From positions 1 through 64,000 of the IMG/VR virus record IMGVR_UViG_3300025508_002497: DNA of 64,000 nucleotides. One strand, given 5' to 3'. The notes under the pieces are model-generated. The model did not search any database. It was not told where the DNA came from and saw only the letters and a program-made list of their open reading frames with translations. Position 1 is the first letter of the stretch. Every line of letters starts with the position of its first letter. The position numbers were made by a program, and so were the translations under genes. Below are positions 1 through 64,000 of this stretch, piece by piece. Source of the DNA: a virus.

Positions 1-748
1 CCGTAATAGGCCACTCGGGCAGTTGACTCGTATCTTCTATAAAATATACCCACCATTCATCTCCTGCTTCTAGTTCGGTAACTGCCCAACTTGGACCAGC
101 AACACCCCAATATGTTGACGCACCAAAGTAAGGACCATTGTCTGGTACTAAACATTCATTAGAATTAGATACTGTCTCGGTAGCATTTAACATATCAGAA
201 ACTGTTAGTTTATTTGTACCATCTTTTTTGCGATACTCAATAATCCATTCAGTATCTGTATTGTCTGTTTTCCATTCAGCAATGTTAGTGTATAGGTTAC
301 CAACACCCGTTCCTGATGGACCTGTCTTGCCTGTTGGGTCAAATGCTATTGAGTTTTGACCGAAGAATAAAAAACATAAACACCCATCTGTTCCAGACAG
401 ATAGATTGAATCGTCATCAAAAGAACTCATTTTACCTTTAGCAATGAATACTTCGGCATCACCATTTAATATTCTAAGAGTATTACCACCAGTTGGATTT
501 GTACTATATCCACCACCACCATTTACACCAGTGGCACTACCACCATCACTATAGGAACCTTTTGCTTGAATGTAAAATACATCAGTAGCATACTGCATCA
601 GTTCATGTCTTTGAAAGATAACTTCGGCAGTAGTACCATCATAGTACCAAACACCGTTTGCTTCTGCACTCGCACCATCTACCTTTGTAAAGAACTGTGA
701 AACTCTTGGTGCAGCACCTTCAAATTTTACATAAGGTTCTACTGCCAT
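1..748 (-). CDS. Putative tail-fibre-associated structural protein (3' end outside window)
   Basis: The frame opens at the ATG at 746-748, one base after the stop of the upstream collagen-like fibre gene, and stays open to the window edge, so at least 249 residues are visible and the C-terminus is missing. The visible protein starts MAVEPYVKFEGAAPRVSQFF and is rich in Gly, Asn, Thr and aromatic residues (for example WWVYFIED near the edge). It has no collagen repeats, signal peptide or membrane segment. Position directly behind two fibre genes with near-zero spacing suggests a fibre tip, adaptor or chaperone. I do not recognise the family, so the structural role is inferred from context only. 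Confidence 0.6.
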   Translation of the reverse strand, partial: MAVEPYVKFEGAAPRVSQFFTKVDGASAEANGVWYYDGTTAEVIFQRHELMQYATDVFYIQAKGSYSDGGSATGVNGGGGYSTNPTGGNTLRILNGDAEVFIAKGKMSSFDDDSIYLSGTDGCLCFLFFGQNSIAFDPTGKTGPSGTGVGNLYTNIAEWKTDNTDTEWIIEYRKKDGTNKLTVSDMLNATETVSNSNECLVPDNGPYFGASTYWGVAGPSWAVTELEAGDEWWVYFIEDTSQLPEWPIT

Positions 749-749
749 A

Positions 750-3700
750 TTAGTTTACTACCTCGATATAAAAGTCACCAGTTGCAGCAGATGATATCCA
801 AGAAGCGTCTGGACCACCAGTTCCGCCTGTCACTGTAACCGTAGGACCAATACCAGATCCAGTAGGACCAGTAGAACCAGCGGGACCATTGCCGCCAGTG
901 GGTCCAGTGGGTCCAGTAACACCACCACCACCAGCAGTGTTTTGGAATGTTCCATCAGCGAAGGTGATACCACCCCCCGATGCCATCGAGATACCTGCGA
1001 GGTAGTATAGTGCATTTCCAGATAACACTTCATAGGCATTGGGAATGTGAAATCGCGTGGTATAGAGTGTAGCGAGACTACTATCTTGAATCACTAGTCT
1101 ATTCGCACCACTCTGTCGTAATTTTATTTGTCCACCATCATAGGCATTCAGGATACCAGTATAATTCAAATCACCACCAGCAGTAATACCACCATCACTC
1201 GAAACACCAGCGACATGAACTATGGCGGTTGGATCTATACCTAGAGTAGATCCAGCGAGTGTCATACCTGCACCAGCAGTTATTGTAGATCCAGTAGGAG
1301 CAGTCGATTGGAAGGTTCCATCTGGGAAAGTGATTCCACCTGCGTCAAGAGAGATACCAGTTCCAGCGTGAACATATGTTGATGCTTTGACATATGTTCC
1401 TGCTTTAACAAAACCATTGTCTGCGTTAAATCCACTAGTAGTAATTGTTGCGTTGACTTGAGTGTTGCCGTTGGTCACTCTCCATGTGAAGTTACCATCA
1501 GTAAACCCATATTTAGAGTTTACATTACCTGAACTCTGAACCATAGCACCATAATTAATAAAATTACCACCAGCAGTAATTCCACCATCACTAGAGATAC
1601 CAGCAACATGAACTATGGCGGTTGGATCTATACCCAGAGTATGACCGACACCAGCAACGGTTGTTGATAATGTCATACCAGCACCAGCAGCAAGAGTAGT
1701 ACCACCACCACCACCTGCACCATCTTGACCAGCAGGTCCAGTTGGACCAGTAACACCATCAATACCAGAAATCTGCAACCAACCTAAAGTAGTTCCGTCA
1801 AAGACATTTGCGTAGTATAAACCAGTATCATTCTCATACCAGAAGTCTCCTGTTGCAGAACCCACAGGAGCAGTATTACCTGCGGTGTAACCAACGGAAG
1901 TACCATCAGAACCATCGGCACCAGTAGGACCAGTGGGACCAGTGGGACCAGTAACACCATCAGAACCATCGGCACCAGTAGGACCAGTGGGACCAGTTCC
2001 GCCACCAGCAGTATCTTGATAAGTTTCATCAGGGAAGGTGATACCTTTACCCAGCGTGATACCAGAACTTGCCGTCACTAGTCCAGCAAGAGTACTTGCA
2101 CTCCCTATCGAAATACTACCACCAGAGTAAAGTAAAGTAGGTGTTATTAAAGTGGAGAAGTTACCGCCGGGATTAAATCCGATTGTTCCCGCTCCCGCGC
2201 CTCCTCGATCCATTTCTATAAATGACGCCGCGCCGACTGCTCCGAAAACATCAGTTGAAATTCTGCCAGATGCGGTAATACCACCATCACTAGAAATACC
2301 AGCGACATGAACTACGGCGGTTGGATCTATACCTAGAGTAGATCCAGTTAGGACCATACCTGCACCAGCAGTTACACCAGATCCAGATGCGGCACTTGAT
2401 TGGAAGGTTCCATCAGGGAAGGTAATGCCAAGGGCATCCATTGAGATACCCTGTTTTGCATGGAAAAGTTCGTCTGCCTGAAGTTTTACATAAGCAATAA
2501 CACCACCAGACTCAACCTTCATTCTGGACTGTCCGCTAGTGTTCACATAAAAGTTATTGAGTCCACCATCTAGTATTATACCAGTAGTAGGATTACCTGC
2601 ACCACCAAGTATTTTAGTGGCATTCACGATACCGTCAAAAGTAGCACCACCATCACTAGAGATACCAGCGACATGAACTACGGCGGTTGGATCAATACCT
2701 AGAGTAGATCCAGCGAGTGTCATACCTGCACCAGCGACTATTTCAGATCCACTAGCGGCACTTGATTGGAAGGTTCCATCAGGGAAGGTAATGCCAAGGG
2801 CATCCATTGAGATACCTGCTCTTGCATGAATCAAGTTTGGTGTATCGTTTGCACGACCAGCACCGAGAACAAGAAGTGTTCCCGTAGAGGCATGAACTCT
2901 ACCCACACGACCGAGGTTCTGAATCAGATCAGTTGCACCAGAAGGTCTTGCGGCGGTAATCCCACCACCAACTCCAACATACACAGTATCGTTTGCGGTA
3001 AATCCTGATGTATCTGCGTCTCGAACAAGACCAGTGACAACCATGTAACCTTCGTCGTTCGTGGAGAATGCTCCAGTGACAATACCAGCAGCGGGCATCT
3101 TCGCTGAATCAGATGCGTCTGCCTTTCCGACTGTTACGCGATCGGATGCACCGACATTTCCTGTGATGTAAACTGGATCCAATGCTGCAAGTGCTTCGTC
3201 TGCTTTGATTGCCTTGAGAAGTTTACCTTCGATGTCTGCTTCTAGGTGAGGATGGTTTGTGTCCTGAGCAAAGAGAACCGAGTTGTCACCAGAGAATCCA
3301 GTACCATCGTGGTAGAGAACTTGATTAGTTGCGGCACCGTTGAAGTCAACCGACATGGTGTACCCAACACCTGCAACGATTGACGATAAGATTACTCCGT
3401 TACCAGCAGCAAGGGTAGCACCACCACCACCTGCACCATCTTGACCAGCAGGGCCAGTGGCCCCAGTAGTTCCGGGACGACCACTAACCTGCAACCATGC
3501 TAGTGTAGATCCATCATAGACATTTGCATAGTATAATCCAGTATCGTTTTCGTACCAGAAGTCTCCGGTATTAGAACCAGATGGTGCGGTATTTCCTGAT
3601 GTGAAACCAACGGAAGTACCATCAGAGCCATCGTCACCAGTAGGACCAGTAACACCATCAGAACCGGCACCAGTGGGACCAGTGGGACCAGTAACACCAT

Positions 3701-5258
3701 CAGAACCATCGGCACCAGTAGGACCAGTGTTACCCTTAGTTCCTTGATCACCAGTAGGACCAGTGTTACCAGTAGGACCATCGGCACCAGTAGGACCAGT
3801 AACACCATCAGAACCATCAGAACCATCGGCACCAGTGGGACCAGTGGGACCAGTAACACCATCAGAACCGGCAGAACCATCGGCACCAGTGGGACCAGTG
3901 GGACCAGTGGGTCCATCGGAACCATCGGCACCAGTGGGTCCAGTAACACCATCAGAACCATCGGCACCAGTAGGACCAGTAACACCATCAGAACCATCGG
4001 CACCAGTGGGTCCAGTAACACCATTAGAACCATCAGCACCAGTGGGCCCAGTCGGACCTTCTAGATCATTAGGTGTGAGGTTCTTGATTGTTACTTGACC
4101 ACCCATACCACTGTGGTATTGACATCTGTAGTATAGAGTATCAGGTGCATCATAAGGAACAGTAAATGTTATATCACCACTATCTGCTCCCGCATTTACA
4201 ACTCCCGTGGTGTATAGATTACCAGAATCGTAGGCACCACCATTGTCGGTGGTTTGTAGGTGGAATGGATGTCCACTTACACTTCCTGCAAGTGAGAAAA
4301 TATATTTCTGACCACGGAGAAGATAAATCGTATCTTGTTGAACAGTGTCGATAAAGTATTTGTTACCAGAGCCGGGATTACTTACAGTAACATCATAGGT
4401 TTTTGCTATAACTTGTTCACCCGTGGCACCAGTAGGACCAGTAACACCATCAGAACCATCGGCACCAGTAGGACCAGTAGGACCAGTAACACCATCAGAA
4501 CCATCGGCACCAGTAGGACCAGTGTTACCCTTAGTTCCTTGATCACCAGTAGGACCAGTGTTACCAGTAGGACCATCAGAACCATCGGCACCAGTAGGAC
4601 CAGTGTTACCCTTAGTTCCTTGATCACCAGTAGGACCAGTGTTACCAGTAGGACCATCGGCACCAGTAGGACCAGTAACACCATCAGAACCATCAGAACC
4701 ATCGGCACCAGTAGGACCAGTAACACCATCAGAACCATCGGCACCAGTAGGACCAGTAACACCATCAGAACCATCGGCACCAGTAGGACCAGTGTTACCC
4801 TTAGTTCCTTGATCACCAGTAGGACCAGTGTTACCAGTAGGACCAGCACCAGTGGCACCAGTTGCACCAACAGGACCAGTTGCACCACCACCCGCACCAG
4901 ATCCTAGTTCTTGCCAAGCGGTTCCATCGAACCCATAGAACTTAGAGTCACCCTCATTGAATACGATCGTACCATCTTGCTTGTTACTTGCATCCAAGAA
5001 AATCTCAAAAGCAGTTCCATTATATCGAACAATATCATTGTCCCCAACACCAGTAATCGTGCCGAAGTTTACATTCAGAGCGGACACATCTTCTAGGATG
5101 TATTTGTTATCTGTTGTTAGGCCTGGATTGAGAGTAGCATCTTCTTGGATTCCCTGAACCTTGAAGTTAACATCACCAGAATCAACCATGAAGAAGAAGT
5201 CACCACTGGTTGCGTCTCTATTCTGTTGTTTTAGAATGTCGATTAAGGTAATAGGCAT
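750..5258 (-). CDS. Large collagen-like tail fibre with embedded cupredoxin-like domain
   Basis: 1502 residues. A globular N-terminus (about 1-125) precedes a first Gly-X-Y block (about 126-278, mostly GPTG units with GDQGTKG variants). Next comes a compact domain (about 283-395), then a second Gly-X-Y block (about 400-540). The rest is fibre modules that repeat ITFPDGTFQ and VAGISSDGG phrases, two copies of a [16 protein letters not shown] module, and short GPTG stretches near 1083-1116 and the C-terminus. The compact domain has H333, C379, H382 and M385 in a C-x2-H-x2-M pattern, as in type-1 copper proteins (see findings). The start codon shares one base with the preceding fibre gene's stop. 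Probably a trimeric host-recognition fibre on the tail; copper binding is inference. Confidence 0.85.
2276..2426 (-). repeat. Fibre module shared with the 27880-31713 fibre (copy B)
   Basis: Direct repeat of the segment at 28676-28826, 26.4 kb away. Differences are mostly silent changes by eye, suggesting recent duplication or gene conversion between the two fibre genes. Confidence 0.75.
3620..4060 (-). repeat. Collagen-like Gly-X-Y coding repeat, block 2 of the large fibre
   Basis: Tandem 9-bp and 18-27-bp units whose minus-strand translation is GPTG, GADGSDG and VTGPTG. Units are imperfect copies, consistent with expansion and contraction. The skewed base composition makes long spurious open frames on the plus strand. 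Confidence 0.85.
4421..4880 (-). repeat. Collagen-like Gly-X-Y coding repeat, block 1 of the large fibre
   Basis: Near-identical 18-60-bp units encoding [16 protein letters not shown] and [10 protein letters not shown]. At least three copies of the longer GDQGTKG-containing unit occur, which makes the tract prone to length change by recombination. Confidence 0.85.
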
Positions 5259-6940
5259 TAGGAAACCACCACTTCTGTTGATCCAAGACTTGCATTATCT
5301 GATCTGTAGATGAAATATGTTTCGGAGAATCCAGCACTGTTAGTATGTGCAGTTGCACCACCATGAAGTTTACTGAATCCGCCCGCAAATCCACCCACCG
5401 TGAAACTAGCATCTCCATAACTTGATGGATATGCATAATATATGTATTCACCCGCACCTGCGTTAACCGAGAAACTATAACTTCTATTGTTATCTAAGTT
5501 TGAACTCAGTGATGACAAGTCTGGACCAGTTAACCCAGCGTTACTCGAAACACCATAGTAGTTGTTATTTCTGAAAGTTATACTATCGGTTGATGTCGCA
5601 AAACTTCCATCACTACCCGTCGCACCCAGAGTGAATGTTACACTACTATTCTTACTTGCAGGGAATGCTATATTATTAGATGCGACTGATGCAGATCCAC
5701 TCGACAGATCCACAGGGAATCCAGAGTCGGAAGATGCATTGGTTGTTACATCGGCATCAGCAACCGAAATACTGCCGGGAGTTTGGTATGTTGCAGACAA
5801 ACTTCTACCAGTGAGACTGTAGTTGCCAGTGCCAATCAGTGCAGTCGAACTACCAGAGATACTGAACGAGTTGATACCAAAGACAAACTCGGAGTCTAGG
5901 AAAATATCTTGGGCACGAATGTAATCAAAAGTAACTCCACCATCTTCGAGCAAGACTGGGAACTTTCTACCCCCACCACTCACGGTGTTGATATTATCAA
6001 AGTTGATACTATGATCGAGTGAAGTTCCTGTTGCGAATGTGGTATCAAAGAGTCCGTCTCCTGTAGCACCAGTTGCTCCTGTAACACCAGCGGCGCCAGT
6101 TGCTCCTGTAGCACCAGTTGCTCCTGTAACACCAGCGGCGCCAGTTGCTCCTGTAGCACCAGCGGCGCCAGTTGCTCCTGTAGCACCAGCGGCGCCAGTT
6201 GCTCCTGTAGCACCAGTTGCTCCAATAGAACCATCTTCACCAGTAGGACCAGTATTACCAATAGGACCATCTTCACCAGTAGGACCAGTCACACCAGTAG
6301 GACCAGCAACAGTAGAAGCGGCACCAGTAGGACCAGTGTTACCAGTAGGTCCAATAGAACCATCTTCACCAGTAGGACCAGTGTTACCAATAGGACCAGT
6401 CACACCAGTAGGACCATCTTCACCAGTAGGACCAGTCACACCAGTAGGACCAGCAACAGTAGAAGCGGCACCAGTAGGACCAGTGTTACCAGTAGGTCCA
6501 ATAGAACCATCTTCACCAGTAGGACCAGTTACACCAATAGGACCAGTCACACCAGTAGGACCAGTCACACCAGTAGGACCAGCAACAGTAGAAGCGGCAC
6601 CAGTAGGACCAGTTACACCAATAGGTCCAATAGAACCATCTTCACCAGTAGGACCAGTGTTACCAATAGGACCAGTCACACCAGTAGGACCAGTCACACC
6701 TGTGGCACCTGTGGCACCTGTTGAACCAGTGACACCCACATCACCAATAAGGCCTTGTGGACCTTGTGCGCCTACTCCCGATGCTTGTAGAATTTTCACA
6801 ATCGCAGGCAAGTTTTGTTGACCATTAGGGGAAACTCCCCCTCCAACAGAAATTGCATTGGTACTACTAGTGATGACATTGACGCGAGTCGCTGTCTCAT
6901 CAACGTTTGTACTACTTGTGATAACTCTAACTTGGGGCAT
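5258..6940 (-). CDS. Collagen-like tail fibre with C-terminal receptor-binding-type domain
   Basis: 560 residues. Residues 1-55 form a short N-terminal domain beginning [12 protein letters not shown]. Residues about 57-293 are Gly-X-Y repeats: GPTGVTG and GEDGSIG units interrupted by AASTVAG, then GATGAAG units. Residues about 300-560 form a beta-rich Ser/Gly/Asn/Tyr-rich head. The last 60 residues ([20 protein letters not shown]) resemble the end of the fibre protein at 31713-32801, suggesting a shared tip domain. Its stop shares one base with the next fibre gene. Likely function is host attachment. The Thr-rich Y positions of GPT triplets are the kind of site O-glycosylated in bacterial collagen-like proteins such as BclA. 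Confidence 0.8.
6061..6769 (-). repeat. Collagen-like Gly-X-Y coding repeat in the second fibre
   Basis: Tandem units encoding [17 protein letters not shown] and [10 protein letters not shown], then GATGAAG. A roughly 120-bp higher-order unit containing AASTVAG recurs about three times (centred near 6320, 6460 and 6590). Confidence 0.85.
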
Positions 6941-7386
6941 TATCTAGTTACCTCAGCACGAACTTCAAAGCGGCCTTGTAATACTCTAGTGACAACCTCG
7001 CCGGCGATTAACTCAATGTCATATAAGTGTCTACCAGAAGGACAGTTTTTCATAGTTTCGGCATCAATGCTAACATAAACTCCACCAGTTGCACCTGTAG
7101 CACCTGTGAGTCCTCCATTGGAGGCGTTTAATAACATACCACCTGATCCCACAACACCATCTGGTTCTGTATAAGATCCTGTTGTACCACCACCCTTAAC
7201 CACACCAGAAGACGTATCTCCTGTTATACCAATCAAAATATCGGTAGCATAAGAAGAACGACGAACCTGCATTCTTCCTTGATATGAGTCTAGATCAATT
7301 GCTTCTTCACTATTAGTTTCATACAAAAAATAGAGAACATAGTTCGCACCTTGATCTGCTAAGATGTTAAATTGTCCAGCAGCCAT
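6940..7386 (-). CDS. Small structural protein at the head of the fibre module
   Basis: 148 residues, starting [20 protein letters not shown]. It is preceded by a good ribosome binding site (AGGAG, 7 bases from the ATG) and its stop overlaps the start of the next fibre gene. The sequence is beta-rich with a Gly/Thr-rich middle (GATGATGG). It ends in a segment ([12 protein letters not shown]) like the N-terminal immunoglobulin-like domains of baseplate or fibre adaptor proteins. It probably attaches a fibre to the baseplate or another fibre. The function is inferred from position; the family is not firmly recognised. Confidence 0.65.
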
Positions 7387-7417
7387 ATACTTCTCCTATT
7401 ATATTGTATATATGCTT

Positions 7418-8662
7418 TTAGGATCGAGCCTTTTTCTTCTTCTTGTACGTTTTGGTCTTGATTTTAGGAGGATTAACCGACGCTTTCTTCTGTTGCTTCT
7501 CCCATTCGGCTCTTTGATTCCTGATTTCCTTGACCTTTTCTTCGTAAAAAGGAAGATTACTCTTGATTCTTTCCATTTGATCAGCAGGAGCCTTGTTTTC
7601 CTTGAGGAGTCTTAGAGTTGCTTCGTATCCCTCTTCAAATCTGAACATATAGAAAGCGGTAGCAGATAGTTCGTCCAACGCTCTCCAATGATAGCAGTCC
7701 TCTGATACGAAAAGAATATCTTGGGGAGGAACTTGTAAGTCTACCGCCATCTTCGCATAGATGTATGCTGTTCTTGGACGATTATTCATACGATACAATC
7801 GTGATAGTTCTACCAGAGGCTCAGCACGGATTGGTCTATATTCAAATGACTGTAAGAGATGCTCTGTAACTTCATTGAAAGGTTTGTTTTGAATACCAGC
7901 GATCATCGCTCTTCTGAATAGTGAATAGAAGCACTCCTCTTCCCATCCACCCATCTCTACCCTCTTACCATAAGCCTCAAACGACTTCTCCCACTGCTGC
8001 GAATCAAAGTAAGATTGAGCGAGGTAGAATTGATACCGTTCGTTTGTTGGTTCGTAGTTTGGATCATCTGGATTGGTAAGAGCAGACAACAGAACTTCTG
8101 CGTCTCTACTATACTTTTCTTGTGGTGTGATTCCTACGTTGCGATTGCCCTCGGTTCTGGCGATAACGAAATAGTTACCATTAATTTTATCAACTCTTGT
8201 TTGTTCTTTTGGTTTGGCTGGACAGTGGGCATACTCATGAAGCACTCCCTTATACTCCCAACCAATACCCAACTTGAAGATTTGATTCCTCCACCACATA
8301 AACTCAGGACGACCAAGACGAATTGAATACGAGTCCGCATCCATCTTTGAGGGATACCTAAAATCACCATCGATGTAGTCATCTGCATCAATCATCCATG
8401 CATATTCGGCATCGCTACTCTCTGCGTTTCTTAATGCTTCTGTTCTTGAAGGACCAAAACCTTTCCAGTCAGACTGATGAACAGTGCCAGGAACACCCAA
8501 CTCATCCATTGTCTTCTTGATTAGATCTTGTGTTCCATCTGTAGAACCAGTATCAGTAATATCATATCGATCGACATACTTTGACATCGATCGAAGACAC
8601 TCTTCGATAATATGAGTCTCATCTTTTACGATCATACACAGGGTCACTTTTGGTCGGCTCAT
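7418..8662 (-). CDS. Family 2 glycosyltransferase with TPR-like C-terminal half
   Basis: 414 residues. The N-terminal third is a GT-A domain: LCMIVKDE near residue 8, DTGSTDGTQ near 37 and the metal-binding DADD near 92. The middle and C-terminal part has paired helices typical of tetratricopeptide repeats (QQWEKSFEAYGKRVE and following), and the last 30 residues are strongly basic (KKKKKARS). A GT2 domain fused to TPRs is seen in enzymes that glycosylate proteins or peptides, such as SunS-type transferases. It lies immediately upstream of the fibre genes, so fibre glycosylation is a plausible but unproven role. Its start overlaps the epimerase stop as ATGA. Confidence 0.85.
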   Translation of the reverse strand: MSRPKVTLCMIVKDETHIIEECLRSMSKYVDRYDITDTGSTDGTQDLIKKTMDELGVPGTVHQSDWKGFGPSRTEALRNAESSDAEYAWMIDADDYIDGDFRYPSKMDADSYSIRLGRPEFMWWRNQIFKLGIGWEYKGVLHEYAHCPAKPKEQTRVDKINGNYFVIARTEGNRNVGITPQEKYSRDAEVLLSALTNPDDPNYEPTNERYQFYLAQSYFDSQQWEKSFEAYGKRVEMGGWEEECFYSLFRRAMIAGIQNKPFNEVTEHLLQSFEYRPIRAEPLVELSRLYRMNNRPRTAYIYAKMAVDLQVPPQDILFVSEDCYHWRALDELSATAFYMFRFEEGYEATLRLLKENKAPADQMERIKSNLPFYEEKVKEIRNQRAEWEKQQKKASVNPPKIKTKTYKKKKKARS

Positions 8663-9537
8663 GATAAATCCTTAATCCATTCTTGTAAATTCACTTGTGG
8701 TTCCCAACCCAACTCTTTGATCTTCTCGATCATTGCTTGGGTGGCAAACACTTCTCCACTTCTCTCATTTATGTAGGTGATATTTTCTGAGATCATATTT
8801 GCGATCTCTTTGATCGAGTAACTCACACCAGATCCAACATTATACACTCTGGACGGTGTGGTATTCTTCTCGGCAACTAGTATGTTCGCATCAACCACAT
8901 CAGAAACATTAACGAAGTCTCTTCTCTGTTTACCCTCACCAGTCACAGTGAGTGGCAATCCTTCTTTATTCTGCTTCATGAAGACGCCCAACACTGGAGC
9001 ATACTGTCCTGTTGTGTGCTGTCGATTTCCATAGACATTGAAGTAACGCAGGATCGTGGTGTGCAATCCGTACAGTTTAGAATACATCCTACACAGATCT
9101 TCACCAGCGTACTTAGATGATGCGTATGGATTTAGTGTTGGGCAGAGTTTAGAACCTTCACTCTGTACCATGTGATCACATTCGTACACTGCCGAGGTAG
9201 ATGAAAATACAAAGTTTTTCACATTGTTATTTCTTGCTGCCTCTAACAATGTAGCAGTTCCAATCACATTCGTTTCATAGCAATCAATGGGATTTAGTAT
9301 AGCATCCTGAATCCTAACATCAGCAGCCATATGAAACACATAGTCTATGTCTTTCATTATTACATTGACTAAATCAAAATCACAAATATCACCAACCCAA
9401 TTCTTGGCTGACTCATTCCAATACGCAATAGTACTACCATTTATGTCTAGGCAAGTAACAGCATGACCCTGATCAATCAGACGATCTACTAAGTTACTTC
9501 CTATGAAACCTGCTCCACCTGTTACTAACACTCTCAC
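8659..9537 (-). CDS. NAD-dependent sugar epimerase/dehydratase (extended SDR)
   Basis: 292 residues, starting at a GTG that overlaps the upstream stop as GTGA. The Rossmann motif TGGAGFIG lies at residues 7-14, the SST serine/threonine at 112-114 and the catalytic YxxxK at Y138/K142, which is complete for an extended short-chain dehydrogenase/reductase. Sequence style is that of UDP-glucose/UDP-GlcNAc 4-epimerases, which interconvert nucleotide sugars in the cytoplasm. Substrate cannot be read from sequence. In this locus it could act on the nucleotide sugar made by the 12331-15816 cassette, as HldD does in ADP-heptose synthesis, or on UDP-hexoses. Confidence 0.9.
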   Translation of the reverse strand: MRVLVTGGAGFIGSNLVDRLIDQGHAVTCLDINGSTIAYWNESAKNWVGDICDFDLVNVIMKDIDYVFHMAADVRIQDAILNPIDCYETNVIGTATLLEAARNNNVKNFVFSSTSAVYECDHMVQSEGSKLCPTLNPYASSKYAGEDLCRMYSKLYGLHTTILRYFNVYGNRQHTTGQYAPVLGVFMKQNKEGLPLTVTGEGKQRRDFVNVSDVVDANILVAEKNTTPSRVYNVGSGVSYSIKEIANMISENITYINERSGEVFATQAMIEKIKELGWEPQVNLQEWIKDLS

Positions 9538-9755
9538 TTGAAGAAGACCTCAATACAAATAACATTTTTATCATTAATCATTATCATACTACCGTCAGAT
9601 CTTTCTAACTTAGTAAACTGTCCTTGCTTAATATTATCAGTTACTATGTCAGTGAATGTTCTCTTTTCTCCACCCATAAAATGAATTATCTGGGTGCATG
9701 TTTTTCCATTACTTGAAATAGTAGACTTAGTTTCTGTTTTCATACCGTTCAACAT
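9534..9755 (-). CDS. Small hypothetical protein
   Basis: 73 residues from the ATG at 9753-9755, which has a fitting upstream GGAGAGAAG. An internal ATG at 9743 is possible. The sequence (KTETKSTISSNGKTCTQIIH) is predicted beta-rich and soluble, with no motif I recognise. It overlaps the upstream phosphodiesterase-like gene by 29 bases and the downstream epimerase by 4, so it is translated within the glycan operon. It may be a small accessory protein; no function can be assigned. Confidence 0.6.
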   Translation of the reverse strand: MLNGMKTETKSTISSNGKTCTQIIHFMGGEKRTFTDIVTDNIKQGQFTKLERSDGSMIMINDKNVICIEVFFK

Positions 9756-10185
9756 TTTCTTCTCTCCATCTCATAGGATTATCAGTGCATACTCCAGCAA
9801 CATTTATTTTATTTGGAATGGATTGACCATGATCTACCATGATGCCACCTTCAATTTCATGGCCAGGAAAACACCAAATATATCCCCTACTAGTTAAGGT
9901 CATTTGATCGGTTTCATGCCAGAACCAATGAATATCCTTTTCATTCCTTAGTAAATTAACCACCTCTTTATTTTTAGCGTGGACCCACACTCCAGATTGT
10001 TTTAAAAAATTCAAATCTATTCTGTAGTTAGGTTGATCGTGACCTAACCATAGATCAGTTTCACACAACCAGACATCCACTTCTACGTCAAAACCTTTTT
10101 GTAAAACTTCAATGACTTGTTTGGGGTGGTTTTCTGTTTCAGAATTCGCTCCATTAGTGTTTGCTCTGTGTGATATAATCATCAT
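9727..10185 (-). CDS. GDPD/PLC-like phosphodiesterase
   Basis: 152 residues. Key positions of glycerophosphodiester phosphodiesterases are present: HR at residues 6-7, EN at 18-19, E35 and D37 in the VEVDVW strand, and HD at 49-50. The family hydrolyses glycerophosphodiesters using a TIM barrel of 230-250 residues, so this is a short version that may lack the last strands. Similar short proteins occur in surface-polysaccharide clusters. A role in adding or removing glycerol-phosphate or another phosphodiester decoration fits the neighbourhood but is inference. Confidence 0.65.
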   Translation of the reverse strand: MMIISHRANTNGANSETENHPKQVIEVLQKGFDVEVDVWLCETDLWLGHDQPNYRIDLNFLKQSGVWVHAKNKEVVNLLRNEKDIHWFWHETDQMTLTSRGYIWCFPGHEIEGGIMVDHGQSIPNKINVAGVCTDNPMRWREENVERYENRN

Positions 10186-10841
10186 CTAGACTGCGCCCTT
10201 TCTGAGTATTCTTTACCCCATAACATATTATGATATTCAAAATTGTTCTCCAAAATGCTTTCAGTGTCAAGAGTTTCCCAATATGGATCTAAGAAAACCC
10301 ACTTCATTTTTTCTATCGTAGTATATCTAAGTTGGTCGTGACAAGCAAGTGTATTTTGAAAATTATCCATTCCATTTAAAGTATCATCCCACTTTAATAT
10401 ATTCCAGCCCTCAAGAAACACATCAATATCCCCGTACATACAAAGATCTCCAATGACAAAGGGGGTGCTTGGATGTGTTGTTACTAAAAACTTTTTATTG
10501 CCTAAAAGTGAATCATAATATGAGTGAACACCACTACATGCAAAAATACAATCTGCTCTTTGTTTTAAAACTCGTTCAAATCCTTGTTTCTTGGCAAACT
10601 CCAAACCTTCTCTCACACATTTTGGATGACCGTAACCAACTTCACCTGTTCGTATAGTATCTGACCACAAAACTTTATCACAATATTTTGTCGCATTTTT
10701 TGGAAACATGCCGTGACCAGATAAAATAATAAACGAGTCTGGATTGTGACGACGAAAATGCTTTAAGGCAAACGTCATAAGATCCTTTTTATAATCCTGA
10801 TCAACCCATATATGTGAAAACAAAGCACATTCAGAACTCAT
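10182..10841 (-). CDS. WavE-like putative glycosyltransferase
   Basis: About 219 residues from the ATG at 10841, preferred because GAGAGG lies 7 bases upstream; an upstream ATG at 10868 lacks a clear site. The segment VLKQRADCIF resembles the TVKQRSDERF segment of the gene at 11399-12334. Both recall the K-x-R-x-D motif of WavE-type lipopolysaccharide enzymes, where the Asp is thought to bind metal or nucleotide. WavE proteins take part in lipopolysaccharide core synthesis. The assignment rests on this motif and on context, so it is tentative. It overlaps both neighbours by a few bases. Confidence 0.55.
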   Translation of the reverse strand: MSSECALFSHIWVDQDYKKDLMTFALKHFRRHNPDSFIILSGHGMFPKNATKYCDKVLWSDTIRTGEVGYGHPKCVREGLEFAKKQGFERVLKQRADCIFACSGVHSYYDSLLGNKKFLVTTHPSTPFVIGDLCMYGDIDVFLEGWNILKWDDTLNGMDNFQNTLACHDQLRYTTIEKMKWVFLDPYWETLDTESILENNFEYHNMLWGKEYSERAQSR

Positions 10842-11409
10842 ATTCAAACCTCTCAATATCTTGTGCATATAACATCTTAATTACATTTTTTGTATTACTG
10901 TTATACATCTCTTTGTGTCTGCTTTTAGGTCTTGATGATGTTCTGTGATGACCTATTTTTAGCGACACTCCTATCTTTTCAGATAGTATTGACATGTCTT
11001 CCCGTAAATTTTCATGTTTACCAATAAAATCTAAATCTCTCTTTGGTGATACAGTAAAATACACAGCAGGAAAAAAGTGAATAGATTCATGAGTGGGTAT
11101 TTTCTGTAACATATCGGGAAGGATCGTACTAACAAATTGATCAAAATCTTCGGCTGGTGTCTGTAGAAAAGGATCAAAGAAAGCAGATACTACCCTATCC
11201 CACGGATTCCTCACAAATGAAAAACCAAATATGTCTTTGTGGGGGGTGTTCTCAAGAAAATCGTTCCATGTTATGTGATGTTCAAGTGGCAGAGGATCAG
11301 TACGATCTATCAGGTTGTAGTGATCCTTAAACCAAACATGAATGGAACTACCAGCACATTTTGGAGTGTGAATAAAAACAAATTTGTTTTCTGGTTCATT
11401 AAACACCAT
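10831..11409 (-). CDS. Sulfotransferase-family protein
   Basis: 192 residues. The 5'-phosphosulfate loop appears as HTPKCAGSSI at residues 14-23 and the 3'-phosphate site as FVRNPWDRVVSAF near 63-75. Both are diagnostic of PAPS-dependent sulfotransferases, which move a sulfate group to a carbohydrate or other hydroxyl. The protein is shorter than most carbohydrate sulfotransferases (about 250 residues or more) but keeps both binding motifs. In this cluster it would decorate the glycan with sulfate, a modification common in marine polysaccharides. Overlaps the next gene by 11 bases. Confidence 0.8.
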   Translation of the reverse strand: MVFNEPENKFVFIHTPKCAGSSIHVWFKDHYNLIDRTDPLPLEHHITWNDFLENTPHKDIFGFSFVRNPWDRVVSAFFDPFLQTPAEDFDQFVSTILPDMLQKIPTHESIHFFPAVYFTVSPKRDLDFIGKHENLREDMSILSEKIGVSLKIGHHRTSSRPKSRHKEMYNSNTKNVIKMLYAQDIERFEYEF

Positions 11410-12334
11410 ATTCCCCCATATCGACTGTGGGATCGTCGCAATCTATAACTTGAGTAGAGTTGGTTATCTTCCAACTAAAGGGAAAATCTGGACTTCGCCA
11501 ATCAAGTTTCATGTGTTTCCAATGTACATGATAATCACCGAGAAGATTAATGTCTACAACAGAAAAAACTTCGGTCCATTTATTCCATTTAATATTATTT
11601 GCTGATAGATAAGAACAACATAGGACTTGTTCAGGAGATGTGTTAAAATTACAAACACTTAGGCCAAAAATAACTGCCTGTGACTGGTCAACATACATAA
11701 AATTTAGTCGTGAACTAGGAAAAAATGTATACTCTTTAATCATCCAAGTATATGTTTTCATCAGGTTTTCTGTTTTACCACAGAATACATGATCCCCAAT
11801 ATGAAACAAGTATTCAGATATGGGTTTATAAAATATGTTTCCAGTCGGACACGACCAGTCACCTAATTCAAGATGAGCATCAATCAACGGATCAAAATTT
11901 CCAAATCGCTCATCACTTCTTTGCTTAACAGTTATCTCTCCAGTTGCATTTTGCAGACCTAAAAAGGTAGAAATAATCGCATACCAAAAGGTAGTATCCT
12001 CGGGCATAGCCTGATTTGTAGGTGCATATGGTTTTGACTCATCTATCTTTATTGATGTGGGTAACTCCATATCAGTCCACCAATCATGAACCTCGAACTC
12101 GGTGTCTGTTGGATCTATCTTATATTTCATATCAGGAAGGGGACTACGAACAAAAACAACATGGTCGTGTTGCTCAAGCATTTCCAAGTAACCTTTGATT
12201 CGTTCGTCGATTTTATCATCTACCCAATGAGAGATAATGATCTGGTCAAACTTATTGATATGGTCGTCCTCGAAAATGCTACCGAGAGACGTATGACATA
12301 GTGGTCCTTGAATCAGAAGTGTTTTTGTTTTCAT
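11399..12334 (-). CDS. WavE-like putative glycosyltransferase (second copy)
   Basis: 311 residues. It begins LLIQGPL, has the segment IISHWVDD and the TVKQRSDERF motif near residue 137, followed by a region rich in Trp and Tyr. These fit the WavE lipopolysaccharide synthesis family, which I recall as having an I-x-GP start, a strand ending in S-x-W and a K-x-R-x-D motif. Acceptor and donor are unknown. It directly follows the transketolase pair and precedes the sulfotransferase, so it may use the sugar made upstream. Confidence 0.6.
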   Translation of the reverse strand: MKTKTLLIQGPLCHTSLGSIFEDDHINKFDQIIISHWVDDKIDERIKGYLEMLEQHDHVVFVRSPLPDMKYKIDPTDTEFEVHDWWTDMELPTSIKIDESKPYAPTNQAMPEDTTFWYAIISTFLGLQNATGEITVKQRSDERFGNFDPLIDAHLELGDWSCPTGNIFYKPISEYLFHIGDHVFCGKTENLMKTYTWMIKEYTFFPSSRLNFMYVDQSQAVIFGLSVCNFNTSPEQVLCCSYLSANNIKWNKWTEVFSVVDINLLGDYHVHWKHMKLDWRSPDFPFSWKITNSTQVIDCDDPTVDMGEYGV

Positions 12335-12810
12335 CGTGAAAGGTTCATATAGTATGGTTTAGGTGAGTAGATAAATTCTTTGAATTCTTCGTCTAAGTTG
12401 TCAACGGTAGGCCATGTCTTTTCGATATTTTCAAAACCTGATAGATGAATCTTATCGTCATGCGCCCAGTGTGACCAACCCAACCAGTCATAGTCTTTGT
12501 CTCTGCCGGCGCCGACTAGTTTGACTGGAATCTCGTCTCGCTCTAGGTAATTACGAATGAACTCGAATGGTCTGTATATTGTGAATGGTGTCATAGAATA
12601 AGCGACAGGGATTTTTCCCTGCAAAGCCATACCCACCGACGCACCCACCATTAGTTGTTCTGCGGCACCAACATTGATAAACCTATCGGGATAGGTTAGT
12701 CGGAGTTGATCAAAGTGTTTCCACCCCAGATCACCAACGACCAAAACGATTCTATCGTCTAGAGTCATTTCATCATATAGCAATTGTGTAAATCTTTTAC
12801 GAACGCTCAC
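12331..12810 (-). CDS. Transketolase-like pyrimidine-binding subunit (split, minimal)
   Basis: 159 residues. Starts at GTG with AAGGAG seven bases upstream and overlaps the partner subunit by 14 bases. The NVGAAEQ motif at 47-52 holds the glutamate (E51) that protonates the thiamine pyrophosphate pyrimidine ring. The segment PVKLVGAG near 95-102 and the SHWAHDD near 113-119 also fit transketolase. Only the pyrimidine domain is present: the third domain found in ordinary C-terminal subunits (about 300 residues) is absent. With the gene just upstream it should form a heteromeric thiamine-dependent enzyme moving two-carbon units between sugar phosphates. Confidence 0.85.
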   Translation of the reverse strand: MSVRKRFTQLLYDEMTLDDRIVLVVGDLGWKHFDQLRLTYPDRFINVGAAEQLMVGASVGMALQGKIPVAYSMTPFTIYRPFEFIRNYLERDEIPVKLVGAGRDKDYDWLGWSHWAHDDKIHLSGFENIEKTWPTVDNLDEEFKEFIYSPKPYYMNLSR

Positions 12811-13438
12811 CGTCTATCTCCTTCACTCCAAGTTCATACTGTTCTTTATTGAGTTTCATGTAATGGGCATCGATGCCTTTGAGAAAGGTAAACATTGCAA
12901 CCTTCGTTCGGTGGAACTTGATTGAAGGCAAAAATGCTTTGCATCTTCTCTCCAGATAATCGACATCAACAGGATCATAGCAAGCGTATCCATTCGCATT
13001 TACATGAACCTCGATGTTCTTGATGTTCTTTTCTTCGATGAGTCTAAGTGCCTCCCAAACCGAACCCTCTGCACATTCACCATCAGTGACAGTCACATAG
13101 AAGTTCTTCTCCGGACTTGCAAGTGCCATTCCAACCGCAACAGTGATCCCCTGACCCAAACTACCAGTCGAGCAGAAGATTCCGTTTTCTGGATCTAGGT
13201 TCGGATGACCTGCGTGCTTTTCGACAAGCATGTCTGCATCCACACCGAGATACTTTTCTAGGATTGCGTACAGTGCGTAACCTGCATGACCGTTTGATAG
13301 AATGAACACATCATCATCTCTTTTACGAGAGTAGATATCATCGATAATATCAATGCATGAGAAGCAACTACCAACATGCTCTTCTTCGTGATCGTACAGA
13401 AGTTTCAATAGTCTCTTGTGTAGGTTCTTGTCAATCAT
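12797..13438 (-). CDS. Transketolase-like thiamine diphosphate-binding subunit (split, minimal)
   Basis: 213 residues. Recognisable transketolase features in order: ILSNGHAGYALYA with H51, GHPN with H78, TGSLGQG at 91-97, and the thiamine diphosphate/Mg motif DGECAEG at 119-125 followed by a VNANG segment near 146-150. The usual GDG is TDG here, so the first glycine is lost while the metal-binding Asp remains. Ordinary N-terminal subunits are 270-330 residues. Stop and start overlap the pyrimidine subunit gene, arguing for coupled translation and a stoichiometric complex. Substrate is unknown. Confidence 0.85.
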   Translation of the reverse strand: MIDKNLHKRLLKLLYDHEEEHVGSCFSCIDIIDDIYSRKRDDDVFILSNGHAGYALYAILEKYLGVDADMLVEKHAGHPNLDPENGIFCSTGSLGQGITVAVGMALASPEKNFYVTVTDGECAEGSVWEALRLIEEKNIKNIEVHVNANGYACYDPVDVDYLERRCKAFLPSIKFHRTKVAMFTFLKGIDAHYMKLNKEQYELGVKEIDGERS

Positions 13439-14595
13439 CCGTAAATCGTCTTTCTCATTCTAGTCATGTGTCGTCCGCCATCGAACGAGTTGTTTTTCAG
13501 TTGGATGATAATCTTCTCAAGCATCTCACTGGAAACATACTTCTCTGGAATGCTGAAGAAGTTAGCACAATTGTGTCTTCGTGCCATTTCTGCCATGTAC
13601 TCGTCCAATAGCAACGCACCTCGAACACCATCGGAGTGGTTAGCGGCTAGATTGACACCTTGTCCTGTTCGACAGAATCCCATCGCAAAATCGCACACGT
13701 TTGTTTGAATCGCATTTGTTGCCTGTGAAACAAAGTCGTTGTAGTCCGAGTCTTTCGATACCACAGGACCAAAGTCAATATATGGGATATTGTGCTTATC
13801 CAAGATACGCTTGGTCTTTTCCTTTGTCTTGAATCCCGAGTGATCACCACAGAGTGCGATGGGTTTTTCACCAAACTCGTAACATACATTATCAACGAAA
13901 AACTCTAGTTCTTGTGGGGTTCCAAGTACATGCATCTTTTCCACTTGCTTGATCGTTACAGTCATACCGTCTCGGATCATGTAGTTGTACATCGGACAGA
14001 TGTAAAACTCGTCTTTTGTTCTTTCATTCTTGTTGACCATTTCTTCGGCATAATCGACAAACATGCGACCGCTCTTGTAGTAGTAAAGACCCACTGCTGC
14101 ATTCGCACTGATGACCGACTTTTCTGCTGTCCTCGTTGCAATACCATCCTTGTCCAGTTCGACGTAACTGTGAGCAGGACTGTTTGCCTTGAAGGTAAGA
14201 AGGAACCCATCACTGTCCTCGGGAATACTATCGGGATCGAATGTATTCTGGAAGTACACATCTGGGGTGTAGATGATAAGAGGCATATCGTTGTTGATCT
14301 GCTCTTTTGCAATCAGACATGTGGATACAGATCCATCGGTATCGTGATCTACCACTACGATTTGGATATCGTCTCCAAACTTTTCTCGCAGGATCTCATC
14401 GATTGCATGGTTGTTGATATGATCAAGACGAACAGCAAAAATCAGATTACAATCTGTAGTGTCAACTGATTCGAGTGACCAGTCAATAATTTGCTTTGTC
14501 TTTGCCATGATGAGAGGTTTAGGCATAGAGTAACCTTCATCAGCGAATCTTTGTGCCTTACCCGCGACTGGGATGAGCATGTTGTACTTTTTCAT
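13435..14595 (-). CDS. Fused sugar nucleotidyltransferase - RpiB-type sugar-phosphate isomerase
   Basis: 386 residues. Residues 1-240 are a GT-A nucleotidyltransferase: IPVAGKAQRF at 8-17, PKP at 25-27 and the metal-binding TPD at 110-112. It resembles capsule or lipopolysaccharide enzymes that join NTP and a sugar 1-phosphate. Residues 245-386 are an RpiB/LacAB isomerase: DH at 251-252, the catalytic-cysteine loop CRTGQG at 308-313 (usually CGTGxG), AANH at 317-320, GVRGAL at 323-328 and RHNCAN at 340-345. RpiB interconverts ribulose and ribose 5-phosphate or similar pairs. A good ribosome site (CAGGAG) precedes the ATG. The two domains probably catalyse successive steps in one pathway. Confidence 0.88.
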   Translation of the reverse strand: MKKYNMLIPVAGKAQRFADEGYSMPKPLIMAKTKQIIDWSLESVDTTDCNLIFAVRLDHINNHAIDEILREKFGDDIQIVVVDHDTDGSVSTCLIAKEQINNDMPLIIYTPDVYFQNTFDPDSIPEDSDGFLLTFKANSPAHSYVELDKDGIATRTAEKSVISANAAVGLYYYKSGRMFVDYAEEMVNKNERTKDEFYICPMYNYMIRDGMTVTIKQVEKMHVLGTPQELEFFVDNVCYEFGEKPIALCGDHSGFKTKEKTKRILDKHNIPYIDFGPVVSKDSDYNDFVSQATNAIQTNVCDFAMGFCRTGQGVNLAANHSDGVRGALLLDEYMAEMARRHNCANFFSIPEKYVSSEMLEKIIIQLKNNSFDGGRHMTRMRKTIYG

Positions 14596-15280
14596 GATGT
14601 CTCCTGATTAATTCACTAGTTGTTTTTTCTGATGTAAAAAGTGCGGCCTTCTGAAGTGAAGTATTATGATATTGTTTTAAGAAACAAACAGCAAAAATAT
14701 CACCTGCTCCATTGACACTTAAGTAATCTACGGGTTTTGTGTGACCTTCATATTTAATACTTCCTTCAACGACTACCTCACACCCATATTTATCATGGAA
14801 AACTAAAGGTGTCTTTGTCTTGATGTCTGCATAGAGATGTTTTCTTTCTCTTGAGTCAAACACTATTTCTGATGCGTCGATAACATCCTTAAACTGTTCA
14901 CGCGGTCTTGTCGTACAGAAGTCCAAACTCATTTTAGGTTGTATGTTTAGTAACCTTTCGATGTTTTCCATATCATCGACATACATCACATGAACCCAAT
15001 CAGAATTTTCTACGCCCCGTAACGACCTCTTGAGACAAGGAACTTCATCCCATGTAATAGAAGATCTCACACCCTCTTCCTTTTCCTCAAGAATGATCGC
15101 TCTCTTCTCTCCATCGGGCAAAAGATAGATTTCTAGATCTTTAATTTTGAGGTTATTTACATTATACATCCCACCATATTGCTGACCTAAAAACCTCGCG
15201 GCATTCGTTTCGTTCTTTACGAAACGTGATATTTGATAAATTGTATCCAAGTATCTTTTTCCTATTAGAGTGAGTTTCAT
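14558..15280 (-). CDS. PfkB-family sugar kinase (short, divergent)
   Basis: 240 residues from the ATG at 15280, which shares one base with the upstream stop; a longer frame to 15328 would need TTG. Two PfkB features are visible: GG-x-x-N at 36-40 for sugar binding, and GAGD at 191-194 with catalytic base D194 in the anion-hole loop. Usual length is about 300, and the C-terminal ATP-lid region is shortened, so activity is not certain. PfkB enzymes phosphorylate sugars or sugar phosphates; the HldE kinase domain of heptose synthesis is a member. Sits between the HAD phosphatase and the nucleotidyltransferase-isomerase. Confidence 0.75.
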   Translation of the reverse strand: MKLTLIGKRYLDTIYQISRFVKNETNAARFLGQQYGGMYNVNNLKIKDLEIYLLPDGEKRAIILEEKEEGVRSSITWDEVPCLKRSLRGVENSDWVHVMYVDDMENIERLLNIQPKMSLDFCTTRPREQFKDVIDASEIVFDSRERKHLYADIKTKTPLVFHDKYGCEVVVEGSIKYEGHTKPVDYLSVNGAGDIFAVCFLKQYHNTSLQKAALFTSEKTTSELIRRHHEKVQHAHPSRG

Positions 15281-15816
15281 CAGAAGACCTCTTGCTTGTC
15301 TAGATTTTCGATGTCCTCCATTGTACAATCATCGATAAGTCTTTTGTCTAGAAGAATATAAAAAAGTTCTGCTACCACATTGTTTCCACCTACAGACTGC
15401 ATAAAGTTACCCTTCGAGTTACAGTGTTGGATTAGTTCCCTACTAGAGTCCGAAGGACAGTATGGGTGACTAACTGCTTCCATAATTGTTAGATCAAACA
15501 AGTCATCTCCAACATAAACCATGTTCTCTGGTTTCGTTTGAAATTGTTCACATAGTTCTGGAATGAACTCTGCCTTGTCTTTTCCTCTTGCAGAATAGAA
15601 AGGAATGTTTCTTTTTTCTGCCATTGCTTTGTTTACGTTCTCGTCACCAGACACAAAACAAACCGAGACTCCTGCTCCTCGCATTCTCTTAATTGCAGTA
15701 AAGTCTTTATCGCAATACGTCTTTGCAAATGGAACACCATCTATGCCATAGTATTTTCTGCCATCAGTCATTACACCATCGATGTCTAGAATAACTAGTT
15801 CTACTTTTTCTTTCAC
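15280..15816 (-). CDS. HAD-family sugar-phosphate phosphatase, KdsC-like
   Basis: 178 residues, GTG start with GGAG eight bases upstream. HAD motifs are complete: DIDGVMTDG with nucleophile D11 and D13, the VSG serine near 56, K81, and GDDLFD at 103-108. The TDG after the first motif and the small size without a cap domain match KdsC, the 3-deoxy-octulosonate 8-phosphate phosphatase, a C0 HAD enzyme active as a tetramer. KdsC relatives act on other sugar phosphates and acyl-sugar phosphates. In this cassette it could play the role GmhB plays in heptose synthesis, removing one phosphate from a bisphosphate. Confidence 0.88.
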   Translation of the reverse strand: MKEKVELVILDIDGVMTDGRKYYGIDGVPFAKTYCDKDFTAIKRMRGAGVSVCFVSGDENVNKAMAEKRNIPFYSARGKDKAEFIPELCEQFQTKPENMVYVGDDLFDLTIMEAVSHPYCPSDSSRELIQHCNSKGNFMQSVGGNNVVAELFYILLDKRLIDDCTMEDIENLDKQEVF

Positions 15817-16544
15817 TAAACTTCTCCTCTAATAGATGGATCTATTTTATATTCGTTAAATAAGATGTCAAGTTCTTTTTTGTATTCGGATGTGTTCCAC
15901 TTACCTCTGACTATTGCCGTCGCAATAAAAGGATAAATCCAACTATCGAAGTGATGTTGTCCCCTTTTAGGCTCACCTTCATAGATAAACCCACCAAATA
16001 AATTCATTTCCCTTGCATGTCTTTGTACAAGTGGTTCAAAATGATGAGCAGTTTTGTTTTTACAATTTTGTTTAGATCTTTCAAATAGTTCTTTTAGTTT
16101 TTTAGTTTTCCATATTGATGGTTGATATGCAAAAAGATATTCTGAGTCCAAAGGCACTCTATACATACCATCAATCCATAAAGGCAGATTAAGGGAATCA
16201 ATTCCCTTCATTAGTTTTACAAAATCAAGAGATGTTTTTTTTACTTCTTCATTTATTTGTTTTAACTTTTCTATATTAGGTTTATCATATAGAGGAAAGT
16301 CTTCTAAATTTATCATACACGTTTCGCTATCAACCTGTTCCAAACAGTGACAGACTTTTTCTGGATATGTCCATGAGTCGTCATAACATATTACATCCCA
16401 ACCATCTCTACTCCAATCAGTTGTATTTGTAAAAACAACCTTACGTTCAACATTAAGATACTTCTCGGTTTGTGAAGTAAACATTTCCCAAAGATCAGAA
16501 CAAGATGTGTGTGAGTACATAATAAAAGTAGTGTTAATCATCAT
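15816..16544 (-). CDS. Hypothetical glycan-cluster protein, possible glycosyltransferase
   Basis: 242 residues beginning MMINTTFIMYSHTSC. It has alternating strand-helix texture, an ENLEDFP-like acidic segment near residue 95 (NLEDFPLYD) and a YQPSIWK segment near 155, a phrase I associate with viral and phage transferase-like proteins. No membrane segment is seen. It lies between a second transferase-like gene and the HAD phosphatase, with 1-base spacing. I cannot assign the family; the glycosyltransferase suggestion comes from fold texture and context. Confidence 0.55.
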   Translation of the reverse strand: MMINTTFIMYSHTSCSDLWEMFTSQTEKYLNVERKVVFTNTTDWSRDGWDVICYDDSWTYPEKVCHCLEQVDSETCMINLEDFPLYDKPNIEKLKQINEEVKKTSLDFVKLMKGIDSLNLPLWIDGMYRVPLDSEYLFAYQPSIWKTKKLKELFERSKQNCKNKTAHHFEPLVQRHAREMNLFGGFIYEGEPKRGQHHFDSWIYPFIATAIVRGKWNTSEYKKELDILFNEYKIDPSIRGEV

Positions 16545-16545
16545 A

Positions 16546-17346
16546 TCACCATTCTGCTATATCGACGAATCTAGATTTCTCATAAAGTCCAGTTTGTTTG
16601 AAGTGCCACTTGTATAATTTGTGATTGTCTATACATGCCCATCTCGGGTATGTCATCAATTTAGTTTGATTTGTATTTTCCTCAAACATTTGATTAGAAA
16701 ATTCGTCGGATGTATCACTATCAAACCAACCACTTTCAGTAACACTTTTTACATATTCACTAGTTGGTTGGTAATATTCAAACATACGATCGTATATACT
16801 TCCAACTGTTCTCATGTTCTCAACACCAGAATAAAACCAGTGATCAGCATAACCATGATTTAATTGATTCCAGTATGCACTGTATAAATATTCAGGGTTG
16901 TATTCCTCTGAAAAATTAAAGTTAGTTGCAAAGTAAGGACCAGCGGGTATGTGTTCTTTTCCTCTTTGTCCTAAATCAAATCTTGCAACCACTACTCTAT
17001 CATAATCATCTGGAACTAAATTGATAGAAGCCTTTCTCGAAAAATGAAAACTAAGACCTCTGAATAAAGTATTCCCTACAGGAGAGGTTCCGAAAAAAGA
17101 AGAATCAAACAACTTCTGTTCTTCGATGAACTCATTTTGTTTTTCTATAATAATTTGAACAGGGTTATATAACTCCTTAATAATCTCAGAGTTATCTACA
17201 TCCCAAGTATGAATAAAAACATCTGTATTGTTATCAATAATTTTTTCATGTATATACTCACTAGCGTTAAATGCGACTTCACTCCCCCCCGAACGTGAAA
17301 GGGCCTTCCCGTCAAAATAACCATGTAAACACAGTGCTGTTTTCAT
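16546..17346 (-). CDS. Putative glycosyltransferase-like protein
   Basis: 266 residues. It starts TALCLHGYFDG, has VFIHTWDVD near 44-52 and VVVARFDLGQ near 120. The pattern of an initial HGYF or HG strand, an IHTWD turn and a later R-x-D strand is typical of a widespread, mostly uncharacterised group of phage and polysaccharide-locus transferases. The R-x-D may be the nucleotide or metal site. Overlaps the upstream aminotransferase stop by 4 bases and leaves one base before the next gene. Reaction is unknown. Confidence 0.6.
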   Translation of the reverse strand: MKTALCLHGYFDGKALSRSGGSEVAFNASEYIHEKIIDNNTDVFIHTWDVDNSEIIKELYNPVQIIIEKQNEFIEEQKLFDSSFFGTSPVGNTLFRGLSFHFSRKASINLVPDDYDRVVVARFDLGQRGKEHIPAGPYFATNFNFSEEYNPEYLYSAYWNQLNHGYADHWFYSGVENMRTVGSIYDRMFEYYQPTSEYVKSVTESGWFDSDTSDEFSNQMFEENTNQTKLMTYPRWACIDNHKLYKWHFKQTGLYEKSRFVDIAEW

Positions 17347-17945
17347 TTATTTTTAAATACCGTAAACTCTCGCAAGTCTCGGTATCCTCCTTCTTCAATA
17401 AGATCTGGTACGTTCTCTGGGTAGTTCTGCATCAGTGCAAGACCATGCGATGCCTGTTGTGGAGTCATGTACATGTTCCACCCGAGCATCGTAATATCGT
17501 CTTCCTTATATGGTACTGCGTGTCGGCCTTCGTATCGTGCAACACGAAGCCATTCAACAATATCTTTGTTGTCGGTTAGAACCATACCACCCTTACCAAT
17601 TGCAAGGTGCTTCTTGATATGAAAAGACAGACACATGTTTGTACCTTCAATATACATGTTAGAAGTAAATCGTTTAGCAGAATCGTAAATTGGATATGGT
17701 TTGAGTTGGTAGATACCCTCCCACTCATCATCGGTAAACTTTACATCACCACCCGAATGAATGATAGACTGAGGTACTGAGAGATAAGTCTTTGCGGGTA
17801 TCTCAACCTCATCAACATCAAAATACTTACAACAAAGAAACAGAGCATCGGTACATGATGTAACCGCAACGGCATACGGCGCACCTGTGTAATCAGCAAC
17901 TGTCTCTTCAAACATCTCTACAATTTTAAAAGGGTTATGTTTCAT
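17343..17945 (-). CDS. Compact DegT/DnrJ-type sugar aminotransferase
   Basis: 200 residues from the ATG at 17945, which overlaps the upstream acetyltransferase stop as ATGA; the longer frame would need TTG. Family marks: SCTDALFL at 30-37 for phosphate binding, EIPAKTY at 48-54, the PLP-ring Asp D88 in YDSA, and SFHIKKHLAIGKGG at 107-120 with the PLP lysine at about K112. DegT enzymes convert keto-sugars to amino sugars on nucleotide carriers. They are normally about 370 residues, so the C-terminal domain is missing here. Paired with an acetyltransferase, it suggests an N-acetylated amino sugar, if still active. Confidence 0.8.
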   Translation of the reverse strand: MKHNPFKIVEMFEETVADYTGAPYAVAVTSCTDALFLCCKYFDVDEVEIPAKTYLSVPQSIIHSGGDVKFTDDEWEGIYQLKPYPIYDSAKRFTSNMYIEGTNMCLSFHIKKHLAIGKGGMVLTDNKDIVEWLRVARYEGRHAVPYKEDDITMLGWNMYMTPQQASHGLALMQNYPENVPDLIEEGGYRDLREFTVFKNK

Positions 17946-18325
17946 CTTTCCATTAACCAATACTTAATTTTAAATCCGCAACTTTCAAATAGTTTTCTAC
18001 TTGCTTCGTTTTCAATTTTCACTTTAGCAAAAGAATCTGGGAATCTTTCCATCAATTCTGTTATTAGAACTTTTCCTACACCTTTACCCTGATAATCAGG
18101 ATGTACACACACGCGAATGTCATTATCTAAAGACCCCGCAAACCCAGCAGGTTCATTATTGTACAAGGCGACAATGTATTTGGAACGATGCTTCCGCATG
18201 TATTTATCCTGTTGATTTTTGGTTATGTTCACGACTTCTATGAATCCATCTTGGACTCTCGGATCACTACGAAGTAATCGTATGAAATCATAATACTTAG
18301 GATCATTGTTAACTACTTTCACCAT
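17942..18325 (-). CDS. GNAT-family N-acetyltransferase
   Basis: 127 residues. The acetyl-CoA loop QGKGVG lies at 79-84 inside VCVHPDYQGKGVGKVL, and the C-terminal N-x-A-S-R-K-L-F-E-S-C-G-F segment is the usual last GNAT helix and strand. The substrate is unknown. It directly precedes the sugar aminotransferase, and such pairs commonly make N-acetylated amino sugars, so that is the likeliest role. It overlaps the preceding gene by 7 bases. Confidence 0.88.
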   Translation of the reverse strand: MVKVVNNDPKYYDFIRLLRSDPRVQDGFIEVVNITKNQQDKYMRKHRSKYIVALYNNEPAGFAGSLDNDIRVCVHPDYQGKGVGKVLITELMERFPDSFAKVKIENEASRKLFESCGFKIKYWLMER

Positions 18326-19110
18326 GTCTCACCACTTACTATGTCCTGTGATGTGTCGAGATAACCTCTCCATAATTCTTTATTCCAAGCACACAGATAT
18401 CCTCTGTCGCAAGATAGTTTAAAATCTGGATTTAGCGAAGACCCCACATCAATGTAAGTATTATTTGGTGCGACCTCATGTAGTTTATGAATACACATAT
18501 TACCAAGACTACTGGCAGCAAACAAAAACAAATGACCTTCAGGTTTCGTTTCCCTAACCCACTCTACCATCTCTTCAACTTTGTCTAAATCATTTACAAT
18601 ACAATTTGATCCAACCCTGAAGTCTTTTACAACAGAATCAAAAAGAGAATCATCTAGACTACACTTTTCATTACACAGAGTAACCATTTTATAACCTTTA
18701 TATAAAGGTAACATTTCTTCTCGGTAACGTGTGTAGTTTGAGTTGATCAAAACATTAGCGAATGTAACATTGTCCAGACCAGAACCGCTCTCTTCAATCA
18801 TCCAGTCCCTTGTAGAGAATCCTCCATGATTTTCTGGTGGCATATCACCGTTGGTTATGATACCAATGTAATAATTTTCTGAACCATATCGAAGTGCATC
18901 CCATAACTTTTCAGTAACAATCTTATCTCTTTCAGCGTGAAAGTTCTTTTGATCTTCTTCATTCACATATCCATGTGAAGTGGGACTAAGAGAATATGAC
19001 TTACCTTGAAGGATCCATAGTTCACCATCCGCCCACCTAGAGAAAGCAAAAGGCTCTTTAGTCTTTACACGATTTAGTATTTTATAGAACTCATCCTGAA
19101 AACTTTTCAT
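18319..19110 (-). CDS. GT-D-fold glycosyltransferase
   Basis: 263 residues. The N-terminal FSRWADGE at about 23-30 matches the R-x-G/A-D-G-E motif of the GT-D fold (first described for DUF1792 domains), where the acidic residues bind Mn and the UDP-sugar. A later GHLFLFAASSLGNM segment fits the family's second nucleotide-binding strand. GT-D enzymes extend protein-linked or polysaccharide glycans in the cytoplasm. Start overlaps the epimerase gene by 20 bases. Acceptor unknown. Confidence 0.7.
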   Translation of the reverse strand: MKSFQDEFYKILNRVKTKEPFAFSRWADGELWILQGKSYSLSPTSHGYVNEEDQKNFHAERDKIVTEKLWDALRYGSENYYIGIITNGDMPPENHGGFSTRDWMIEESGSGLDNVTFANVLINSNYTRYREEMLPLYKGYKMVTLCNEKCSLDDSLFDSVVKDFRVGSNCIVNDLDKVEEMVEWVRETKPEGHLFLFAASSLGNMCIHKLHEVAPNNTYIDVGSSLNPDFKLSCDRGYLCAWNKELWRGYLDTSQDIVSGETW

Positions 19111-20062
19111 TTAGTATTCCTAAAATTTTCTCGGCGGACTTACCATCCCCAAAGGGACAAGGTTTATTTATTGTAACATCTTTTGTAATCATGTCAACTA
19201 GATTAGAAAGATTTTCTGGCTTCTCACAAAGAACACCATGATGTTCCAATACCTCTGGTCGTTCTGTTGTCTCTCGGCAGATAATAATTTTCTTATTGAA
19301 AAACGACCCTTCTTCTTGTAGTCCCCCACTATCTGTAATCAGAAACTTACAGTTTGCAATTCGCTCAACCATCTTGTCATGAGACAAAGGATCAATCACA
19401 TTTACATTCTTCAGTTTATCTACGGCAGTCATAACAACAGGATTGGGATGTCGAATCACTGTGACGTTTTCATCTAGACTGTCCAGTTCTCTCATCCAAT
19501 CGTCAATGATGTGGTGGTTCTCTCGACGATGAATGGTCACAAGAACTTCGTCACCATAAGACGATTTAACATCAACTAGGTTATCTAGAACAGTATTTCC
19601 CACGACATGAATCTCACCACCGACAGAATCACGAAACAAATGAGTCTTTGCAATCTTAGTAGGACAGAGATGAATATCAGTAATGCGAGAGAGCATCTGT
19701 CGGTATCCCTCTTCGGGGTATGGATGTTCAAGATCGTAAGTTCGCAGTCCCGCTTCCAAATGAATCACGGGAACCTTGTGGTTGAAGGCAGACAGACCAA
19801 CTGCAAGACAAGTCGCAGTATCACCCTGTACCAGAACGGCACTCACTCCATTGAAGTCCATGTTATTCATTACAGAAGAGAAGATCGAATCTAGACGATT
19901 GGTTCCTTCAGTGATCTTCAACTTATCATGAAACCAACCACCAGAAATATCTGCGTGTTGTCCAGTGAACAAGACTCGGTAGGGAATCTTACCCTCGAAG
20001 GCTTTGATCAGAGGTTTAATTTTTATCCACTCGGGTCGAGTACCATAGCATAGTAAAATCAT
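19091..20062 (-). CDS. wecB: UDP-N-acetylglucosamine 2-epimerase
   Basis: 323 residues. Typical WecB motifs run along the protein: GTRPEWIKIKPL at 7-18, TGQHADI near 53, HLEAGLRT near 100, the VTIHRREN strand near 167, and SGGLQEE near 244 followed by RETTERPE. The enzyme interconverts UDP-GlcNAc and UDP-ManNAc in the cytoplasm for surface polysaccharides. Length is slightly below the bacterial 370-380, mainly through trimmed loops. Active-site motifs appear intact. Confidence 0.92.
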   Translation of the reverse strand: MILLCYGTRPEWIKIKPLIKAFEGKIPYRVLFTGQHADISGGWFHDKLKITEGTNRLDSIFSSVMNNMDFNGVSAVLVQGDTATCLAVGLSAFNHKVPVIHLEAGLRTYDLEHPYPEEGYRQMLSRITDIHLCPTKIAKTHLFRDSVGGEIHVVGNTVLDNLVDVKSSYGDEVLVTIHRRENHHIIDDWMRELDSLDENVTVIRHPNPVVMTAVDKLKNVNVIDPLSHDKMVERIANCKFLITDSGGLQEEGSFFNKKIIICRETTERPEVLEHHGVLCEKPENLSNLVDMITKDVTINKPCPFGDGKSAEKILGILNEKFSG

Positions 20063-20784
20063 TTGATTAATTTAAATCCTTCTGACACACATCTCTTCAA
20101 ATACTCACCCATCATCGGGACAGCAAAGTTAGCAGTGGCATTTGCATCTCCACCATATTGAACTGCCTTTAGACTACCCCACAACCTTCTGTCTTCAGGA
20201 GGATGTGGAGGAACCCAAGTACCCATGTCTGTGTATTTCTGAATCATATGAGAGAAGTGAATATCTTCGCCCACTAAGAACGATTCATCAACCGATGGTA
20301 GTTCTCTCCAGAATACGGAGAGTAGATCTCTATGGAAGAACCAATTATGTCCTACGATATCAACCTTCTTTACTTCTGTATTATTATTATCCCAACCAAA
20401 CCTATTCTCACCCAACACACCATAAGTATCGTTTTCAAATATCAATCCAATAGTTCCTAACAAGCCAGGATGAGTTTCATAAGTGTTAACACAGTTTTCA
20501 ATCCACCTATCGCCTGGAATAGTATCATCATCTATAACACAAACGTAGTCAGTCTTAGCATTAAGAGCATAGGCGAATCTCGCCCAAACCCCATAGTTCT
20601 TAGTCGAAACTGCAATATCATGTCCCCCATCAACCAGAGAAGATAAGTCATATCTAAGTTGACTAGTATTCTGCCAATACATGATAGTATCGACTTTGTG
20701 TGTTTGATTCTCTACCGCTTCGACTTGTTCTCTAAGAGTATGGTTTCTCTTATAACCATTCAATATAACACTAACTGTTTTCAT
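20059..20784 (-). CDS. Family 2 glycosyltransferase
   Basis: 241 residues. GT-A fold: SVILNGYKRNHTLREQ at 5-20, then CVIDDDTIPG near 83-92 with the metal-binding DDD. A later FLVGEDIHFSHM segment supplies the E-D of the catalytic base region. It transfers a sugar from a nucleotide donor to a growing glycan. ATGA overlap with the upstream methyltransferase gene and a 4-base overlap with the epimerase gene show tight coupling. Donor and acceptor unknown. Confidence 0.88.
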   Translation of the reverse strand: MKTVSVILNGYKRNHTLREQVEAVENQTHKVDTIMYWQNTSQLRYDLSSLVDGGHDIAVSTKNYGVWARFAYALNAKTDYVCVIDDDTIPGDRWIENCVNTYETHPGLLGTIGLIFENDTYGVLGENRFGWDNNNTEVKKVDIVGHNWFFHRDLLSVFWRELPSVDESFLVGEDIHFSHMIQKYTDMGTWVPPHPPEDRRLWGSLKAVQYGGDANATANFAVPMMGEYLKRCVSEGFKLIK

Positions 20785-21425
20785 TGTGTTTTCCTTTTAA
20801 TATAAAGTGCATCACCCCATGTATCACCAGCCCAGTTAGTATCTACTCGTTCAAAGTTATACTCAGACAAGAACTGATCAATCTCTTCCACCATAGGACA
20901 ACCCTCATAAACTTCTGCTCTGTTTACTTCAGAGTAGATGAACTGAATATGAGGTAAAAACTTAGAGGCGCCCTTCATGACTTCTAACTCATAACCCTGA
21001 ACATCAATGTTCATGAAGTTAAAGTCTTCGGGTACGATCTCATCTTCTTCTGCTAGAATATCAAGGGTGGTAACTTCAACCTCGATACTTTCGTTGAACT
21101 TTATATGTGGATATTGTTCTAGATGAATCGAAGGTTTCAATAGAGAGGTAGACATTCCCTTATACAGTTCAGCATTTTGCCCTTCAAAATCTGATACGTT
21201 CATTTGCATTGTCTTCTCTTCAGATCCAAGAGCAACTTGATACAAAGTAATATCATCATCACGAAAGTCTTCTGTGATTTTTTCAACGTGTTCTGGGACA
21301 GGTTCAAACAAAGCAATATTTTTAATACCGCTATTGATATACTGTCTAACCTCTTGTCCGTGGTGCGCCCCAATGTGAAGAACACCCTTCACATGCGGGT
21401 ATAGATTCTCAAGATTCATTAACAT
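20781..21425 (-). CDS. FkbM-family methyltransferase
   Basis: 214 residues; an ATG two codons in is an alternative start. The SAM-binding loop HIGAHHGQE is near residue 17 and the acidic strand ALFEPVPEH near 38. A NIDVQGYELEVMKGA segment near 139 is the FkbM signature that holds the substrate. FkbM enzymes add a methyl group to a hydroxyl, often on sugars in polysaccharide loci. Overlaps the next gene by 4 bases and the previous by 17. Confidence 0.85.
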   Translation of the reverse strand: MLMNLENLYPHVKGVLHIGAHHGQEVRQYINSGIKNIALFEPVPEHVEKITEDFRDDDITLYQVALGSEEKTMQMNVSDFEGQNAELYKGMSTSLLKPSIHLEQYPHIKFNESIEVEVTTLDILAEEDEIVPEDFNFMNIDVQGYELEVMKGASKFLPHIQFIYSEVNRAEVYEGCPMVEEIDQFLSEYNFERVDTNWAGDTWGDALYIKRKTQ

Positions 21426-22272
21426 TGTGACTCATCTCCAATAGTTTCACATATTCACTCGCACACTTCTCTAGCGTCAGGTTGTCTAGTATGTATTGTC
21501 GCGGATCATACTTAGATTTGTTCAAGACCTTTTCCATGAAGAGTTCGTCTATAAACTCTTCGAGTCGAGAAAGATCAGGACACTTTATTCCACACCTATC
21601 ATCAAAATACGGCGCTGATGTAGCAGGAAAAGTATGTTGTGGTTGATCATCCCAGACTGGTTTATCAATGACGTAACAAGGAACGCCCATCGAAAGAATT
21701 TCTTGATAAGCAATACCTTGACTCTCGGTTCCTGTGATCGTGACACAGAATCTAGATCGTCTTGCAACATCAATCAACTGTTCTTCTGTATAACTACCAT
21801 AACTAATCAGTTCATACGAAAGTTCATAAACATCAAGAAGACGAATCAACTCTTGCTTTGTTTCCTCTGATCCTCGCTTAAAGTAGATCAAACAATCATT
21901 GTCTTTAGATACCCATCCAGGCGAAAACTTATCAGTATCAATACCAACGGGCCAAACATGAATGTTTACGTTCTCGGTAATTTCAAAAGTTTCATACATG
22001 TCCTTCACCCACTGACAGGGAACAAGAACATCCTTGAAGTGATACCATAACTGCGGGATATCTGTGGGGACAACAACGAGATTGGGACCAACCAAAGTAT
22101 TCTTTGGGAGATCCATAAACCTCGGACCCCATGCAGTCAAGCAACCATTCAGATCTGCTTCTTGATTCACAACATAAGGAACGCCTAGTTTGTGTAAACT
22201 GTGCATCAGGTTGTATGCTACTTTTCCTGGCCCATTGTTGTTACCACACCCACCGTGAAATAATCCAATCAT
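21409..22272 (-). CDS. GT-B-fold glycosyltransferase (family 1/4-like)
   Basis: 287 residues from the ATG at 22272, which overlaps the upstream stop as ATGA; the longer frame would require TTG. It starts MIGLFHGGCGNNNGPGKVA, a Gly-rich acceptor-side loop typical of GT4. The C-terminal half shows VWPVGIDTDKF near 114, then a TESQGIAYQEILSMGVP segment near 210, the E-x7-E region that binds the donor nucleotide sugar. Donor and acceptor unknown. Confidence 0.82.
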   Translation of the reverse strand: MIGLFHGGCGNNNGPGKVAYNLMHSLHKLGVPYVVNQEADLNGCLTAWGPRFMDLPKNTLVGPNLVVVPTDIPQLWYHFKDVLVPCQWVKDMYETFEITENVNIHVWPVGIDTDKFSPGWVSKDNDCLIYFKRGSEETKQELIRLLDVYELSYELISYGSYTEEQLIDVARRSRFCVTITGTESQGIAYQEILSMGVPCYVIDKPVWDDQPQHTFPATSAPYFDDRCGIKCPDLSRLEEFIDELFMEKVLNKSKYDPRQYILDNLTLEKCASEYVKLLEMSHNVNES

Positions 22273-23078
22273 ACCTTTATCCAATCTTCACAATAAATAT
22301 CTCTCCAACTTTCTTCTGGAGATGTTCCAAGCCATTTCTTCGGAGCAATGATTGTATCGGCATGTGGATTCAAGTATGCTCCCCACCAACTAAAAGAACT
22401 GTTCGCCATTATAACATTCTTACACATACTAATCAAGCACATATCTTGAAACTGGTTCATTCCTTCAGAGAAAAAGAACTGTTTGTTATCATCACTAACA
22501 AACTTTTCCTTACACCATTCTATGTCATCAGATAAGATAACATACTTACCAGATCCTATGTTACTAATCGCTTCGTTATAGTAATCCATACCTAACATAT
22601 TATGCCAACCATTAGACTTAGCATAGTCTGTTCTTCTAACATGAACGGCAGACACTTGAAAATCCCTGTCAAAAGAACTTAGTTTCTCCCAACAGCGTTC
22701 GGTGGTTTCTAATGTAAAGGCAAACTCATCTTTTATCTTATCACTACAATGATCAAAAAACTTAGGAACCTGAAAGTAACCAGACATAGTAATATTATCT
22801 GGAACATCAAACACTCTTTCATCATACTTATTTTCATAGTATGCTAACATATTAAATGGTGTAAACCCTGTGCTATCTTTAGCAGAGATATTAAACTCAT
22901 CCATCAGTTCTAACTTTTCTTTGTGACCGTATGGCTGAGTCGTCTTCGATCTTCTGGCGTTCTCATATGGAATACCATACTCGTAATGATTTTTAGTGGC
23001 AATACCAACCAATGCTGCATACTGAAACATCTGATTTGCTAGTCTACCTAAGTATCCTATTTCCTGATTTACAATCAT
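22269..23078 (-). CDS. GT11 alpha-1,2-fucosyltransferase-like enzyme
   Basis: 269 residues. GT11 signatures: the N-terminal GRLANQMFQYA at 11-21, HVRRTDY near 145 (the H-x-R-R-x-D-Y motif that binds GDP-fucose), and SSFSWWGAYLN near 234. The family transfers fucose from GDP-fucose to galactose or related residues. No GDP-fucose synthesis genes are in the window, so the donor would come from the host or elsewhere in the genome. This is among the most confident glycosyltransferase calls here. Confidence 0.92.
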   Translation of the reverse strand: MIVNQEIGYLGRLANQMFQYAALVGIATKNHYEYGIPYENARRSKTTQPYGHKEKLELMDEFNISAKDSTGFTPFNMLAYYENKYDERVFDVPDNITMSGYFQVPKFFDHCSDKIKDEFAFTLETTERCWEKLSSFDRDFQVSAVHVRRTDYAKSNGWHNMLGMDYYNEAISNIGSGKYVILSDDIEWCKEKFVSDDNKQFFFSEGMNQFQDMCLISMCKNVIMANSSFSWWGAYLNPHADTIIAPKKWLGTSPEESWRDIYCEDWIKV

Positions 23079-23695
23079 TTATCTACTTTCACATTAGTCC
23101 AAGGAATGTTTCTTGGATCATCCTGATAAAACCACGCTCGTCCAAAAGGAACTACCACGTTGAAATCAGACTGAACTTCAGCAGTCGCAACATCACAGTG
23201 CCATTTCTTTTCTTGCACCCATTCATTCATTGAGTCGATACACTTACTCGCATACTCTTCGCTCAGGTAGAGAACGGCATGAAGAGATGTCATGTATGAT
23301 ACCTTTGCAAAGTTATCATCATACACTCGCATCTCTAACGCCCTCGACATTTTAGAAGACGCCGCTCGTTCTTCTGTCGCACTCCATGTTGTCCACCCAA
23401 GATAAACTGCGTCTACTTCATCTGGAACATCGATCGTAGGTTTGAATGTATCGTTGAAAGTAACGTCATCTTCCAGAACGAGGAAAGGCGTTCCTTCCTC
23501 TAAACCTCTCTCTAGGGTCTTGACATGACTCATACCACAACCAAAGTAATACGGCTGTGCTTTGATAGCAGACACCCTCTCTACGTTATTCATACCAAGT
23601 CTAGTAAACAACCTTATCATACTGTCTTGTCTGTCAGTACGATCATCTAGATTAATCCAGTATGTCTTGAGTGTCGAGAGATCAAGATGCTTCAT
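23075..23695 (-). CDS. Family 25 glycosyltransferase
   Basis: 206 residues. WINLDDRTDRQ at 13-23 and the CGMSHVKTLE segment near 52 are the GT25 start motifs. VLEDDV near 72 is the metal-binding acidic motif. GT25 includes bacterial lipooligosaccharide galactosyltransferases and eukaryotic collagen beta-galactosyltransferases, which is notable given this phage's collagen-like fibres, although the family match alone does not show the acceptor. Overlaps neighbours by 4 and 14 bases. Confidence 0.87.
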   Translation of the reverse strand: MKHLDLSTLKTYWINLDDRTDRQDSMIRLFTRLGMNNVERVSAIKAQPYYFGCGMSHVKTLERGLEEGTPFLVLEDDVTFNDTFKPTIDVPDEVDAVYLGWTTWSATEERAASSKMSRALEMRVYDDNFAKVSYMTSLHAVLYLSEEYASKCIDSMNEWVQEKKWHCDVATAEVQSDFNVVVPFGRAWFYQDDPRNIPWTNVKVDK

Positions 23696-24344
23696 AGTTC
23701 ATTCCAACCTTACCGACTGCGGTTTCGGTGCTACCCCAGAACTGATCTGCATATGGTTCAAAGGGACCATTGTACGGATTCATTTTAGTGTAGTGATTTG
23801 GAATGAAGTAGAAACTTGGATAGACTGCCAACTTGATATAAGCAAGTTCATGTACCGTCTTGGTTAGGAACACTGGACCAACAGTCTTCCAAGCAGAGAG
23901 AGGGCCCTCATGCAAAGTCTGTCCTTCGAGTGTGTGAAGACGATTGACGAGATGATTCATCAACTCACAACCCTTCACACAACCGAGATAACCTGCGGCG
24001 ATTAGTTGGCCACGAATCAGTTCGTTTTCATAACAACTAAAACTATCGTTCTCTAGAAGATAATCATCGAGTGGTCGCTTGCACACACAGTCAGCATCGA
24101 GAAAGAACCCACCAAACTTTTGGAGGATTTCATAACGAGCAATATCGCACTTACCATTCCACTCTGGCATGGCGTCGTATTGTTTCTGATTGTGTAGTCC
24201 GTTTGGAAAGTGTTCTGCGATGGACTCTTCGTTCCAGAACATATACTCATAGTCTGGATGGGCATCTTTCCATGTGTTCATCAGATGCAGAGGTGCAGGC
24301 TTTGGTCCTACCCACAGTTGGTGGATAATCTTTGGGATACTCAT
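23682..24344 (-). CDS. Family 32 (OCH1-like) glycosyltransferase
   Basis: 220 residues. IPKIIHQLWVG at 3-13, the KCDIARYEIL segment at 65-74 and FGGFFLDADC at 77-86, with the D83-x-D85 metal site, are the GT32 pattern. These enzymes transfer hexoses, commonly mannose or galactose, to glycans. This is the first gene of the 17-kb glycan cluster in transcription order and begins 22 bases after the regA stop, so it is probably read through from the replication operon. Confidence 0.9.
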   Translation of the reverse strand: MSIPKIIHQLWVGPKPAPLHLMNTWKDAHPDYEYMFWNEESIAEHFPNGLHNQKQYDAMPEWNGKCDIARYEILQKFGGFFLDADCVCKRPLDDYLLENDSFSCYENELIRGQLIAAGYLGCVKGCELMNHLVNRLHTLEGQTLHEGPLSAWKTVGPVFLTKTVHELAYIKLAVYPSFYFIPNHYTKMNPYNGPFEPYADQFWGSTETAVGKVGMNYEAS

Positions 24345-24366
24345 AATAAAAAAGACCTTTCAATAT

Positions 24367-24774
24367 TTACTTACGCTTACCTATATGATATTTAGGTATC
24401 AATTCCCAGTTCTTCTTTTCAGAGTGGGGTAGAATCTTTAGTTGAGCGAGACTCACTTGTGGTTCGGCATACTCTTCATCATCAATCACCTGAACCAGTC
24501 CCCACTCAACCAGAAGTTTTACAATTGTATTTCTTCTACCTATATCAGTATCTGAAATATCACTATCCAACCCATCTAAAGAGAATAATTCTTTGAAGTG
24601 AAGTATAGCATACTTTCCTCGCTTATGCAAGATATGACAGGACTGATATAGTTTATTTTCTCTACGAGAAGAAACACCTAGTCTAGTAAGAGTTTCCTTA
24701 ACCTTTAGGAAGTCGTCTCTTTCCTTGAGAGTAATCTCTACTCCATAACCTTCAAATAAATCTTCGCTTTCCAT
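24367..24774 (-). CDS. regA: RegA translational repressor
   Basis: 135 residues. From residue 12 the sequence follows T4 RegA closely: EITLKERDDFLKVKETLTR, LYQSCHIL and a C-terminal WELIPKYHIG. RegA binds the initiation regions of many phage early mRNAs, including clamp and clamp-loader genes, and represses their translation. It has an 11-residue N-terminal extension relative to T4. Position right after gp62 is the T4 arrangement. The 36-base gap upstream contains a TATAAT-like box but no clear -35. Confidence 0.96.
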   Translation of the reverse strand: MESEDLFEGYGVEITLKERDDFLKVKETLTRLGVSSRRENKLYQSCHILHKRGKYAILHFKELFSLDGLDSDISDTDIGRRNTIVKLLVEWGLVQVIDDEEYAEPQVSLAQLKILPHSEKKNWELIPKYHIGKRK

Positions 24775-24810
24775 GTGATCTCTCTCAATGAAATAACCAT
24801 TATAACTGTT

Positions 24811-25230
24811 TTATTTAGGGTTTTTCATCTTTTGAGTACCACCAGTATACATTTCAGCCTGCATAGACTCAATGTTCTCATCTGTAAGGATGTCGGCGAC
24901 ATCAATTGCCTTTGTATCTGAGTAACCAAAATACTGCTTGATTACATCAATCTTGTCAACCTTTGTCTTCTTCAACCACGGACTGAACCTTTTCTTCTTC
25001 CTAATTCCTAACCGCAGAAAATCAAACTGCATATTCTTGGGTAGCGTATGATAATGATTCATCTCATTAACGAAGTAGATAGTATCAGGGAAGAACGAGA
25101 GGCACCGATTAACCACAAAAGGAGGGTACTCCTTTTCAACCGACTCATCGTCAGTCTCCATAAGAGGCTCCTTGCTGTGGTTAATGGCGTTGAGATACTC
25201 AGTCAGTTTCACCGACGACTCCCAGAACAT
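24811..25230 (-). CDS. gp62: Clamp loader small subunit gp62
   Basis: 139 residues from ATG 25230, which overlaps the upstream gene by 32 bases with a weak ribosome site. A GTG at 25212 with GGGAG six bases upstream is an attractive alternative start (133 residues). The YPPFVVNRCLSFF and FVNEMN segments match gp62, which forms a 4:1 complex with gp44 to load the gp45 clamp. Context 44-62-regA confirms the call. Length is below T4 gp62 (187). Confidence 0.88.
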   Translation of the reverse strand: MFWESSVKLTEYLNAINHSKEPLMETDDESVEKEYPPFVVNRCLSFFPDTIYFVNEMNHYHTLPKNMQFDFLRLGIRKKKRFSPWLKKTKVDKIDVIKQYFGYSDTKAIDVADILTDENIESMQAEMYTGGTQKMKNPK

Positions 25231-25489
25231 GCTCTTGGTTTAGAATAACAAAACCACCAAACGTGCTATACCCATCCTTCTTAGAGAAAAGAACCTTAGT
25301 TCCAACATCAATACCCAGAGGAACTTCCGTTCCATTAGAAAGAACTCTTGGAGAACCAATACTATGCACTACACCAATCCCATGAACTTTACTTTCCTTC
25401 TCTTGGTAGATGATACCATTCGTGGTTTCATTCTTAGCAGCCTCCTCTTTGATGGCTACCTTTCCTCTTGTCACATATAAACTACTCAT
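25199..25489 (-). CDS. GroES-like co-chaperonin (possible gp31 analogue)
   Basis: 96 residues. The frame follows Cpn10: a VAIKEE strand at the N-terminus, a mobile-loop region (KNETTNGIIYQEKE), GIGVVHSIGSPRVLSNGTEVP, GTKVLFSK, and the FVILNQEHVLGVV end resembling the GroES I-x-x-ED-ILA terminus. T4 gp31 replaces GroES so that GroEL can fold gp23; this protein could do the same with the host chaperonin. Placement between gp44 and gp62 is not the T4 arrangement. It overlaps gp44 by 4 bases and gp62 by 32. Cpn10 fold is well supported; gp31 function is inference. Confidence 0.8.
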   Translation of the reverse strand: MSSLYVTRGKVAIKEEAAKNETTNGIIYQEKESKVHGIGVVHSIGSPRVLSNGTEVPLGIDVGTKVLFSKKDGYSTFGGFVILNQEHVLGVVGETD

Positions 25490-26430
25490 TTAAATTCACA
25501 CTCCATCATAATTTGAACCAGACACGCAGTCATGTTGATCTCTGTGTCGGCAACGAAAGCAGCCTTGTAAAGATACTCACCACAGATTAGGATCGCCTGC
25601 GGAATCGATCCTGGCTTCATGTACTCATACATCGAGTCGTAGAGATTACGAATCAAGTCTTCCTGTGAGTTGTCAAGGTTCTCAACCACCCACTTCCGAA
25701 CCTCGGTGAAGTTCTTTTCCTTCATCGACTTCATCAAAGACTTGACGCGGATCTCGCCGATTTGTGCAAGAATACCTGTATCAATCACACCAGAAACCGA
25801 GTAGCGTTGGAGTTCGTTTAGAATCCTACGAATGTCGGGGAAGTGCTTCTTGATAAGTTCAAGCAGAACAGGACGCTCATACTTGACACCCTCTGCCGTG
25901 AGGATGGTTTCGATTCGCTCAAGAATACCAACAGCGAGCGTCGGCTTTTCATTGTTAGGAATCTTGAACTCCACCGTAGTGCATCGGGAGTGCAACGGTT
26001 GAATGATTCGGTTCTTGTAGTTACAAGTGAGAACGAACCTACAACTGTTAGCAAACTCCTCGATTGCACCACGAAGGGCTGGTTGAATGCTCTGGGCATT
26101 ACTATAGTCAAATTCGTCTAGGATCACAATCTTCTTCTGTCCCGTCATCGAGACAGTGCTTGCGAAGTTACGAATGGTTGTGCGAAGAGTATCAATGTTA
26201 CCCTCCTCTGAACAGTTGATCAGTATATAATCAAGATCAAGTTCATTACACAACGCTTTGGCTACAGTTGTCTTACCACAACCAGCACCACCCGAAAGCA
26301 GAAGGTTCTGAACTTCTCCGTTCTTTACCATCTGCTTAAAGGTGGTTTTGATCTCAACTGGAAGAATACAATCATCAATCTTCTGTGGGCGATACTTCTC
26401 CACCCACAGATAGTTTTTCACATCGGTCAT
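25486..26430 (-). CDS. gp44: Clamp loader large subunit gp44
   Basis: 314 residues from the ATG at 26430, with AAGGA seven bases upstream (the longer frame would begin with TTG). LWVEKYRPQ at 8-16, Walker A GGAGCGKT at 47-54, a VILDEFDY Walker B near 108-115 and the sensor/arginine-finger HSRC near 150 are complete for an AAA+ clamp loader. Four gp44 with one gp62 open and load the gp45 ring onto primed DNA using ATP. Confidence 0.96.
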   Translation of the reverse strand: MTDVKNYLWVEKYRPQKIDDCILPVEIKTTFKQMVKNGEVQNLLLSGGAGCGKTTVAKALCNELDLDYILINCSEEGNIDTLRTTIRNFASTVSMTGQKKIVILDEFDYSNAQSIQPALRGAIEEFANSCRFVLTCNYKNRIIQPLHSRCTTVEFKIPNNEKPTLAVGILERIETILTAEGVKYERPVLLELIKKHFPDIRRILNELQRYSVSGVIDTGILAQIGEIRVKSLMKSMKEKNFTEVRKWVVENLDNSQEDLIRNLYDSMYEYMKPGSIPQAILICGEYLYKAAFVADTEINMTACLVQIMMECEFK

Positions 26431-26443
26431 TATCAATCCTTAG

Positions 26444-27136
26444 TCAAGCGTTGTAAGTTGAATCAGTTTCCAGTGCGATCCAATACTTGACATCAGTGTT
26501 CGTGTTCGTAAAGGAACTCACAACAGATTCACAGATCTCAACATCATAATCTCCAGGCAGGAGTTTGAGGTTGTCAATCTTGAAGTTGAACTCAAAGTTG
26601 GGAGTGTCTCCAAGAACATCACCGACCGCAACAGAATAGTCGTTGGATGTAGGATCCTTCTTGTCCCGAACAACAGCGAGAATGTTCTCACCACCCATCG
26701 AGGTAAACGAAAGGTCGGGAAGTTGAAGAACAGAAGCAGCACGCTGAAGATCAGCGAACACACTCTGAGTCAGACTGAGATTGATTACAGTCTCAGGCAT
26801 CTGAACCTGCTTGTTGATCGTAGTAAGAAGACTGGGTTCAGAGTAGTAGTAAGTAACTGCTCGCCCACCTTCTCCTGAGATCTTCACGGACTTTTCACCA
26901 AACACACATGTTGGTGAATCAAAAAGTGACAGCGTACCGAGAAACTTGTTCAGATCCCAGATACCAAACTCGACAGGGAAGTCTTCCTGAACCGTTGCTT
27001 GTGCCATAACGTTCTTGGCGCCAGTGACCGTGTTGATCACATTGCCAGGACGAACGAGAAGGTTAGAGTTGAGTTGAGAAAAGTTCTTCAGAATCGAGAG
27101 TGTTTCTTGCGAAATACTAGTGCTTGTCATAACCAT
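26444..27136 (-). CDS. gp45: Sliding clamp gp45
   Basis: About 230 residues from ATG 27136, with GGAG 11 bases upstream; the frame to 27166 would need TTG. It has the clamp pattern ETLSILKNFSQLNSNLLVR at the start, FGIWDLNKFLGTLSLF in the first domain and a second domain with LKLLPGDYDVEI. The trimeric ring tethers the polymerase and, in T4, also couples late transcription with gp55 and gp33. Adjacent gp44 and gp62 confirm it. Confidence 0.94.
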   Translation of the reverse strand: MVMTSTSISQETLSILKNFSQLNSNLLVRPGNVINTVTGAKNVMAQATVQEDFPVEFGIWDLNKFLGTLSLFDSPTCVFGEKSVKISGEGGRAVTYYYSEPSLLTTINKQVQMPETVINLSLTQSVFADLQRAASVLQLPDLSFTSMGGENILAVVRDKKDPTSNDYSVAVGDVLGDTPNFEFNFKIDNLKLLPGDYDVEICESVVSSFTNTNTDVKYWIALETDSTYNA

Positions 27137-27162
27137 TACAAATAAATCTCCAGTTGGGATGT

Positions 27163-27354
27163 TCAATCATCATATGAATCAAATTCTAGATACTCATCTA
27201 GATCATTAGAGTCTACAAGACCATGATTAACTTTGTCAATCATAATCTTTGTGTTGTGTCGAGAAGATCTTTTAGCCTGTTTCTTCTGACTGCGGGTGCC
27301 ATTTTTAGGTCCACTATCCTCTCTATAAGGATTATCTTTTGGGTTACGTCCCAT
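27163..27354 (-). CDS. Small basic hypothetical protein heading the replication operon
   Basis: 63 residues. The first two thirds are basic (MGRNPKDNPYRED then SQKKQAKRSSRHNTK) and the last third acidic (SNDLDEYLEFDSYDD). No known fold is recognised. It is the first gene after the consensus promoter at 27378-27405 and is 26 bases upstream of gp45. The charge pattern could suit nucleic-acid or protein binding, but no function can be given. Confidence 0.65.
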   Translation of the reverse strand: MGRNPKDNPYREDSGPKNGTRSQKKQAKRSSRHNTKIMIDKVNHGLVDSNDLDEYLEFDSYDD

Positions 27355-27377
27355 TTATAAACTCCATTTCAATATGT

Positions 27378-27405
27378 ATTATATCTCACTTCACGGAATT
27401 GTCAA
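27378..27405 (-). promoter_or_regulatory. Consensus sigma-70 promoter for the replication operon
   Basis: On the minus strand a perfect TTGACA (27400-27405) and perfect TATAAT (27378-27383) are separated by 16 bases. The start codon of the first gene is at 27354, so the leader is about 15-20 bases and carries a GGAG. This would be read by unmodified host RNA polymerase, giving early expression of gp45, gp44, gp62 and RegA. Confidence 0.85.
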
Positions 27406-27418
27406 GTGATAATTTAGA

Positions 27419-27879
27419 TTAAGCCCAGTTAAGTTTAATTTGTGTTGTTTCTCCGGTAGCCAATGTATTCCAAAAGTTGATTACATCTGTAGAAGATCCA
27501 TTCCAACGAACCCTCAAAATTGTACCCGAATTAGAACCAAAAGTGTGAGTTATTGAAGTAGCATTAAAGGCTGCTCCATCATGGGTCCAAGTGCTATCTG
27601 CGGTAATGATACCACCAGCATTAGTCACAACAGTCTCCCATGCTCCGGCGTTAACGTAGTCGCCAGATGATTTTACTCTAAGTAACCACTCTATGTAAGT
27701 AGAACTAATGTCTTTCCGTAAAGGCGTGGAACTATAAAGTTCATAATTGTTTGCCACATCATCAGTACCAGACAGTGTTGAATTTGTTAGATTAAAAAAA
27801 CCACGGGCAGCCACTAACTCTGCGTCGAGTTGTAGTTTTACGCCAGCAGGAGTAGGAAATAATAACCAATGAGGAGGAG

Positions 27880-27883
<4 letters not shown>
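27419..27883 (-). CDS. Small structural protein at the end of the first fibre module
   Basis: 154 residues starting [20 protein letters not shown]. Beta-rich, Thr/Ser/Asn-rich sequence without collagen repeats, ending in a strand-like TQIKLNWA. It overlaps the collagen-like fibre stop as ATGA and is the last gene before the replication promoter. By position it may be a fibre tip, cap or fibre-assembly protein. No family recognised. Confidence 0.6.
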
Positions 27884-31712
<3,829 letters not shown>

Positions 31713-31713
<1 letters not shown>

Positions 31714-32801
31714 TATGTATTAACCCTCATTGAAACTTCACCCGCAAAGTTATTGGTAGATTCCCAAATATCATAAAGGATATCAAGACCATACTCATTT
31801 GTATGTGTAAATGAACCAGTGAGACCAAAGGGGAAACCCAATCCATTTGCAGTATTAGTCATCGTTAAAGTTCCTGAATACTCACTCTGTGGTAGTATGA
31901 AGAAACCTTTATTCCCAGGCGAGACAGCAGGGAAAGTGAAAGTCCAGTTATCTGGGGATGTTCTACTGAGAGTATCAGTAAAACCTTGTGCTGTTAAACC
32001 TGTCCCATCAAAACCAGTCGCAGTTCTACCACTGAAGTATCTATAACGCCAGTTCATGGTATCAGTTTTAGTTGGATTACTTCCACTTGCCTGCTCACCC
32101 TCAATCGTGAAGGTAAGAGTTTTTTCTACATTGAAGTTATACGCCCCATGAGAAATCGATTGAGGTGAACCATCGTAGTTCAAACCAGAGACAAGAGTTC
32201 CAACACTCTGATTTGCAGAGATTGAAAGGGAACCAGCAACCCAGTTTGCGTTTGGACCAGCAGTAGACCAAGTAGAGTTTACCGTTGTATTACCAGCGGT
32301 TTGTCCAACTTCATATGGTCCAGAAGAAAGTCCAATATCAAAGGCGGAGAACGAAACTGGTTGGTATGCGAAGAGTAAAGTTTCTAAGATTTCAATGGCA
32401 GTAGTTCCATCACTAAATGATGTTCCTGCTACAATACCACCAAGACTATCTGGGAATGTTTCACCACCTCTAGTCCAACCTCGAACCGCAAAAGTAGGAC
32501 CGTTTAGAGTCAGTCCTGTACCAGCAACATATGTGTCACCTGTGCCATCCGCTCCAGTCACACCTGCGGGTCCAGTGGGTCCAGTGGGTCCGTCAGCACC
32601 ACTCCCGCCACTTCCACCACTACCACCAGCACCAAGTGAAACCCACCCAACACGGGTGCCGTGTTCGGGTGAGTGACCGATGATAGTATCTGTTGCTAGA
32701 TAATATAATCCATTCTTTCTAACAACATCACCGGGATTATAAGTTATTAGGTTACCGTTTGCATCTACTGCCTTGTAATAACCTCGATATTTATTTCCCA
32801 T
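31713..32801 (-). CDS. Tail fibre protein with N-terminal carbohydrate-binding-like module
   Basis: 362 residues. Residues 1-57 read [18 protein letters not shown] then a Trp (GWVSL), the pattern of small CBM5/12 carbohydrate-binding modules (Y-x-x-GD-x-V, G-x-x-Y-x-A, W). A Gly/Ser linker and a short [10 protein letters not shown] stretch (about 60-85) follow. The remaining beta-rich body ends with a domain resembling the C-terminus of the fibre at 5258-6940. It starts the first fibre module and probably contacts host glycans. The carbohydrate-binding match is short and tentative. Confidence 0.7.
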
Positions 32802-32835
32802 AGGATTCTTCCATAAAGAATACCTAGTATATATG

Positions 32836-33537
32836 TTATGAATATGTCCTCAGAATCACAGTATCCTTATTGATTCTACCTGTAGGGATAGCGTTTTTCG
32901 TTTTAATGTTATTGATAACACGCTTGGTATAATCGATACGTCCCTCTGTTATATTACTAAGAAGAGTCAAGTTATTCTTTCTGATAGTCTTAGTAACAGA
33001 ACTTTCAGAAAAATTTTGAATAGTAGTTCCCTTGACACTAAGACCTTCCTTAGTACTAGCCTCAAACAGAGTTAGTTTCTTGGTCTTAGTGTTGAAACAG
33101 AGAAGGCCACTAGCACCCACGATGTTGACAGGATCGATCGATTCTAGATTGAACTCTTTTGATTCAGGCATATACTGAACCGACTTCACGAGTTTATTGG
33201 GATCGACCTTTCGTTTGCGTCGAGTGATCTTAGACTTCGCTTCTAGAACTTCAATCAAAGAGTCCAGATATTCGTCTAGTTTCTTCAACTTAGTAGTCGA
33301 AAGAAACGAGTAACCTTCCACCAAGTCCTCGTCGGTTTTGTTGATGGCTCCAGTGATCTCACCTCGTACTTCAATGAAGTGATCTCTTAGGAGTTTGATT
33401 TCTCTTTTAGTTGGTTTGTAAGACTTGATCGCATTCTCGAAGTTGGGCTTTCTAATCGAACCACCATCAGAGAGTTTACCCATATAATCGTCCAAGAATC
33501 GTTCAAGAATATTACCAAATTCGGTGTCTTGTTTCAT
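32836..33537 (-). CDS. Hypothetical protein downstream of a DNA methyltransferase
   Basis: 233 residues. The first 110 residues are mostly helical and charged (ILERFLDDYMGKL, LKKLDEYLDSLIEVLEAKSK), followed by a basic KITRRKRKVD stretch, then a beta-rich C-terminal half (LLCFNTKTKKLTLFEA). No known domain is recognised. It shares one base with the methyltransferase stop, so it is translationally coupled to it and may be a partner in DNA modification, but this is only contextual. Confidence 0.6.
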   Translation of the reverse strand: MKQDTEFGNILERFLDDYMGKLSDGGSIRKPNFENAIKSYKPTKREIKLLRDHFIEVRGEITGAINKTDEDLVEGYSFLSTTKLKKLDEYLDSLIEVLEAKSKITRRKRKVDPNKLVKSVQYMPESKEFNLESIDPVNIVGASGLLCFNTKTKKLTLFEASTKEGLSVKGTTIQNFSESSVTKTIRKNNLTLLSNITEGRIDYTKRVINNIKTKNAIPTGRINKDTVILRTYS

Positions 33538-35108
33538 TATGCTTTCCGAAAAACAAAGATAGGTTCATACTTCAAATATCTGCCGTTCACTTGACAGAAG
33601 TTTTTGCACTTTGGTTTGCCGTCTTCACCCACGCGGTTCTGACCAGGCATTCCTTCTAGTGCCATTTTCATTTTGTATTTATATTCTACACCAAGTTCAC
33701 CCAGTATGTCAATAGAGTCTTGCTCTAAAGGCAGATATTCTCCCTTGATCAATATATCTGCAATGTTCCATAGGAGATAGCCGCCTGGTCGTAACCATTC
33801 AGCACAAGTGGAAAGTGTCGGTCGCAAGAATCCATCACGCCATGACTCATATGAACTTCCATACTTCTTGTAACTCTGGTTTTCATCTTCACTATAAGCC
33901 TCTCGATTAAAATAAGGAGGAGAAGTGAAGACCACATCAATCTCGCCTCTGTGCTTTTGAAAATCTTTGTCATACTGAATCTCCTCGGAACCTAGTTGGA
34001 AGACTTCGTATGTATGTGTGCTTGAAAAGAATGGGTTTGATCTGTATGTTTTTGTGTTGTAAAAATCTGCGAGATCACTATAACGAGAACTTCCATCATT
34101 ATTAAAGTTATCAGGATTGGGGTCAGTGCCAATGTAATGCAGAGTGCGATCATCACGGACAGCCATAGCCCCAAGGATACGACCACCCCAGCCACTGCTC
34201 GGATCATAGATCTTAATCGGTCTGTCTTTGATGTGGTTAGTGAATCGCTCATACAAGTATTTAGCAGTCATCGGTGGGAAGTTTACTGCGGGTTGAATGT
34301 AGCCGATACGAAACGACTTGAACCCGCCAGGAAAAATCTTCTTACCTTTATCATACAAACGAATGGCATAGACAGACTCATCGTCCATGTTGTCGATGTC
34401 AAACGTCGAGTGGTGTCGATACTCCAGACGATCGCGGAACTCTTCGACTTCTTCTTTTGTTAACTGAAGAATGTTTGTTTGCTCTACTTGATGATAGCCT
34501 GTATTCAGTCCTTCTCGGATCTTGACTTGTTCGAGCAGGAAGTCCTTGCCCGCAAACATCGTCGGATTCTCAAAAAACGCGAGGATCCAATCCCTAGCAG
34601 AATCAACAGATACAACGCTATGCTTCCTCGAACGCTTGAGGGTGGAGACAGCATGAGAATAAAAAGAGTCCCTACGAAAGTGCCGAAGAGAACCTTTATA
34701 CACTCGATCAAAATAGTCTGGGTTGGCGACAAGATCGTAGATCGAGTGTCCATTGTCTTTCTCCGTATAGTTGATTCTTGTCTTAAACATATTGTCGAAG
34801 AACTGATCGGCTTCAACACCAAGTCGAGACTTGTTGATGATCACATCTTTCGGTGTGTCACTTAGTTCGTCATCGAACTCAAACTGATGAGCAGGAAACT
34901 CCGACATGCGGTTGAACGCAGTAACAATATCCTCTTCGTTCTTTCCCGTTCGAGGAGGACAGCCGTTGTTGTCCCACGCGGCAGTCAACTCTTCACGAAG
35001 TTGAATCACCCAATCTTTGAACTGATCGGGTGTCATCTCTAGAAGGTCTTCAAAGTTTACATTGACATCACTATTAATGATGGCATCATTTCGTTCGTAA
35101 AATCTCAT
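33537..35108 (-). CDS. DNA methyltransferase (amino-MTase type, SPPY motif)
   Basis: 523 residues from the ATG at 35108, chosen because it overlaps the upstream stop as ATGA; a longer frame to 35165 overlaps by 61 bases. A SAM-binding motif I appears as YDPSSGWGGR near 301-310, followed by an acidic TDPNPDN. The catalytic motif IV is TSPPYF near 395-400, typical of N4-cytosine and N6-adenine methyltransferases. The N-terminal 250 residues are unlike standard enzymes and may recognise DNA or bind partners. No matching restriction gene is seen. Likely role is modification of phage DNA against host nucleases. Confidence 0.85.
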   Translation of the reverse strand: MRFYERNDAIINSDVNVNFEDLLEMTPDQFKDWVIQLREELTAAWDNNGCPPRTGKNEEDIVTAFNRMSEFPAHQFEFDDELSDTPKDVIINKSRLGVEADQFFDNMFKTRINYTEKDNGHSIYDLVANPDYFDRVYKGSLRHFRRDSFYSHAVSTLKRSRKHSVVSVDSARDWILAFFENPTMFAGKDFLLEQVKIREGLNTGYHQVEQTNILQLTKEEVEEFRDRLEYRHHSTFDIDNMDDESVYAIRLYDKGKKIFPGGFKSFRIGYIQPAVNFPPMTAKYLYERFTNHIKDRPIKIYDPSSGWGGRILGAMAVRDDRTLHYIGTDPNPDNFNNDGSSRYSDLADFYNTKTYRSNPFFSSTHTYEVFQLGSEEIQYDKDFQKHRGEIDVVFTSPPYFNREAYSEDENQSYKKYGSSYESWRDGFLRPTLSTCAEWLRPGGYLLWNIADILIKGEYLPLEQDSIDILGELGVEYKYKMKMALEGMPGQNRVGEDGKPKCKNFCQVNGRYLKYEPIFVFRKA

Positions 35109-35872
35109 GCTCCTACATTCCAAAAAAGTGCGCCAGGTGACGCATGATCCTTGATAAACTCCCACGCTTTTGCGTCGTAGGTTGGTGCGGACGGGAATGG
35201 GGGCAACACTTTGGTTGCTTTGTTGAAGGCGTATTTCGACTGGTAGGTCTTAGCCTTTCCGTACTCGCCGCTATGTCCCACACGGACGCAGTGAAAGGAG
35301 GATCCTTGCCATGCGAGTTGTAGTCCTCTGGTGAGTGTTCCACTTGATCCTACCGTCCAAACTTCATCTGGACATACATCCATGTTACGAGCCACCCTAA
35401 TGATGGAAGCGATAACAGTAGGATGGTCAAAACCAATAGGAAGTAATCTGCGATGCTTTGGATCTTCTGCAACATAATCTCTTGCCCTTTTTTCGGTCAC
35501 ACTAAGCATCCCGTTTGGGATCCAGTGCATTATAGCACCTGCTTCGATTGCTTGCAACTGATAAGGGTGTCTTTTTTCGACAGCACGATCTGCCATGAAG
35601 ATCACCGCCTTCTTGTCATACCTGCCACACAGATGTGCAAGTGAGATCTGAGCATAACCAGTGGCAGGTGAACTGCCATACACCCACTCATCAATCTCAG
35701 GCTGTGACTGGATCAGGTAGTCGGCGAATCGCATCTTCGACCCACCACCGATGAGATCATCACGGACGACGAGGATCCCCTCATGCTCCTCCACGATGGG
35801 AGCAGGGAGGGAATCCGTCCAATCACCGATCATCTCTAAGTAGTCTTCTGCTGTCTCTGTGAATAGACTCAT
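35105..35872 (-). CDS. PLP-dependent enzyme, ACC deaminase/tryptophan synthase-beta fold type
   Basis: 255 residues from the ATG at 35872, which has GGAGAAAA directly upstream; a longer ATG frame to 35920 would overlap the preceding gene by 38. VVRDDLIGGGSKMRF at 35-49 is the fold-type II PLP site, with K46 as the Schiff-base lysine, like ACC deaminase and D-cysteine desulfhydrase. A VGSSGTLTRGL segment near 175 is the phosphate-binding glycine/serine loop. It is shorter than those enzymes (about 330). ATGA overlap with the methyltransferase suggests a joint role, possibly DNA base modification. Substrate unknown. Confidence 0.75.
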   Translation of the reverse strand: MSLFTETAEDYLEMIGDWTDSLPAPIVEEHEGILVVRDDLIGGGSKMRFADYLIQSQPEIDEWVYGSSPATGYAQISLAHLCGRYDKKAVIFMADRAVEKRHPYQLQAIEAGAIMHWIPNGMLSVTEKRARDYVAEDPKHRRLLPIGFDHPTVIASIIRVARNMDVCPDEVWTVGSSGTLTRGLQLAWQGSSFHCVRVGHSGEYGKAKTYQSKYAFNKATKVLPPFPSAPTYDAKAWEFIKDHASPGALFWNVGA

Positions 35873-35882
35873 TTTTCTCCGA

Positions 35883-36701
35883 TCATAGATGATAACATAA
35901 GTTCCTACAGATATTAACATTCATATCATAATCATCGGTGGGATCTATTAGTGTCTGAACTTCATTACCTACAAACTGCTGTATTCCATTTTTTCTAGCA
36001 GAGGCAGAAAAAGTTACATACTCCATTTGAACACCGTCCGTGGTGTAATCTAATCCTTTATGAATTTGATCTGTTCTAATCATGTAACACATATGAACTA
36101 GATCAACAGCAAAAGTTCCAATAAGAGTTTTATTCCATATTGGTCTAGACATATTCTTATTTTCTTCTGAACCATCATAGTAACCATTTGAAGAACACCT
36201 CAAATAAAATCCTCTAGGAAAAGCACCATCATTATGCACCATCATAGGCGCAAAAATAGGTTTGTTTTCACGCACACAATACTTTATAGTTTCTGGTGGG
36301 AAAAAATTATCCCCATCACAAACGAAGTAATAGTCACACCCAGTATTTAAGGCATGGTACATACTTGCATTTCTTATTTTCCCGAGTGTACTGAGTCTAA
36401 TCCCACCTTCTGCGTACCACGCCTCTTCTCCACCGGGACCAGCCGAAACACCATCTAACTCATGAAAATATTCTTCAAGAAAAGTTACCGAACGATACTT
36501 TCCAGACTCATCTATTTTTTTACACCAGTCTCTAAGTTTTACGTTGGTGTTATCACTATTGTTATTTGTATGAACATAGATCGACAGATATTCAGGATCA
36601 TAATCAATATTTTCTACGCACTTTAAAAACATGGACAATTTATTTTCCATGTCTCTTACTAGTATTGTAATTTGCACTATTGGCATCAATCCTCTAGACA
36701 T
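35883..36701 (-). CDS. GT-A-type glycosyltransferase (Anp1/GT2-like)
   Basis: 272 residues with GGAG seven bases before the ATG. It opens VQITILVRDMENKLSMFLKC and carries the nucleotide/metal motif FVCDGDNFF near 128-136. The long insert and a GFYLRCSSNGYYDG segment recall Anp1-type or lysyl-hydroxylase-associated transferases. It stands outside the main glycan cluster, between gp46 and the PLP enzyme-methyltransferase pair. It might glycosylate modified DNA bases, fibres or host surfaces; the sequence does not decide. Confidence 0.7.
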   Translation of the reverse strand: MSRGLMPIVQITILVRDMENKLSMFLKCVENIDYDPEYLSIYVHTNNNSDNTNVKLRDWCKKIDESGKYRSVTFLEEYFHELDGVSAGPGGEEAWYAEGGIRLSTLGKIRNASMYHALNTGCDYYFVCDGDNFFPPETIKYCVRENKPIFAPMMVHNDGAFPRGFYLRCSSNGYYDGSEENKNMSRPIWNKTLIGTFAVDLVHMCYMIRTDQIHKGLDYTTDGVQMEYVTFSASARKNGIQQFVGNEVQTLIDPTDDYDMNVNICRNLCYHL

Positions 36702-36729
36702 CTAACATCTCCATTATATGTTATTATAC

Positions 36730-38451
36730 TCATACTATCTTCAACTTACTAAAGTTATTCTTCTTATTAAATACCATCATGTTATTAAACTTATCTGCTA
36801 ACTGATCTGCCTTGTGACTAATAATATAAACATTACATCGAGAGCCTAGGTTATGAAGTAGTTTCATAAACTCGTCTGTACCCCCTGAATCTAAAGACGA
36901 ATCAAACACCTCATCAAGAATCAATAAGTTGGTGTTGGCACTGTTCTTCAACCTAGCAATCTCTCGCCATGTTAATAGTATTGCTAAGTCGATCCTAAGT
37001 TTTTCGCCTTCACTGAAACTCATATAACTAAAGTCATCTCGGTGCCTTGACTTGATAGTTTCATTGAAGTTTTCGTCTAGATTGAACTGGGCAAAGAAAT
37101 CCATAACAGTTAGATACTTGTTAATGAGTTTGTTCATGGTTGGGAGGTAGTGTCGGATGATCTTAGATTTGATCCCACTGTCCTTTAATAGTGCCATAGC
37201 ATACTCGGCGAGAACCTTTTCCTCTTTTAGTTCTTGCTGCTTCTCTACTTGTTCCTTGCCTTCCTTCGCAAGATTCTTAAGGATGTCCTTCTCCTTGAGG
37301 TTCTCTTTATCGATGGACATGAGCCTACTATACTCTTTCTGGTTCTTCGTGATGTAACTCTGGTTGGCTCGGATCGTCGTGTTGTGGTTACTAATTTCCT
37401 TTTCTTTCTCGCGGATTCGGCCGAGTGTTTCCGTGTACTCATCTAACTTCTTCTCCACAGCATCAATGCTTGTTTCATGTTCAACTCGAATTTTATTCTT
37501 CTCGTCCTGCTCCTCTGTAATCAACGAACAAATTTTATCCTTATGATCATCGGCGATTGGCTGACGACAAGTCGAGCAGTTGTCATTCTCTGTATAGAAC
37601 TTCATCTCTTTTTCTAGACGATTTAACATCTGCTCAGTCTGATTCAACTTCTTTGTCAGTTCCTTGAATGTCTTTTTAGTTTCATCCTGTTCACTCAGAC
37701 CGAGCAACAGGCTGTCAACCTCTACTTGTAGAACCTCAATCTTAGATTCAAGTTCTTTGATGTTGTCTTCTGTGTTCTTGATGTCGGTCATGATCACTTC
37801 GAGGTTGTCTTCGTTTTGTTTCTGTAGCGTCTCGATCATTTTCTTGTGAACAGAAACCTTCTCCACAATCACTTCGATCTTTTGATCTATAATGCCAATA
37901 CTTTCCTTCACTTCAGAATATTTACTTTTCATAAGTGTATTCATTGTGGAGAAAATCTGGATATCTAGAATGTCCTCGATCACTTCTCTGCGATCTGCGG
38001 CAGGTAACTGCATGAAAGGAACGAATGATGAACTACCAAGAATCACCACCTGAGTAAATGACTTGTAGTTCATCTTCAGGATTTGCTCCTCAAGCATTCG
38101 CTGATAGTCTTTCGCCTTGGCATCCTGATGTAGCATTACATCGTTCTTGTAGATCTCAAAGATCTTTGGTGCCAGACCACGACGAACCTTGTAGTCATCT
38201 TTACCAATCGAGAACTCGACCTCAACCACGCAATGCTTCTGGTTGATGCTGTTGACCAACTGAGGAATGTTTACCTTACGAAACGGCTTACCAAACAGAC
38301 CGAATGTAATAGAATCAAGCAGGGCAAAAGACTTACCCTGACCGTTCGATCCTGACACTAGAACCATAGAATATTTGTCGAGATATATTTCTGTGAAATA
38401 GTTTCCGAAAGAACCGAAGTTCTTAAATCGGACAGTTTTAAATTCAATCAT
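36730..38451 (-). CDS. gp46: Recombination exonuclease subunit gp46 (Rad50-like ATPase)
   Basis: 573 residues. Walker A GSNGQGKS at 34-41, long coiled-coil arms broken by the zinc hook CSTC near 289-292, the ABC signature MSFSEGEKLRID near 480 and Walker B LLILDEVFDS complete an SMC/Rad50-type protein. With gp47 it resects DNA ends for recombination-dependent replication and degrades host DNA. Overlaps gp47 by 4 bases (ATGA). Confidence 0.96.
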   Translation of the reverse strand: MIEFKTVRFKNFGSFGNYFTEIYLDKYSMVLVSGSNGQGKSFALLDSITFGLFGKPFRKVNIPQLVNSINQKHCVVEVEFSIGKDDYKVRRGLAPKIFEIYKNDVMLHQDAKAKDYQRMLEEQILKMNYKSFTQVVILGSSSFVPFMQLPAADRREVIEDILDIQIFSTMNTLMKSKYSEVKESIGIIDQKIEVIVEKVSVHKKMIETLQKQNEDNLEVIMTDIKNTEDNIKELESKIEVLQVEVDSLLLGLSEQDETKKTFKELTKKLNQTEQMLNRLEKEMKFYTENDNCSTCRQPIADDHKDKICSLITEEQDEKNKIRVEHETSIDAVEKKLDEYTETLGRIREKEKEISNHNTTIRANQSYITKNQKEYSRLMSIDKENLKEKDILKNLAKEGKEQVEKQQELKEEKVLAEYAMALLKDSGIKSKIIRHYLPTMNKLINKYLTVMDFFAQFNLDENFNETIKSRHRDDFSYMSFSEGEKLRIDLAILLTWREIARLKNSANTNLLILDEVFDSSLDSGGTDEFMKLLHNLGSRCNVYIISHKADQLADKFNNMMVFNKKNNFSKLKIV

Positions 38452-39503
38452 ACAGACAACGACTCCATATACAAATCACGAATCATCAGTTTTAATTTTG
38501 TCTTCTGCTCTTGGTTCAGTTCCTTCATATCTTCAACCTCATTCGATATGATTGAAACAGTATCCAAAGACAGATCAACGTCCTCTTCAATTTCATCTTC
38601 GCCACCGAAGTCTTCGACTACCGTAACATTAGACACTGGTACATCATATAGATTATCAAGGAACCTGTCAAACAAATATGGTTTAGTTTTATTGTCAACG
38701 AACAACTTGACATAGGCGTTTTTGTATTCGCCGAATGGGAACTTGCTGATGTCAAAGTCTTGGCTGTCGTCGTATGAGATCTTAAAGAACTTCTTTCGTG
38801 GGTTCTCCACAAACTCCAAGTCTCTCGTCTCTGTGTCAAAGACATGAAAGCCTTTTCTGTCGTTGAGATCACTGAAGGTAATCTGATATTGAGTACCAAG
38901 ATATGTAACATTGTTCTGGACGCTACGGCTGTGGAAGTGTCCAGACAGAACCATATCGAACCTTCGCAAAGGTTCATCCGACATACCACCATCAAAAGGC
39001 AGTCCTCGCATCACCTCATACCCATTGAGTTCAAAGTGACCACAGATGATGTTGCTCTTTGTATTCTTTAGATACTCTAAAGTCTTCTCACGATTCTCGC
39101 TGTTTACCCACGGAACCATACCAACTTTTACGCCATCAAATTCTAGATCAATCGGCTGTTGGTAGATAAAGAAGTTTGAATAACGATCACCGAACAACTC
39201 GTTAACCGAGTTAAGATCATTGGTATTCTTATAGAACGTATCATGATTGCCTAGAATACAATGAACGACGATGCCTTCACGAAGCAGTGGCTCCATGAAC
39301 TCACTACGAACAGTATTCAGTGTATTGAAGTTGACAAACTTTCGTCTGTCCATAAGATCACCTAAATGAAGAACAGTATCAATGTTGTTCTCCTTCAAAT
39401 ACGGAAAGAACTGTTCACGAAAAAAGTCCGTGAAGTATTCTAGGAATATTTGACTATCTGATCTTGCACCCCAATGAGTATCATTTATTATTGCTATCTT
39501 CAT
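38448..39503 (-). CDS. gp47: Recombination exonuclease subunit gp47 (Mre11-like)
   Basis: 351 residues. All metallophosphoesterase motifs are visible: INDTHWGAR at the N-terminus, HLGDLMDRR near 46, LGNHDTF near 83, CGHFEL near 154 and LSGHFHSR near 188. Works as the nuclease partner of gp46 and shares its operon. Start overlaps the end of gp55 by 23 bases. Confidence 0.96.
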   Translation of the reverse strand: MKIAIINDTHWGARSDSQIFLEYFTDFFREQFFPYLKENNIDTVLHLGDLMDRRKFVNFNTLNTVRSEFMEPLLREGIVVHCILGNHDTFYKNTNDLNSVNELFGDRYSNFFIYQQPIDLEFDGVKVGMVPWVNSENREKTLEYLKNTKSNIICGHFELNGYEVMRGLPFDGGMSDEPLRRFDMVLSGHFHSRSVQNNVTYLGTQYQITFSDLNDRKGFHVFDTETRDLEFVENPRKKFFKISYDDSQDFDISKFPFGEYKNAYVKLFVDNKTKPYLFDRFLDNLYDVPVSNVTVVEDFGGEDEIEEDVDLSLDTVSIISNEVEDMKELNQEQKTKLKLMIRDLYMESLSV

Positions 39504-40047
39504 TTACATCCTCAAAACATGAAGTCAAACCGGCTTGATTTTTCTTCTTACTCTTTTTAGGCTCAAACTTCTTCAAGTCATTATCATTTAACTGAAAGAA
39601 CTCTTTCATTGCATCATTTGGATTCTTATCAAAGTAATTCTCCTTGAACCACTTGTGGATATGACCAGCGTGATCACCTTCTTCAATCATCTTGAACTTA
39701 ACGTATGACTGCTTCTTTTCTTTCTCGATACGTCTGAGAAAGGCATAGTAAATAATTTGAGTGAAATATGAGAAAGGATTCTTCGACTTCTCGGGATTGA
39801 AATTGTGTGCATATAGAATACAATTCTCAATCGCATCGCCGATCATTTCATCGACGAAGGAGTAGTTCATGAAGTTAGGCTTCATCGCAAGATTGGTTGC
39901 GATCTTGATAAAGCACTCACCGATATACTCTGTAATGGGAGGTTTGGGATCTCCGTTACTTTCGGCAAGGACTACCTGCTCTTTCCAGTCGGACATCTTA
40001 TCGAAGAACAATTTGTTATCGATATAGTGGTTTGATTTCTTCGCCAT
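39481..40047 (-). CDS. gp55: Late-transcription sigma factor gp55
   Basis: 188 residues from the ATG at 40047; the frame three codons longer would begin with GTG. AGGAAG lies eight bases upstream. The CILYAHNFNPEKSKNPFSYFTQIIYYAFLRRI region is the sigma-region-2-like part that recognises the TATAAATA late box. The C-terminus is Lys-rich (PKKSKKKNQ). It directs host RNA polymerase to late promoters together with the gp45 clamp. Driven by the promoter at 40070-40097. Confidence 0.93.
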   Translation of the reverse strand: MAKKSNHYIDNKLFFDKMSDWKEQVVLAESNGDPKPPITEYIGECFIKIATNLAMKPNFMNYSFVDEMIGDAIENCILYAHNFNPEKSKNPFSYFTQIIYYAFLRRIEKEKKQSYVKFKMIEEGDHAGHIHKWFKENYFDKNPNDAMKEFFQLNDNDLKKFEPKKSKKKNQAGLTSCFEDVNEDSNNK

Positions 40048-40069
40048 GTGAATCACTTCCTTTTGTCAT

Positions 40070-40097
40070 AATATACCCTCTAAAAAATTATTGTCAA
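40070..40097 (-). promoter_or_regulatory. Sigma-70-like promoter for gp55-gp47-gp46
   Basis: Minus-strand TTGACA (40092-40097) and TATATT (40070-40075) with a 16-base spacer; TATTAT two bases on is an alternative -10. The start codon of gp55 is at 40047. The -35 lies in one arm of a 7-bp inverted repeat (40092-40098 with 40105-40111) whose other arm is the -35 of a plus-strand promoter-like sequence. Confidence 0.72.
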
Positions 40098-40111
40098 GTT
40101 TTTCCTTGACA
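40092..40111 (-). terminator. Possible intrinsic terminator after the HNH gene
   Basis: TGTCAAG and CTTGACA form a 7-bp stem with a 6-base loop; read on the minus strand it is followed, after ATAA, by six T. It lies about 70 bases beyond the HNH stop. The stem is short and AT-rich, and it coincides with two -35 boxes, so it may equally be an operator-like element. Confidence 0.45.
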
Positions 40112-40133
40112 GTTTTCCAAACCCCCATATAAT
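40106..40133 (+). promoter_or_regulatory. Consensus-like promoter pointing against all genes
   Basis: Plus-strand TTGACA (40106-40111), 16-base spacer and TATAAT (40128-40133), all six bases matching in both boxes. Nothing on the plus strand downstream looks like a gene, so any transcript would be antisense to the HNH gene. See findings. Confidence 0.5.
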
Positions 40134-40154
40134 TCGACTTGTCGAGAGGAAAAG

Positions 40155-40193
40155 GGATACCTCCGGATACCGGATACTGTTAGGTTGGTATCC
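40155..40193 (-). terminator. Nested hairpin at the end of the HNH gene
   Basis: An outer 7-bp stem (GGATACC at 40155-40161 with GGTATCC at 40187-40193) encloses a 5-bp palindrome TCCGG-ATA-CCGGA at 40162-40174. The stem spans the HNH stop codon and on the minus strand is followed by CTTTTCC. Likely an RNA 3'-end or attenuator structure; termination strength uncertain. Confidence 0.45.
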
Positions 40194-40695
40194 ACCGTTT
40201 CCAAATACGAAGCAACTCATCTTGTATCTCAGCCAACTGCATCTCTAGATGCTTTGGTTTTCTTGGTTTGTTGATCAGGGGCATCTTACATTCTTTAGGT
40301 TTTCGATTTCCCTTCTTTGAGTTACAAGGCGCACAAGCAGTTGTAAGATTTGTCCAAGAAGAATCACCACCTCTTGATCTAGGCATAACGTGATCAATTG
40401 TTAATGTCTTATTGTTTTTCGATTTCAAACCACAGTATTGGCAAGTCCAGTTATCTCTCTTGAAGATATTTCTTCTTGTGGGTAGATGTGATTGATGTGG
40501 TGTGAGAACATATCGAATCAGTACTAGTGCTGCGGGTAGTGGATATGTTCCCTTTGGTGTTTTAATCTTATAAGTCTTGGAAAAGGAATAAGGTTTTATT
40601 GCCTTTCCAGATTCTAAAAGTGCTACTGCTTTTTTCCAATCGATCACATTTAATACTTCCTCAGAAGCGTTCAAGAGCAAGACTTCTCGATCCAT
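40180..40695 (-). CDS. Free-standing HNH endonuclease
   Basis: 171 residues. The HNH core is complete: zinc pairs C85/C88 and C121/C124, catalytic DH at 101-102 and N116. The N-terminal 75 residues (LLLNASEEVLNVIDWKKAV) match a common bacterial and cyanobacterial HNH subtype. It sits between gp55 and an LSm-like gene, flanked by its own hairpins. Could be a homing endonuclease or a nicking enzyme in DNA metabolism; there is no adjacent intron. Confidence 0.9.
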   Translation of the reverse strand: MDREVLLLNASEEVLNVIDWKKAVALLESGKAIKPYSFSKTYKIKTPKGTYPLPAALVLIRYVLTPHQSHLPTRRNIFKRDNWTCQYCGLKSKNNKTLTIDHVMPRSRGGDSSWTNLTTACAPCNSKKGNRKPKECKMPLINKPRKPKHLEMQLAEIQDELLRIWKRWIPT

Positions 40696-40707
40696 GTGGT
40701 CTCCAAA

Positions 40708-41415
40708 TTAGTTAAGGTAATCGTCGATGTCCGAACTCCAGTCAGTTAATCTATTGCCAAAGTCTGGATGATTTTTATCATCCCCAGTGTATTCCTCTGT
40801 GATCTTTTCTGAGTTCATGTTCTCAAATAAGAACTCAGACATCTGATCAGGCTTAATGATACCCTGATCTAACATCTTCTTTAACATCTCAGGTGGAATC
40901 ATTAGAGTCATCACGATGAACTCTTGCATTTCATCCTCATCTAAATCATCCAGTCCATCTACACCATCAAGTTGATCTGCCAATTCGTCGTACATCTTTT
41001 TCATGGCATCGTCAACATTTTTGTTCACATCAAACAAATCACCCAAAGGATTCTTTAGTGGGGGTGAGTTTGGATTTTCTTCGTCATTGTAGTTGATTAC
41101 ATTTCTTTTCTTCTTGAGTTCTTCTTCCCTCTTCTTCTCTATAGTATAGAGTTTTTCTGTTTCCCCAGTGGGATTCAAAAAGGCAAGAATATTCTCCTGT
41201 TGAATTGTAATCTCATCACCATCAGCAAAAGCGGTCCAACTCTGAAGCATGGTAACGTCTTTCTTCATGCCGCTCATCGGATCGATTACTGATTGTGTTC
41301 TGAATAAGAAGGGTTTATGTAGAGTCAGTTTCTTTCGATCTGACTTTACAATCTTTGCTATCACATCATCTCCATTTTTCAATCGGATGATTCTGCTCGT
41401 AATCTCATCAGTCAT
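40708..41415 (-). CDS. LSm-like N-terminal domain protein
   Basis: 235 residues from the ATG at 41415, preferred because AAGGAG lies six bases upstream and abuts the alternative ATG at 41421. Residues 5-75 (RIIRLKNGDDVIAKIVKSD, LTLHKPFLF, then an AFADGDEITI strand) look like an Sm/LSm barrel, the fold of Hfq. The rest is acidic and helical, ending in DWSSDIDDYLN. Related proteins are common in marine T4-like phages with no known role. RNA binding is inference. Confidence 0.65.
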   Translation of the reverse strand: MTDEITSRIIRLKNGDDVIAKIVKSDRKKLTLHKPFLFRTQSVIDPMSGMKKDVTMLQSWTAFADGDEITIQQENILAFLNPTGETEKLYTIEKKREEELKKKRNVINYNDEENPNSPPLKNPLGDLFDVNKNVDDAMKKMYDELADQLDGVDGLDDLDEDEMQEFIVMTLMIPPEMLKKMLDQGIIKPDQMSEFLFENMNSEKITEEYTGDDKNHPDFGNRLTDWSSDIDDYLN

Positions 41416-41417
41416 AA

Positions 41418-42917
41418 TCATCTCCTTATATGAATTTTCGATATCTCATAATCAAACTTCTCACTAGTATATATTTTGATTCTTTCTCCAAGATGTCGGA
41501 AAGTATGATTTTCATATTTTCCTATGGTAAGATCATCTGAAAGATCAAACAACTTTACTTTCTGTTTCCTATCTGATTTTCGTAGTCCTCTGCCTATACT
41601 TTGAAGAACTCTTACAACAGATTTAGAAGGGCTAGCGAAAACAATGTTATCAATATTCCTAATATTAATGCCAGTAGAGCAGGTTCCGTAAGACGCAACC
41701 AAAACCGAGTTAGTTTTCCTATCAACGATCTTGCGAATCTCTTCCCGTTGTATGACATCTGTTGCTCCGTGTATGAGGAAAGTCTCTTTATCTCCTTGAC
41801 TAATCAATTCATACAACGGTTTCCCGTGCTTCTCCACATAGTTGAAGAGGACTAGAGTATTACCCTTTAACCTGTTGGTTAGTTCGGCAATAAACTGGTT
41901 TCTCTTCTCATGAGTAACAATCCATTCTATTTCATCCTGATATTTTTTTCTCTTCATAAACTCCTTCTCGTCCTTAGTATACTGCAATGAAATGCAGTTG
42001 ATTGATAAGGTTGAGAGAAGATTCTTATCCATTAAGTTCTTGGTTGTCGTAACCTGAAACACCCTACCAAAGAGTCCTTCAATTACGAGTTTGTGTGTCT
42101 GTGTTCCATCGAGTGTGCCTGTAGTTCCTATTCGATAGTAGCAGTCATCTAGATTCGACATTAACGTCGAGAGTGATTTGGCTTTAAATAAGTGGCATTC
42201 ATCTCCAAACACACAACCGAATTTTGAAAAATATTCTTTTGGCATTTGGTATAAACTCTGCCAAGTTGAGATGACAATTCTCTTATCTGTTTCTTTCGAC
42301 TGCCCACTGAACACTTGATGGCAGTTAGACATACAATCCCAGTCGTCGTTAGACGAATAGTCTTTGAAGTCCTCAAGCATCTGTGATACTAGACCTGTGG
42401 TTGGTACAATGATCAGTAACTTCTTCTCTGGGGGCAGCAGTTCCATATAGTAACGCATCAGTGTATAGATGATCAGCGACTTCCCAGACGCAGTAGGAGA
42501 GAGCAGGAGACATCTCTTGGTATTCAATGCGTGTTGAATAGCATTCACTTGATGTAAGTGTGGTTTAATTGCTTTATTATTTGCTACGATGGACAGGGAG
42601 TCAATAAAGTCCGTAACGTCGCTCTGAGAGAACTCTGAGGACGGTAGAGAGTCCTTCAGCGTTTCCTCTAACTGGATACTATATTTTCTATCCTTAGCGA
42701 ACTGAATTACATAATCCAGTAAGCCTCGGTATATAGTCTGCTTGTATAGGTTGAATAACTTGATAGTGCCGTCCCACTGCTTCTTTTTGTAAGCGGGACT
42801 GAACTCATGGTTTGGAACTTTGAACGTGAAGAAGTCGGATAACTCTTTTGCTATCCACCTCTCACAATCCAATTTCACATATACAGAATCTAAATGTAGA
42901 ACAGAAATATCACTCAT
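41418..42917 (-). CDS. uvsW: DNA helicase UvsW
   Basis: 499 residues. An SF2 helicase with Walker A SPTASGKS at 140-147, the DECH box near 238, an RIGTTGTL motif III and a C-terminal QSIGRGLRKSDR motif VI. UvsW unwinds R-loops and branched recombination intermediates and helps the switch from origin-dependent to recombination-dependent replication in T4. Follows uvsY by 16 bases. Confidence 0.95.
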   Translation of the reverse strand: MSDISVLHLDSVYVKLDCERWIAKELSDFFTFKVPNHEFSPAYKKKQWDGTIKLFNLYKQTIYRGLLDYVIQFAKDRKYSIQLEETLKDSLPSSEFSQSDVTDFIDSLSIVANNKAIKPHLHQVNAIQHALNTKRCLLLSPTASGKSLIIYTLMRYYMELLPPEKKLLIIVPTTGLVSQMLEDFKDYSSNDDWDCMSNCHQVFSGQSKETDKRIVISTWQSLYQMPKEYFSKFGCVFGDECHLFKAKSLSTLMSNLDDCYYRIGTTGTLDGTQTHKLVIEGLFGRVFQVTTTKNLMDKNLLSTLSINCISLQYTKDEKEFMKRKKYQDEIEWIVTHEKRNQFIAELTNRLKGNTLVLFNYVEKHGKPLYELISQGDKETFLIHGATDVIQREEIRKIVDRKTNSVLVASYGTCSTGINIRNIDNIVFASPSKSVVRVLQSIGRGLRKSDRKQKVKLFDLSDDLTIGKYENHTFRHLGERIKIYTSEKFDYEISKIHIRR

Positions 42918-42933
42918 ACACTATATGTATGAG

Positions 42934-43368
42934 TTATCCGCCGTTAGAAAATTTAGCCCAGTCGATTGCGGATCGAATATACCACTGTCGGTTGTTGATG
43001 ATCTTTACTACCCCTTCAAGATACTTGACCTTTTCTTCCTGTAGGGCAAGACGATGCGACTGAATGATCAGTTCACGATCTGATTCTATAAACTGATCGA
43101 TATCGGCACGCAGAACATTGAGAGGGAAAGGTTCCCACCCTCGCTCTTTCAGTTCGTCGTCACCCATTTTACCAGTGTAGTAAAGCCACTTATCCTTGCG
43201 GAGTGTCTTGTATTCTGCCTGCATCTTCTTATACAACAACGTCTCATCCGTGAATAGGATAAGATACTTGTTGTGGAGTTGGGGTGTTTTGATGGACTCG
43301 ATATCCAGTTCGGTTCGATCCATCTCTAGGTCTTTGTTGACCATCTCACGAATATCATTTAGGTTCAT
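42934..43368 (-). CDS. uvsY: Recombination mediator UvsY
   Basis: 144 residues, similar to the T4 length of 137. It begins MNLNDIREMVNKDLEMD, and has KYLILFTDETLLYKKMQAEYK and WLYYTGKM segments typical of UvsY. The protein loads the UvsX recombinase onto ssDNA coated by gp32. uvsX and gene 32 are not in this window. ATGA overlap with the preceding gene; the order before uvsW is the T4-like arrangement. Confidence 0.92.
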   Translation of the reverse strand: MNLNDIREMVNKDLEMDRTELDIESIKTPQLHNKYLILFTDETLLYKKMQAEYKTLRKDKWLYYTGKMGDDELKERGWEPFPLNVLRADIDQFIESDRELIIQSHRLALQEEKVKYLEGVVKIINNRQWYIRSAIDWAKFSNGG

Positions 43369-43856
43369 AGTTTAGTGATTTTCAATCCAGTAAATCTAAA
43401 TTCTGTACTTATGATTATAGGGTCTGGATCGGTGGTTGTCAAATCAAATCCGATTTCATCTAGCCTAACTGGGAAAATATCCTGATACTGAACTTCAATA
43501 TTGGGTCTACTCTTGTTGTCCATGACTATAAGAATGCCACTTGCTAGTGAATCTGCATCTCTGAGTGGAGGACTATCTTCTACGGGAACTTGACCTCTTA
43601 TCCAGTTGTATATTTCCATATAGTTAGCCATGTCTTCGTCAACGATGAACGAGAGATTCAATGAACCATATGTAATCCTTCCGCCTGTGTCATAGACAGG
43701 CTGAGCATATAGACTTTTAGTTTCTATATTATCAACATCTATCGATGGGATATTTGCTTGCTGAATATAGAAGTTTACATTTGGGATTCTCGGAATCTCA
43801 AACTTGAAGCCATTATTCTTCAGATAGTTTACTGAATCTGGTGCTTTACCTGACAT
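43365..43856 (-). CDS. gp19-like tail-tube-fold protein (position of gp3 in marine T4-like phages)
   Basis: 163 residues. The FEIPRIPNVNFYIQQANIPS start, a YDTGGRITYGSLNLSFIVDE middle and a beta-strand C-terminus resemble the tail-tube fold shared by gp19, gp54 and related tube or terminator proteins. In cyanomyoviruses I recall the gene between gp23 and uvsY being called gp3, the tail completion and sheath stabiliser protein. I give no symbol because the gp3 identity rests on position. It starts a new unit after the gp23 terminator. Confidence 0.65.
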   Translation of the reverse strand: MSGKAPDSVNYLKNNGFKFEIPRIPNVNFYIQQANIPSIDVDNIETKSLYAQPVYDTGGRITYGSLNLSFIVDEDMANYMEIYNWIRGQVPVEDSPPLRDADSLASGILIVMDNKSRPNIEVQYQDIFPVRLDEIGFDLTTTDPDPIIISTEFRFTGLKITKL

Positions 43857-43883
43857 AATATTCTCCCAATAAAGTATGTATAT

Positions 43884-43917
43884 AAAAAAACACAGCCCCC
43901 CGTGAGGGAGGCTGTGC
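43884..43917 (-). terminator. Strong intrinsic terminator after gp23
   Basis: On the minus strand AGCACAGCCTCCC pairs with GGGGGGCTGTG around a short TCAC-type loop and is followed by seven T (43884-43890). It lies 25 bases beyond the gp23 stop, insulating the very abundant capsid transcript from the recombination genes. Confidence 0.92.
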
Positions 43918-43940
43918 TTTATGCTACCTTTGAACTACAC

Positions 43941-45383
43941 TCAGAGTGCAGTGTTCTGACCGTGGAGATTAAGAATCTCGAAGATACGGTAGTACTGGTT
44001 GACACCAGTGGTCTCAATGTTGTTGGTACTTGCAGTTCCAACGAAGGGGTTGGTGACCATTCCGTAGCGGGTCTTGAACCCGATACGGGGCTGGAAGGTA
44101 TCCTCACCGACCGCACGGACCATCTGTAGTGGAACGTAGGGGCAGTAGAACATACCAGCATCGTAAGGCGAAGAACCTCTGTAACCGACACAGACGAAGT
44201 TACGAGTACCAGCGTAGGGATCGATGTAGACCTTCATCTTACCGTTAAGAACACCAGCGAAGGTGCTAGCAGTATCGTCAACGTTGAGGCTGACGTTTAG
44301 TGCTGGTGAGATGTTGAGGAATCCACCCATTGCGAGGGCTGAAGCAACGTCGGAAGAGACGATGCAGAAGTTACCCTTACCGCGTCGAGTTTCCTTAGCG
44401 ATTACGTTGGCTTCACGCTCTAACTGGAACATGAGACCACGGAAACGCTCTGCGGACCAACGACCATCAGCATCTCTGTTGATGTCGTAGATACCACCAG
44501 TGACACCCTGACGAACGTGGGGTGTGACTAGGACACCATCATTAGTGATACCAGCCTCTGTCTTGGTGCCAGAGAAGGTAAGGTCAGTCTGTAGAGCGCC
44601 GAGTTTAGCATTGTTGTAGATCTTACGAATGACTTCGCGGTTGATTTCAGCAAGGATTTCGGTGGAGAGGATGTTAGAGAGTTCAGTCTCTGCATCAAGT
44701 CCGTGAACAGCCTTGAGATCCTGTGCGAGTTCAGTGGTGTACTGAGCCTTGAGGGCACGGGTTCTTGCTTCAACAGCAACACGCTCGATGGTGAATCCCA
44801 TTTCGCGGAATGCTTGGTCGTTTCCTTCACCAAGACGCTCGGAGTTGGCGACAAGCATACCAGGCTTCTGGGCGGCACTATTAGCAGCATGTCCACTACC
44901 GAAGGGATCGGTGCTGATGGAGGCGGCTGAGGCGAAGTCACCACCAGTATGACCTGCACGGGTGTCGGCCTCTTGGAAGAGACCCTCTTCACCGAAGGTT
45001 GCATTACCACTGGAAATGTTAGCGTACTTGGTACGCATTGCGAAGATCAAGCCAGTGGGAGCAGACATGGGCTGCACACCACAAACGTCGTATGCCATTA
45101 GGTTGGGCATAGCACGACGAACGAGGCTGATGAGAACGGGATCAAAACCAGCGTAGTTGCTGGAGTTACCTGAAACAGCACCGCCACCGAGGTTACCACC
45201 AAGAGCGTTCATGGGGGTTTCGGTTAGGTTCTGCTCACGAAGAGCCTTCTCTTCGTTTTCGAGAAGGACAGCGGTGACCTTTCTCTTATAAGGATCTTGA
45301 ATTGGCTCAAGATCGCTATGTTCTAGAATGGGAGTCCACTTTTCTTCAAGTGAATCCATTGGTGTGATGTTATCGAAATCCAT
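43941..45383 (-). CDS. gp23: Major capsid protein gp23
   Basis: 480 residues. The T4-type capsid core is evident: YAGFDPVLISLVRRAMPNL, LIFAMRTKYA, RAEFRG-like insertions, then FVCVGYRGSSPYDAGMFYCPYVPL and FKTRYGMVTNPF. The N-terminal propeptide would be cut by gp21; an L-T-E site ending at E55 fits the (I/L)-x-E rule and leaves a mature start TPMNALGG (inference). Several other L-x-E sites precede it. Forms hexamers of the prohead. Confidence 0.97.
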   Translation of the reverse strand: MDFDNITPMDSLEEKWTPILEHSDLEPIQDPYKRKVTAVLLENEEKALREQNLTETPMNALGGNLGGGAVSGNSSNYAGFDPVLISLVRRAMPNLMAYDVCGVQPMSAPTGLIFAMRTKYANISSGNATFGEEGLFQEADTRAGHTGGDFASAASISTDPFGSGHAANSAAQKPGMLVANSERLGEGNDQAFREMGFTIERVAVEARTRALKAQYTTELAQDLKAVHGLDAETELSNILSTEILAEINREVIRKIYNNAKLGALQTDLTFSGTKTEAGITNDGVLVTPHVRQGVTGGIYDINRDADGRWSAERFRGLMFQLEREANVIAKETRRGKGNFCIVSSDVASALAMGGFLNISPALNVSLNVDDTASTFAGVLNGKMKVYIDPYAGTRNFVCVGYRGSSPYDAGMFYCPYVPLQMVRAVGEDTFQPRIGFKTRYGMVTNPFVGTASTNNIETTGVNQYYRIFEILNLHGQNTAL

Positions 45384-45413
45384 TTTGACTTCTCCTTTGT
45401 TAGTTTATTTGAT

Positions 45414-46376
45414 TCAGCGGGTTCTAGCGATTGCGTTTGCGTAACCTTCCATAATCGAGTTAGTCTCGGTTACGGTAGGTGTTCCTTCGTTGTTGTCGTC
45501 GGCAACAGTTTCTGTATCGACGGCATCATTGAAGTATGATTCCTTGACAATATTGAGTTTTTCAGCGTACTCATCGATGTCGGCATGTTCGATACCTTCT
45601 GCAAGGGTCTTGAATCTTTCGACTTCAGTGTCAACAAGACCTTCGCACATATCGTGGAACACGATCTCACGCTGGAACTCAAGAAGATTCTCGGATAGAT
45701 CCATAACTTTCTGGATCTCATCGTTGAGTCTGGTGACGAGTTCCTCGTTCTCTTCAGCGAGTTCGTCAACAAGGTCAACCTTGCTCTCGGGAACTTCGAT
45801 GTAGTGATCGTGGAATAACTGGTGGAGTCCATTCATGAATGACTCACTGACTTCGGTACGAATGCCCTGCTCAACAGAGAGTTCGTTCTCCTGTAGCCAA
45901 GTCTGGACTGCGTAATCGAGATACTCATCAATCTTGTTGGTGAGTTCTTCGGTAACTTCAGCAACTTCCTCGGCGAGAGCAACGTTATATGCCTCTTCGA
46001 GTTCAGCGACTTCGGCCGAGACCTTCTCAGCAATAGCAGCCTCGAAGATGGTGATTGCCTTTACCTTGAAATCTTCGGTAAGATCTTCACCATCAAAGAG
46101 AACGCTTAGATCCTCAGTGACGCCACCACCAGCCTGGTTTCCACCAGCGGGGAGGACTTCAGGAACCTTCTTCTCGGGTTTGGCCGCAGAGGGCTTAGCG
46201 TCGATGCTCTTCTTGTTCTTCTTTGCGTTGTTTGGACCCTCATCGGTGTGAACCTCATCACCCTTGCCGGTGGCGTCCTTGTTGTATGTTTCTGAGTCAA
46301 GAACTGGTTTCTCTTCGTCGATTGACTCGATCTTTTCGAGAATAGTTCTTGCTGTGTCTACGGGATTCTGGCTCAT
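45414..46376 (-). CDS. gp22: Prohead core scaffold gp22
   Basis: 320 residues, strongly acidic and helical, with many Glu-rich heptads (VAELEEAYNVALAEEVAEV) and many L-x-E and I-x-E sites that gp21 would cut. A C-terminal YANAIARTR ends the protein. gp22 forms the core on which gp23 assembles and is digested during maturation. A late promoter sits just upstream at 46412 and AAGGAG precedes the start. Confidence 0.93.
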   Translation of the reverse strand: MSQNPVDTARTILEKIESIDEEKPVLDSETYNKDATGKGDEVHTDEGPNNAKKNKKSIDAKPSAAKPEKKVPEVLPAGGNQAGGGVTEDLSVLFDGEDLTEDFKVKAITIFEAAIAEKVSAEVAELEEAYNVALAEEVAEVTEELTNKIDEYLDYAVQTWLQENELSVEQGIRTEVSESFMNGLHQLFHDHYIEVPESKVDLVDELAEENEELVTRLNDEIQKVMDLSENLLEFQREIVFHDMCEGLVDTEVERFKTLAEGIEHADIDEYAEKLNIVKESYFNDAVDTETVADDNNEGTPTVTETNSIMEGYANAIARTR

Positions 46377-46411
46377 GAAAGGGACTCCTTTTTATTCGTT
46401 GCTAGCGTCAT

Positions 46412-46419
46412 TATTTATA
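46412..46419 (-). promoter_or_regulatory. T4-type late promoter for gp22-gp23
   Basis: TATAAATA on the minus strand, overlapping the last codons of gene 21. Initiation about 10 bases on would give a leader of about 30 bases before the gp22 start at 46376. Sequence matches the gp55-recognised box exactly. Confidence 0.8.
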
Positions 46420-47077
46420 CTTTTCCAAGTTTTGACATGAAGGAAGCGTATACTTCCATCAGTTTAGTTTCTCTGTTTCTTTGTGTGGTATACGCATCTT
46501 CAATATCCTCTTGGAAAGACTGAATATCTCTCTCCTTGAGAAGACCGTTATCCCAGATCCACTCCTTACCTTCCATGATACCGTTGACAAAGGCATCAGG
46601 AGCAGAAGGATCTGCCACAATATCTACTGCGGAAAGCATGAAATCCTTTTGGACTTCGTTGATTCCGTTTCTCTCCTTGAGTGATCCCATACCTCTAGAG
46701 GATACACCAAGTTTGGCACCCTCATCCATAAGGTTCTTTACGATCTTACCCATAGGAGTTTCCATGATTTTTGCTTTACCTACAAGGTTATCGCCGTCTT
46801 CTTTGAGTTCTTTGATAATGTGTGATACACGATCAAGGTTTACGGTTGGACCTTGTGGGTGGTTGAGTTCACCGAACGCTCTGTTCTCATCAACATAAGT
46901 CTTGATATAACGCTTTGCTTCTCCGAAAAGAATGTTTCTTTCGTAGATGCGGTTGTTTCGATTAGGCTTGTTGGCTTGCATGAAGACACCTTCGATGAAG
47001 TAGTTCTTCTTGCCATCTTCTGTTGCTTCCGTGATAATACGGACATCATCAGTTGTAGTTTCGGTGATAAGTAGCAT
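46415..47077 (-). CDS. gp21: Prohead protease gp21
   Basis: 220 residues. FGELNHPQGPTVNLDRVSHI near 70 includes the probable catalytic His, and GVSSRGMGSL near 125 the catalytic Ser of the gp21 serine protease family. A NRIYERNIL segment and SAVDIVADPSAPDAFV near 150 are also typical. It cleaves prohead proteins after (I/L)-x-E before DNA packaging. Located in the order 68-21-22 of T4. Confidence 0.94.
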   Translation of the reverse strand: MLLITETTTDDVRIITEATEDGKKNYFIEGVFMQANKPNRNNRIYERNILFGEAKRYIKTYVDENRAFGELNHPQGPTVNLDRVSHIIKELKEDGDNLVGKAKIMETPMGKIVKNLMDEGAKLGVSSRGMGSLKERNGINEVQKDFMLSAVDIVADPSAPDAFVNGIMEGKEWIWDNGLLKERDIQSFQEDIEDAYTTQRNRETKLMEVYASFMSKLGKV

Positions 47078-47080
47078 GTG

Positions 47081-47245
47081 CTATTCCTCTTCTTGTGGTT
47101 TTTCGATTTCTTCTACCTCATCATGACTTGGGTATTGACTCTTAATACCATTTGCCATCTTGGCATATAGAATATCTTTGATATTTTTCTCTGCTTCGAC
47201 GTAATTTTTATCTAGTAAATTATTTATAATTTCAGCCGGTTTCAT
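47081..47245 (-). CDS. gp68: Prohead core protein gp68-like
   Basis: 54 residues from the ATG at 47245, with GAGG six bases upstream; an upstream frame reaching 47302 would overlap the previous gene by 71 bases. Begins MKPAEIINNLLDKNYVEAE and ends EEIEKPQEEE. Small helical protein at the T4 gene 68 position, affecting head length. It shares the MKPAE start with gp67. Overlaps the gp67 gene by 14 bases. Confidence 0.7.
   Translation of the reverse strand: MKPAEIINNLLDKNYVEAEKNIKDILYAKMANGIKSQYPSHDEVEEIEKPQEEE
47221..47228 (-). promoter_or_regulatory. T4-type late promoter upstream of gene 21
   Basis: Exact TATAAATA on the minus strand inside the first codons of gene 68, about 145 bases before the gp21 start. 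A promoter within an upstream gene is usual for T4 head genes, but chance occurrence in this AT-rich stretch cannot be ruled out. Confidence 0.55.
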
Positions 47246-47486
47246 TTGGATCCTCGCTTTCGCTGTCATCAACTTCAATATATTCTCGCTCTTCGTCCTC
47301 AATCTCTTCGATTTCGGGTTCTTCGACCTCTGGTTCTTGCTTGGTGACTAGATTTGCCACAACGTCTGGGGTGATTGCCCCTGTGGCATCTTGAACCTTC
47401 ATCTTGAAAGTATCACCAAATGTTTGCTGAAACTTTTCCATGTTGTCGTCAAGCATACTCTTTAATAGTTCTTCTGCTGGTTTCAT
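47232..47486 (-). CDS. gp67: Prohead core protein gp67-like
   Basis: 84 residues, starting MKPAEELLKSMLDDNMEKFQ, with a long acidic second half (EPEVEEPEIEEIEDEEREY). Size, acidity and position between gp20 and gp21 fit T4 gp67, a prohead core component processed to an internal peptide. Start overlaps the gp20 stop by 4 bases. Confidence 0.78.
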   Translation of the reverse strand: MKPAEELLKSMLDDNMEKFQQTFGDTFKMKVQDATGAITPDVVANLVTKQEPEVEEPEIEEIEDEEREYIEVDDSESEDPNETG

Positions 47487-49000
47487 AGTTCATCCTCTGT
47501 AGGGGGAGGTGGTTCCGCCGCCATTTCTTTAGCGATTTCTTCCATCTCCTTTTCACTTTGCTTTAAAATATTCTTTCGTACCCAGTTATCTGAGTAGAAT
47601 CTTCCGAGATATGGCTCTACGCTTTGAAGCATCTCAAGACGCTCTCGCATAATCTCTGCTTCTTTGAGTTCTGTAAAATAAGAGTCCTTCTGATAATCAA
47701 AGTAGATATCTTGAACAATCCTATTCCAGTCATCTTCTTTCATAATACCCTTGAGAAGACATTGAGTTCTCATCAACTGAATAAACAGATCCGAAAAACG
47801 TTGACGAAGACGATCGATAAACTTGAAGAAGTTCAGTTCGTCTCGGCTGATTTCAGAAGATCGTCCCATGTTGAAGCCGTTTTCTGCATCCATTCGGGAG
47901 GTAGGGACATGAAGGGCGCGATATACTTTCTTGAGGAAGTAATCAACATCTTCCATCTCACCGAGGTTCTGTCCACCATCAAGAGTGCTGATTTCAGTTC
48001 CTCTACCACCTTCTCGCCTTGGTAGCCAATAATCTTCAAGCATGTTCATATGCTTACGATCATCTTTGATCTCACCAGTGCTGGCATCATAGACCAACTT
48101 GTTCTGGTATCGATTCATGATGTCCTTGAGATACTGTTCTGCCTTCTGCTTGGGTAGGTTACCTACGTCAATATAGAAGATACGACGCTCTGGCGCACGG
48201 GAGATACGATAAACTACAGTGGCATCTTCTGTCTGTCGAAGCATGTTCAATGGACGGATTGCCTTCTGAAGATATCCAACAACTCGCTTGGTTCCTGAAT
48301 CAATAATACCAGAGTGAACATAACAGATAGAATCAGGAGCGATCTTCAATCCTGACTGTGATGTCTGGAAGGAGGACTGCTTGTCTAGGTTTGTATAAAG
48401 ATAAAACTCTTGAACGTTTTTAACAACGGCAACTTGAGTTCCATTCACACTCTCTTGTGCTTTCTGAACGTTACGAACTTTCTTAATTTTTGCTGGATCA
48501 ATAGCACGAAGTTCAATGATACCTTTATTCTTATTTGATTCATCTAGAATAATATGGTAATAGATCTTGCTATCGATGTACCATCTTCTAAAAATTTCAT
48601 ATGCTTTTTGATTAAACTTGAGTAGTCTAAGTATTCCCTCAAACTCATCCTTCATTTTATTTTTGATAGAAACTGGCATATCAACTTTATCTAAATCAAT
48701 AGAGACTATTGTTCTGTCTTGACCGTGAACAATAGCCTCTGTTGTAATATCATCGATCGCAAGATCGACTTCGGGATATAGTGCCATACTTCTGTAACGG
48801 GCGATCAGATCATTTTCTGATTTGAAACCACCCTGAAAGTCAACGTACTGACCAAAAACTCCACCACCATCTACGGTGAATGTTCCATCATATTCGTCTG
48901 GACCAACAAATGACGCTGCTTTTGAGTCAGCGCCATTTGTTGATTTTCCTGTTAGTTTTCCATTACGACCAATGGTAAAACCAAATAAATCAATTGCCAT
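47483..49000 (-). CDS. gp20: Portal protein gp20
   Basis: 505 residues, close to T4 gp20 (524). YRSMALYPEVDLAIDDITTEAI near 68, DLFIQLMRTQCLLKGI and the GRSSEISRDELNFFKFI segment near 370 are portal hallmarks. The dodecamer forms the head vertex through which DNA is packaged and starts head assembly. The acidic C-terminus (PPPPTEDEL) is typical. Confidence 0.96.
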   Translation of the reverse strand: MAIDLFGFTIGRNGKLTGKSTNGADSKAASFVGPDEYDGTFTVDGGGVFGQYVDFQGGFKSENDLIARYRSMALYPEVDLAIDDITTEAIVHGQDRTIVSIDLDKVDMPVSIKNKMKDEFEGILRLLKFNQKAYEIFRRWYIDSKIYYHIILDESNKNKGIIELRAIDPAKIKKVRNVQKAQESVNGTQVAVVKNVQEFYLYTNLDKQSSFQTSQSGLKIAPDSICYVHSGIIDSGTKRVVGYLQKAIRPLNMLRQTEDATVVYRISRAPERRIFYIDVGNLPKQKAEQYLKDIMNRYQNKLVYDASTGEIKDDRKHMNMLEDYWLPRREGGRGTEISTLDGGQNLGEMEDVDYFLKKVYRALHVPTSRMDAENGFNMGRSSEISRDELNFFKFIDRLRQRFSDLFIQLMRTQCLLKGIMKEDDWNRIVQDIYFDYQKDSYFTELKEAEIMRERLEMLQSVEPYLGRFYSDNWVRKNILKQSEKEMEEIAKEMAAEPPPPTEDEL

Positions 49001-49035
49001 CTAGATTCTCCGTTCAATAATAAATAAATCAAATA

Positions 49036-49551
49036 TCAATCAAAGGTCCAGTGATCGAACCCGATTGTAACACTAAACTCAGCAACTGCATCGGTAGTGT
49101 CATAAGAAAGATCAATGGTTCCAACTTCGATTGGCCAACAATCAATGAGTTTGATTGTTTTACCAGCGGGAATATCACTACCTAGAGAAGTGTTGTTAGC
49201 AAGAGCGACACTCAAAGGAGCAACAGTCCACTGAGCATAAGCCAAACCTCTTGTGGTATCCTCTAGACCCATGAATGTTTGTGACCATTCGATGAACTTC
49301 TCATGAATAGCATTTTCTTCATCACAAAGAACACTGATAGTCCAATCAGGGAAAGTTCTATCTCCTGCTCTCTTTACTTCTCTTCCCTTGAAAGGTACAG
49401 TGACAGTACCAAGTGAAGCAGAAGGCATAGCAGCGGTTTTGATTAAAAGACTTTCGTCTTGTGTTAATGTAAAGCCGTCACTTGATGTGACTGTATAAAG
49501 ATTTGGTCTGATACCTTGACCAAATTTTCCTTTAAAATCTCCTAGTGCCAT
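49036..49551 (-). CDS. gp19: Tail tube protein gp19
   Basis: 171 residues, beginning MALGDFKGKFGQGIRPNLYT. Features PFKGREVKRAGDRTFPDWTISV and a final FSVTIGFDHWTFD strand as in gp19, which polymerises into the inner tail tube. The leader to the preceding sheath gene holds the motif ATACATAC and AAGGAG, similar to that before gp13. Confidence 0.94.
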   Translation of the reverse strand: MALGDFKGKFGQGIRPNLYTVTSSDGFTLTQDESLLIKTAAMPSASLGTVTVPFKGREVKRAGDRTFPDWTISVLCDEENAIHEKFIEWSQTFMGLEDTTRGLAYAQWTVAPLSVALANNTSLGSDIPAGKTIKLIDCWPIEVGTIDLSYDTTDAVAEFSVTIGFDHWTFD

Positions 49552-49578
49552 TTAAACGCTCCTTTGTTCTAGTATGTA

Positions 49579-51408
49579 TCAGCCTTCTGAGAAGAATGAT
49601 CCTGAGTTGTTTGCGACGAAGTTGAGTTTGACGAACTGAACTGACTTGGTGGGCTGTAGGAAGATGTCGCAAACGAACTCACCTCTATCTACGACCGAGC
49701 CTGGGTTGTTTGATTCGTCACAAACAATCCTATAGTTTTCAAGACCTCTCTTGTTTTGAACCTCTCTTAGAACTGGATCGATTTGGTTCACGAAACTACG
49801 TCTAGTGAACGCATCATTTTGTTCAAAGAGAATGAAGTTTGCTGATGTAGCAAAGGACTTCTCTAGGATGTTAAAGAGTCTTCTTACTTGGATTCTATCA
49901 AAGGCACTTGGCTTAGTCTGAAGTGTCTTGTCTCCCCAGAGAACTGTACCAGAGCCAGGGAAGGCTACGACGTTGTTGATTCCAGCAGAGTAGATAAGAT
50001 CTCTCTGTGCCTTGGATGGGTTGAATGCTAGTTTATTGACATTCAAGATGCTACCTCTAGCATAACCACCTGGCGAGAACCAAGCACCGAAGTCGGTTTC
50101 TGTTCTGGCAAGAAGTCCAGCGATGTCACCATTTAGCGGAAGCCATCTGGTGATACCGTTGTAACTATCGCTCTGCTGCTTCCAGTTACCATCCATTGCA
50201 GCGTATGAAGTGTCTCTATTGAGATCATTGTTCCTAGAATCAATGACTGTCTGGAAGGTAACATCTGATAGAGTTGCTTTGTTGGCGAGTGATGCTGTAT
50301 CGGCGAAACCAGAACCAACTGGCTGCGAGATGACTGCCATGCAATCCTTACGAGTAGCAGCGATATCAATGACCTTCCGGTTAAGTGCGTCGTCTGCGTC
50401 TCCTGCGATGAGGATACTCACATCAGCAACATCAGGATCGGCGAAGTAAGTGTCCCATGCGGTTTGCTTATTGGAAGAAGTGACCGCAGTACCATATGCA
50501 CCACCCTGAAGTGTGTAGGTGTATGGATTAACAATACCCTTGCGTGCGTTTGTGGTCGCTTCGTGTGCGTCAAGAGGAACTCTATCGAAGTTGGTCTTGG
50601 TGCTTACGAGGGCTCCGCTTGCGTCCAAGTCAGCAGATCCGACTGTAACATCAACACCTAAAGTAATTCCAATGGCTCCTATGGCGCCGGCGCTATAATC
50701 AGCAGAGGCTCCAGTGAGTCCAGAGAATCCAAAGATACTCTCAAACTCACCGACTCCATCGTCGATCTTGATGTAATCTGAGTTGGCGATTTGATACTTG
50801 TAGTAAAGTGCAGTTCCGTTGTCGTCAACTGCGTTGATGATTGAACTCATTCCCTCGTAAAGTTCTAAGACAGAACCACTAGGACCATAAACACCCTTGC
50901 GATCAATAACGGCGAGTGAAAGTTCATCACCACTAGCACCGAAACGAGCAGCATATGAGGAAGTTGCTGGTCTGAATGTAAATGCGTCAGTGGTTGTTCC
51001 TGCGTCATATGTCATACCAGCAGTTACGACTTGAATTTCAAGAGCGCCGTTAACCTGTGCGCCTTCATCCTTTGATCTGAATGTAAAGAATGTTGGTCCA
51101 CCGGGGTATTCCGCAGTCAAACCAGCAGAACCAGAAGTTGCTCCTGATCCTGCGACGTTTACGACTGTTAGGTTGTTTCCGTACTGTAGGAAGTTATAGC
51201 AGGTCCACCAATCGGAGCCATAACGCTCAACGCTTGGAGTACCAAATGTTTCCTGTAGTTCCTTGACACTACTGATTAAAATACGTTCGTTGACTGGTCC
51301 CTTGTCGAAACGACCGACAAAGGCAGCGGGTGTAGTAGCGACAAGTGATACGATACCCGAGAAGTCTCGTTCGGTAACGTCTACACTGGGACTTAAAGTA
51401 AATGCCAT
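49579..51408 (-). CDS. gp18: Tail sheath protein gp18
   Basis: 609 residues. The N-terminal SPSVDVTERDFSGIVSLVAT, RFDKGPVNERILISS and C-terminal NKRGLENYRIVCDESNN plus FLQPTKSVQFVKLNF are characteristic of T4-like contractile sheaths. Six-fold rings contract on infection. It is preceded by a consensus late promoter at 51444. Confidence 0.96.
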   Translation of the reverse strand: MAFTLSPSVDVTERDFSGIVSLVATTPAAFVGRFDKGPVNERILISSVKELQETFGTPSVERYGSDWWTCYNFLQYGNNLTVVNVAGSGATSGSAGLTAEYPGGPTFFTFRSKDEGAQVNGALEIQVVTAGMTYDAGTTTDAFTFRPATSSYAARFGASGDELSLAVIDRKGVYGPSGSVLELYEGMSSIINAVDDNGTALYYKYQIANSDYIKIDDGVGEFESIFGFSGLTGASADYSAGAIGAIGITLGVDVTVGSADLDASGALVSTKTNFDRVPLDAHEATTNARKGIVNPYTYTLQGGAYGTAVTSSNKQTAWDTYFADPDVADVSILIAGDADDALNRKVIDIAATRKDCMAVISQPVGSGFADTASLANKATLSDVTFQTVIDSRNNDLNRDTSYAAMDGNWKQQSDSYNGITRWLPLNGDIAGLLARTETDFGAWFSPGGYARGSILNVNKLAFNPSKAQRDLIYSAGINNVVAFPGSGTVLWGDKTLQTKPSAFDRIQVRRLFNILEKSFATSANFILFEQNDAFTRRSFVNQIDPVLREVQNKRGLENYRIVCDESNNPGSVVDRGEFVCDIFLQPTKSVQFVKLNFVANNSGSFFSEG

Positions 51409-51443
51409 TTTCTGTTCTCCTTAGATACGCTGCGTAATCACTT

Positions 51444-51451
51444 TATTTATA
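51444..51451 (-). promoter_or_regulatory. T4-type late promoter for gp18
   Basis: TATAAATA on the minus strand, 36 bases before the gp18 start codon and just after the gp17 stop at 51463. AAGGAG follows before the start. This is the best-placed late box in the window. Confidence 0.85.
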
Positions 51452-51462
51452 CTTTTACATAT

Positions 51463-53151
51463 TTAGAAAAGACCACTATCATTGGTATTCTGATCAGAAT
51501 ACCATCTATCTTTTCCATCCCAAACGCTGTCTTCTCCACCAGCATCACTAATAAATCCAAAGGGAGACATATCTTCTTCTAATTGTTCTATGTCTTCTTT
51601 GTATATATCTGTTCTAACGTCAACGTCTGTGAGGTTCTTGAAATACTCTTGTCGTGTGAGCCACCCAAACAACACTAAACACATCACCAAATCGTCGTGG
51701 TGTCCATCATCTGCCTCATATGACTGTTTTTTTGCCACAAACGTGGTGAGTTCTCCCACGATTTCTTGATCTTCTACTAGTAGTTTGTCTTCTTCTATAA
51801 GACTCTTCAACACAGAACAGCCTAGTTTCTTGACCACCTGTGATGTCCGAACACCAAACTGAACTGTTCCCTTACCGAAACCACCACTAATGGTCTGTCC
51901 CTTTCTGCCTTGGTGGGAACACATCAACACGTTTTCATACTCAAGATCTGAGTACAAAACGTCTGCTACCTGACCACCGATATCGTTAATCTCAACCAGG
52001 CAGAATGCGTTGTTATACTGCTCTGCTAGTCTCTTAACGACGGTTGGGTAAACCATAGGTGAAATAAGGTTGTTTCTAAAGCGTGCTACAACTTTATATG
52101 GGGGATTTGTTATGTCAATCACACAGAACGCACTGTAGTCCTTTCCCTGACCTCTGGAGGTATCCACAGTGATCACATAGGTATGTCCCTCTACAGGATC
52201 ATCATAAACACAAAGTCCATCTGCGTTTTTGATCTTAGGCTTCACCCAAGCAAGGGAGTGAATCTTGTGTGAGGATATCAAGGTGTTACTGGAGCCGATG
52301 AAGTCACACTCAAACTCTGACTGGAACTGCTGCTCGCTGGTGTTGGCAATGGTTTCATTCATCCATGCCTCATCACGGAGAGGACCGCCTGGATACTTAG
52401 GAACCTGAGACCAATGGACCTCGATCGGAATATATTCATTCTTTCCAGACTCTCCCACCTCCTTGATGGCGTGCTTCCAATAATGATAGAACATGTTCAG
52501 TCCATTTGGAGTGGATACCATAAGCACCTTTGTGTTCTGTCCAGATGTCACGGTGGGATATACAGAACTAAAGAACTCTTCGGCAATATTATTTGGAACG
52601 TGAGCAAATTCGTCAAGGAAGATCATGTTAAACGAACCACCACGAATGGCAGATGATGATGTAGCAGAAGCAAGAACCTTGGATCCATTCTCTAGAATGA
52701 TAGATCCCTTGTTCCATTCCACAATCCCTTGCTGTAGCCATAGGGGTAGATACTCGTATGCAAGTTTAAGACGAGATAGAATCTCGCGGGAGGTAGCCTG
52801 CTTGTTGGCGAGAATACCAACAGTCATTGACTGGTTGAATAAAATGTAGTGGAGAATGTAGGATACAATCGTGGTTGATTTACCGCTCTGTCTCGGTAAT
52901 TTGGCAATCACAAAACGATTATTGTGAACCTTATTGATAATATCTTCTTGATAATCGTAGAGTTCAAATGGAATCAAACCCTCATCTAGAGAGACAACCT
53001 TAACATACTCTTTGATAAAGTAGTTTGGATCTTGGGCACACTTCATGTACTCTTTGACTTGCTTTTTTGTAAAGTTCTGTTCACGCCCCGACTCTTTTAA
53101 GTTGGGGTTTCCCAGATAACCACTTTTCTTATCCGTCATCCTTTGGTTCAT
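51463..53151 (-). CDS. gp17: Terminase large subunit gp17
   Basis: 562 residues. ATPase: an adenine motif near FELYDYQ, Walker A PRQSGKS at 86-92 and Walker B MIFLDEFAH near 178. Nuclease: TVDTSRGQGKDYSAF near 320 and the DDGHHDDLVMC segment near 500 supply the acidic residues. It pumps DNA into the prohead and cuts the concatemer. An internal ATG at 53139 is an alternative start. Overlaps gp16 by 23 bases. Confidence 0.96.
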   Translation of the reverse strand: MNQRMTDKKSGYLGNPNLKESGREQNFTKKQVKEYMKCAQDPNYFIKEYVKVVSLDEGLIPFELYDYQEDIINKVHNNRFVIAKLPRQSGKSTTIVSYILHYILFNQSMTVGILANKQATSREILSRLKLAYEYLPLWLQQGIVEWNKGSIILENGSKVLASATSSSAIRGGSFNMIFLDEFAHVPNNIAEEFFSSVYPTVTSGQNTKVLMVSTPNGLNMFYHYWKHAIKEVGESGKNEYIPIEVHWSQVPKYPGGPLRDEAWMNETIANTSEQQFQSEFECDFIGSSNTLISSHKIHSLAWVKPKIKNADGLCVYDDPVEGHTYVITVDTSRGQGKDYSAFCVIDITNPPYKVVARFRNNLISPMVYPTVVKRLAEQYNNAFCLVEINDIGGQVADVLYSDLEYENVLMCSHQGRKGQTISGGFGKGTVQFGVRTSQVVKKLGCSVLKSLIEEDKLLVEDQEIVGELTTFVAKKQSYEADDGHHDDLVMCLVLFGWLTRQEYFKNLTDVDVRTDIYKEDIEQLEEDMSPFGFISDAGGEDSVWDGKDRWYSDQNTNDSGLF

Positions 53152-53599
53152 CCACTAGTTCACTAACGATCTTCTTCGTGCTTCTATTGGCATTAATCAG
53201 GTTCTGTAACTCTGATGTTGATCCAATGAAGATTGAATTGTTAGTTGTTTCATTATTTTCAACTTTGGTGACTTCAACATCCTTGACCTTCTTATGAATG
53301 TCAATAAGATCTTTGTTCACATCTGCAACAGTCTTGATGAGTTGTGCAACGACTTCATATGCCCGAGGATGCTCACCCTCTTCTGCTACGTTCATAATCC
53401 CCTGAATGGCGTCCTTACCGTTGTCGATAAGATCCATTAGGTTCTTTCGTGTAGCAAGATAGTCCTTCTTGAGATCAGGATCCTGAATATCCTTATGATC
53501 GACTTTGATCTCAGTTGGTTTTTTCTTTACTATCTCTTTCTTTTCTTTTTCTTCAAAATCCACGCCTAACGCCTTTGCTAGATTTTTGTTGGGATCCAT
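53129..53599 (-). CDS. gp16: Terminase small subunit gp16
   Basis: 156 residues. LATRKNLMDLIDNGKDAIQG and GEHPRAYEVVAQLIKTVADVN match the helical core of T4 gp16, which forms rings that regulate gp17 and recognise DNA. Preceded by a charged N-terminus (EEKEKKEIVKKKP). Position before gp17 confirms it. Confidence 0.93.
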   Translation of the reverse strand: MDPNKNLAKALGVDFEEKEKKEIVKKKPTEIKVDHKDIQDPDLKKDYLATRKNLMDLIDNGKDAIQGIMNVAEEGEHPRAYEVVAQLIKTVADVNKDLIDIHKKVKDVEVTKVENNETTNNSIFIGSTSELQNLINANRSTKKIVSELVDEPKDDG

Positions 53600-53607
53600 A
53601 ATAATTC

Positions 53608-54432
53608 CTATCCATAAGTGGGACCAATGTAGTTCCCGTAAGTATCTATCGCTCCAGTTACGCCGTAGTTTCCTAGTTCATAGTTATACTCATATGTGTC
53701 GAAGGTAGAACCTGAAGTATATCCTGAGATACCACCAGAAACACCTGTCTCGAAGAACTCCATAGCACCAGACTTTCCTGTGATATAGTTCCAACTGCGA
53801 ACATTGGTATCACTAATGAGTTTACCTGTTTTCTCTGGTCCGTAGATATATGTTTTTGCTGTGAAGTCGAATGTTAATAGAATATTTCTACGAGTATCAA
53901 AATCACCATCGTAGTCTTCTGCCAAAGTTGTGTCATTAAGAACAATAGGAATATCTACCTTCTTAAATAAATCGGTGAAGTTTACTGTGATGGTAAAATC
54001 TGGGGAGAACATTGGAAGAATCTGTTCCATAATCTGGAATCCATCATCCATATTTCTAACCATAGCATACAAAGAAAATGTTATATTATATGGCACTTCT
54101 GAATATGAAAATGTAGTATTTCCATTTGTGTCTGTGGCAGTGCAAGTTCGATTTAATCTATTCTTTGCTCTAGTTGGATCATATGATATAGCAGTAATCT
54201 CAAAGGACATTCGAGGTAATGTTATTTCTACTGTGGTTTGATTTTCATTGATACTACTAGGCTGATCTAGTCTCATCAAAAACTTTTCTGATGGACCATA
54301 AGCAAGAGGAACTCTAATACGATCGATTTGTGTTCCTTCGTTGTTTACACGGCGAATAACAATATTGTCGAATAGACTACCAAATCCAACAACCAGTTTT
54401 CTTACCGCAGCGTTATAATAAGTGCTAAACAT
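53608..54432 (-). CDS. gp15: Tail sheath stabiliser and completion protein gp15
   Basis: 274 residues, starting MFSTYYNAAVRKLVVGFGSL, then IVIRRVNNEGTQIDRIRVPLAYGPSEKF-type strands and PRMSFEITAISYD, all typical of gp15, the hexameric terminator that connects tail to head. Its start overlaps the gp14 stop by one base, as in the 13-14-15 operon. Confidence 0.93.
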   Translation of the reverse strand: MFSTYYNAAVRKLVVGFGSLFDNIVIRRVNNEGTQIDRIRVPLAYGPSEKFLMRLDQPSSINENQTTVEITLPRMSFEITAISYDPTRAKNRLNRTCTATDTNGNTTFSYSEVPYNITFSLYAMVRNMDDGFQIMEQILPMFSPDFTITVNFTDLFKKVDIPIVLNDTTLAEDYDGDFDTRRNILLTFDFTAKTYIYGPEKTGKLISDTNVRSWNYITGKSGAMEFFETGVSGGISGYTSGSTFDTYEYNYELGNYGVTGAIDTYGNYIGPTYG

Positions 54433-55349
54433 CAGTAGTTACCCTCCGAGAATGGATCGGTTTCTGAGAAGTCTAACACACCTTGTTTCTCTACACCAAA
54501 TGTATCGGCATCTCCATCTGGAGTATCTGTTACGACATTTTCTGGTACGACAAGATTTGTTAATGTGCTTCCTGTTAGATAGTATTCTGTACCCGACTTT
54601 TCACCTTGAATACTTTGCGTAGCACCGACAACGAATGGAGTTTTACTTATACTAGACACAGTTAACGTGCTTGTATCAAGTGACCAACCAACAATAGTTC
54701 CTGTTGATGTGGCTTGTCCTAGTGTTGCTCCTGTGATTCCAGCAGCCTGGAAAACTGTTTCACCCAAGTAGAATCCAGATCCTTCGGTTACTGCGGTGCT
54801 TACGGTAAACTCTGTGGCATATTCCTTCGTGTTTGTCATCTCGTCTGGACCACAAACACCAGTATCGAACTTCTCTAGTGAGTATGTGAAAAGTTCTGCT
54901 TGAAGTAAATAAGTTTGATTCTTACCTAACTGATAAAATGGATTTTCGTGTTCAACGAAGTTGATTTCAAACAAATAGTTACCAAGAGGGAAGTAAATCA
55001 AATCACCTTCCCGTGGTCTTGATAGTGGCTCTAGGTTTCCAACCTCGTCCATAAACCTTCTTCTAGAAACAACCATTTCAACTTTATCTTTAATCTCCAG
55101 TCCATACTTTGCTAGAATATCACCTTCACCTTCAAAGCCATCAACGCTCTGTAGATACATTTCTATTTCATAAGTCTTATCAAACTGACTAAGAACATCT
55201 TCACCAAATAGTCTGTCCTTCTTCACATACTCTCGGGGAAGATATAGAACATCCATACCCATCGTTTTGATTGCTTCGATGGTTAGGTCTTCCATTAGAT
55301 TTTGTTCAGTGGAAGTGCTTTTAAAGTTGAAGTATGGATTTGTTGCCAT
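54432..55349 (-). CDS. gp14: Neck protein gp14
   Basis: 305 residues. Starts MATNPYFNFKSTSTEQNLME, with GMDVLYLPREYVKKD and DLIYFPLGNYLFEINFVEHE, recognisable gp14 features. It completes the head-neck connector with gp13. Three bases separate it from gp13. Confidence 0.93.
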   Translation of the reverse strand: MATNPYFNFKSTSTEQNLMEDLTIEAIKTMGMDVLYLPREYVKKDRLFGEDVLSQFDKTYEIEMYLQSVDGFEGEGDILAKYGLEIKDKVEMVVSRRRFMDEVGNLEPLSRPREGDLIYFPLGNYLFEINFVEHENPFYQLGKNQTYLLQAELFTYSLEKFDTGVCGPDEMTNTKEYATEFTVSTAVTEGSGFYLGETVFQAAGITGATLGQATSTGTIVGWSLDTSTLTVSSISKTPFVVGATQSIQGEKSGTEYYLTGSTLTNLVVPENVVTDTPDGDADTFGVEKQGVLDFSETDPFSEGNY

Positions 55350-55352
55350 TTA

Positions 55353-56159
55353 TTACCCTGTCATGAAGTCGATAGGAAGTTCGTATTGTAATCTGATCTC
55401 TTCTTCAAGACGTTCGACCTCTTGCTCTGCTTGCTGGTATATCTCTCCACCCTTGAGACTGACTCCGCCAGGTAACTGAATACCATCATACTTGAGCATG
55501 TTCATACCCCACTGCTTCTTCAACAAGGCAGTAAAGTATTTCTTCACCATTCGATCATTGAAAATCTCAGTGAAGGTGTTTGGGTTCAGAGCGGCATACG
55601 CTTCAACTACAATATAGTCTCCAACAACCGCATCCGTAGACCAGTCCATATCGATGTGTAGTCTATTTGTAACCTTACTGAAACGTATAGCCTTATCTGG
55701 ATTGAAGAAGTCATTGATCAGACTATTGTAACGTTTAAAGATATCATAAGAAGCAAGAGGTTCAGAACCTCCACCAAAGGCGTTTCCTGTGTTGATACCA
55801 AATACGTCGTTCAATGCCCACTGATAACGAACATCAAACATGTTTGATGAAGAAGATTCCATGCGGAAGATTCTAACCACAGAAACAATATCAGATCCAT
55901 CAGGTCCATTTCCAGTAGGACCATCAACGGGTGGTAAAGACGTAGTTGAGATATATTCGTTATCGATGTCAGTCTGTGTTATCTGATGTTTAAAGTAACA
56001 TCGTTCAACACCATCAAAGTGTCGTTCGGTAAAATAATCCAACGCTTCGTCTAGTCGATCTTCTGCCTGCTGGTAATCTACATTGATTTCAACAACAGGC
56101 GCACCGAGTTTACGCATGGCATAATCAATCAACTGACTTCTGGATGCGGGTGATGCCAT
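55353..56159 (-). CDS. gp13: Neck protein gp13
   Basis: 268 residues. Begins MASPASRSQLIDYAMRKLGA and includes DYQQAEDRLDEALDYFTERHFDG, LKKQWGMNMLKYDGIQLPGGV and an EEEIRLQYELPIDFMTG end, all typical of T4-like gp13. It binds the portal side of the connector. Its ribosome binding site lies inside the hairpin at 56166-56205. Confidence 0.95.
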   Translation of the reverse strand: MASPASRSQLIDYAMRKLGAPVVEINVDYQQAEDRLDEALDYFTERHFDGVERCYFKHQITQTDIDNEYISTTSLPPVDGPTGNGPDGSDIVSVVRIFRMESSSSNMFDVRYQWALNDVFGINTGNAFGGGSEPLASYDIFKRYNSLINDFFNPDKAIRFSKVTNRLHIDMDWSTDAVVGDYIVVEAYAALNPNTFTEIFNDRMVKKYFTALLKKQWGMNMLKYDGIQLPGGVSLKGGEIYQQAEQEVERLEEEIRLQYELPIDFMTG

Positions 56160-56165
56160 TAAAAA

Positions 56166-56205
56166 ATCTCCTATGTTCTAATGTATGTATAAGAACATAG
56201 GAGAT
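56166..56205 (-). promoter_or_regulatory. Long hairpin with a T-run that covers the gp13 ribosome binding site
   Basis: Perfect 14-bp arms at 56166-56179 and 56192-56205 with a 12-base loop; the minus-strand RNA ends the stem with AGAACATAGGAGAT and then six U before the AUG. It reads as an intrinsic terminator for the upstream gene and as a translational switch for gp13, because AGGAG is the 3' arm. Confidence 0.85.
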
Positions 56206-56225
56206 CGTTTAGATTTTAGAAAGGT

Positions 56226-56768
56226 TTACTTTTTGTTTGTATCCAGAGGAGTTCCATTGACTGTCACATTAACACTATCAACATCTTTCATATCCATCTG
56301 TTCAATGTAATGTCTTCTAGTAATAGGAGATTTTGCCTCATCTGGTGATGATGGTTCATAGTTGGTAAATCCAGGCATCTTTAGAGGACATGATACCTTC
56401 GGATAATCAAGTTTACCATATTCATTTCCATCCGAAACTAACCATGTTTGTTTACGATCACCACACCCACAACCACCGCAAAAACTTTCTTTAGGATTTA
56501 CCTTACTTTGACGTAGGTATTCACATGGAGGTAGTTCACCTTTACCATGACAAGACAACACACGGAGTTGCTTAGTCTTCTTATCAATCCTATTATTATT
56601 GATTCCTCTAGAAGCCATAGCCATAGCAAAGGAACCAACCATTCCTATTCTATCTTTAAGACTTTTCTTTGTTACATCTTTTGCAGGGGCAAACTTTACT
56701 TTTTTTTCGTTTGCTTTCTTCTTTGCTTTTTGTTTTTCGATTCGCTTGTTGATGTCATCCTTGGACAT
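56226..56768 (-). CDS. Conserved-type cysteine-cluster protein
   Basis: 180 residues. A basic N-terminus (KKKANEKKVKF) precedes a cluster of six cysteines: C73, C82, C97, C100, C102 and C127, in the pattern C-x8-C-x14-C-x2-C-x-C-x24-C, with SFCGGCGCGDRK and YPKVSCPLKMPGF. This suggests a bound zinc or iron-sulfur group. Similar small proteins occur in marine T4-like phages without known role. It lies between the cysteine-rich appendage genes and gp13. Confidence 0.7.
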   Translation of the reverse strand: MSKDDINKRIEKQKAKKKANEKKVKFAPAKDVTKKSLKDRIGMVGSFAMAMASRGINNNRIDKKTKQLRVLSCHGKGELPPCEYLRQSKVNPKESFCGGCGCGDRKQTWLVSDGNEYGKLDYPKVSCPLKMPGFTNYEPSSPDEAKSPITRRHYIEQMDMKDVDSVNVTVNGTPLDTNKK

Positions 56769-56780
56769 AAAGAGACTCCA

Positions 56781-59700
56781 CTAGATAATAAAGGACATTC
56801 TGTTTAAGACTTGTTGAATAATACTCAGACTACTATAGTCTACACTACTATTTATACCAGTCAAGATTATTCTTATTTTTTCGGTATGTTGAATCCGATC
56901 AGCGTTTGTAATACCGCCAAAGATATATTCAAGTATCTTCTTGACACTAGCAGTATCACCCTCAACTGTATCTATTACATTACTCAGATCGATTGTTTCA
57001 CAGTACACGGGGTTATCCCCTCTATTTTCAAAGTTACCAACGGCATTAAAGGTAGTATTGTTTAGATTAGTAAATCTAGTTATAGCAATAGTATCAGCCA
57101 TCTTCTTTACAAAATCATCATAACCTGTTGCTTGAACATTATTGTTTCTGAAACTAAATCTGTTTAATGCAGGGTTTGTATCTGGAATCACTGCACCTGA
57201 TATACTATCAGGAAGACTTCTAATCGTTCTGTTTGTTTGATTAGGTAATACAAACGAATCAAGAACAGTTGATGCAGTTACACAGTCATCTAGATTAATA
57301 TAATCAATCGATGGACAAGAAGATAAATCTAAACTAGAAAGAGAACTATTTCTTTGTAGTTGAACTTCAAGTAAGAAAGGCATATTGCTAAAGTCTAAAG
57401 TGTTGAAGTTACATCTCTGTGCATAGAATGTTTCCAGTTGTGGATATGATCCTGAGATGCTTGATAGATTTTCATTATATCCTACTCTTAGATCCGCAAG
57501 ATAAATACTATCATCTGCAAAAGTTAGGCTGCTCAGATTATTGTATGTGACATCTACACTTGTGATATTAGGGTTATTAGATAAGTTTAAAGTAGTAATC
57601 TCATTATCGCTCAGTGCAAGTCTTTCTAGTTTTGGACACCCAATAAGACTCAGTTCTTCTGTTAATCCACTTCTTCTAAAATCTAAAGCAGTTAGTTCTG
57701 GGAAGATTGCGACCTCGAAGTCAGTTTGTAACTCTTCATAAGAAGAACCTTGGAGTCCTAGTTGTCTTAGTTGATTCATTCCTATAAAGTTAACATACTT
57801 AATTTTTCTATTTTCTTCAGGAAGTCCAAATCCACCTGTCCAATAGAAACTAGGATAGTTCAAAATCAATCTAGTGATTGTATCACGGGGTTGATTTGTT
57901 TCTAACGTAACACCCTTAATCTCTCGTAATGTTTCTGAAGAGAATGGAATAGTAAATGGTTCTTGTTTATCTACTCTGAAGAAAAGTTGTTGTGAATCTT
58001 GAATAACAATATCATCTAAGAACGTTCCAGTTCCGTCTTCCAGAGCAGATACGATAAACGTTGTAAATGGTTCATTGGAATAGTTATACTTTAAATCACC
58101 GATGGGTCTACTATCAGTGTATATTTCTTCATTTTCAAACGGGCCACCTATATTGGGTGGATCAATGTAAGTAACCATGATATTCTTTGAGAAGTTTGTT
58201 TCATCATAATACGGAATAGCATCTACTGTGGGATCACCACAAGTAGATCCTGCCCATATATCTCGTTCATTTTGTCCGTCTTGTCTTGCAAAAACTCTCA
58301 AGGCTGTTTCAGTTGGTTCTTCATCAACAACACACTTACACGAAGCGGTTCCGAGATTTTCTTCTGGAGTTACTGGTTCTAGGAACGCTACCATACCACA
58401 ATCTCTATTCGCACATGAAGTTCCAGGCCCGTGGAAAAATCCTTGCTGTCCTTGACACTCTAGATAAGTTTTACCATCTAAACATGTATTTGCATCGGTG
58501 CAACAAGAACCTCGTTCTGTTGGTCTGGTTAATCCTACATCATCACAAGTCTGACAACCAGAATGCCATTCACCGTGAATAAGTTCACAGTCTGGTTTTG
58601 TAAAGTTGTCGAGACAGGCGGTTTGTCTGCCTGTATTATACCTGTAGTTAGTTAGACTTCTATTACTACCTGTGCCGTCAACATAAGTACCATCTTTTGT
58701 TGTACTGATCTCACATCTTCCTAGAGTGATATCTGAATCAAGATTTACTTCATTTCCACAACTAGGATCTGAACATTTTCTTCCGGGTCTCCACGTTACT
58801 TTTAACCTATTATTAATATCATTCTCATTCCAGTTGACGTTATTTTGTGCCTCTAATACTTGTAGATAATAATCACGCCTTCTTTGTAGGGCATTAAAAC
58901 ACTGAAACTCTGTTTTCATGTCACCACACTCTAGGTCTGGATTTCTTCCATCAGAAAGTACAGAGTCTTCGAGGCGACAAGAACCTGCTAAATATCTATC
59001 ACCGATTCCACTTGGTTTAACGGTATCAAATAGTAATCCAGAAGCGGGAGCAGATCGTATATCATCACAATAGATTCCAGGCCACCATTTTCCTTCTAAC
59101 TGTGAACACTCTTCTGATGTTTTTGATTCGCAAAGATAATGTCCATTTGAGGTTGGATATTGACAACCACCCCACATAGTTGCCTTACTTATATCACCAT
59201 CAGTTGATGATATAATACCACCGGGACATTCTCCTGCGGTATTAACTAAAGTAACCCATACAGGTTCTTTTGAATATGTTGGACCGGGAGTTCCGTTCCA
59301 TTTACCTGAAGTTGGTTCACCGCCTACATTTGAATCATAATAGTACTTTTTGGGAGTTGGTCTTGAACATACTAACTGTCCACCACCGAAGTTACCATTT
59401 GAATCTCTGTTCTGTTGTTGATCAGGGATTTCTCTTCGTCTTTCCTCTATAAATGTTCCTGTCCTACAATCATAATCGATAGAACAATCTGCATTGATGA
59501 TCCACTCACCATTATTACGAGTAACACAATCTGCTTCTGTCATTTGACCAATACAAACTCCAGCCCTACAACAAGCACTGGTTTCTGTAATATTATTTAA
59601 GTTACCGCAAGGATTGGAGGCACACTGAAGTTCTGTTCCTGTTTGAATACCATCGTGAAATACTCCACCAAGTGAGGCACAATAATCAGAGTTACAAGTG

Positions 59701-60119
59701 TCGAAGCAAGATCCATCACCGATGCAGCAGGCATATTTTTGATCTTTGATTGAAGATAGTTTTTCTCTTTCTACTTCGGTACAAACTCTACCCTCAAAAA
59801 ACTCAGCATCAAAATTTTCTTGAGTTATACAATCTGCCTCTAAAATATTGTTAGTGCAACTACTACACGTTTTACATGCTCCGTGTAAGTCTGAGTTTAA
59901 TGGTGCTGGTGGTTTGATTGCATCACCGCCAGGACATCCTTGAACTTCACATGTAGAATCTTTACCTCTAAAAATACCCAAGTCTCTTTTACAATCAAGG
60001 TACTTTACATTGTCTTCACAAACAAATGTATTATTAGTTTCATCTACGGTACAACAAGCGCCAACATCGTTGCCGTTTGGTTGAATTGCTTTTGATCTTG
60101 TTCTAAACTCTATAGCCAT
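56781..60119 (-). CDS. Large cysteine-rich virion protein with leucine-rich repeats
   Basis: 1112 residues. Residues 1 to about 600 contain repeated cysteine modules of the form CC-x-G-x-C near ...-GG-x-F/W...-C..C (for example ACCIGDGSCFD then LGGVFHDG). About 620-780 is a beta-rich linker. About 790-960 are leucine-rich repeats (LALSDNEITTLNLSNNPNIT), each near 20-24 residues. A C-terminal domain of 150 residues (ending LNRMSFII) follows. There is no signal peptide. By location it belongs near the baseplate-neck genes and may be an external adhesive appendage; family unknown. Confidence 0.75.
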   Translation of the reverse strand: MAIEFRTRSKAIQPNGNDVGACCTVDETNNTFVCEDNVKYLDCKRDLGIFRGKDSTCEVQGCPGGDAIKPPAPLNSDLHGACKTCSSCTNNILEADCITQENFDAEFFEGRVCTEVEREKLSSIKDQKYACCIGDGSCFDTCNSDYCASLGGVFHDGIQTGTELQCASNPCGNLNNITETSACCRAGVCIGQMTEADCVTRNNGEWIINADCSIDYDCRTGTFIEERRREIPDQQQNRDSNGNFGGGQLVCSRPTPKKYYYDSNVGGEPTSGKWNGTPGPTYSKEPVWVTLVNTAGECPGGIISSTDGDISKATMWGGCQYPTSNGHYLCESKTSEECSQLEGKWWPGIYCDDIRSAPASGLLFDTVKPSGIGDRYLAGSCRLEDSVLSDGRNPDLECGDMKTEFQCFNALQRRRDYYLQVLEAQNNVNWNENDINNRLKVTWRPGRKCSDPSCGNEVNLDSDITLGRCEISTTKDGTYVDGTGSNRSLTNYRYNTGRQTACLDNFTKPDCELIHGEWHSGCQTCDDVGLTRPTERGSCCTDANTCLDGKTYLECQGQQGFFHGPGTSCANRDCGMVAFLEPVTPEENLGTASCKCVVDEEPTETALRVFARQDGQNERDIWAGSTCGDPTVDAIPYYDETNFSKNIMVTYIDPPNIGGPFENEEIYTDSRPIGDLKYNYSNEPFTTFIVSALEDGTGTFLDDIVIQDSQQLFFRVDKQEPFTIPFSSETLREIKGVTLETNQPRDTITRLILNYPSFYWTGGFGLPEENRKIKYVNFIGMNQLRQLGLQGSSYEELQTDFEVAIFPELTALDFRRSGLTEELSLIGCPKLERLALSDNEITTLNLSNNPNITSVDVTYNNLSSLTFADDSIYLADLRVGYNENLSSISGSYPQLETFYAQRCNFNTLDFSNMPFLLEVQLQRNSSLSSLDLSSCPSIDYINLDDCVTASTVLDSFVLPNQTNRTIRSLPDSISGAVIPDTNPALNRFSFRNNNVQATGYDDFVKKMADTIAITRFTNLNNTTFNAVGNFENRGDNPVYCETIDLSNVIDTVEGDTASVKKILEYIFGGITNADRIQHTEKIRIILTGINSSVDYSSLSIIQQVLNRMSFII
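56849..56856 (-). promoter_or_regulatory. T4-type late promoter before the neck-gene block
   Basis: TATAAATA on the minus strand within the last codons of the LRR protein gene, about 80 bases upstream of the 56768 start. It could drive the cysteine-cluster gene and, if the 56166 hairpin is passed, gp13 onward. Confidence 0.6.
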
Positions 60120-60128
60120 AATCTACCT

Positions 60129-63100
60129 TTAGATAAATCTCATTTCGTAAACATTGTCTCTTTGTGTAATTAAAATCTTCACATCAGTATTTATTCGTCT
60201 AAAATCTCGTCCGCCGGCGGGAAGTCTTGGAATCCCGGGATTGTTGGTAGTAAACGGATTATTCCACTCCGAAGGAACACGGGGATCCTTGATTGCTGGT
60301 CCCCACACCTCTGCTGCACGATCCTTACAAACTCCATTTCCTCCACCTGAACTAGCGGTTGAGTTTGAACCCAAACCATTTCCTCCAGTAGCAGGAACTC
60401 CTATTGGTGAGGATGCTGGTTGAGTTCCTTGACAACTCGATCCAACTTGATCCGATCCAAAACCTTTGGGTGCTTTTGTTCTGTCGTGAATAAATCGGCA
60501 ACTACTAAAGACGTATTGTTCACATGGACCATCGGGACAAGTACTAAATGTTGGCGGGGGAAGACAGTTACAACCCTCACATGCTGTGAGTTCTGATATA
60601 TCATCTAGAGTTCCTGCTGTTGCTTTCGTTGTATTGTTTTTAAACGGATCACATGGTCTACCGTCCTGTTCGCAAATGGTCTGCTTATCGCATTGTCCAC
60701 ATACACTCTCTGCTTCACGAACTGGATCTACACAAGCGGCAGGTTCAGTTGTATTACCATCTACAATATTACACCAATCAGTAATATCGTTCAAATTGTT
60801 TGAACAGGCGGATGGGAACCCGCCACCGTCACCACATTGCTCTGTCTTGTGATAGAAAACACCAAGTTCTTCTAGTTTTACTCTATCCTCCATAGGACAT
60901 GGTTTCGCCTTACATCCGCCAGGGTTCTTGCAACAATCTTGCCATCTATAGGGAAGTTCAAGACCTTGTGGAGTGACATAAGGTCTTCCACTTTCTCTTA
61001 CCTTATGATCCGTTGGATCAAAAACATCGTTAGGATATTGACTTGGTTTATATGGACCACTTCTACCGTCCCAAGGTCGGTTCCAGCCTGGAATGTCACC
61101 ATCAAAATCACAGTTACTGCAAGTTATTTTAATATCATCCACTATACAGTCTTCACACGAATTCGCATTACTAGTACTGAATACATCGTTGTTAGGACAG
61201 AACAGAGTCCAATACATGCAACAACATGCACCAATGAACTTAGTTTTAGGACAACCAGACATAAAGCAAGGATCAGTACTGAACTTCCCCTTACATCCTG
61301 TATTAGTGTTTGGGTTATAGGCTGAGTTGTTTCTTGATACGATGAAAGATCCATCATAGCAGTTACCACCAAAGAAACAGCAAGAACCAGTTAACCAGTC
61401 GCTGCGTGGATCTATTCCACCGCCGCCACCTCCGCCGCCGACGCCACCAAAGCCTCCGAATCCTGCGAAGTCAAAACCATCACTATCTCTCTCTGGTTTG
61501 ATACCATCATCATCATCATCATCATCATCACAACCGTCCGGACCTGGCGGTTGTCCAGTTTCTTCACAACAATCCACGGGACCATTACAACCACACCCCG
61601 GTGGATCATCACAACAATCATCTCCATCACAACAGTCATTTCCTGCATCCGGATCACAACAAGGACTTCGATTTGGATGTCCAGGCGGACAGTCACAACA
61701 ATCATCTTCTACACAGTCACAAGGACATTCTCCTGCTTGATAACAACTTACACTTTCGCATTGTGACTCATCACCCATGAACAGTCCACCAACAGCGGAA
61801 CATTGTTGTGGTGTTATATCATCAATACACTGATCCACACAAAGGCAACATGCTCCTCGATATTCTTTCTGAGGACAACAGATATCACAGTCTTCTACAT
61901 TTGGTGTCCACTCGCCACTGAATACATCGCATTGAACCTTTGTTGTGATTCCGAAACATTCACCAGAGAACTCGTTGCAGCAAGTACCAAACTCAAAAGG
62001 CTGACAAGCGTCAAGACCATCACAGATATCACAAGGAGTCTGTGGAGGTATTACGCTACTTTCTGGAACAAAGTAACCATTAATGAGATTACAAGAAAGT
62101 GCAGTTGCTGGTGTCAAACATATAGGTCTTGCTACTGTGTTTAATACTACACCTTCGCAATCTGCACAGTCGTCCTTGATTCCGCCAGGACATATAACCG
62201 AAGTAATATCATCAGGAAGATTTCCATATATTGTTAGACACGCACCATCAACTGAACAGTCTTGACAACATTTTTTACTGTTACCTCCCGTAAAACAGAA
62301 ATCTGGCTCACCAGCGTTGGGACTACTAGGGGGTAGGATGGGGGATCCACGGTCTGCACAAACCACACCGGGAATATAACCACCATCCAAAAAATTGCAC
62401 TGATCACGTTGACAACTGTCACTGATATTAACACAAACATGTCCTCCGTCTGGAATGCTTGCGTCGTACAAACAACAAGATCCGAGTTCTTGCGTACAAA
62501 CACCACAGTCTCCATCGGGACAACAGGACAGAGGATTTGCTTCACTACCACATTCACCAAAACAAGCCCATGACTGACATACTGGATTCTGATCGGGACA
62601 GTCGATGGTGCCGCCGTCAATCTGCTGACAATCGGGATCGTCTGGATTATCTACACAATAGCAGTTATCTTTTACTGGCCCATCACTATCATCACAAACA
62701 TATTCTATTGTAGTTTCTCCTACACCAGTGCAACATGCACCCTGTTCGCCCGCACCACAAACATCATCTGTTCTATTTGCACATGCAACATTTAGTTCAA
62801 ATGATCCTCCATCACCGAGACGATCACAATATTCTTCACTTACAAAATCAACGCAGTTCAAGTTATTACAACAAGAACCCAAGTTACTAGTCTTGAATAC
62901 ATCAACATCCCACCCATAACCAGTCATTGTTGCATACCAAGTTTCACCATTATCAATAGATGCTAAGTTTACAATATCAATACCACTAGTGAAAGTTGGT
63001 TTTCCTGCGAAGAAAACATTATCAGGGAATGCTATATTTTCTGGTCCGCCTTCTACGACTATGGTGATGTTTTTCATTTCAGCATAATCAAGACCGTCAT

Positions 63101-64000
63101 CTGCGGCGAGTGAAAGGCCAGGACGTTGCTCGTATGACCAAGTAATACCTGCGATCTGGAAAGGTGCTTGCACCTGAAAGAAGTTGGTATTTGTGATATC
63201 TAGATTTATTCTACCCGTAACTGTTTCTATTGAAGTTGTTGCAGAACCACATGTATTAGTACAACACTGAGTTTCAGTATGGTCACAACCACAAACAGAT
63301 TTACAACCAATCTGAAATCCATACTCAGGCTTTAGATCGACTTGATCTTCACCACAAGAAGGCATAACAACCATACGAATCTTACCATACCAAGGATCTA
63401 AAGTATTCTCAGACTCGAACATGTCTTGGGTGATTCGTAAACAATAAGATGCGGCAGTATATCCTGCAATCTTAAGTGGACCAGCAGTGCAGAAATCTTT
63501 GCCTCTGAACTTTGCTCCTATGAAATCATCGTTGGATCTACATCCACTATCATAGATTATGGTTGGGTGTTGACCTTGATCAGTATCAGAATCAGATGGA
63601 CAAGGAATCGGATCGCCTGAATCTGCTACGTTCCAAGTTTGTGGGTGGACATTAGACTCAAAACCATCACCAGAAAAATATCCTTCTGATGCGTTGATGT
63701 ATGGAGTATTGAAGTTAACAATATCTCGTCTAGTTTCCTCATCACCATATCCTTCATCAGAGAAAGATACAGTTCCCGAAAGAGGATCGTCAAAGTTAAT
63801 CTCTGTCGCACCCCATAAAGGATATTTAAGTTTCTCTGTTATAGTTGTATTTGGATGTTTTGTTCTTAGTAAAACAATACGATCTTCTTGATTTTCTGTT
63901 GTGACACTTATACACAGATTTCCGTATGTGATACCATCACCATCAACGTATCGACATATGGAGGATACATCTAAAATATACTCTCTTAGATTATCATTGC
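60129..64000 (-). CDS. Giant cysteine-rich virion protein (5' end outside window)
   Basis: The frame is open without a stop from 60129 to the right edge, so the ATG at 63422 is internal and the gene is 5'-truncated; 1289 residues are visible. Upstream of that ATG the reading is coherent (for example YLILD-like start, SDEGYGDEETRRDIVNFN). Multiple cysteine modules with GACC or GSCC starts occur, along with a CDCVEDDCCDCPPG-like run, an eight-Asp stretch and a Gly-rich run. It is likely extracellular or virion-surface, with disulfides or bound metal, and is related in module type to the next gene. Nine bases separate them. Confidence 0.75.
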   Translation of the reverse strand, partial: NDNLREYILDVSSICRYVDGDGITYGNLCISVTTENQEDRIVLLRTKHPNTTITEKLKYPLWGATEINFDDPLSGTVSFSDEGYGDEETRRDIVNFNTPYINASEGYFSGDGFESNVHPQTWNVADSGDPIPCPSDSDTDQGQHPTIIYDSGCRSNDDFIGAKFRGKDFCTAGPLKIAGYTAASYCLRITQDMFESENTLDPWYGKIRMVVMPSCGEDQVDLKPEYGFQIGCKSVCGCDHTETQCCTNTCGSATTSIETVTGRINLDITNTNFFQVQAPFQIAGITWSYEQRPGLSLAADDGLDYAEMKNITIVVEGGPENIAFPDNVFFAGKPTFTSGIDIVNLASIDNGETWYATMTGYGWDVDVFKTSNLGSCCNNLNCVDFVSEEYCDRLGDGGSFELNVACANRTDDVCGAGEQGACCTGVGETTIEYVCDDSDGPVKDNCYCVDNPDDPDCQQIDGGTIDCPDQNPVCQSWACFGECGSEANPLSCCPDGDCGVCTQELGSCCLYDASIPDGGHVCVNISDSCQRDQCNFLDGGYIPGVVCADRGSPILPPSSPNAGEPDFCFTGGNSKKCCQDCSVDGACLTIYGNLPDDITSVICPGGIKDDCADCEGVVLNTVARPICLTPATALSCNLINGYFVPESSVIPPQTPCDICDGLDACQPFEFGTCCNEFSGECFGITTKVQCDVFSGEWTPNVEDCDICCPQKEYRGACCLCVDQCIDDITPQQCSAVGGLFMGDESQCESVSCYQAGECPCDCVEDDCCDCPPGHPNRSPCCDPDAGNDCCDGDDCCDDPPGCGCNGPVDCCEETGQPPGPDGCDDDDDDDDGIKPERDSDGFDFAGFGGFGGVGGGGGGGGIDPRSDWLTGSCCFFGGNCYDGSFIVSRNNSAYNPNTNTGCKGKFSTDPCFMSGCPKTKFIGACCCMYWTLFCPNNDVFSTSNANSCEDCIVDDIKITCSNCDFDGDIPGWNRPWDGRSGPYKPSQYPNDVFDPTDHKVRESGRPYVTPQGLELPYRWQDCCKNPGGCKAKPCPMEDRVKLEELGVFYHKTEQCGDGGGFPSACSNNLNDITDWCNIVDGNTTEPAACVDPVREAESVCGQCDKQTICEQDGRPCDPFKNNTTKATAGTLDDISELTACEGCNCLPPPTFSTCPDGPCEQYVFSSCRFIHDRTKAPKGFGSDQVGSSCQGTQPASSPIGVPATGGNGLGSNSTASSGGGNGVCKDRAAEVWGPAIKDPRVPSEWNNPFTTNNPGIPRLPAGGRDFRRINTDVKILITQRDNVYEMRFI
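61505..61531 (-). repeat. Trinucleotide microsatellite coding for eight Asp
   Basis: ATC units in tandem on the plus strand, read as GAT on the minus strand. It lies inside the giant cysteine-rich protein just before a Gly-rich run, and changes by multiples of three keep frame. Confidence 0.85.

Follow-up and report, generated by a model that had tools for sequence, protein, structure and literature searches.

This study focused on a cassette of sugar genes in a 97 kb fragment of a marine T4-like phage, of which the first 64,000 nucleotides form the window. With a probability of about 60%, it is a nucleotide-sugar cassette of bacterial origin that follows a logic like that of the heptose pathway (isomerisation, 1-phosphorylation, dephosphorylation and nucleotidylation), with a product and step order that we infer. 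The cassette is widely shared and common among marine viruses, yet unannotated. Its five genes occupy positions 12331-15816, all on the minus strand and each overlapping the next, just as the initial annotation had described (Table 1), and glycosyltransferase-, sulfotransferase- and epimerase-like genes surround them in the window. An attempt at host assignment gave nearly equal capsid and terminase distances to cyanophages, the pelagiphage HTVC008M and Methylophilales phages.

Table 1. Cassette genes, their domains and two further genes of the window.
Feature	Position	Strand	Length	Description
KDSC	15280..15816	-	178 aa	KdsC-subfamily HAD phosphatase
KIN	14558..15280	-	240 aa	Compact PfkB/ribokinase-fold kinase
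NT-RPI fusion ORF	13435..14595	-	386 aa	Nucleotidyltransferase + RpiB
NT domain	13888..14595	-	residues 1-236 of fusion	RmlA-like sugar-phosphate nucleotidyltransferase
RPI domain	13450..13860	-	residues 246-382 of fusion	RpiB/LacAB isomerase
TKN	12797..13438	-	213 aa	Predicted thiamine-diphosphate-binding subunit of minimal split transketolase
TKC	12331..12810	-	159 aa	Predicted Pyr-domain subunit of minimal split transketolase
GDPD-like protein	9727..10185	-	152 aa	2.1 kb downstream of the cassette genes in this record
SDR	8659..9537	-		GalE/RmlB-like nucleotide-sugar enzyme; cassette membership proposed in the initial annotation

Among 83 dereplicated KDSC clusters with enough flanking sequence, KDSC, KIN and NT occur together in 81 and RPI, fused to NT, in 70; an independent scan seeded only on KDSC agrees (66/68 loci). 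About 80 dereplicated viral loci repeat this gene order, which places the arrangement far past chance. A mosaic of independently gained sugar genes with no shared pathway might be suggested by the variable glycan island with its many unrelated neighbours, and by the other context in which the transketolase pair is found, but it is highly improbable given the joining of KDSC, KIN and NT, which also recurs in two bacterial lineages; for this core trio the linkage already contradicts it. The transketolase pair is present in 22 clusters and missing from about three quarters. A small cupin gene, also overlooked in the initial annotation, usually follows RpiB where the transketolase stands in the present record: it was found in 2 of 22 transketolase clusters versus 44 of 59 others (p = 9e-8), and at 65% clustering in one of 6 versus 22 of 30 (p = 0.016), while RpiB is missing from 9/22 transketolase clusters versus 3/59 others (p = 2e-4), and so present in 56/59 of the latter, all these association tests being corrected only in part for shared ancestry. 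The five genes are not one indivisible unit, and the transketolase is an add-on. Its earlier casting as a core, pathway-defining step was rejected, since it is optional and also occurs in a second context without the cassette. Relatives with unrelated partners, named at the outset as an argument against one pathway, were accordingly found for the transketolase pair but not for the remaining genes. The proposal of one pathway to an activated sugar thus survives in reduced form: the linkage of KDSC, KIN, NT and RPI and their kept catalytic motifs make it credible, with neither the transketolase nor the SDR of Table 1 in its core.

The family assignments rest on profiles, motifs and predicted structures. 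KDSC matches the phosphatase model TIGR01670 (1e-19, 71 bits, under the curated cut-off of 107) and, in the PDB, relatives of KdsC and KDN-9-phosphatase (1e-24), and the motifs DxDG and GDDxxD are kept in 127/127 distinct viral relatives. Against the KdsC equivalog model it scores 68 bits (cut-off 208), and a role as the KdsC of the KDO pathway was rejected on these sub-threshold scores. The start of KIN is placed at 15280, a longer listed ORF beginning at an upstream TTG. KIN falls short of the Pfam gathering score (E = 0.12) but its profile finds PfkB structures at 2.5e-9, its AlphaFold (AF2) model (pLDDT 94) leads Foldseek to the ketohexokinase/ribokinase fold (1e-12), and the catalytic GAGD motif is found in 115/121 relatives; by modelled fold and motif it is assigned to the PfkB/ribokinase family, and kinases of about 220-240 aa would represent a shortened form of a known enzyme. 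NT matches TIGR01208 (3e-9) and, by profile, the structure 4evw (3e-27), and the whole fusion corresponds to PHROG 3980 ('unknown function', 1e-78). Members of the NT family also occur with, or fused to, other partners (HAD, DHBP synthase, glycosyltransferase), and with partners so varied, family membership alone cannot give the substrate. RPI matches PF02502 (5e-31); its residues Cys308, Asp251, His252, His341, Arg375 and Arg379 are invariant in 23 aligned fusions, and the catalytic Cys, DH, HNxxN and GGRHxxR (phosphate site) motifs are present in 99-103 of 103 relatives. Its 105 bits exceed the RpiB/LacAB subfamily cut-off of 88, and its 94 bits against TIGR01120, the equivalog specific for ribose 5-phosphate, fall below 139, so that by sequence it is classed as an RpiB/LacAB sugar-phosphate isomerase that does not reach the ribose-5-phosphate-specific cut-off. 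The catalytic motifs, whose loss in close homologues would have spoken against one pathway, are kept among 72-155 distinct relatives.

The cassette shares four chemistries with ADP/GDP-heptose biosynthesis: a sugar-phosphate isomerase, a PfkB-type kinase as in HldE, a HAD phosphatase and a nucleotidyltransferase. Profile tests bear out that, apart from the kinase, which is PfkB-type in both, these come from other families: RpiB instead of the SIS-type GmhA, a KdsC-subfamily phosphatase instead of GmhB (E = 1e-3 for KDSC against the GmhB model, compared with 1e-19 for the KdsC subfamily), and an RmlA-like NT instead of the cytidylyltransferase-like domain of HldE. The cassette also differs in that its isomerase is fused to the nucleotidyltransferase, and in having no conserved HldD. 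A profile search of the 97 kb record, itself a fragment, found no SIS-family GmhA (PF13580), and the record likewise holds no HldE-type cytidylyltransferase-like domain (PF01467), NT being RmlA-like. Membership in the heptose or KDO pathway was rejected, as the defining enzymes that were profiled are not matched. The SDR had been suggested as the HldD equivalent, but it scores higher against GalE and RmlB (157 bits each) than against heptose_epim (HldD; 123 bits, cut-off 275), all under cut-off, and no SDR at another transketolase cassette exceeds 34% identity with it or is its orthologue; as a pathway epimerase it was discarded, not being conserved at other cassettes. The heptose route first proposed, in which transketolase would provide sedoheptulose 7-phosphate, RpiB would convert this to an aldoheptose 7-phosphate, and KIN, KDSC and NT would complete an NDP-heptose, is unlikely. 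Its roles do match one to one, and the GmhA and HldE-type domains, being absent from the record, are not duplicated; against this, RpiB and transketolase are each dispensable by the counts above, sedoheptulose 7-phosphate is already made by host cells, and RpiB/LacAB enzymes act on sugar phosphates of 4 to 6 carbons and are not known to act on heptoses.

In the preferred reading, that of a bacterial-derived nucleotide-sugar cassette, RpiB would act on a ketose phosphate, for instance ribulose 5-phosphate, to give the aldose phosphate, KIN would phosphorylate the anomeric carbon, KDSC would strip the bisphosphate of its terminal phosphate, and NT would join the sugar 1-phosphate to a nucleotide. 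KIN could instead phosphorylate a free sugar, in which case the phosphatase step may come first. Where present, the transketolase would reshape the precursor pool or carbon skeleton, replacing the cupin and sometimes RpiB, and neighbouring glycosyltransferases would place the sugar on the host surface glycan during infection, probably the use to which it is put. Cyanophages redirect pentose-phosphate flux, and the cassette would link such flux to host-surface remodelling. More tentatively, it may represent a new pathway of marine bacteria, copied by phages, from pentose phosphate to an NDP-sugar. One example would be the conversion of ribulose 5-phosphate to NDP-ribofuranose, with RpiB, the PfkB kinase, the KdsC-type phosphatase and the fused NT as its enzymes; the minimal transketolase would then yield a variant sugar. 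An NDP-pentose would be a novelty because the characterised ribofuranose routes into bacterial glycans start from PRPP or use a lipid-linked donor (PMC11127046, PMC12096443), and if true would fill a real gap in glycan biosynthesis. Those PRPP-dependent systems (gPRT plus HAD phosphatase, and the three-component undP-Ribf system) likewise bring a pentose-phosphate-derived sugar into a surface glycan with a HAD phosphatase, but unlike the cassette they do so without nucleotidyltransferase, RpiB or PfkB; inspection by eye recognised no gPRT or UbiA-type phosphoribosyl synthase beside a HAD phosphatase in the window. In jumbo cyanophages, Iyer et al. (2021; PMC7824862) described sugar clusters that hold epimerases, cupins, PfkB kinases and nucleotidyltransferases. 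These are phage glycan islands like the setting of the cassette, but that paper does not resolve the present cassette, and the terms RpiB, KdsC and transketolase are absent from its main text.

TKN and TKC are predicted to form a transketolase-type pair in minimal form. TKN matches PF00456 (3e-12) and the split transketolase 6yak (4e-18), with SxGH, DGExxEG and NxNG motifs in 72/72 relatives; the elements expected of a ThDP site (SxGH, DGExxEG, NxN and the activating Glu) are all present. TKC matches PF02779 (TK Pyr, 7e-10) and residues 35-193 of the 341 of 6yaj (9e-21); ending at the point that corresponds to 6yaj residue 193, it contains no transketolase C-terminal domain. Both parts of a transketolase had been claimed, and N and Pyr subunits are indeed present, but the C-part consists of nothing beyond the Pyr domain. 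As in the Carboxydothermus hydrogenoformans split-gene enzyme (6yaj/6yak) and in bacterial O-antigen transketolase pairs, there are two subunits with a thiamine-diphosphate site shared by N and Pyr, whereas the phage pair is of 213+159 aa instead of 309+341 aa, a shortened form of a known enzyme. It is rather doubtful, though conceivable, that the split transketolase adds a two-carbon ketol unit to a keto-sugar, with the other genes making or trimming a branched sugar. YerE-like enzymes transfer acetyl units onto keto-sugars. About 50 viral TKC loci make up the second, cassette-free context, 41 with an SDR directly downstream (RmlB/GMD-like in those inspected), and bacterial transketolase pairs adjoin CDP-glucose dehydratase genes; hydroxyacetylation of keto-sugars by split-gene transketolases has also been proposed, without in vitro test, for miharamycin/amipurimycin biosynthesis (PMC12247030). 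The cassette transketolases, however, form a separate, single clade with no SDR adjacent to them, and those SDRs that do lie in the vicinity are not orthologous.

A GDPD-like protein, overlooked in the initial annotation, is a near-universal cassette member, present in 77/83 KDSC clusters. It has no Pfam or NCBIfam match but an invariant HR...ExD...GH pattern, and its AF2 model (pLDDT 94.5) has glycerophosphodiester phosphodiesterase as its best PDB fold match (probability 1.00, but E = 5e-3); its barrel of about 150 aa would be another shortened form of a known enzyme. Neither this protein nor the cupin has a role in the proposed scheme.

Bacterial loci carry related sets. A SAR116 locus (L107) has cassette genes beside rmlBACD, a Holophagaceae locus has the order GDPD-KDSC-KIN-NT.RPI-cupin, and in Bacteroidota GDPD-HAD-NT-cupin adjoins capsule export genes; the SAR116 and Holophagaceae sets lack the transketolase. 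Derivation of the phage cassette from bacterial capsule/O-antigen clusters is the best reading. A further bacterial match (L106) was left out because it and the viral locus L039 apparently represent one contig, and L104, on a short MAG contig, may be viral too. T4-like phages glucosylate their DNA using nucleotide sugars, and with many glycosyltransferase-like genes close by, the activated sugar might decorate phage DNA or virion proteins instead of host surface glycan; this is very unlikely, as the same cassette lies within bacterial surface-polysaccharide clusters. A literature search for the gene combination returned only a general phage review. The initial annotation knew of no phage described with this set, but two cultured Synechococcus phages, Bellamy and SynMITS9220M01, share the order of the first three genes, which are labelled phosphatase, hypothetical and phosphatase there and in Bellamy are genes 204-206. 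They carry the cassette without transketolase, previously unrecognised, and make its function directly testable.

A constant core of phosphatase, kinase and nucleotidyltransferase genes, to which RpiB, a cupin and a transketolase are exchangeable additions, is evident from gene counts across viral contigs and from the associations among the added genes. IMG/VR was scanned using the fusion, each transketolase subunit and the phosphatase as seeds, and loci were annotated with profiles built in this analysis. Among 83 phosphatase clusters (90% identity) with sufficient flank, linkage was conserved: kinase and nucleotidyltransferase were present in 81, the GDPD-like protein in 77, RpiB in 70, and the transketolase pair in 22. 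Of the 59 clusters lacking transketolase, 44 had a small cupin adjoining RpiB or the nucleotidyltransferase, compared with 2 of the 22 that have transketolase (p 9e-8; 22/30 versus 1/6 when clustered at 65%, p 0.016), and RpiB was absent from 9 of 22 transketolase clusters versus 3 of 59 others, relatedness being corrected only roughly in these comparisons, through clustering.

The 97,163-base IMG/VR virus record, of which the window is one portion, is placed among marine T4-like phages by its capsid protein (54% to those of Pelagibacter phage HTVC008M and Synechococcus phage S-CREM1) and by its terminase (58% to that of Methylophilales phage Melnitz). Its glycan island (~7.4-24 kb, minus strand) consists of small genes, most of them overlapping. 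The five genes reported there by the initial annotation were recovered at the same coordinates, every gene overlapping its neighbour.

Coordinates of features in the window and in compared loci
Feature	Location	Strand
KdsC-like phosphatase	15280-15816	-
PfkB-like kinase	14558-15280	-
Nucleotidyltransferase-RpiB fusion	13435-14595	-
Transketolase N-subunit	12797-13438	-
Transketolase C-subunit	12331-12810	-
GDPD-like protein, 152 aa	9727-10185	-
DegT/DnrJ aminotransferase, 205 aa	17343-17960	-
Collagen-like repeat proteins	750-6940; 27880-31713	
Cysteine-rich proteins	56781-63422; L102:711-6545 (compared locus)	
Bellamy fusion	L002:8998-10155	
S-SKS1 fusion	L007:5998-7425	
S-CAM9 fusion	L004:6347-7732	

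The domain identities are as follows, and catalytic motifs are kept across the whole set of relatives. The phosphatase belongs to the KdsC subfamily, yet scores under all curated KdsC cut-offs; its nearest relatives include KdsC and KDN-9-phosphatase structures. The Pfam signal of the kinase is barely visible, but a profile search matches PfkB structures, and a confident model resembles ketohexokinase and ribokinases. The fusion, half RmlA-like nucleotidyltransferase and half RpiB, corresponds to PHROG 3980 (unknown function). The GDPD-like protein had no match in Pfam or NCBIfam searches; it has invariant HR, ExD and GH residues and a confident model matching glycerophosphodiester phosphodiesterases (probability 1.00, E 5e-3). 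Almost every cassette contains it, as do related nucleotidyltransferase loci that lack the kinase.

The phosphatase-kinase-fusion order recurs in Synechococcus phages Bellamy and SynMITS9220M01, where the three annotations read phosphatase, hypothetical protein and phosphatase; the Bellamy fusion is labelled 'phosphatase' in GenBank despite being a nucleotidyltransferase-RpiB fusion. The same nucleotidyltransferase family is fused in Synechococcus phage S-SKS1 to a RibB-type DHBP synthase (Pfam 5e-65), also a ribulose 5-phosphate enzyme, and in Synechococcus phage S-CAM9 it is fused behind a HAD_2 phosphatase and has a downstream GDPD-like gene. Among cellular genomes the nucleotidyltransferase-RpiB fusion is rare: it was found in 1 of 136 for the SAR116 order, 1 of 93 for the Holophagaceae class and 1 of 345 for the Bacteroidota phylum, the last on a contig that may be viral. 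The SAR116 fusion adjoins rmlBACD and is accompanied by cupin, GDPD, phosphatase and kinase, the Holophagaceae order is GDPD-phosphatase-kinase-fusion-cupin, and in a capsule locus of Bacteroidota the arrangement is GDPD-HAD-nucleotidyltransferase-cupin, RpiB being absent. These shared partners in a bacterial glycan context support an origin in bacterial surface-polysaccharide loci. Contig L106 (PACT01000001.1), attributed to a Crocinitomicaceae genome, and the viral IMG/VR contig L039 are both 15,998 bases long with matching cassette layout, and the attribution to that genome is probably a binning error.

Cyanophage glycan islands, including PfkB kinases, cupins and nucleotidyltransferases (PMC7824862), and LPS genes of pelagimyophages (PMC7029224) are already known. 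No description of the cassette, the nucleotidyltransferase-RpiB fusion or a transketolase without the C-terminal domain was found in the non-subscription literature searched.

In heptose pathways an isomerase acts first, followed by kinase, phosphatase and nucleotidyltransferase. The cassette enzymes may act in the same order, on an aldose phosphate that RpiB would provide. The simplest such sugar is a pentose, and an NDP-pentose would then be the product. Such a route would contrast with the characterised ribofuranose routes, which are PRPP-based (PMC11127046, PMC12096443).

The closest match to the transketolase pair is the split enzyme of Carboxydothermus hydrogenoformans. In the phage, the C-subunit consists of the Pyr domain only and stops at the equivalent of residue 193 of 341; C-subunits of bacterial O-antigen pairs, some also beside dehydratases, are full-length. 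Cassette transketolases form essentially one clade (22/22 plus one outsider). Viral pairs without the cassette neighbour SDR and methyltransferase genes, the SDR often directly downstream and RmlB/GMD-like in those inspected. For split-gene transketolases, hydroxyacetyl branching of keto-sugars has been proposed, without in vitro proof (PMC12247030). Taken together, the clade, this SDR context and that proposal leave two live options for the cassette pair, precursor supply or branching. Minimal pairs outside the cassette on viral contigs (L164-L218) show a second recurrent arrangement, SDR, FkbM-like methyltransferase, N-subunit, C-subunit, SDR, suggestive of branched-sugar synthesis.

The DegT/DnrJ aminotransferase, matching two separated profile stretches, is a further strongly shortened enzyme of the glycan island. 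The long collagen-like proteins, with GPT/GxT repeats, are probably fibres, and close to structural genes lie three very large proteins that are rich in cysteine and have recurring CC-containing motifs.
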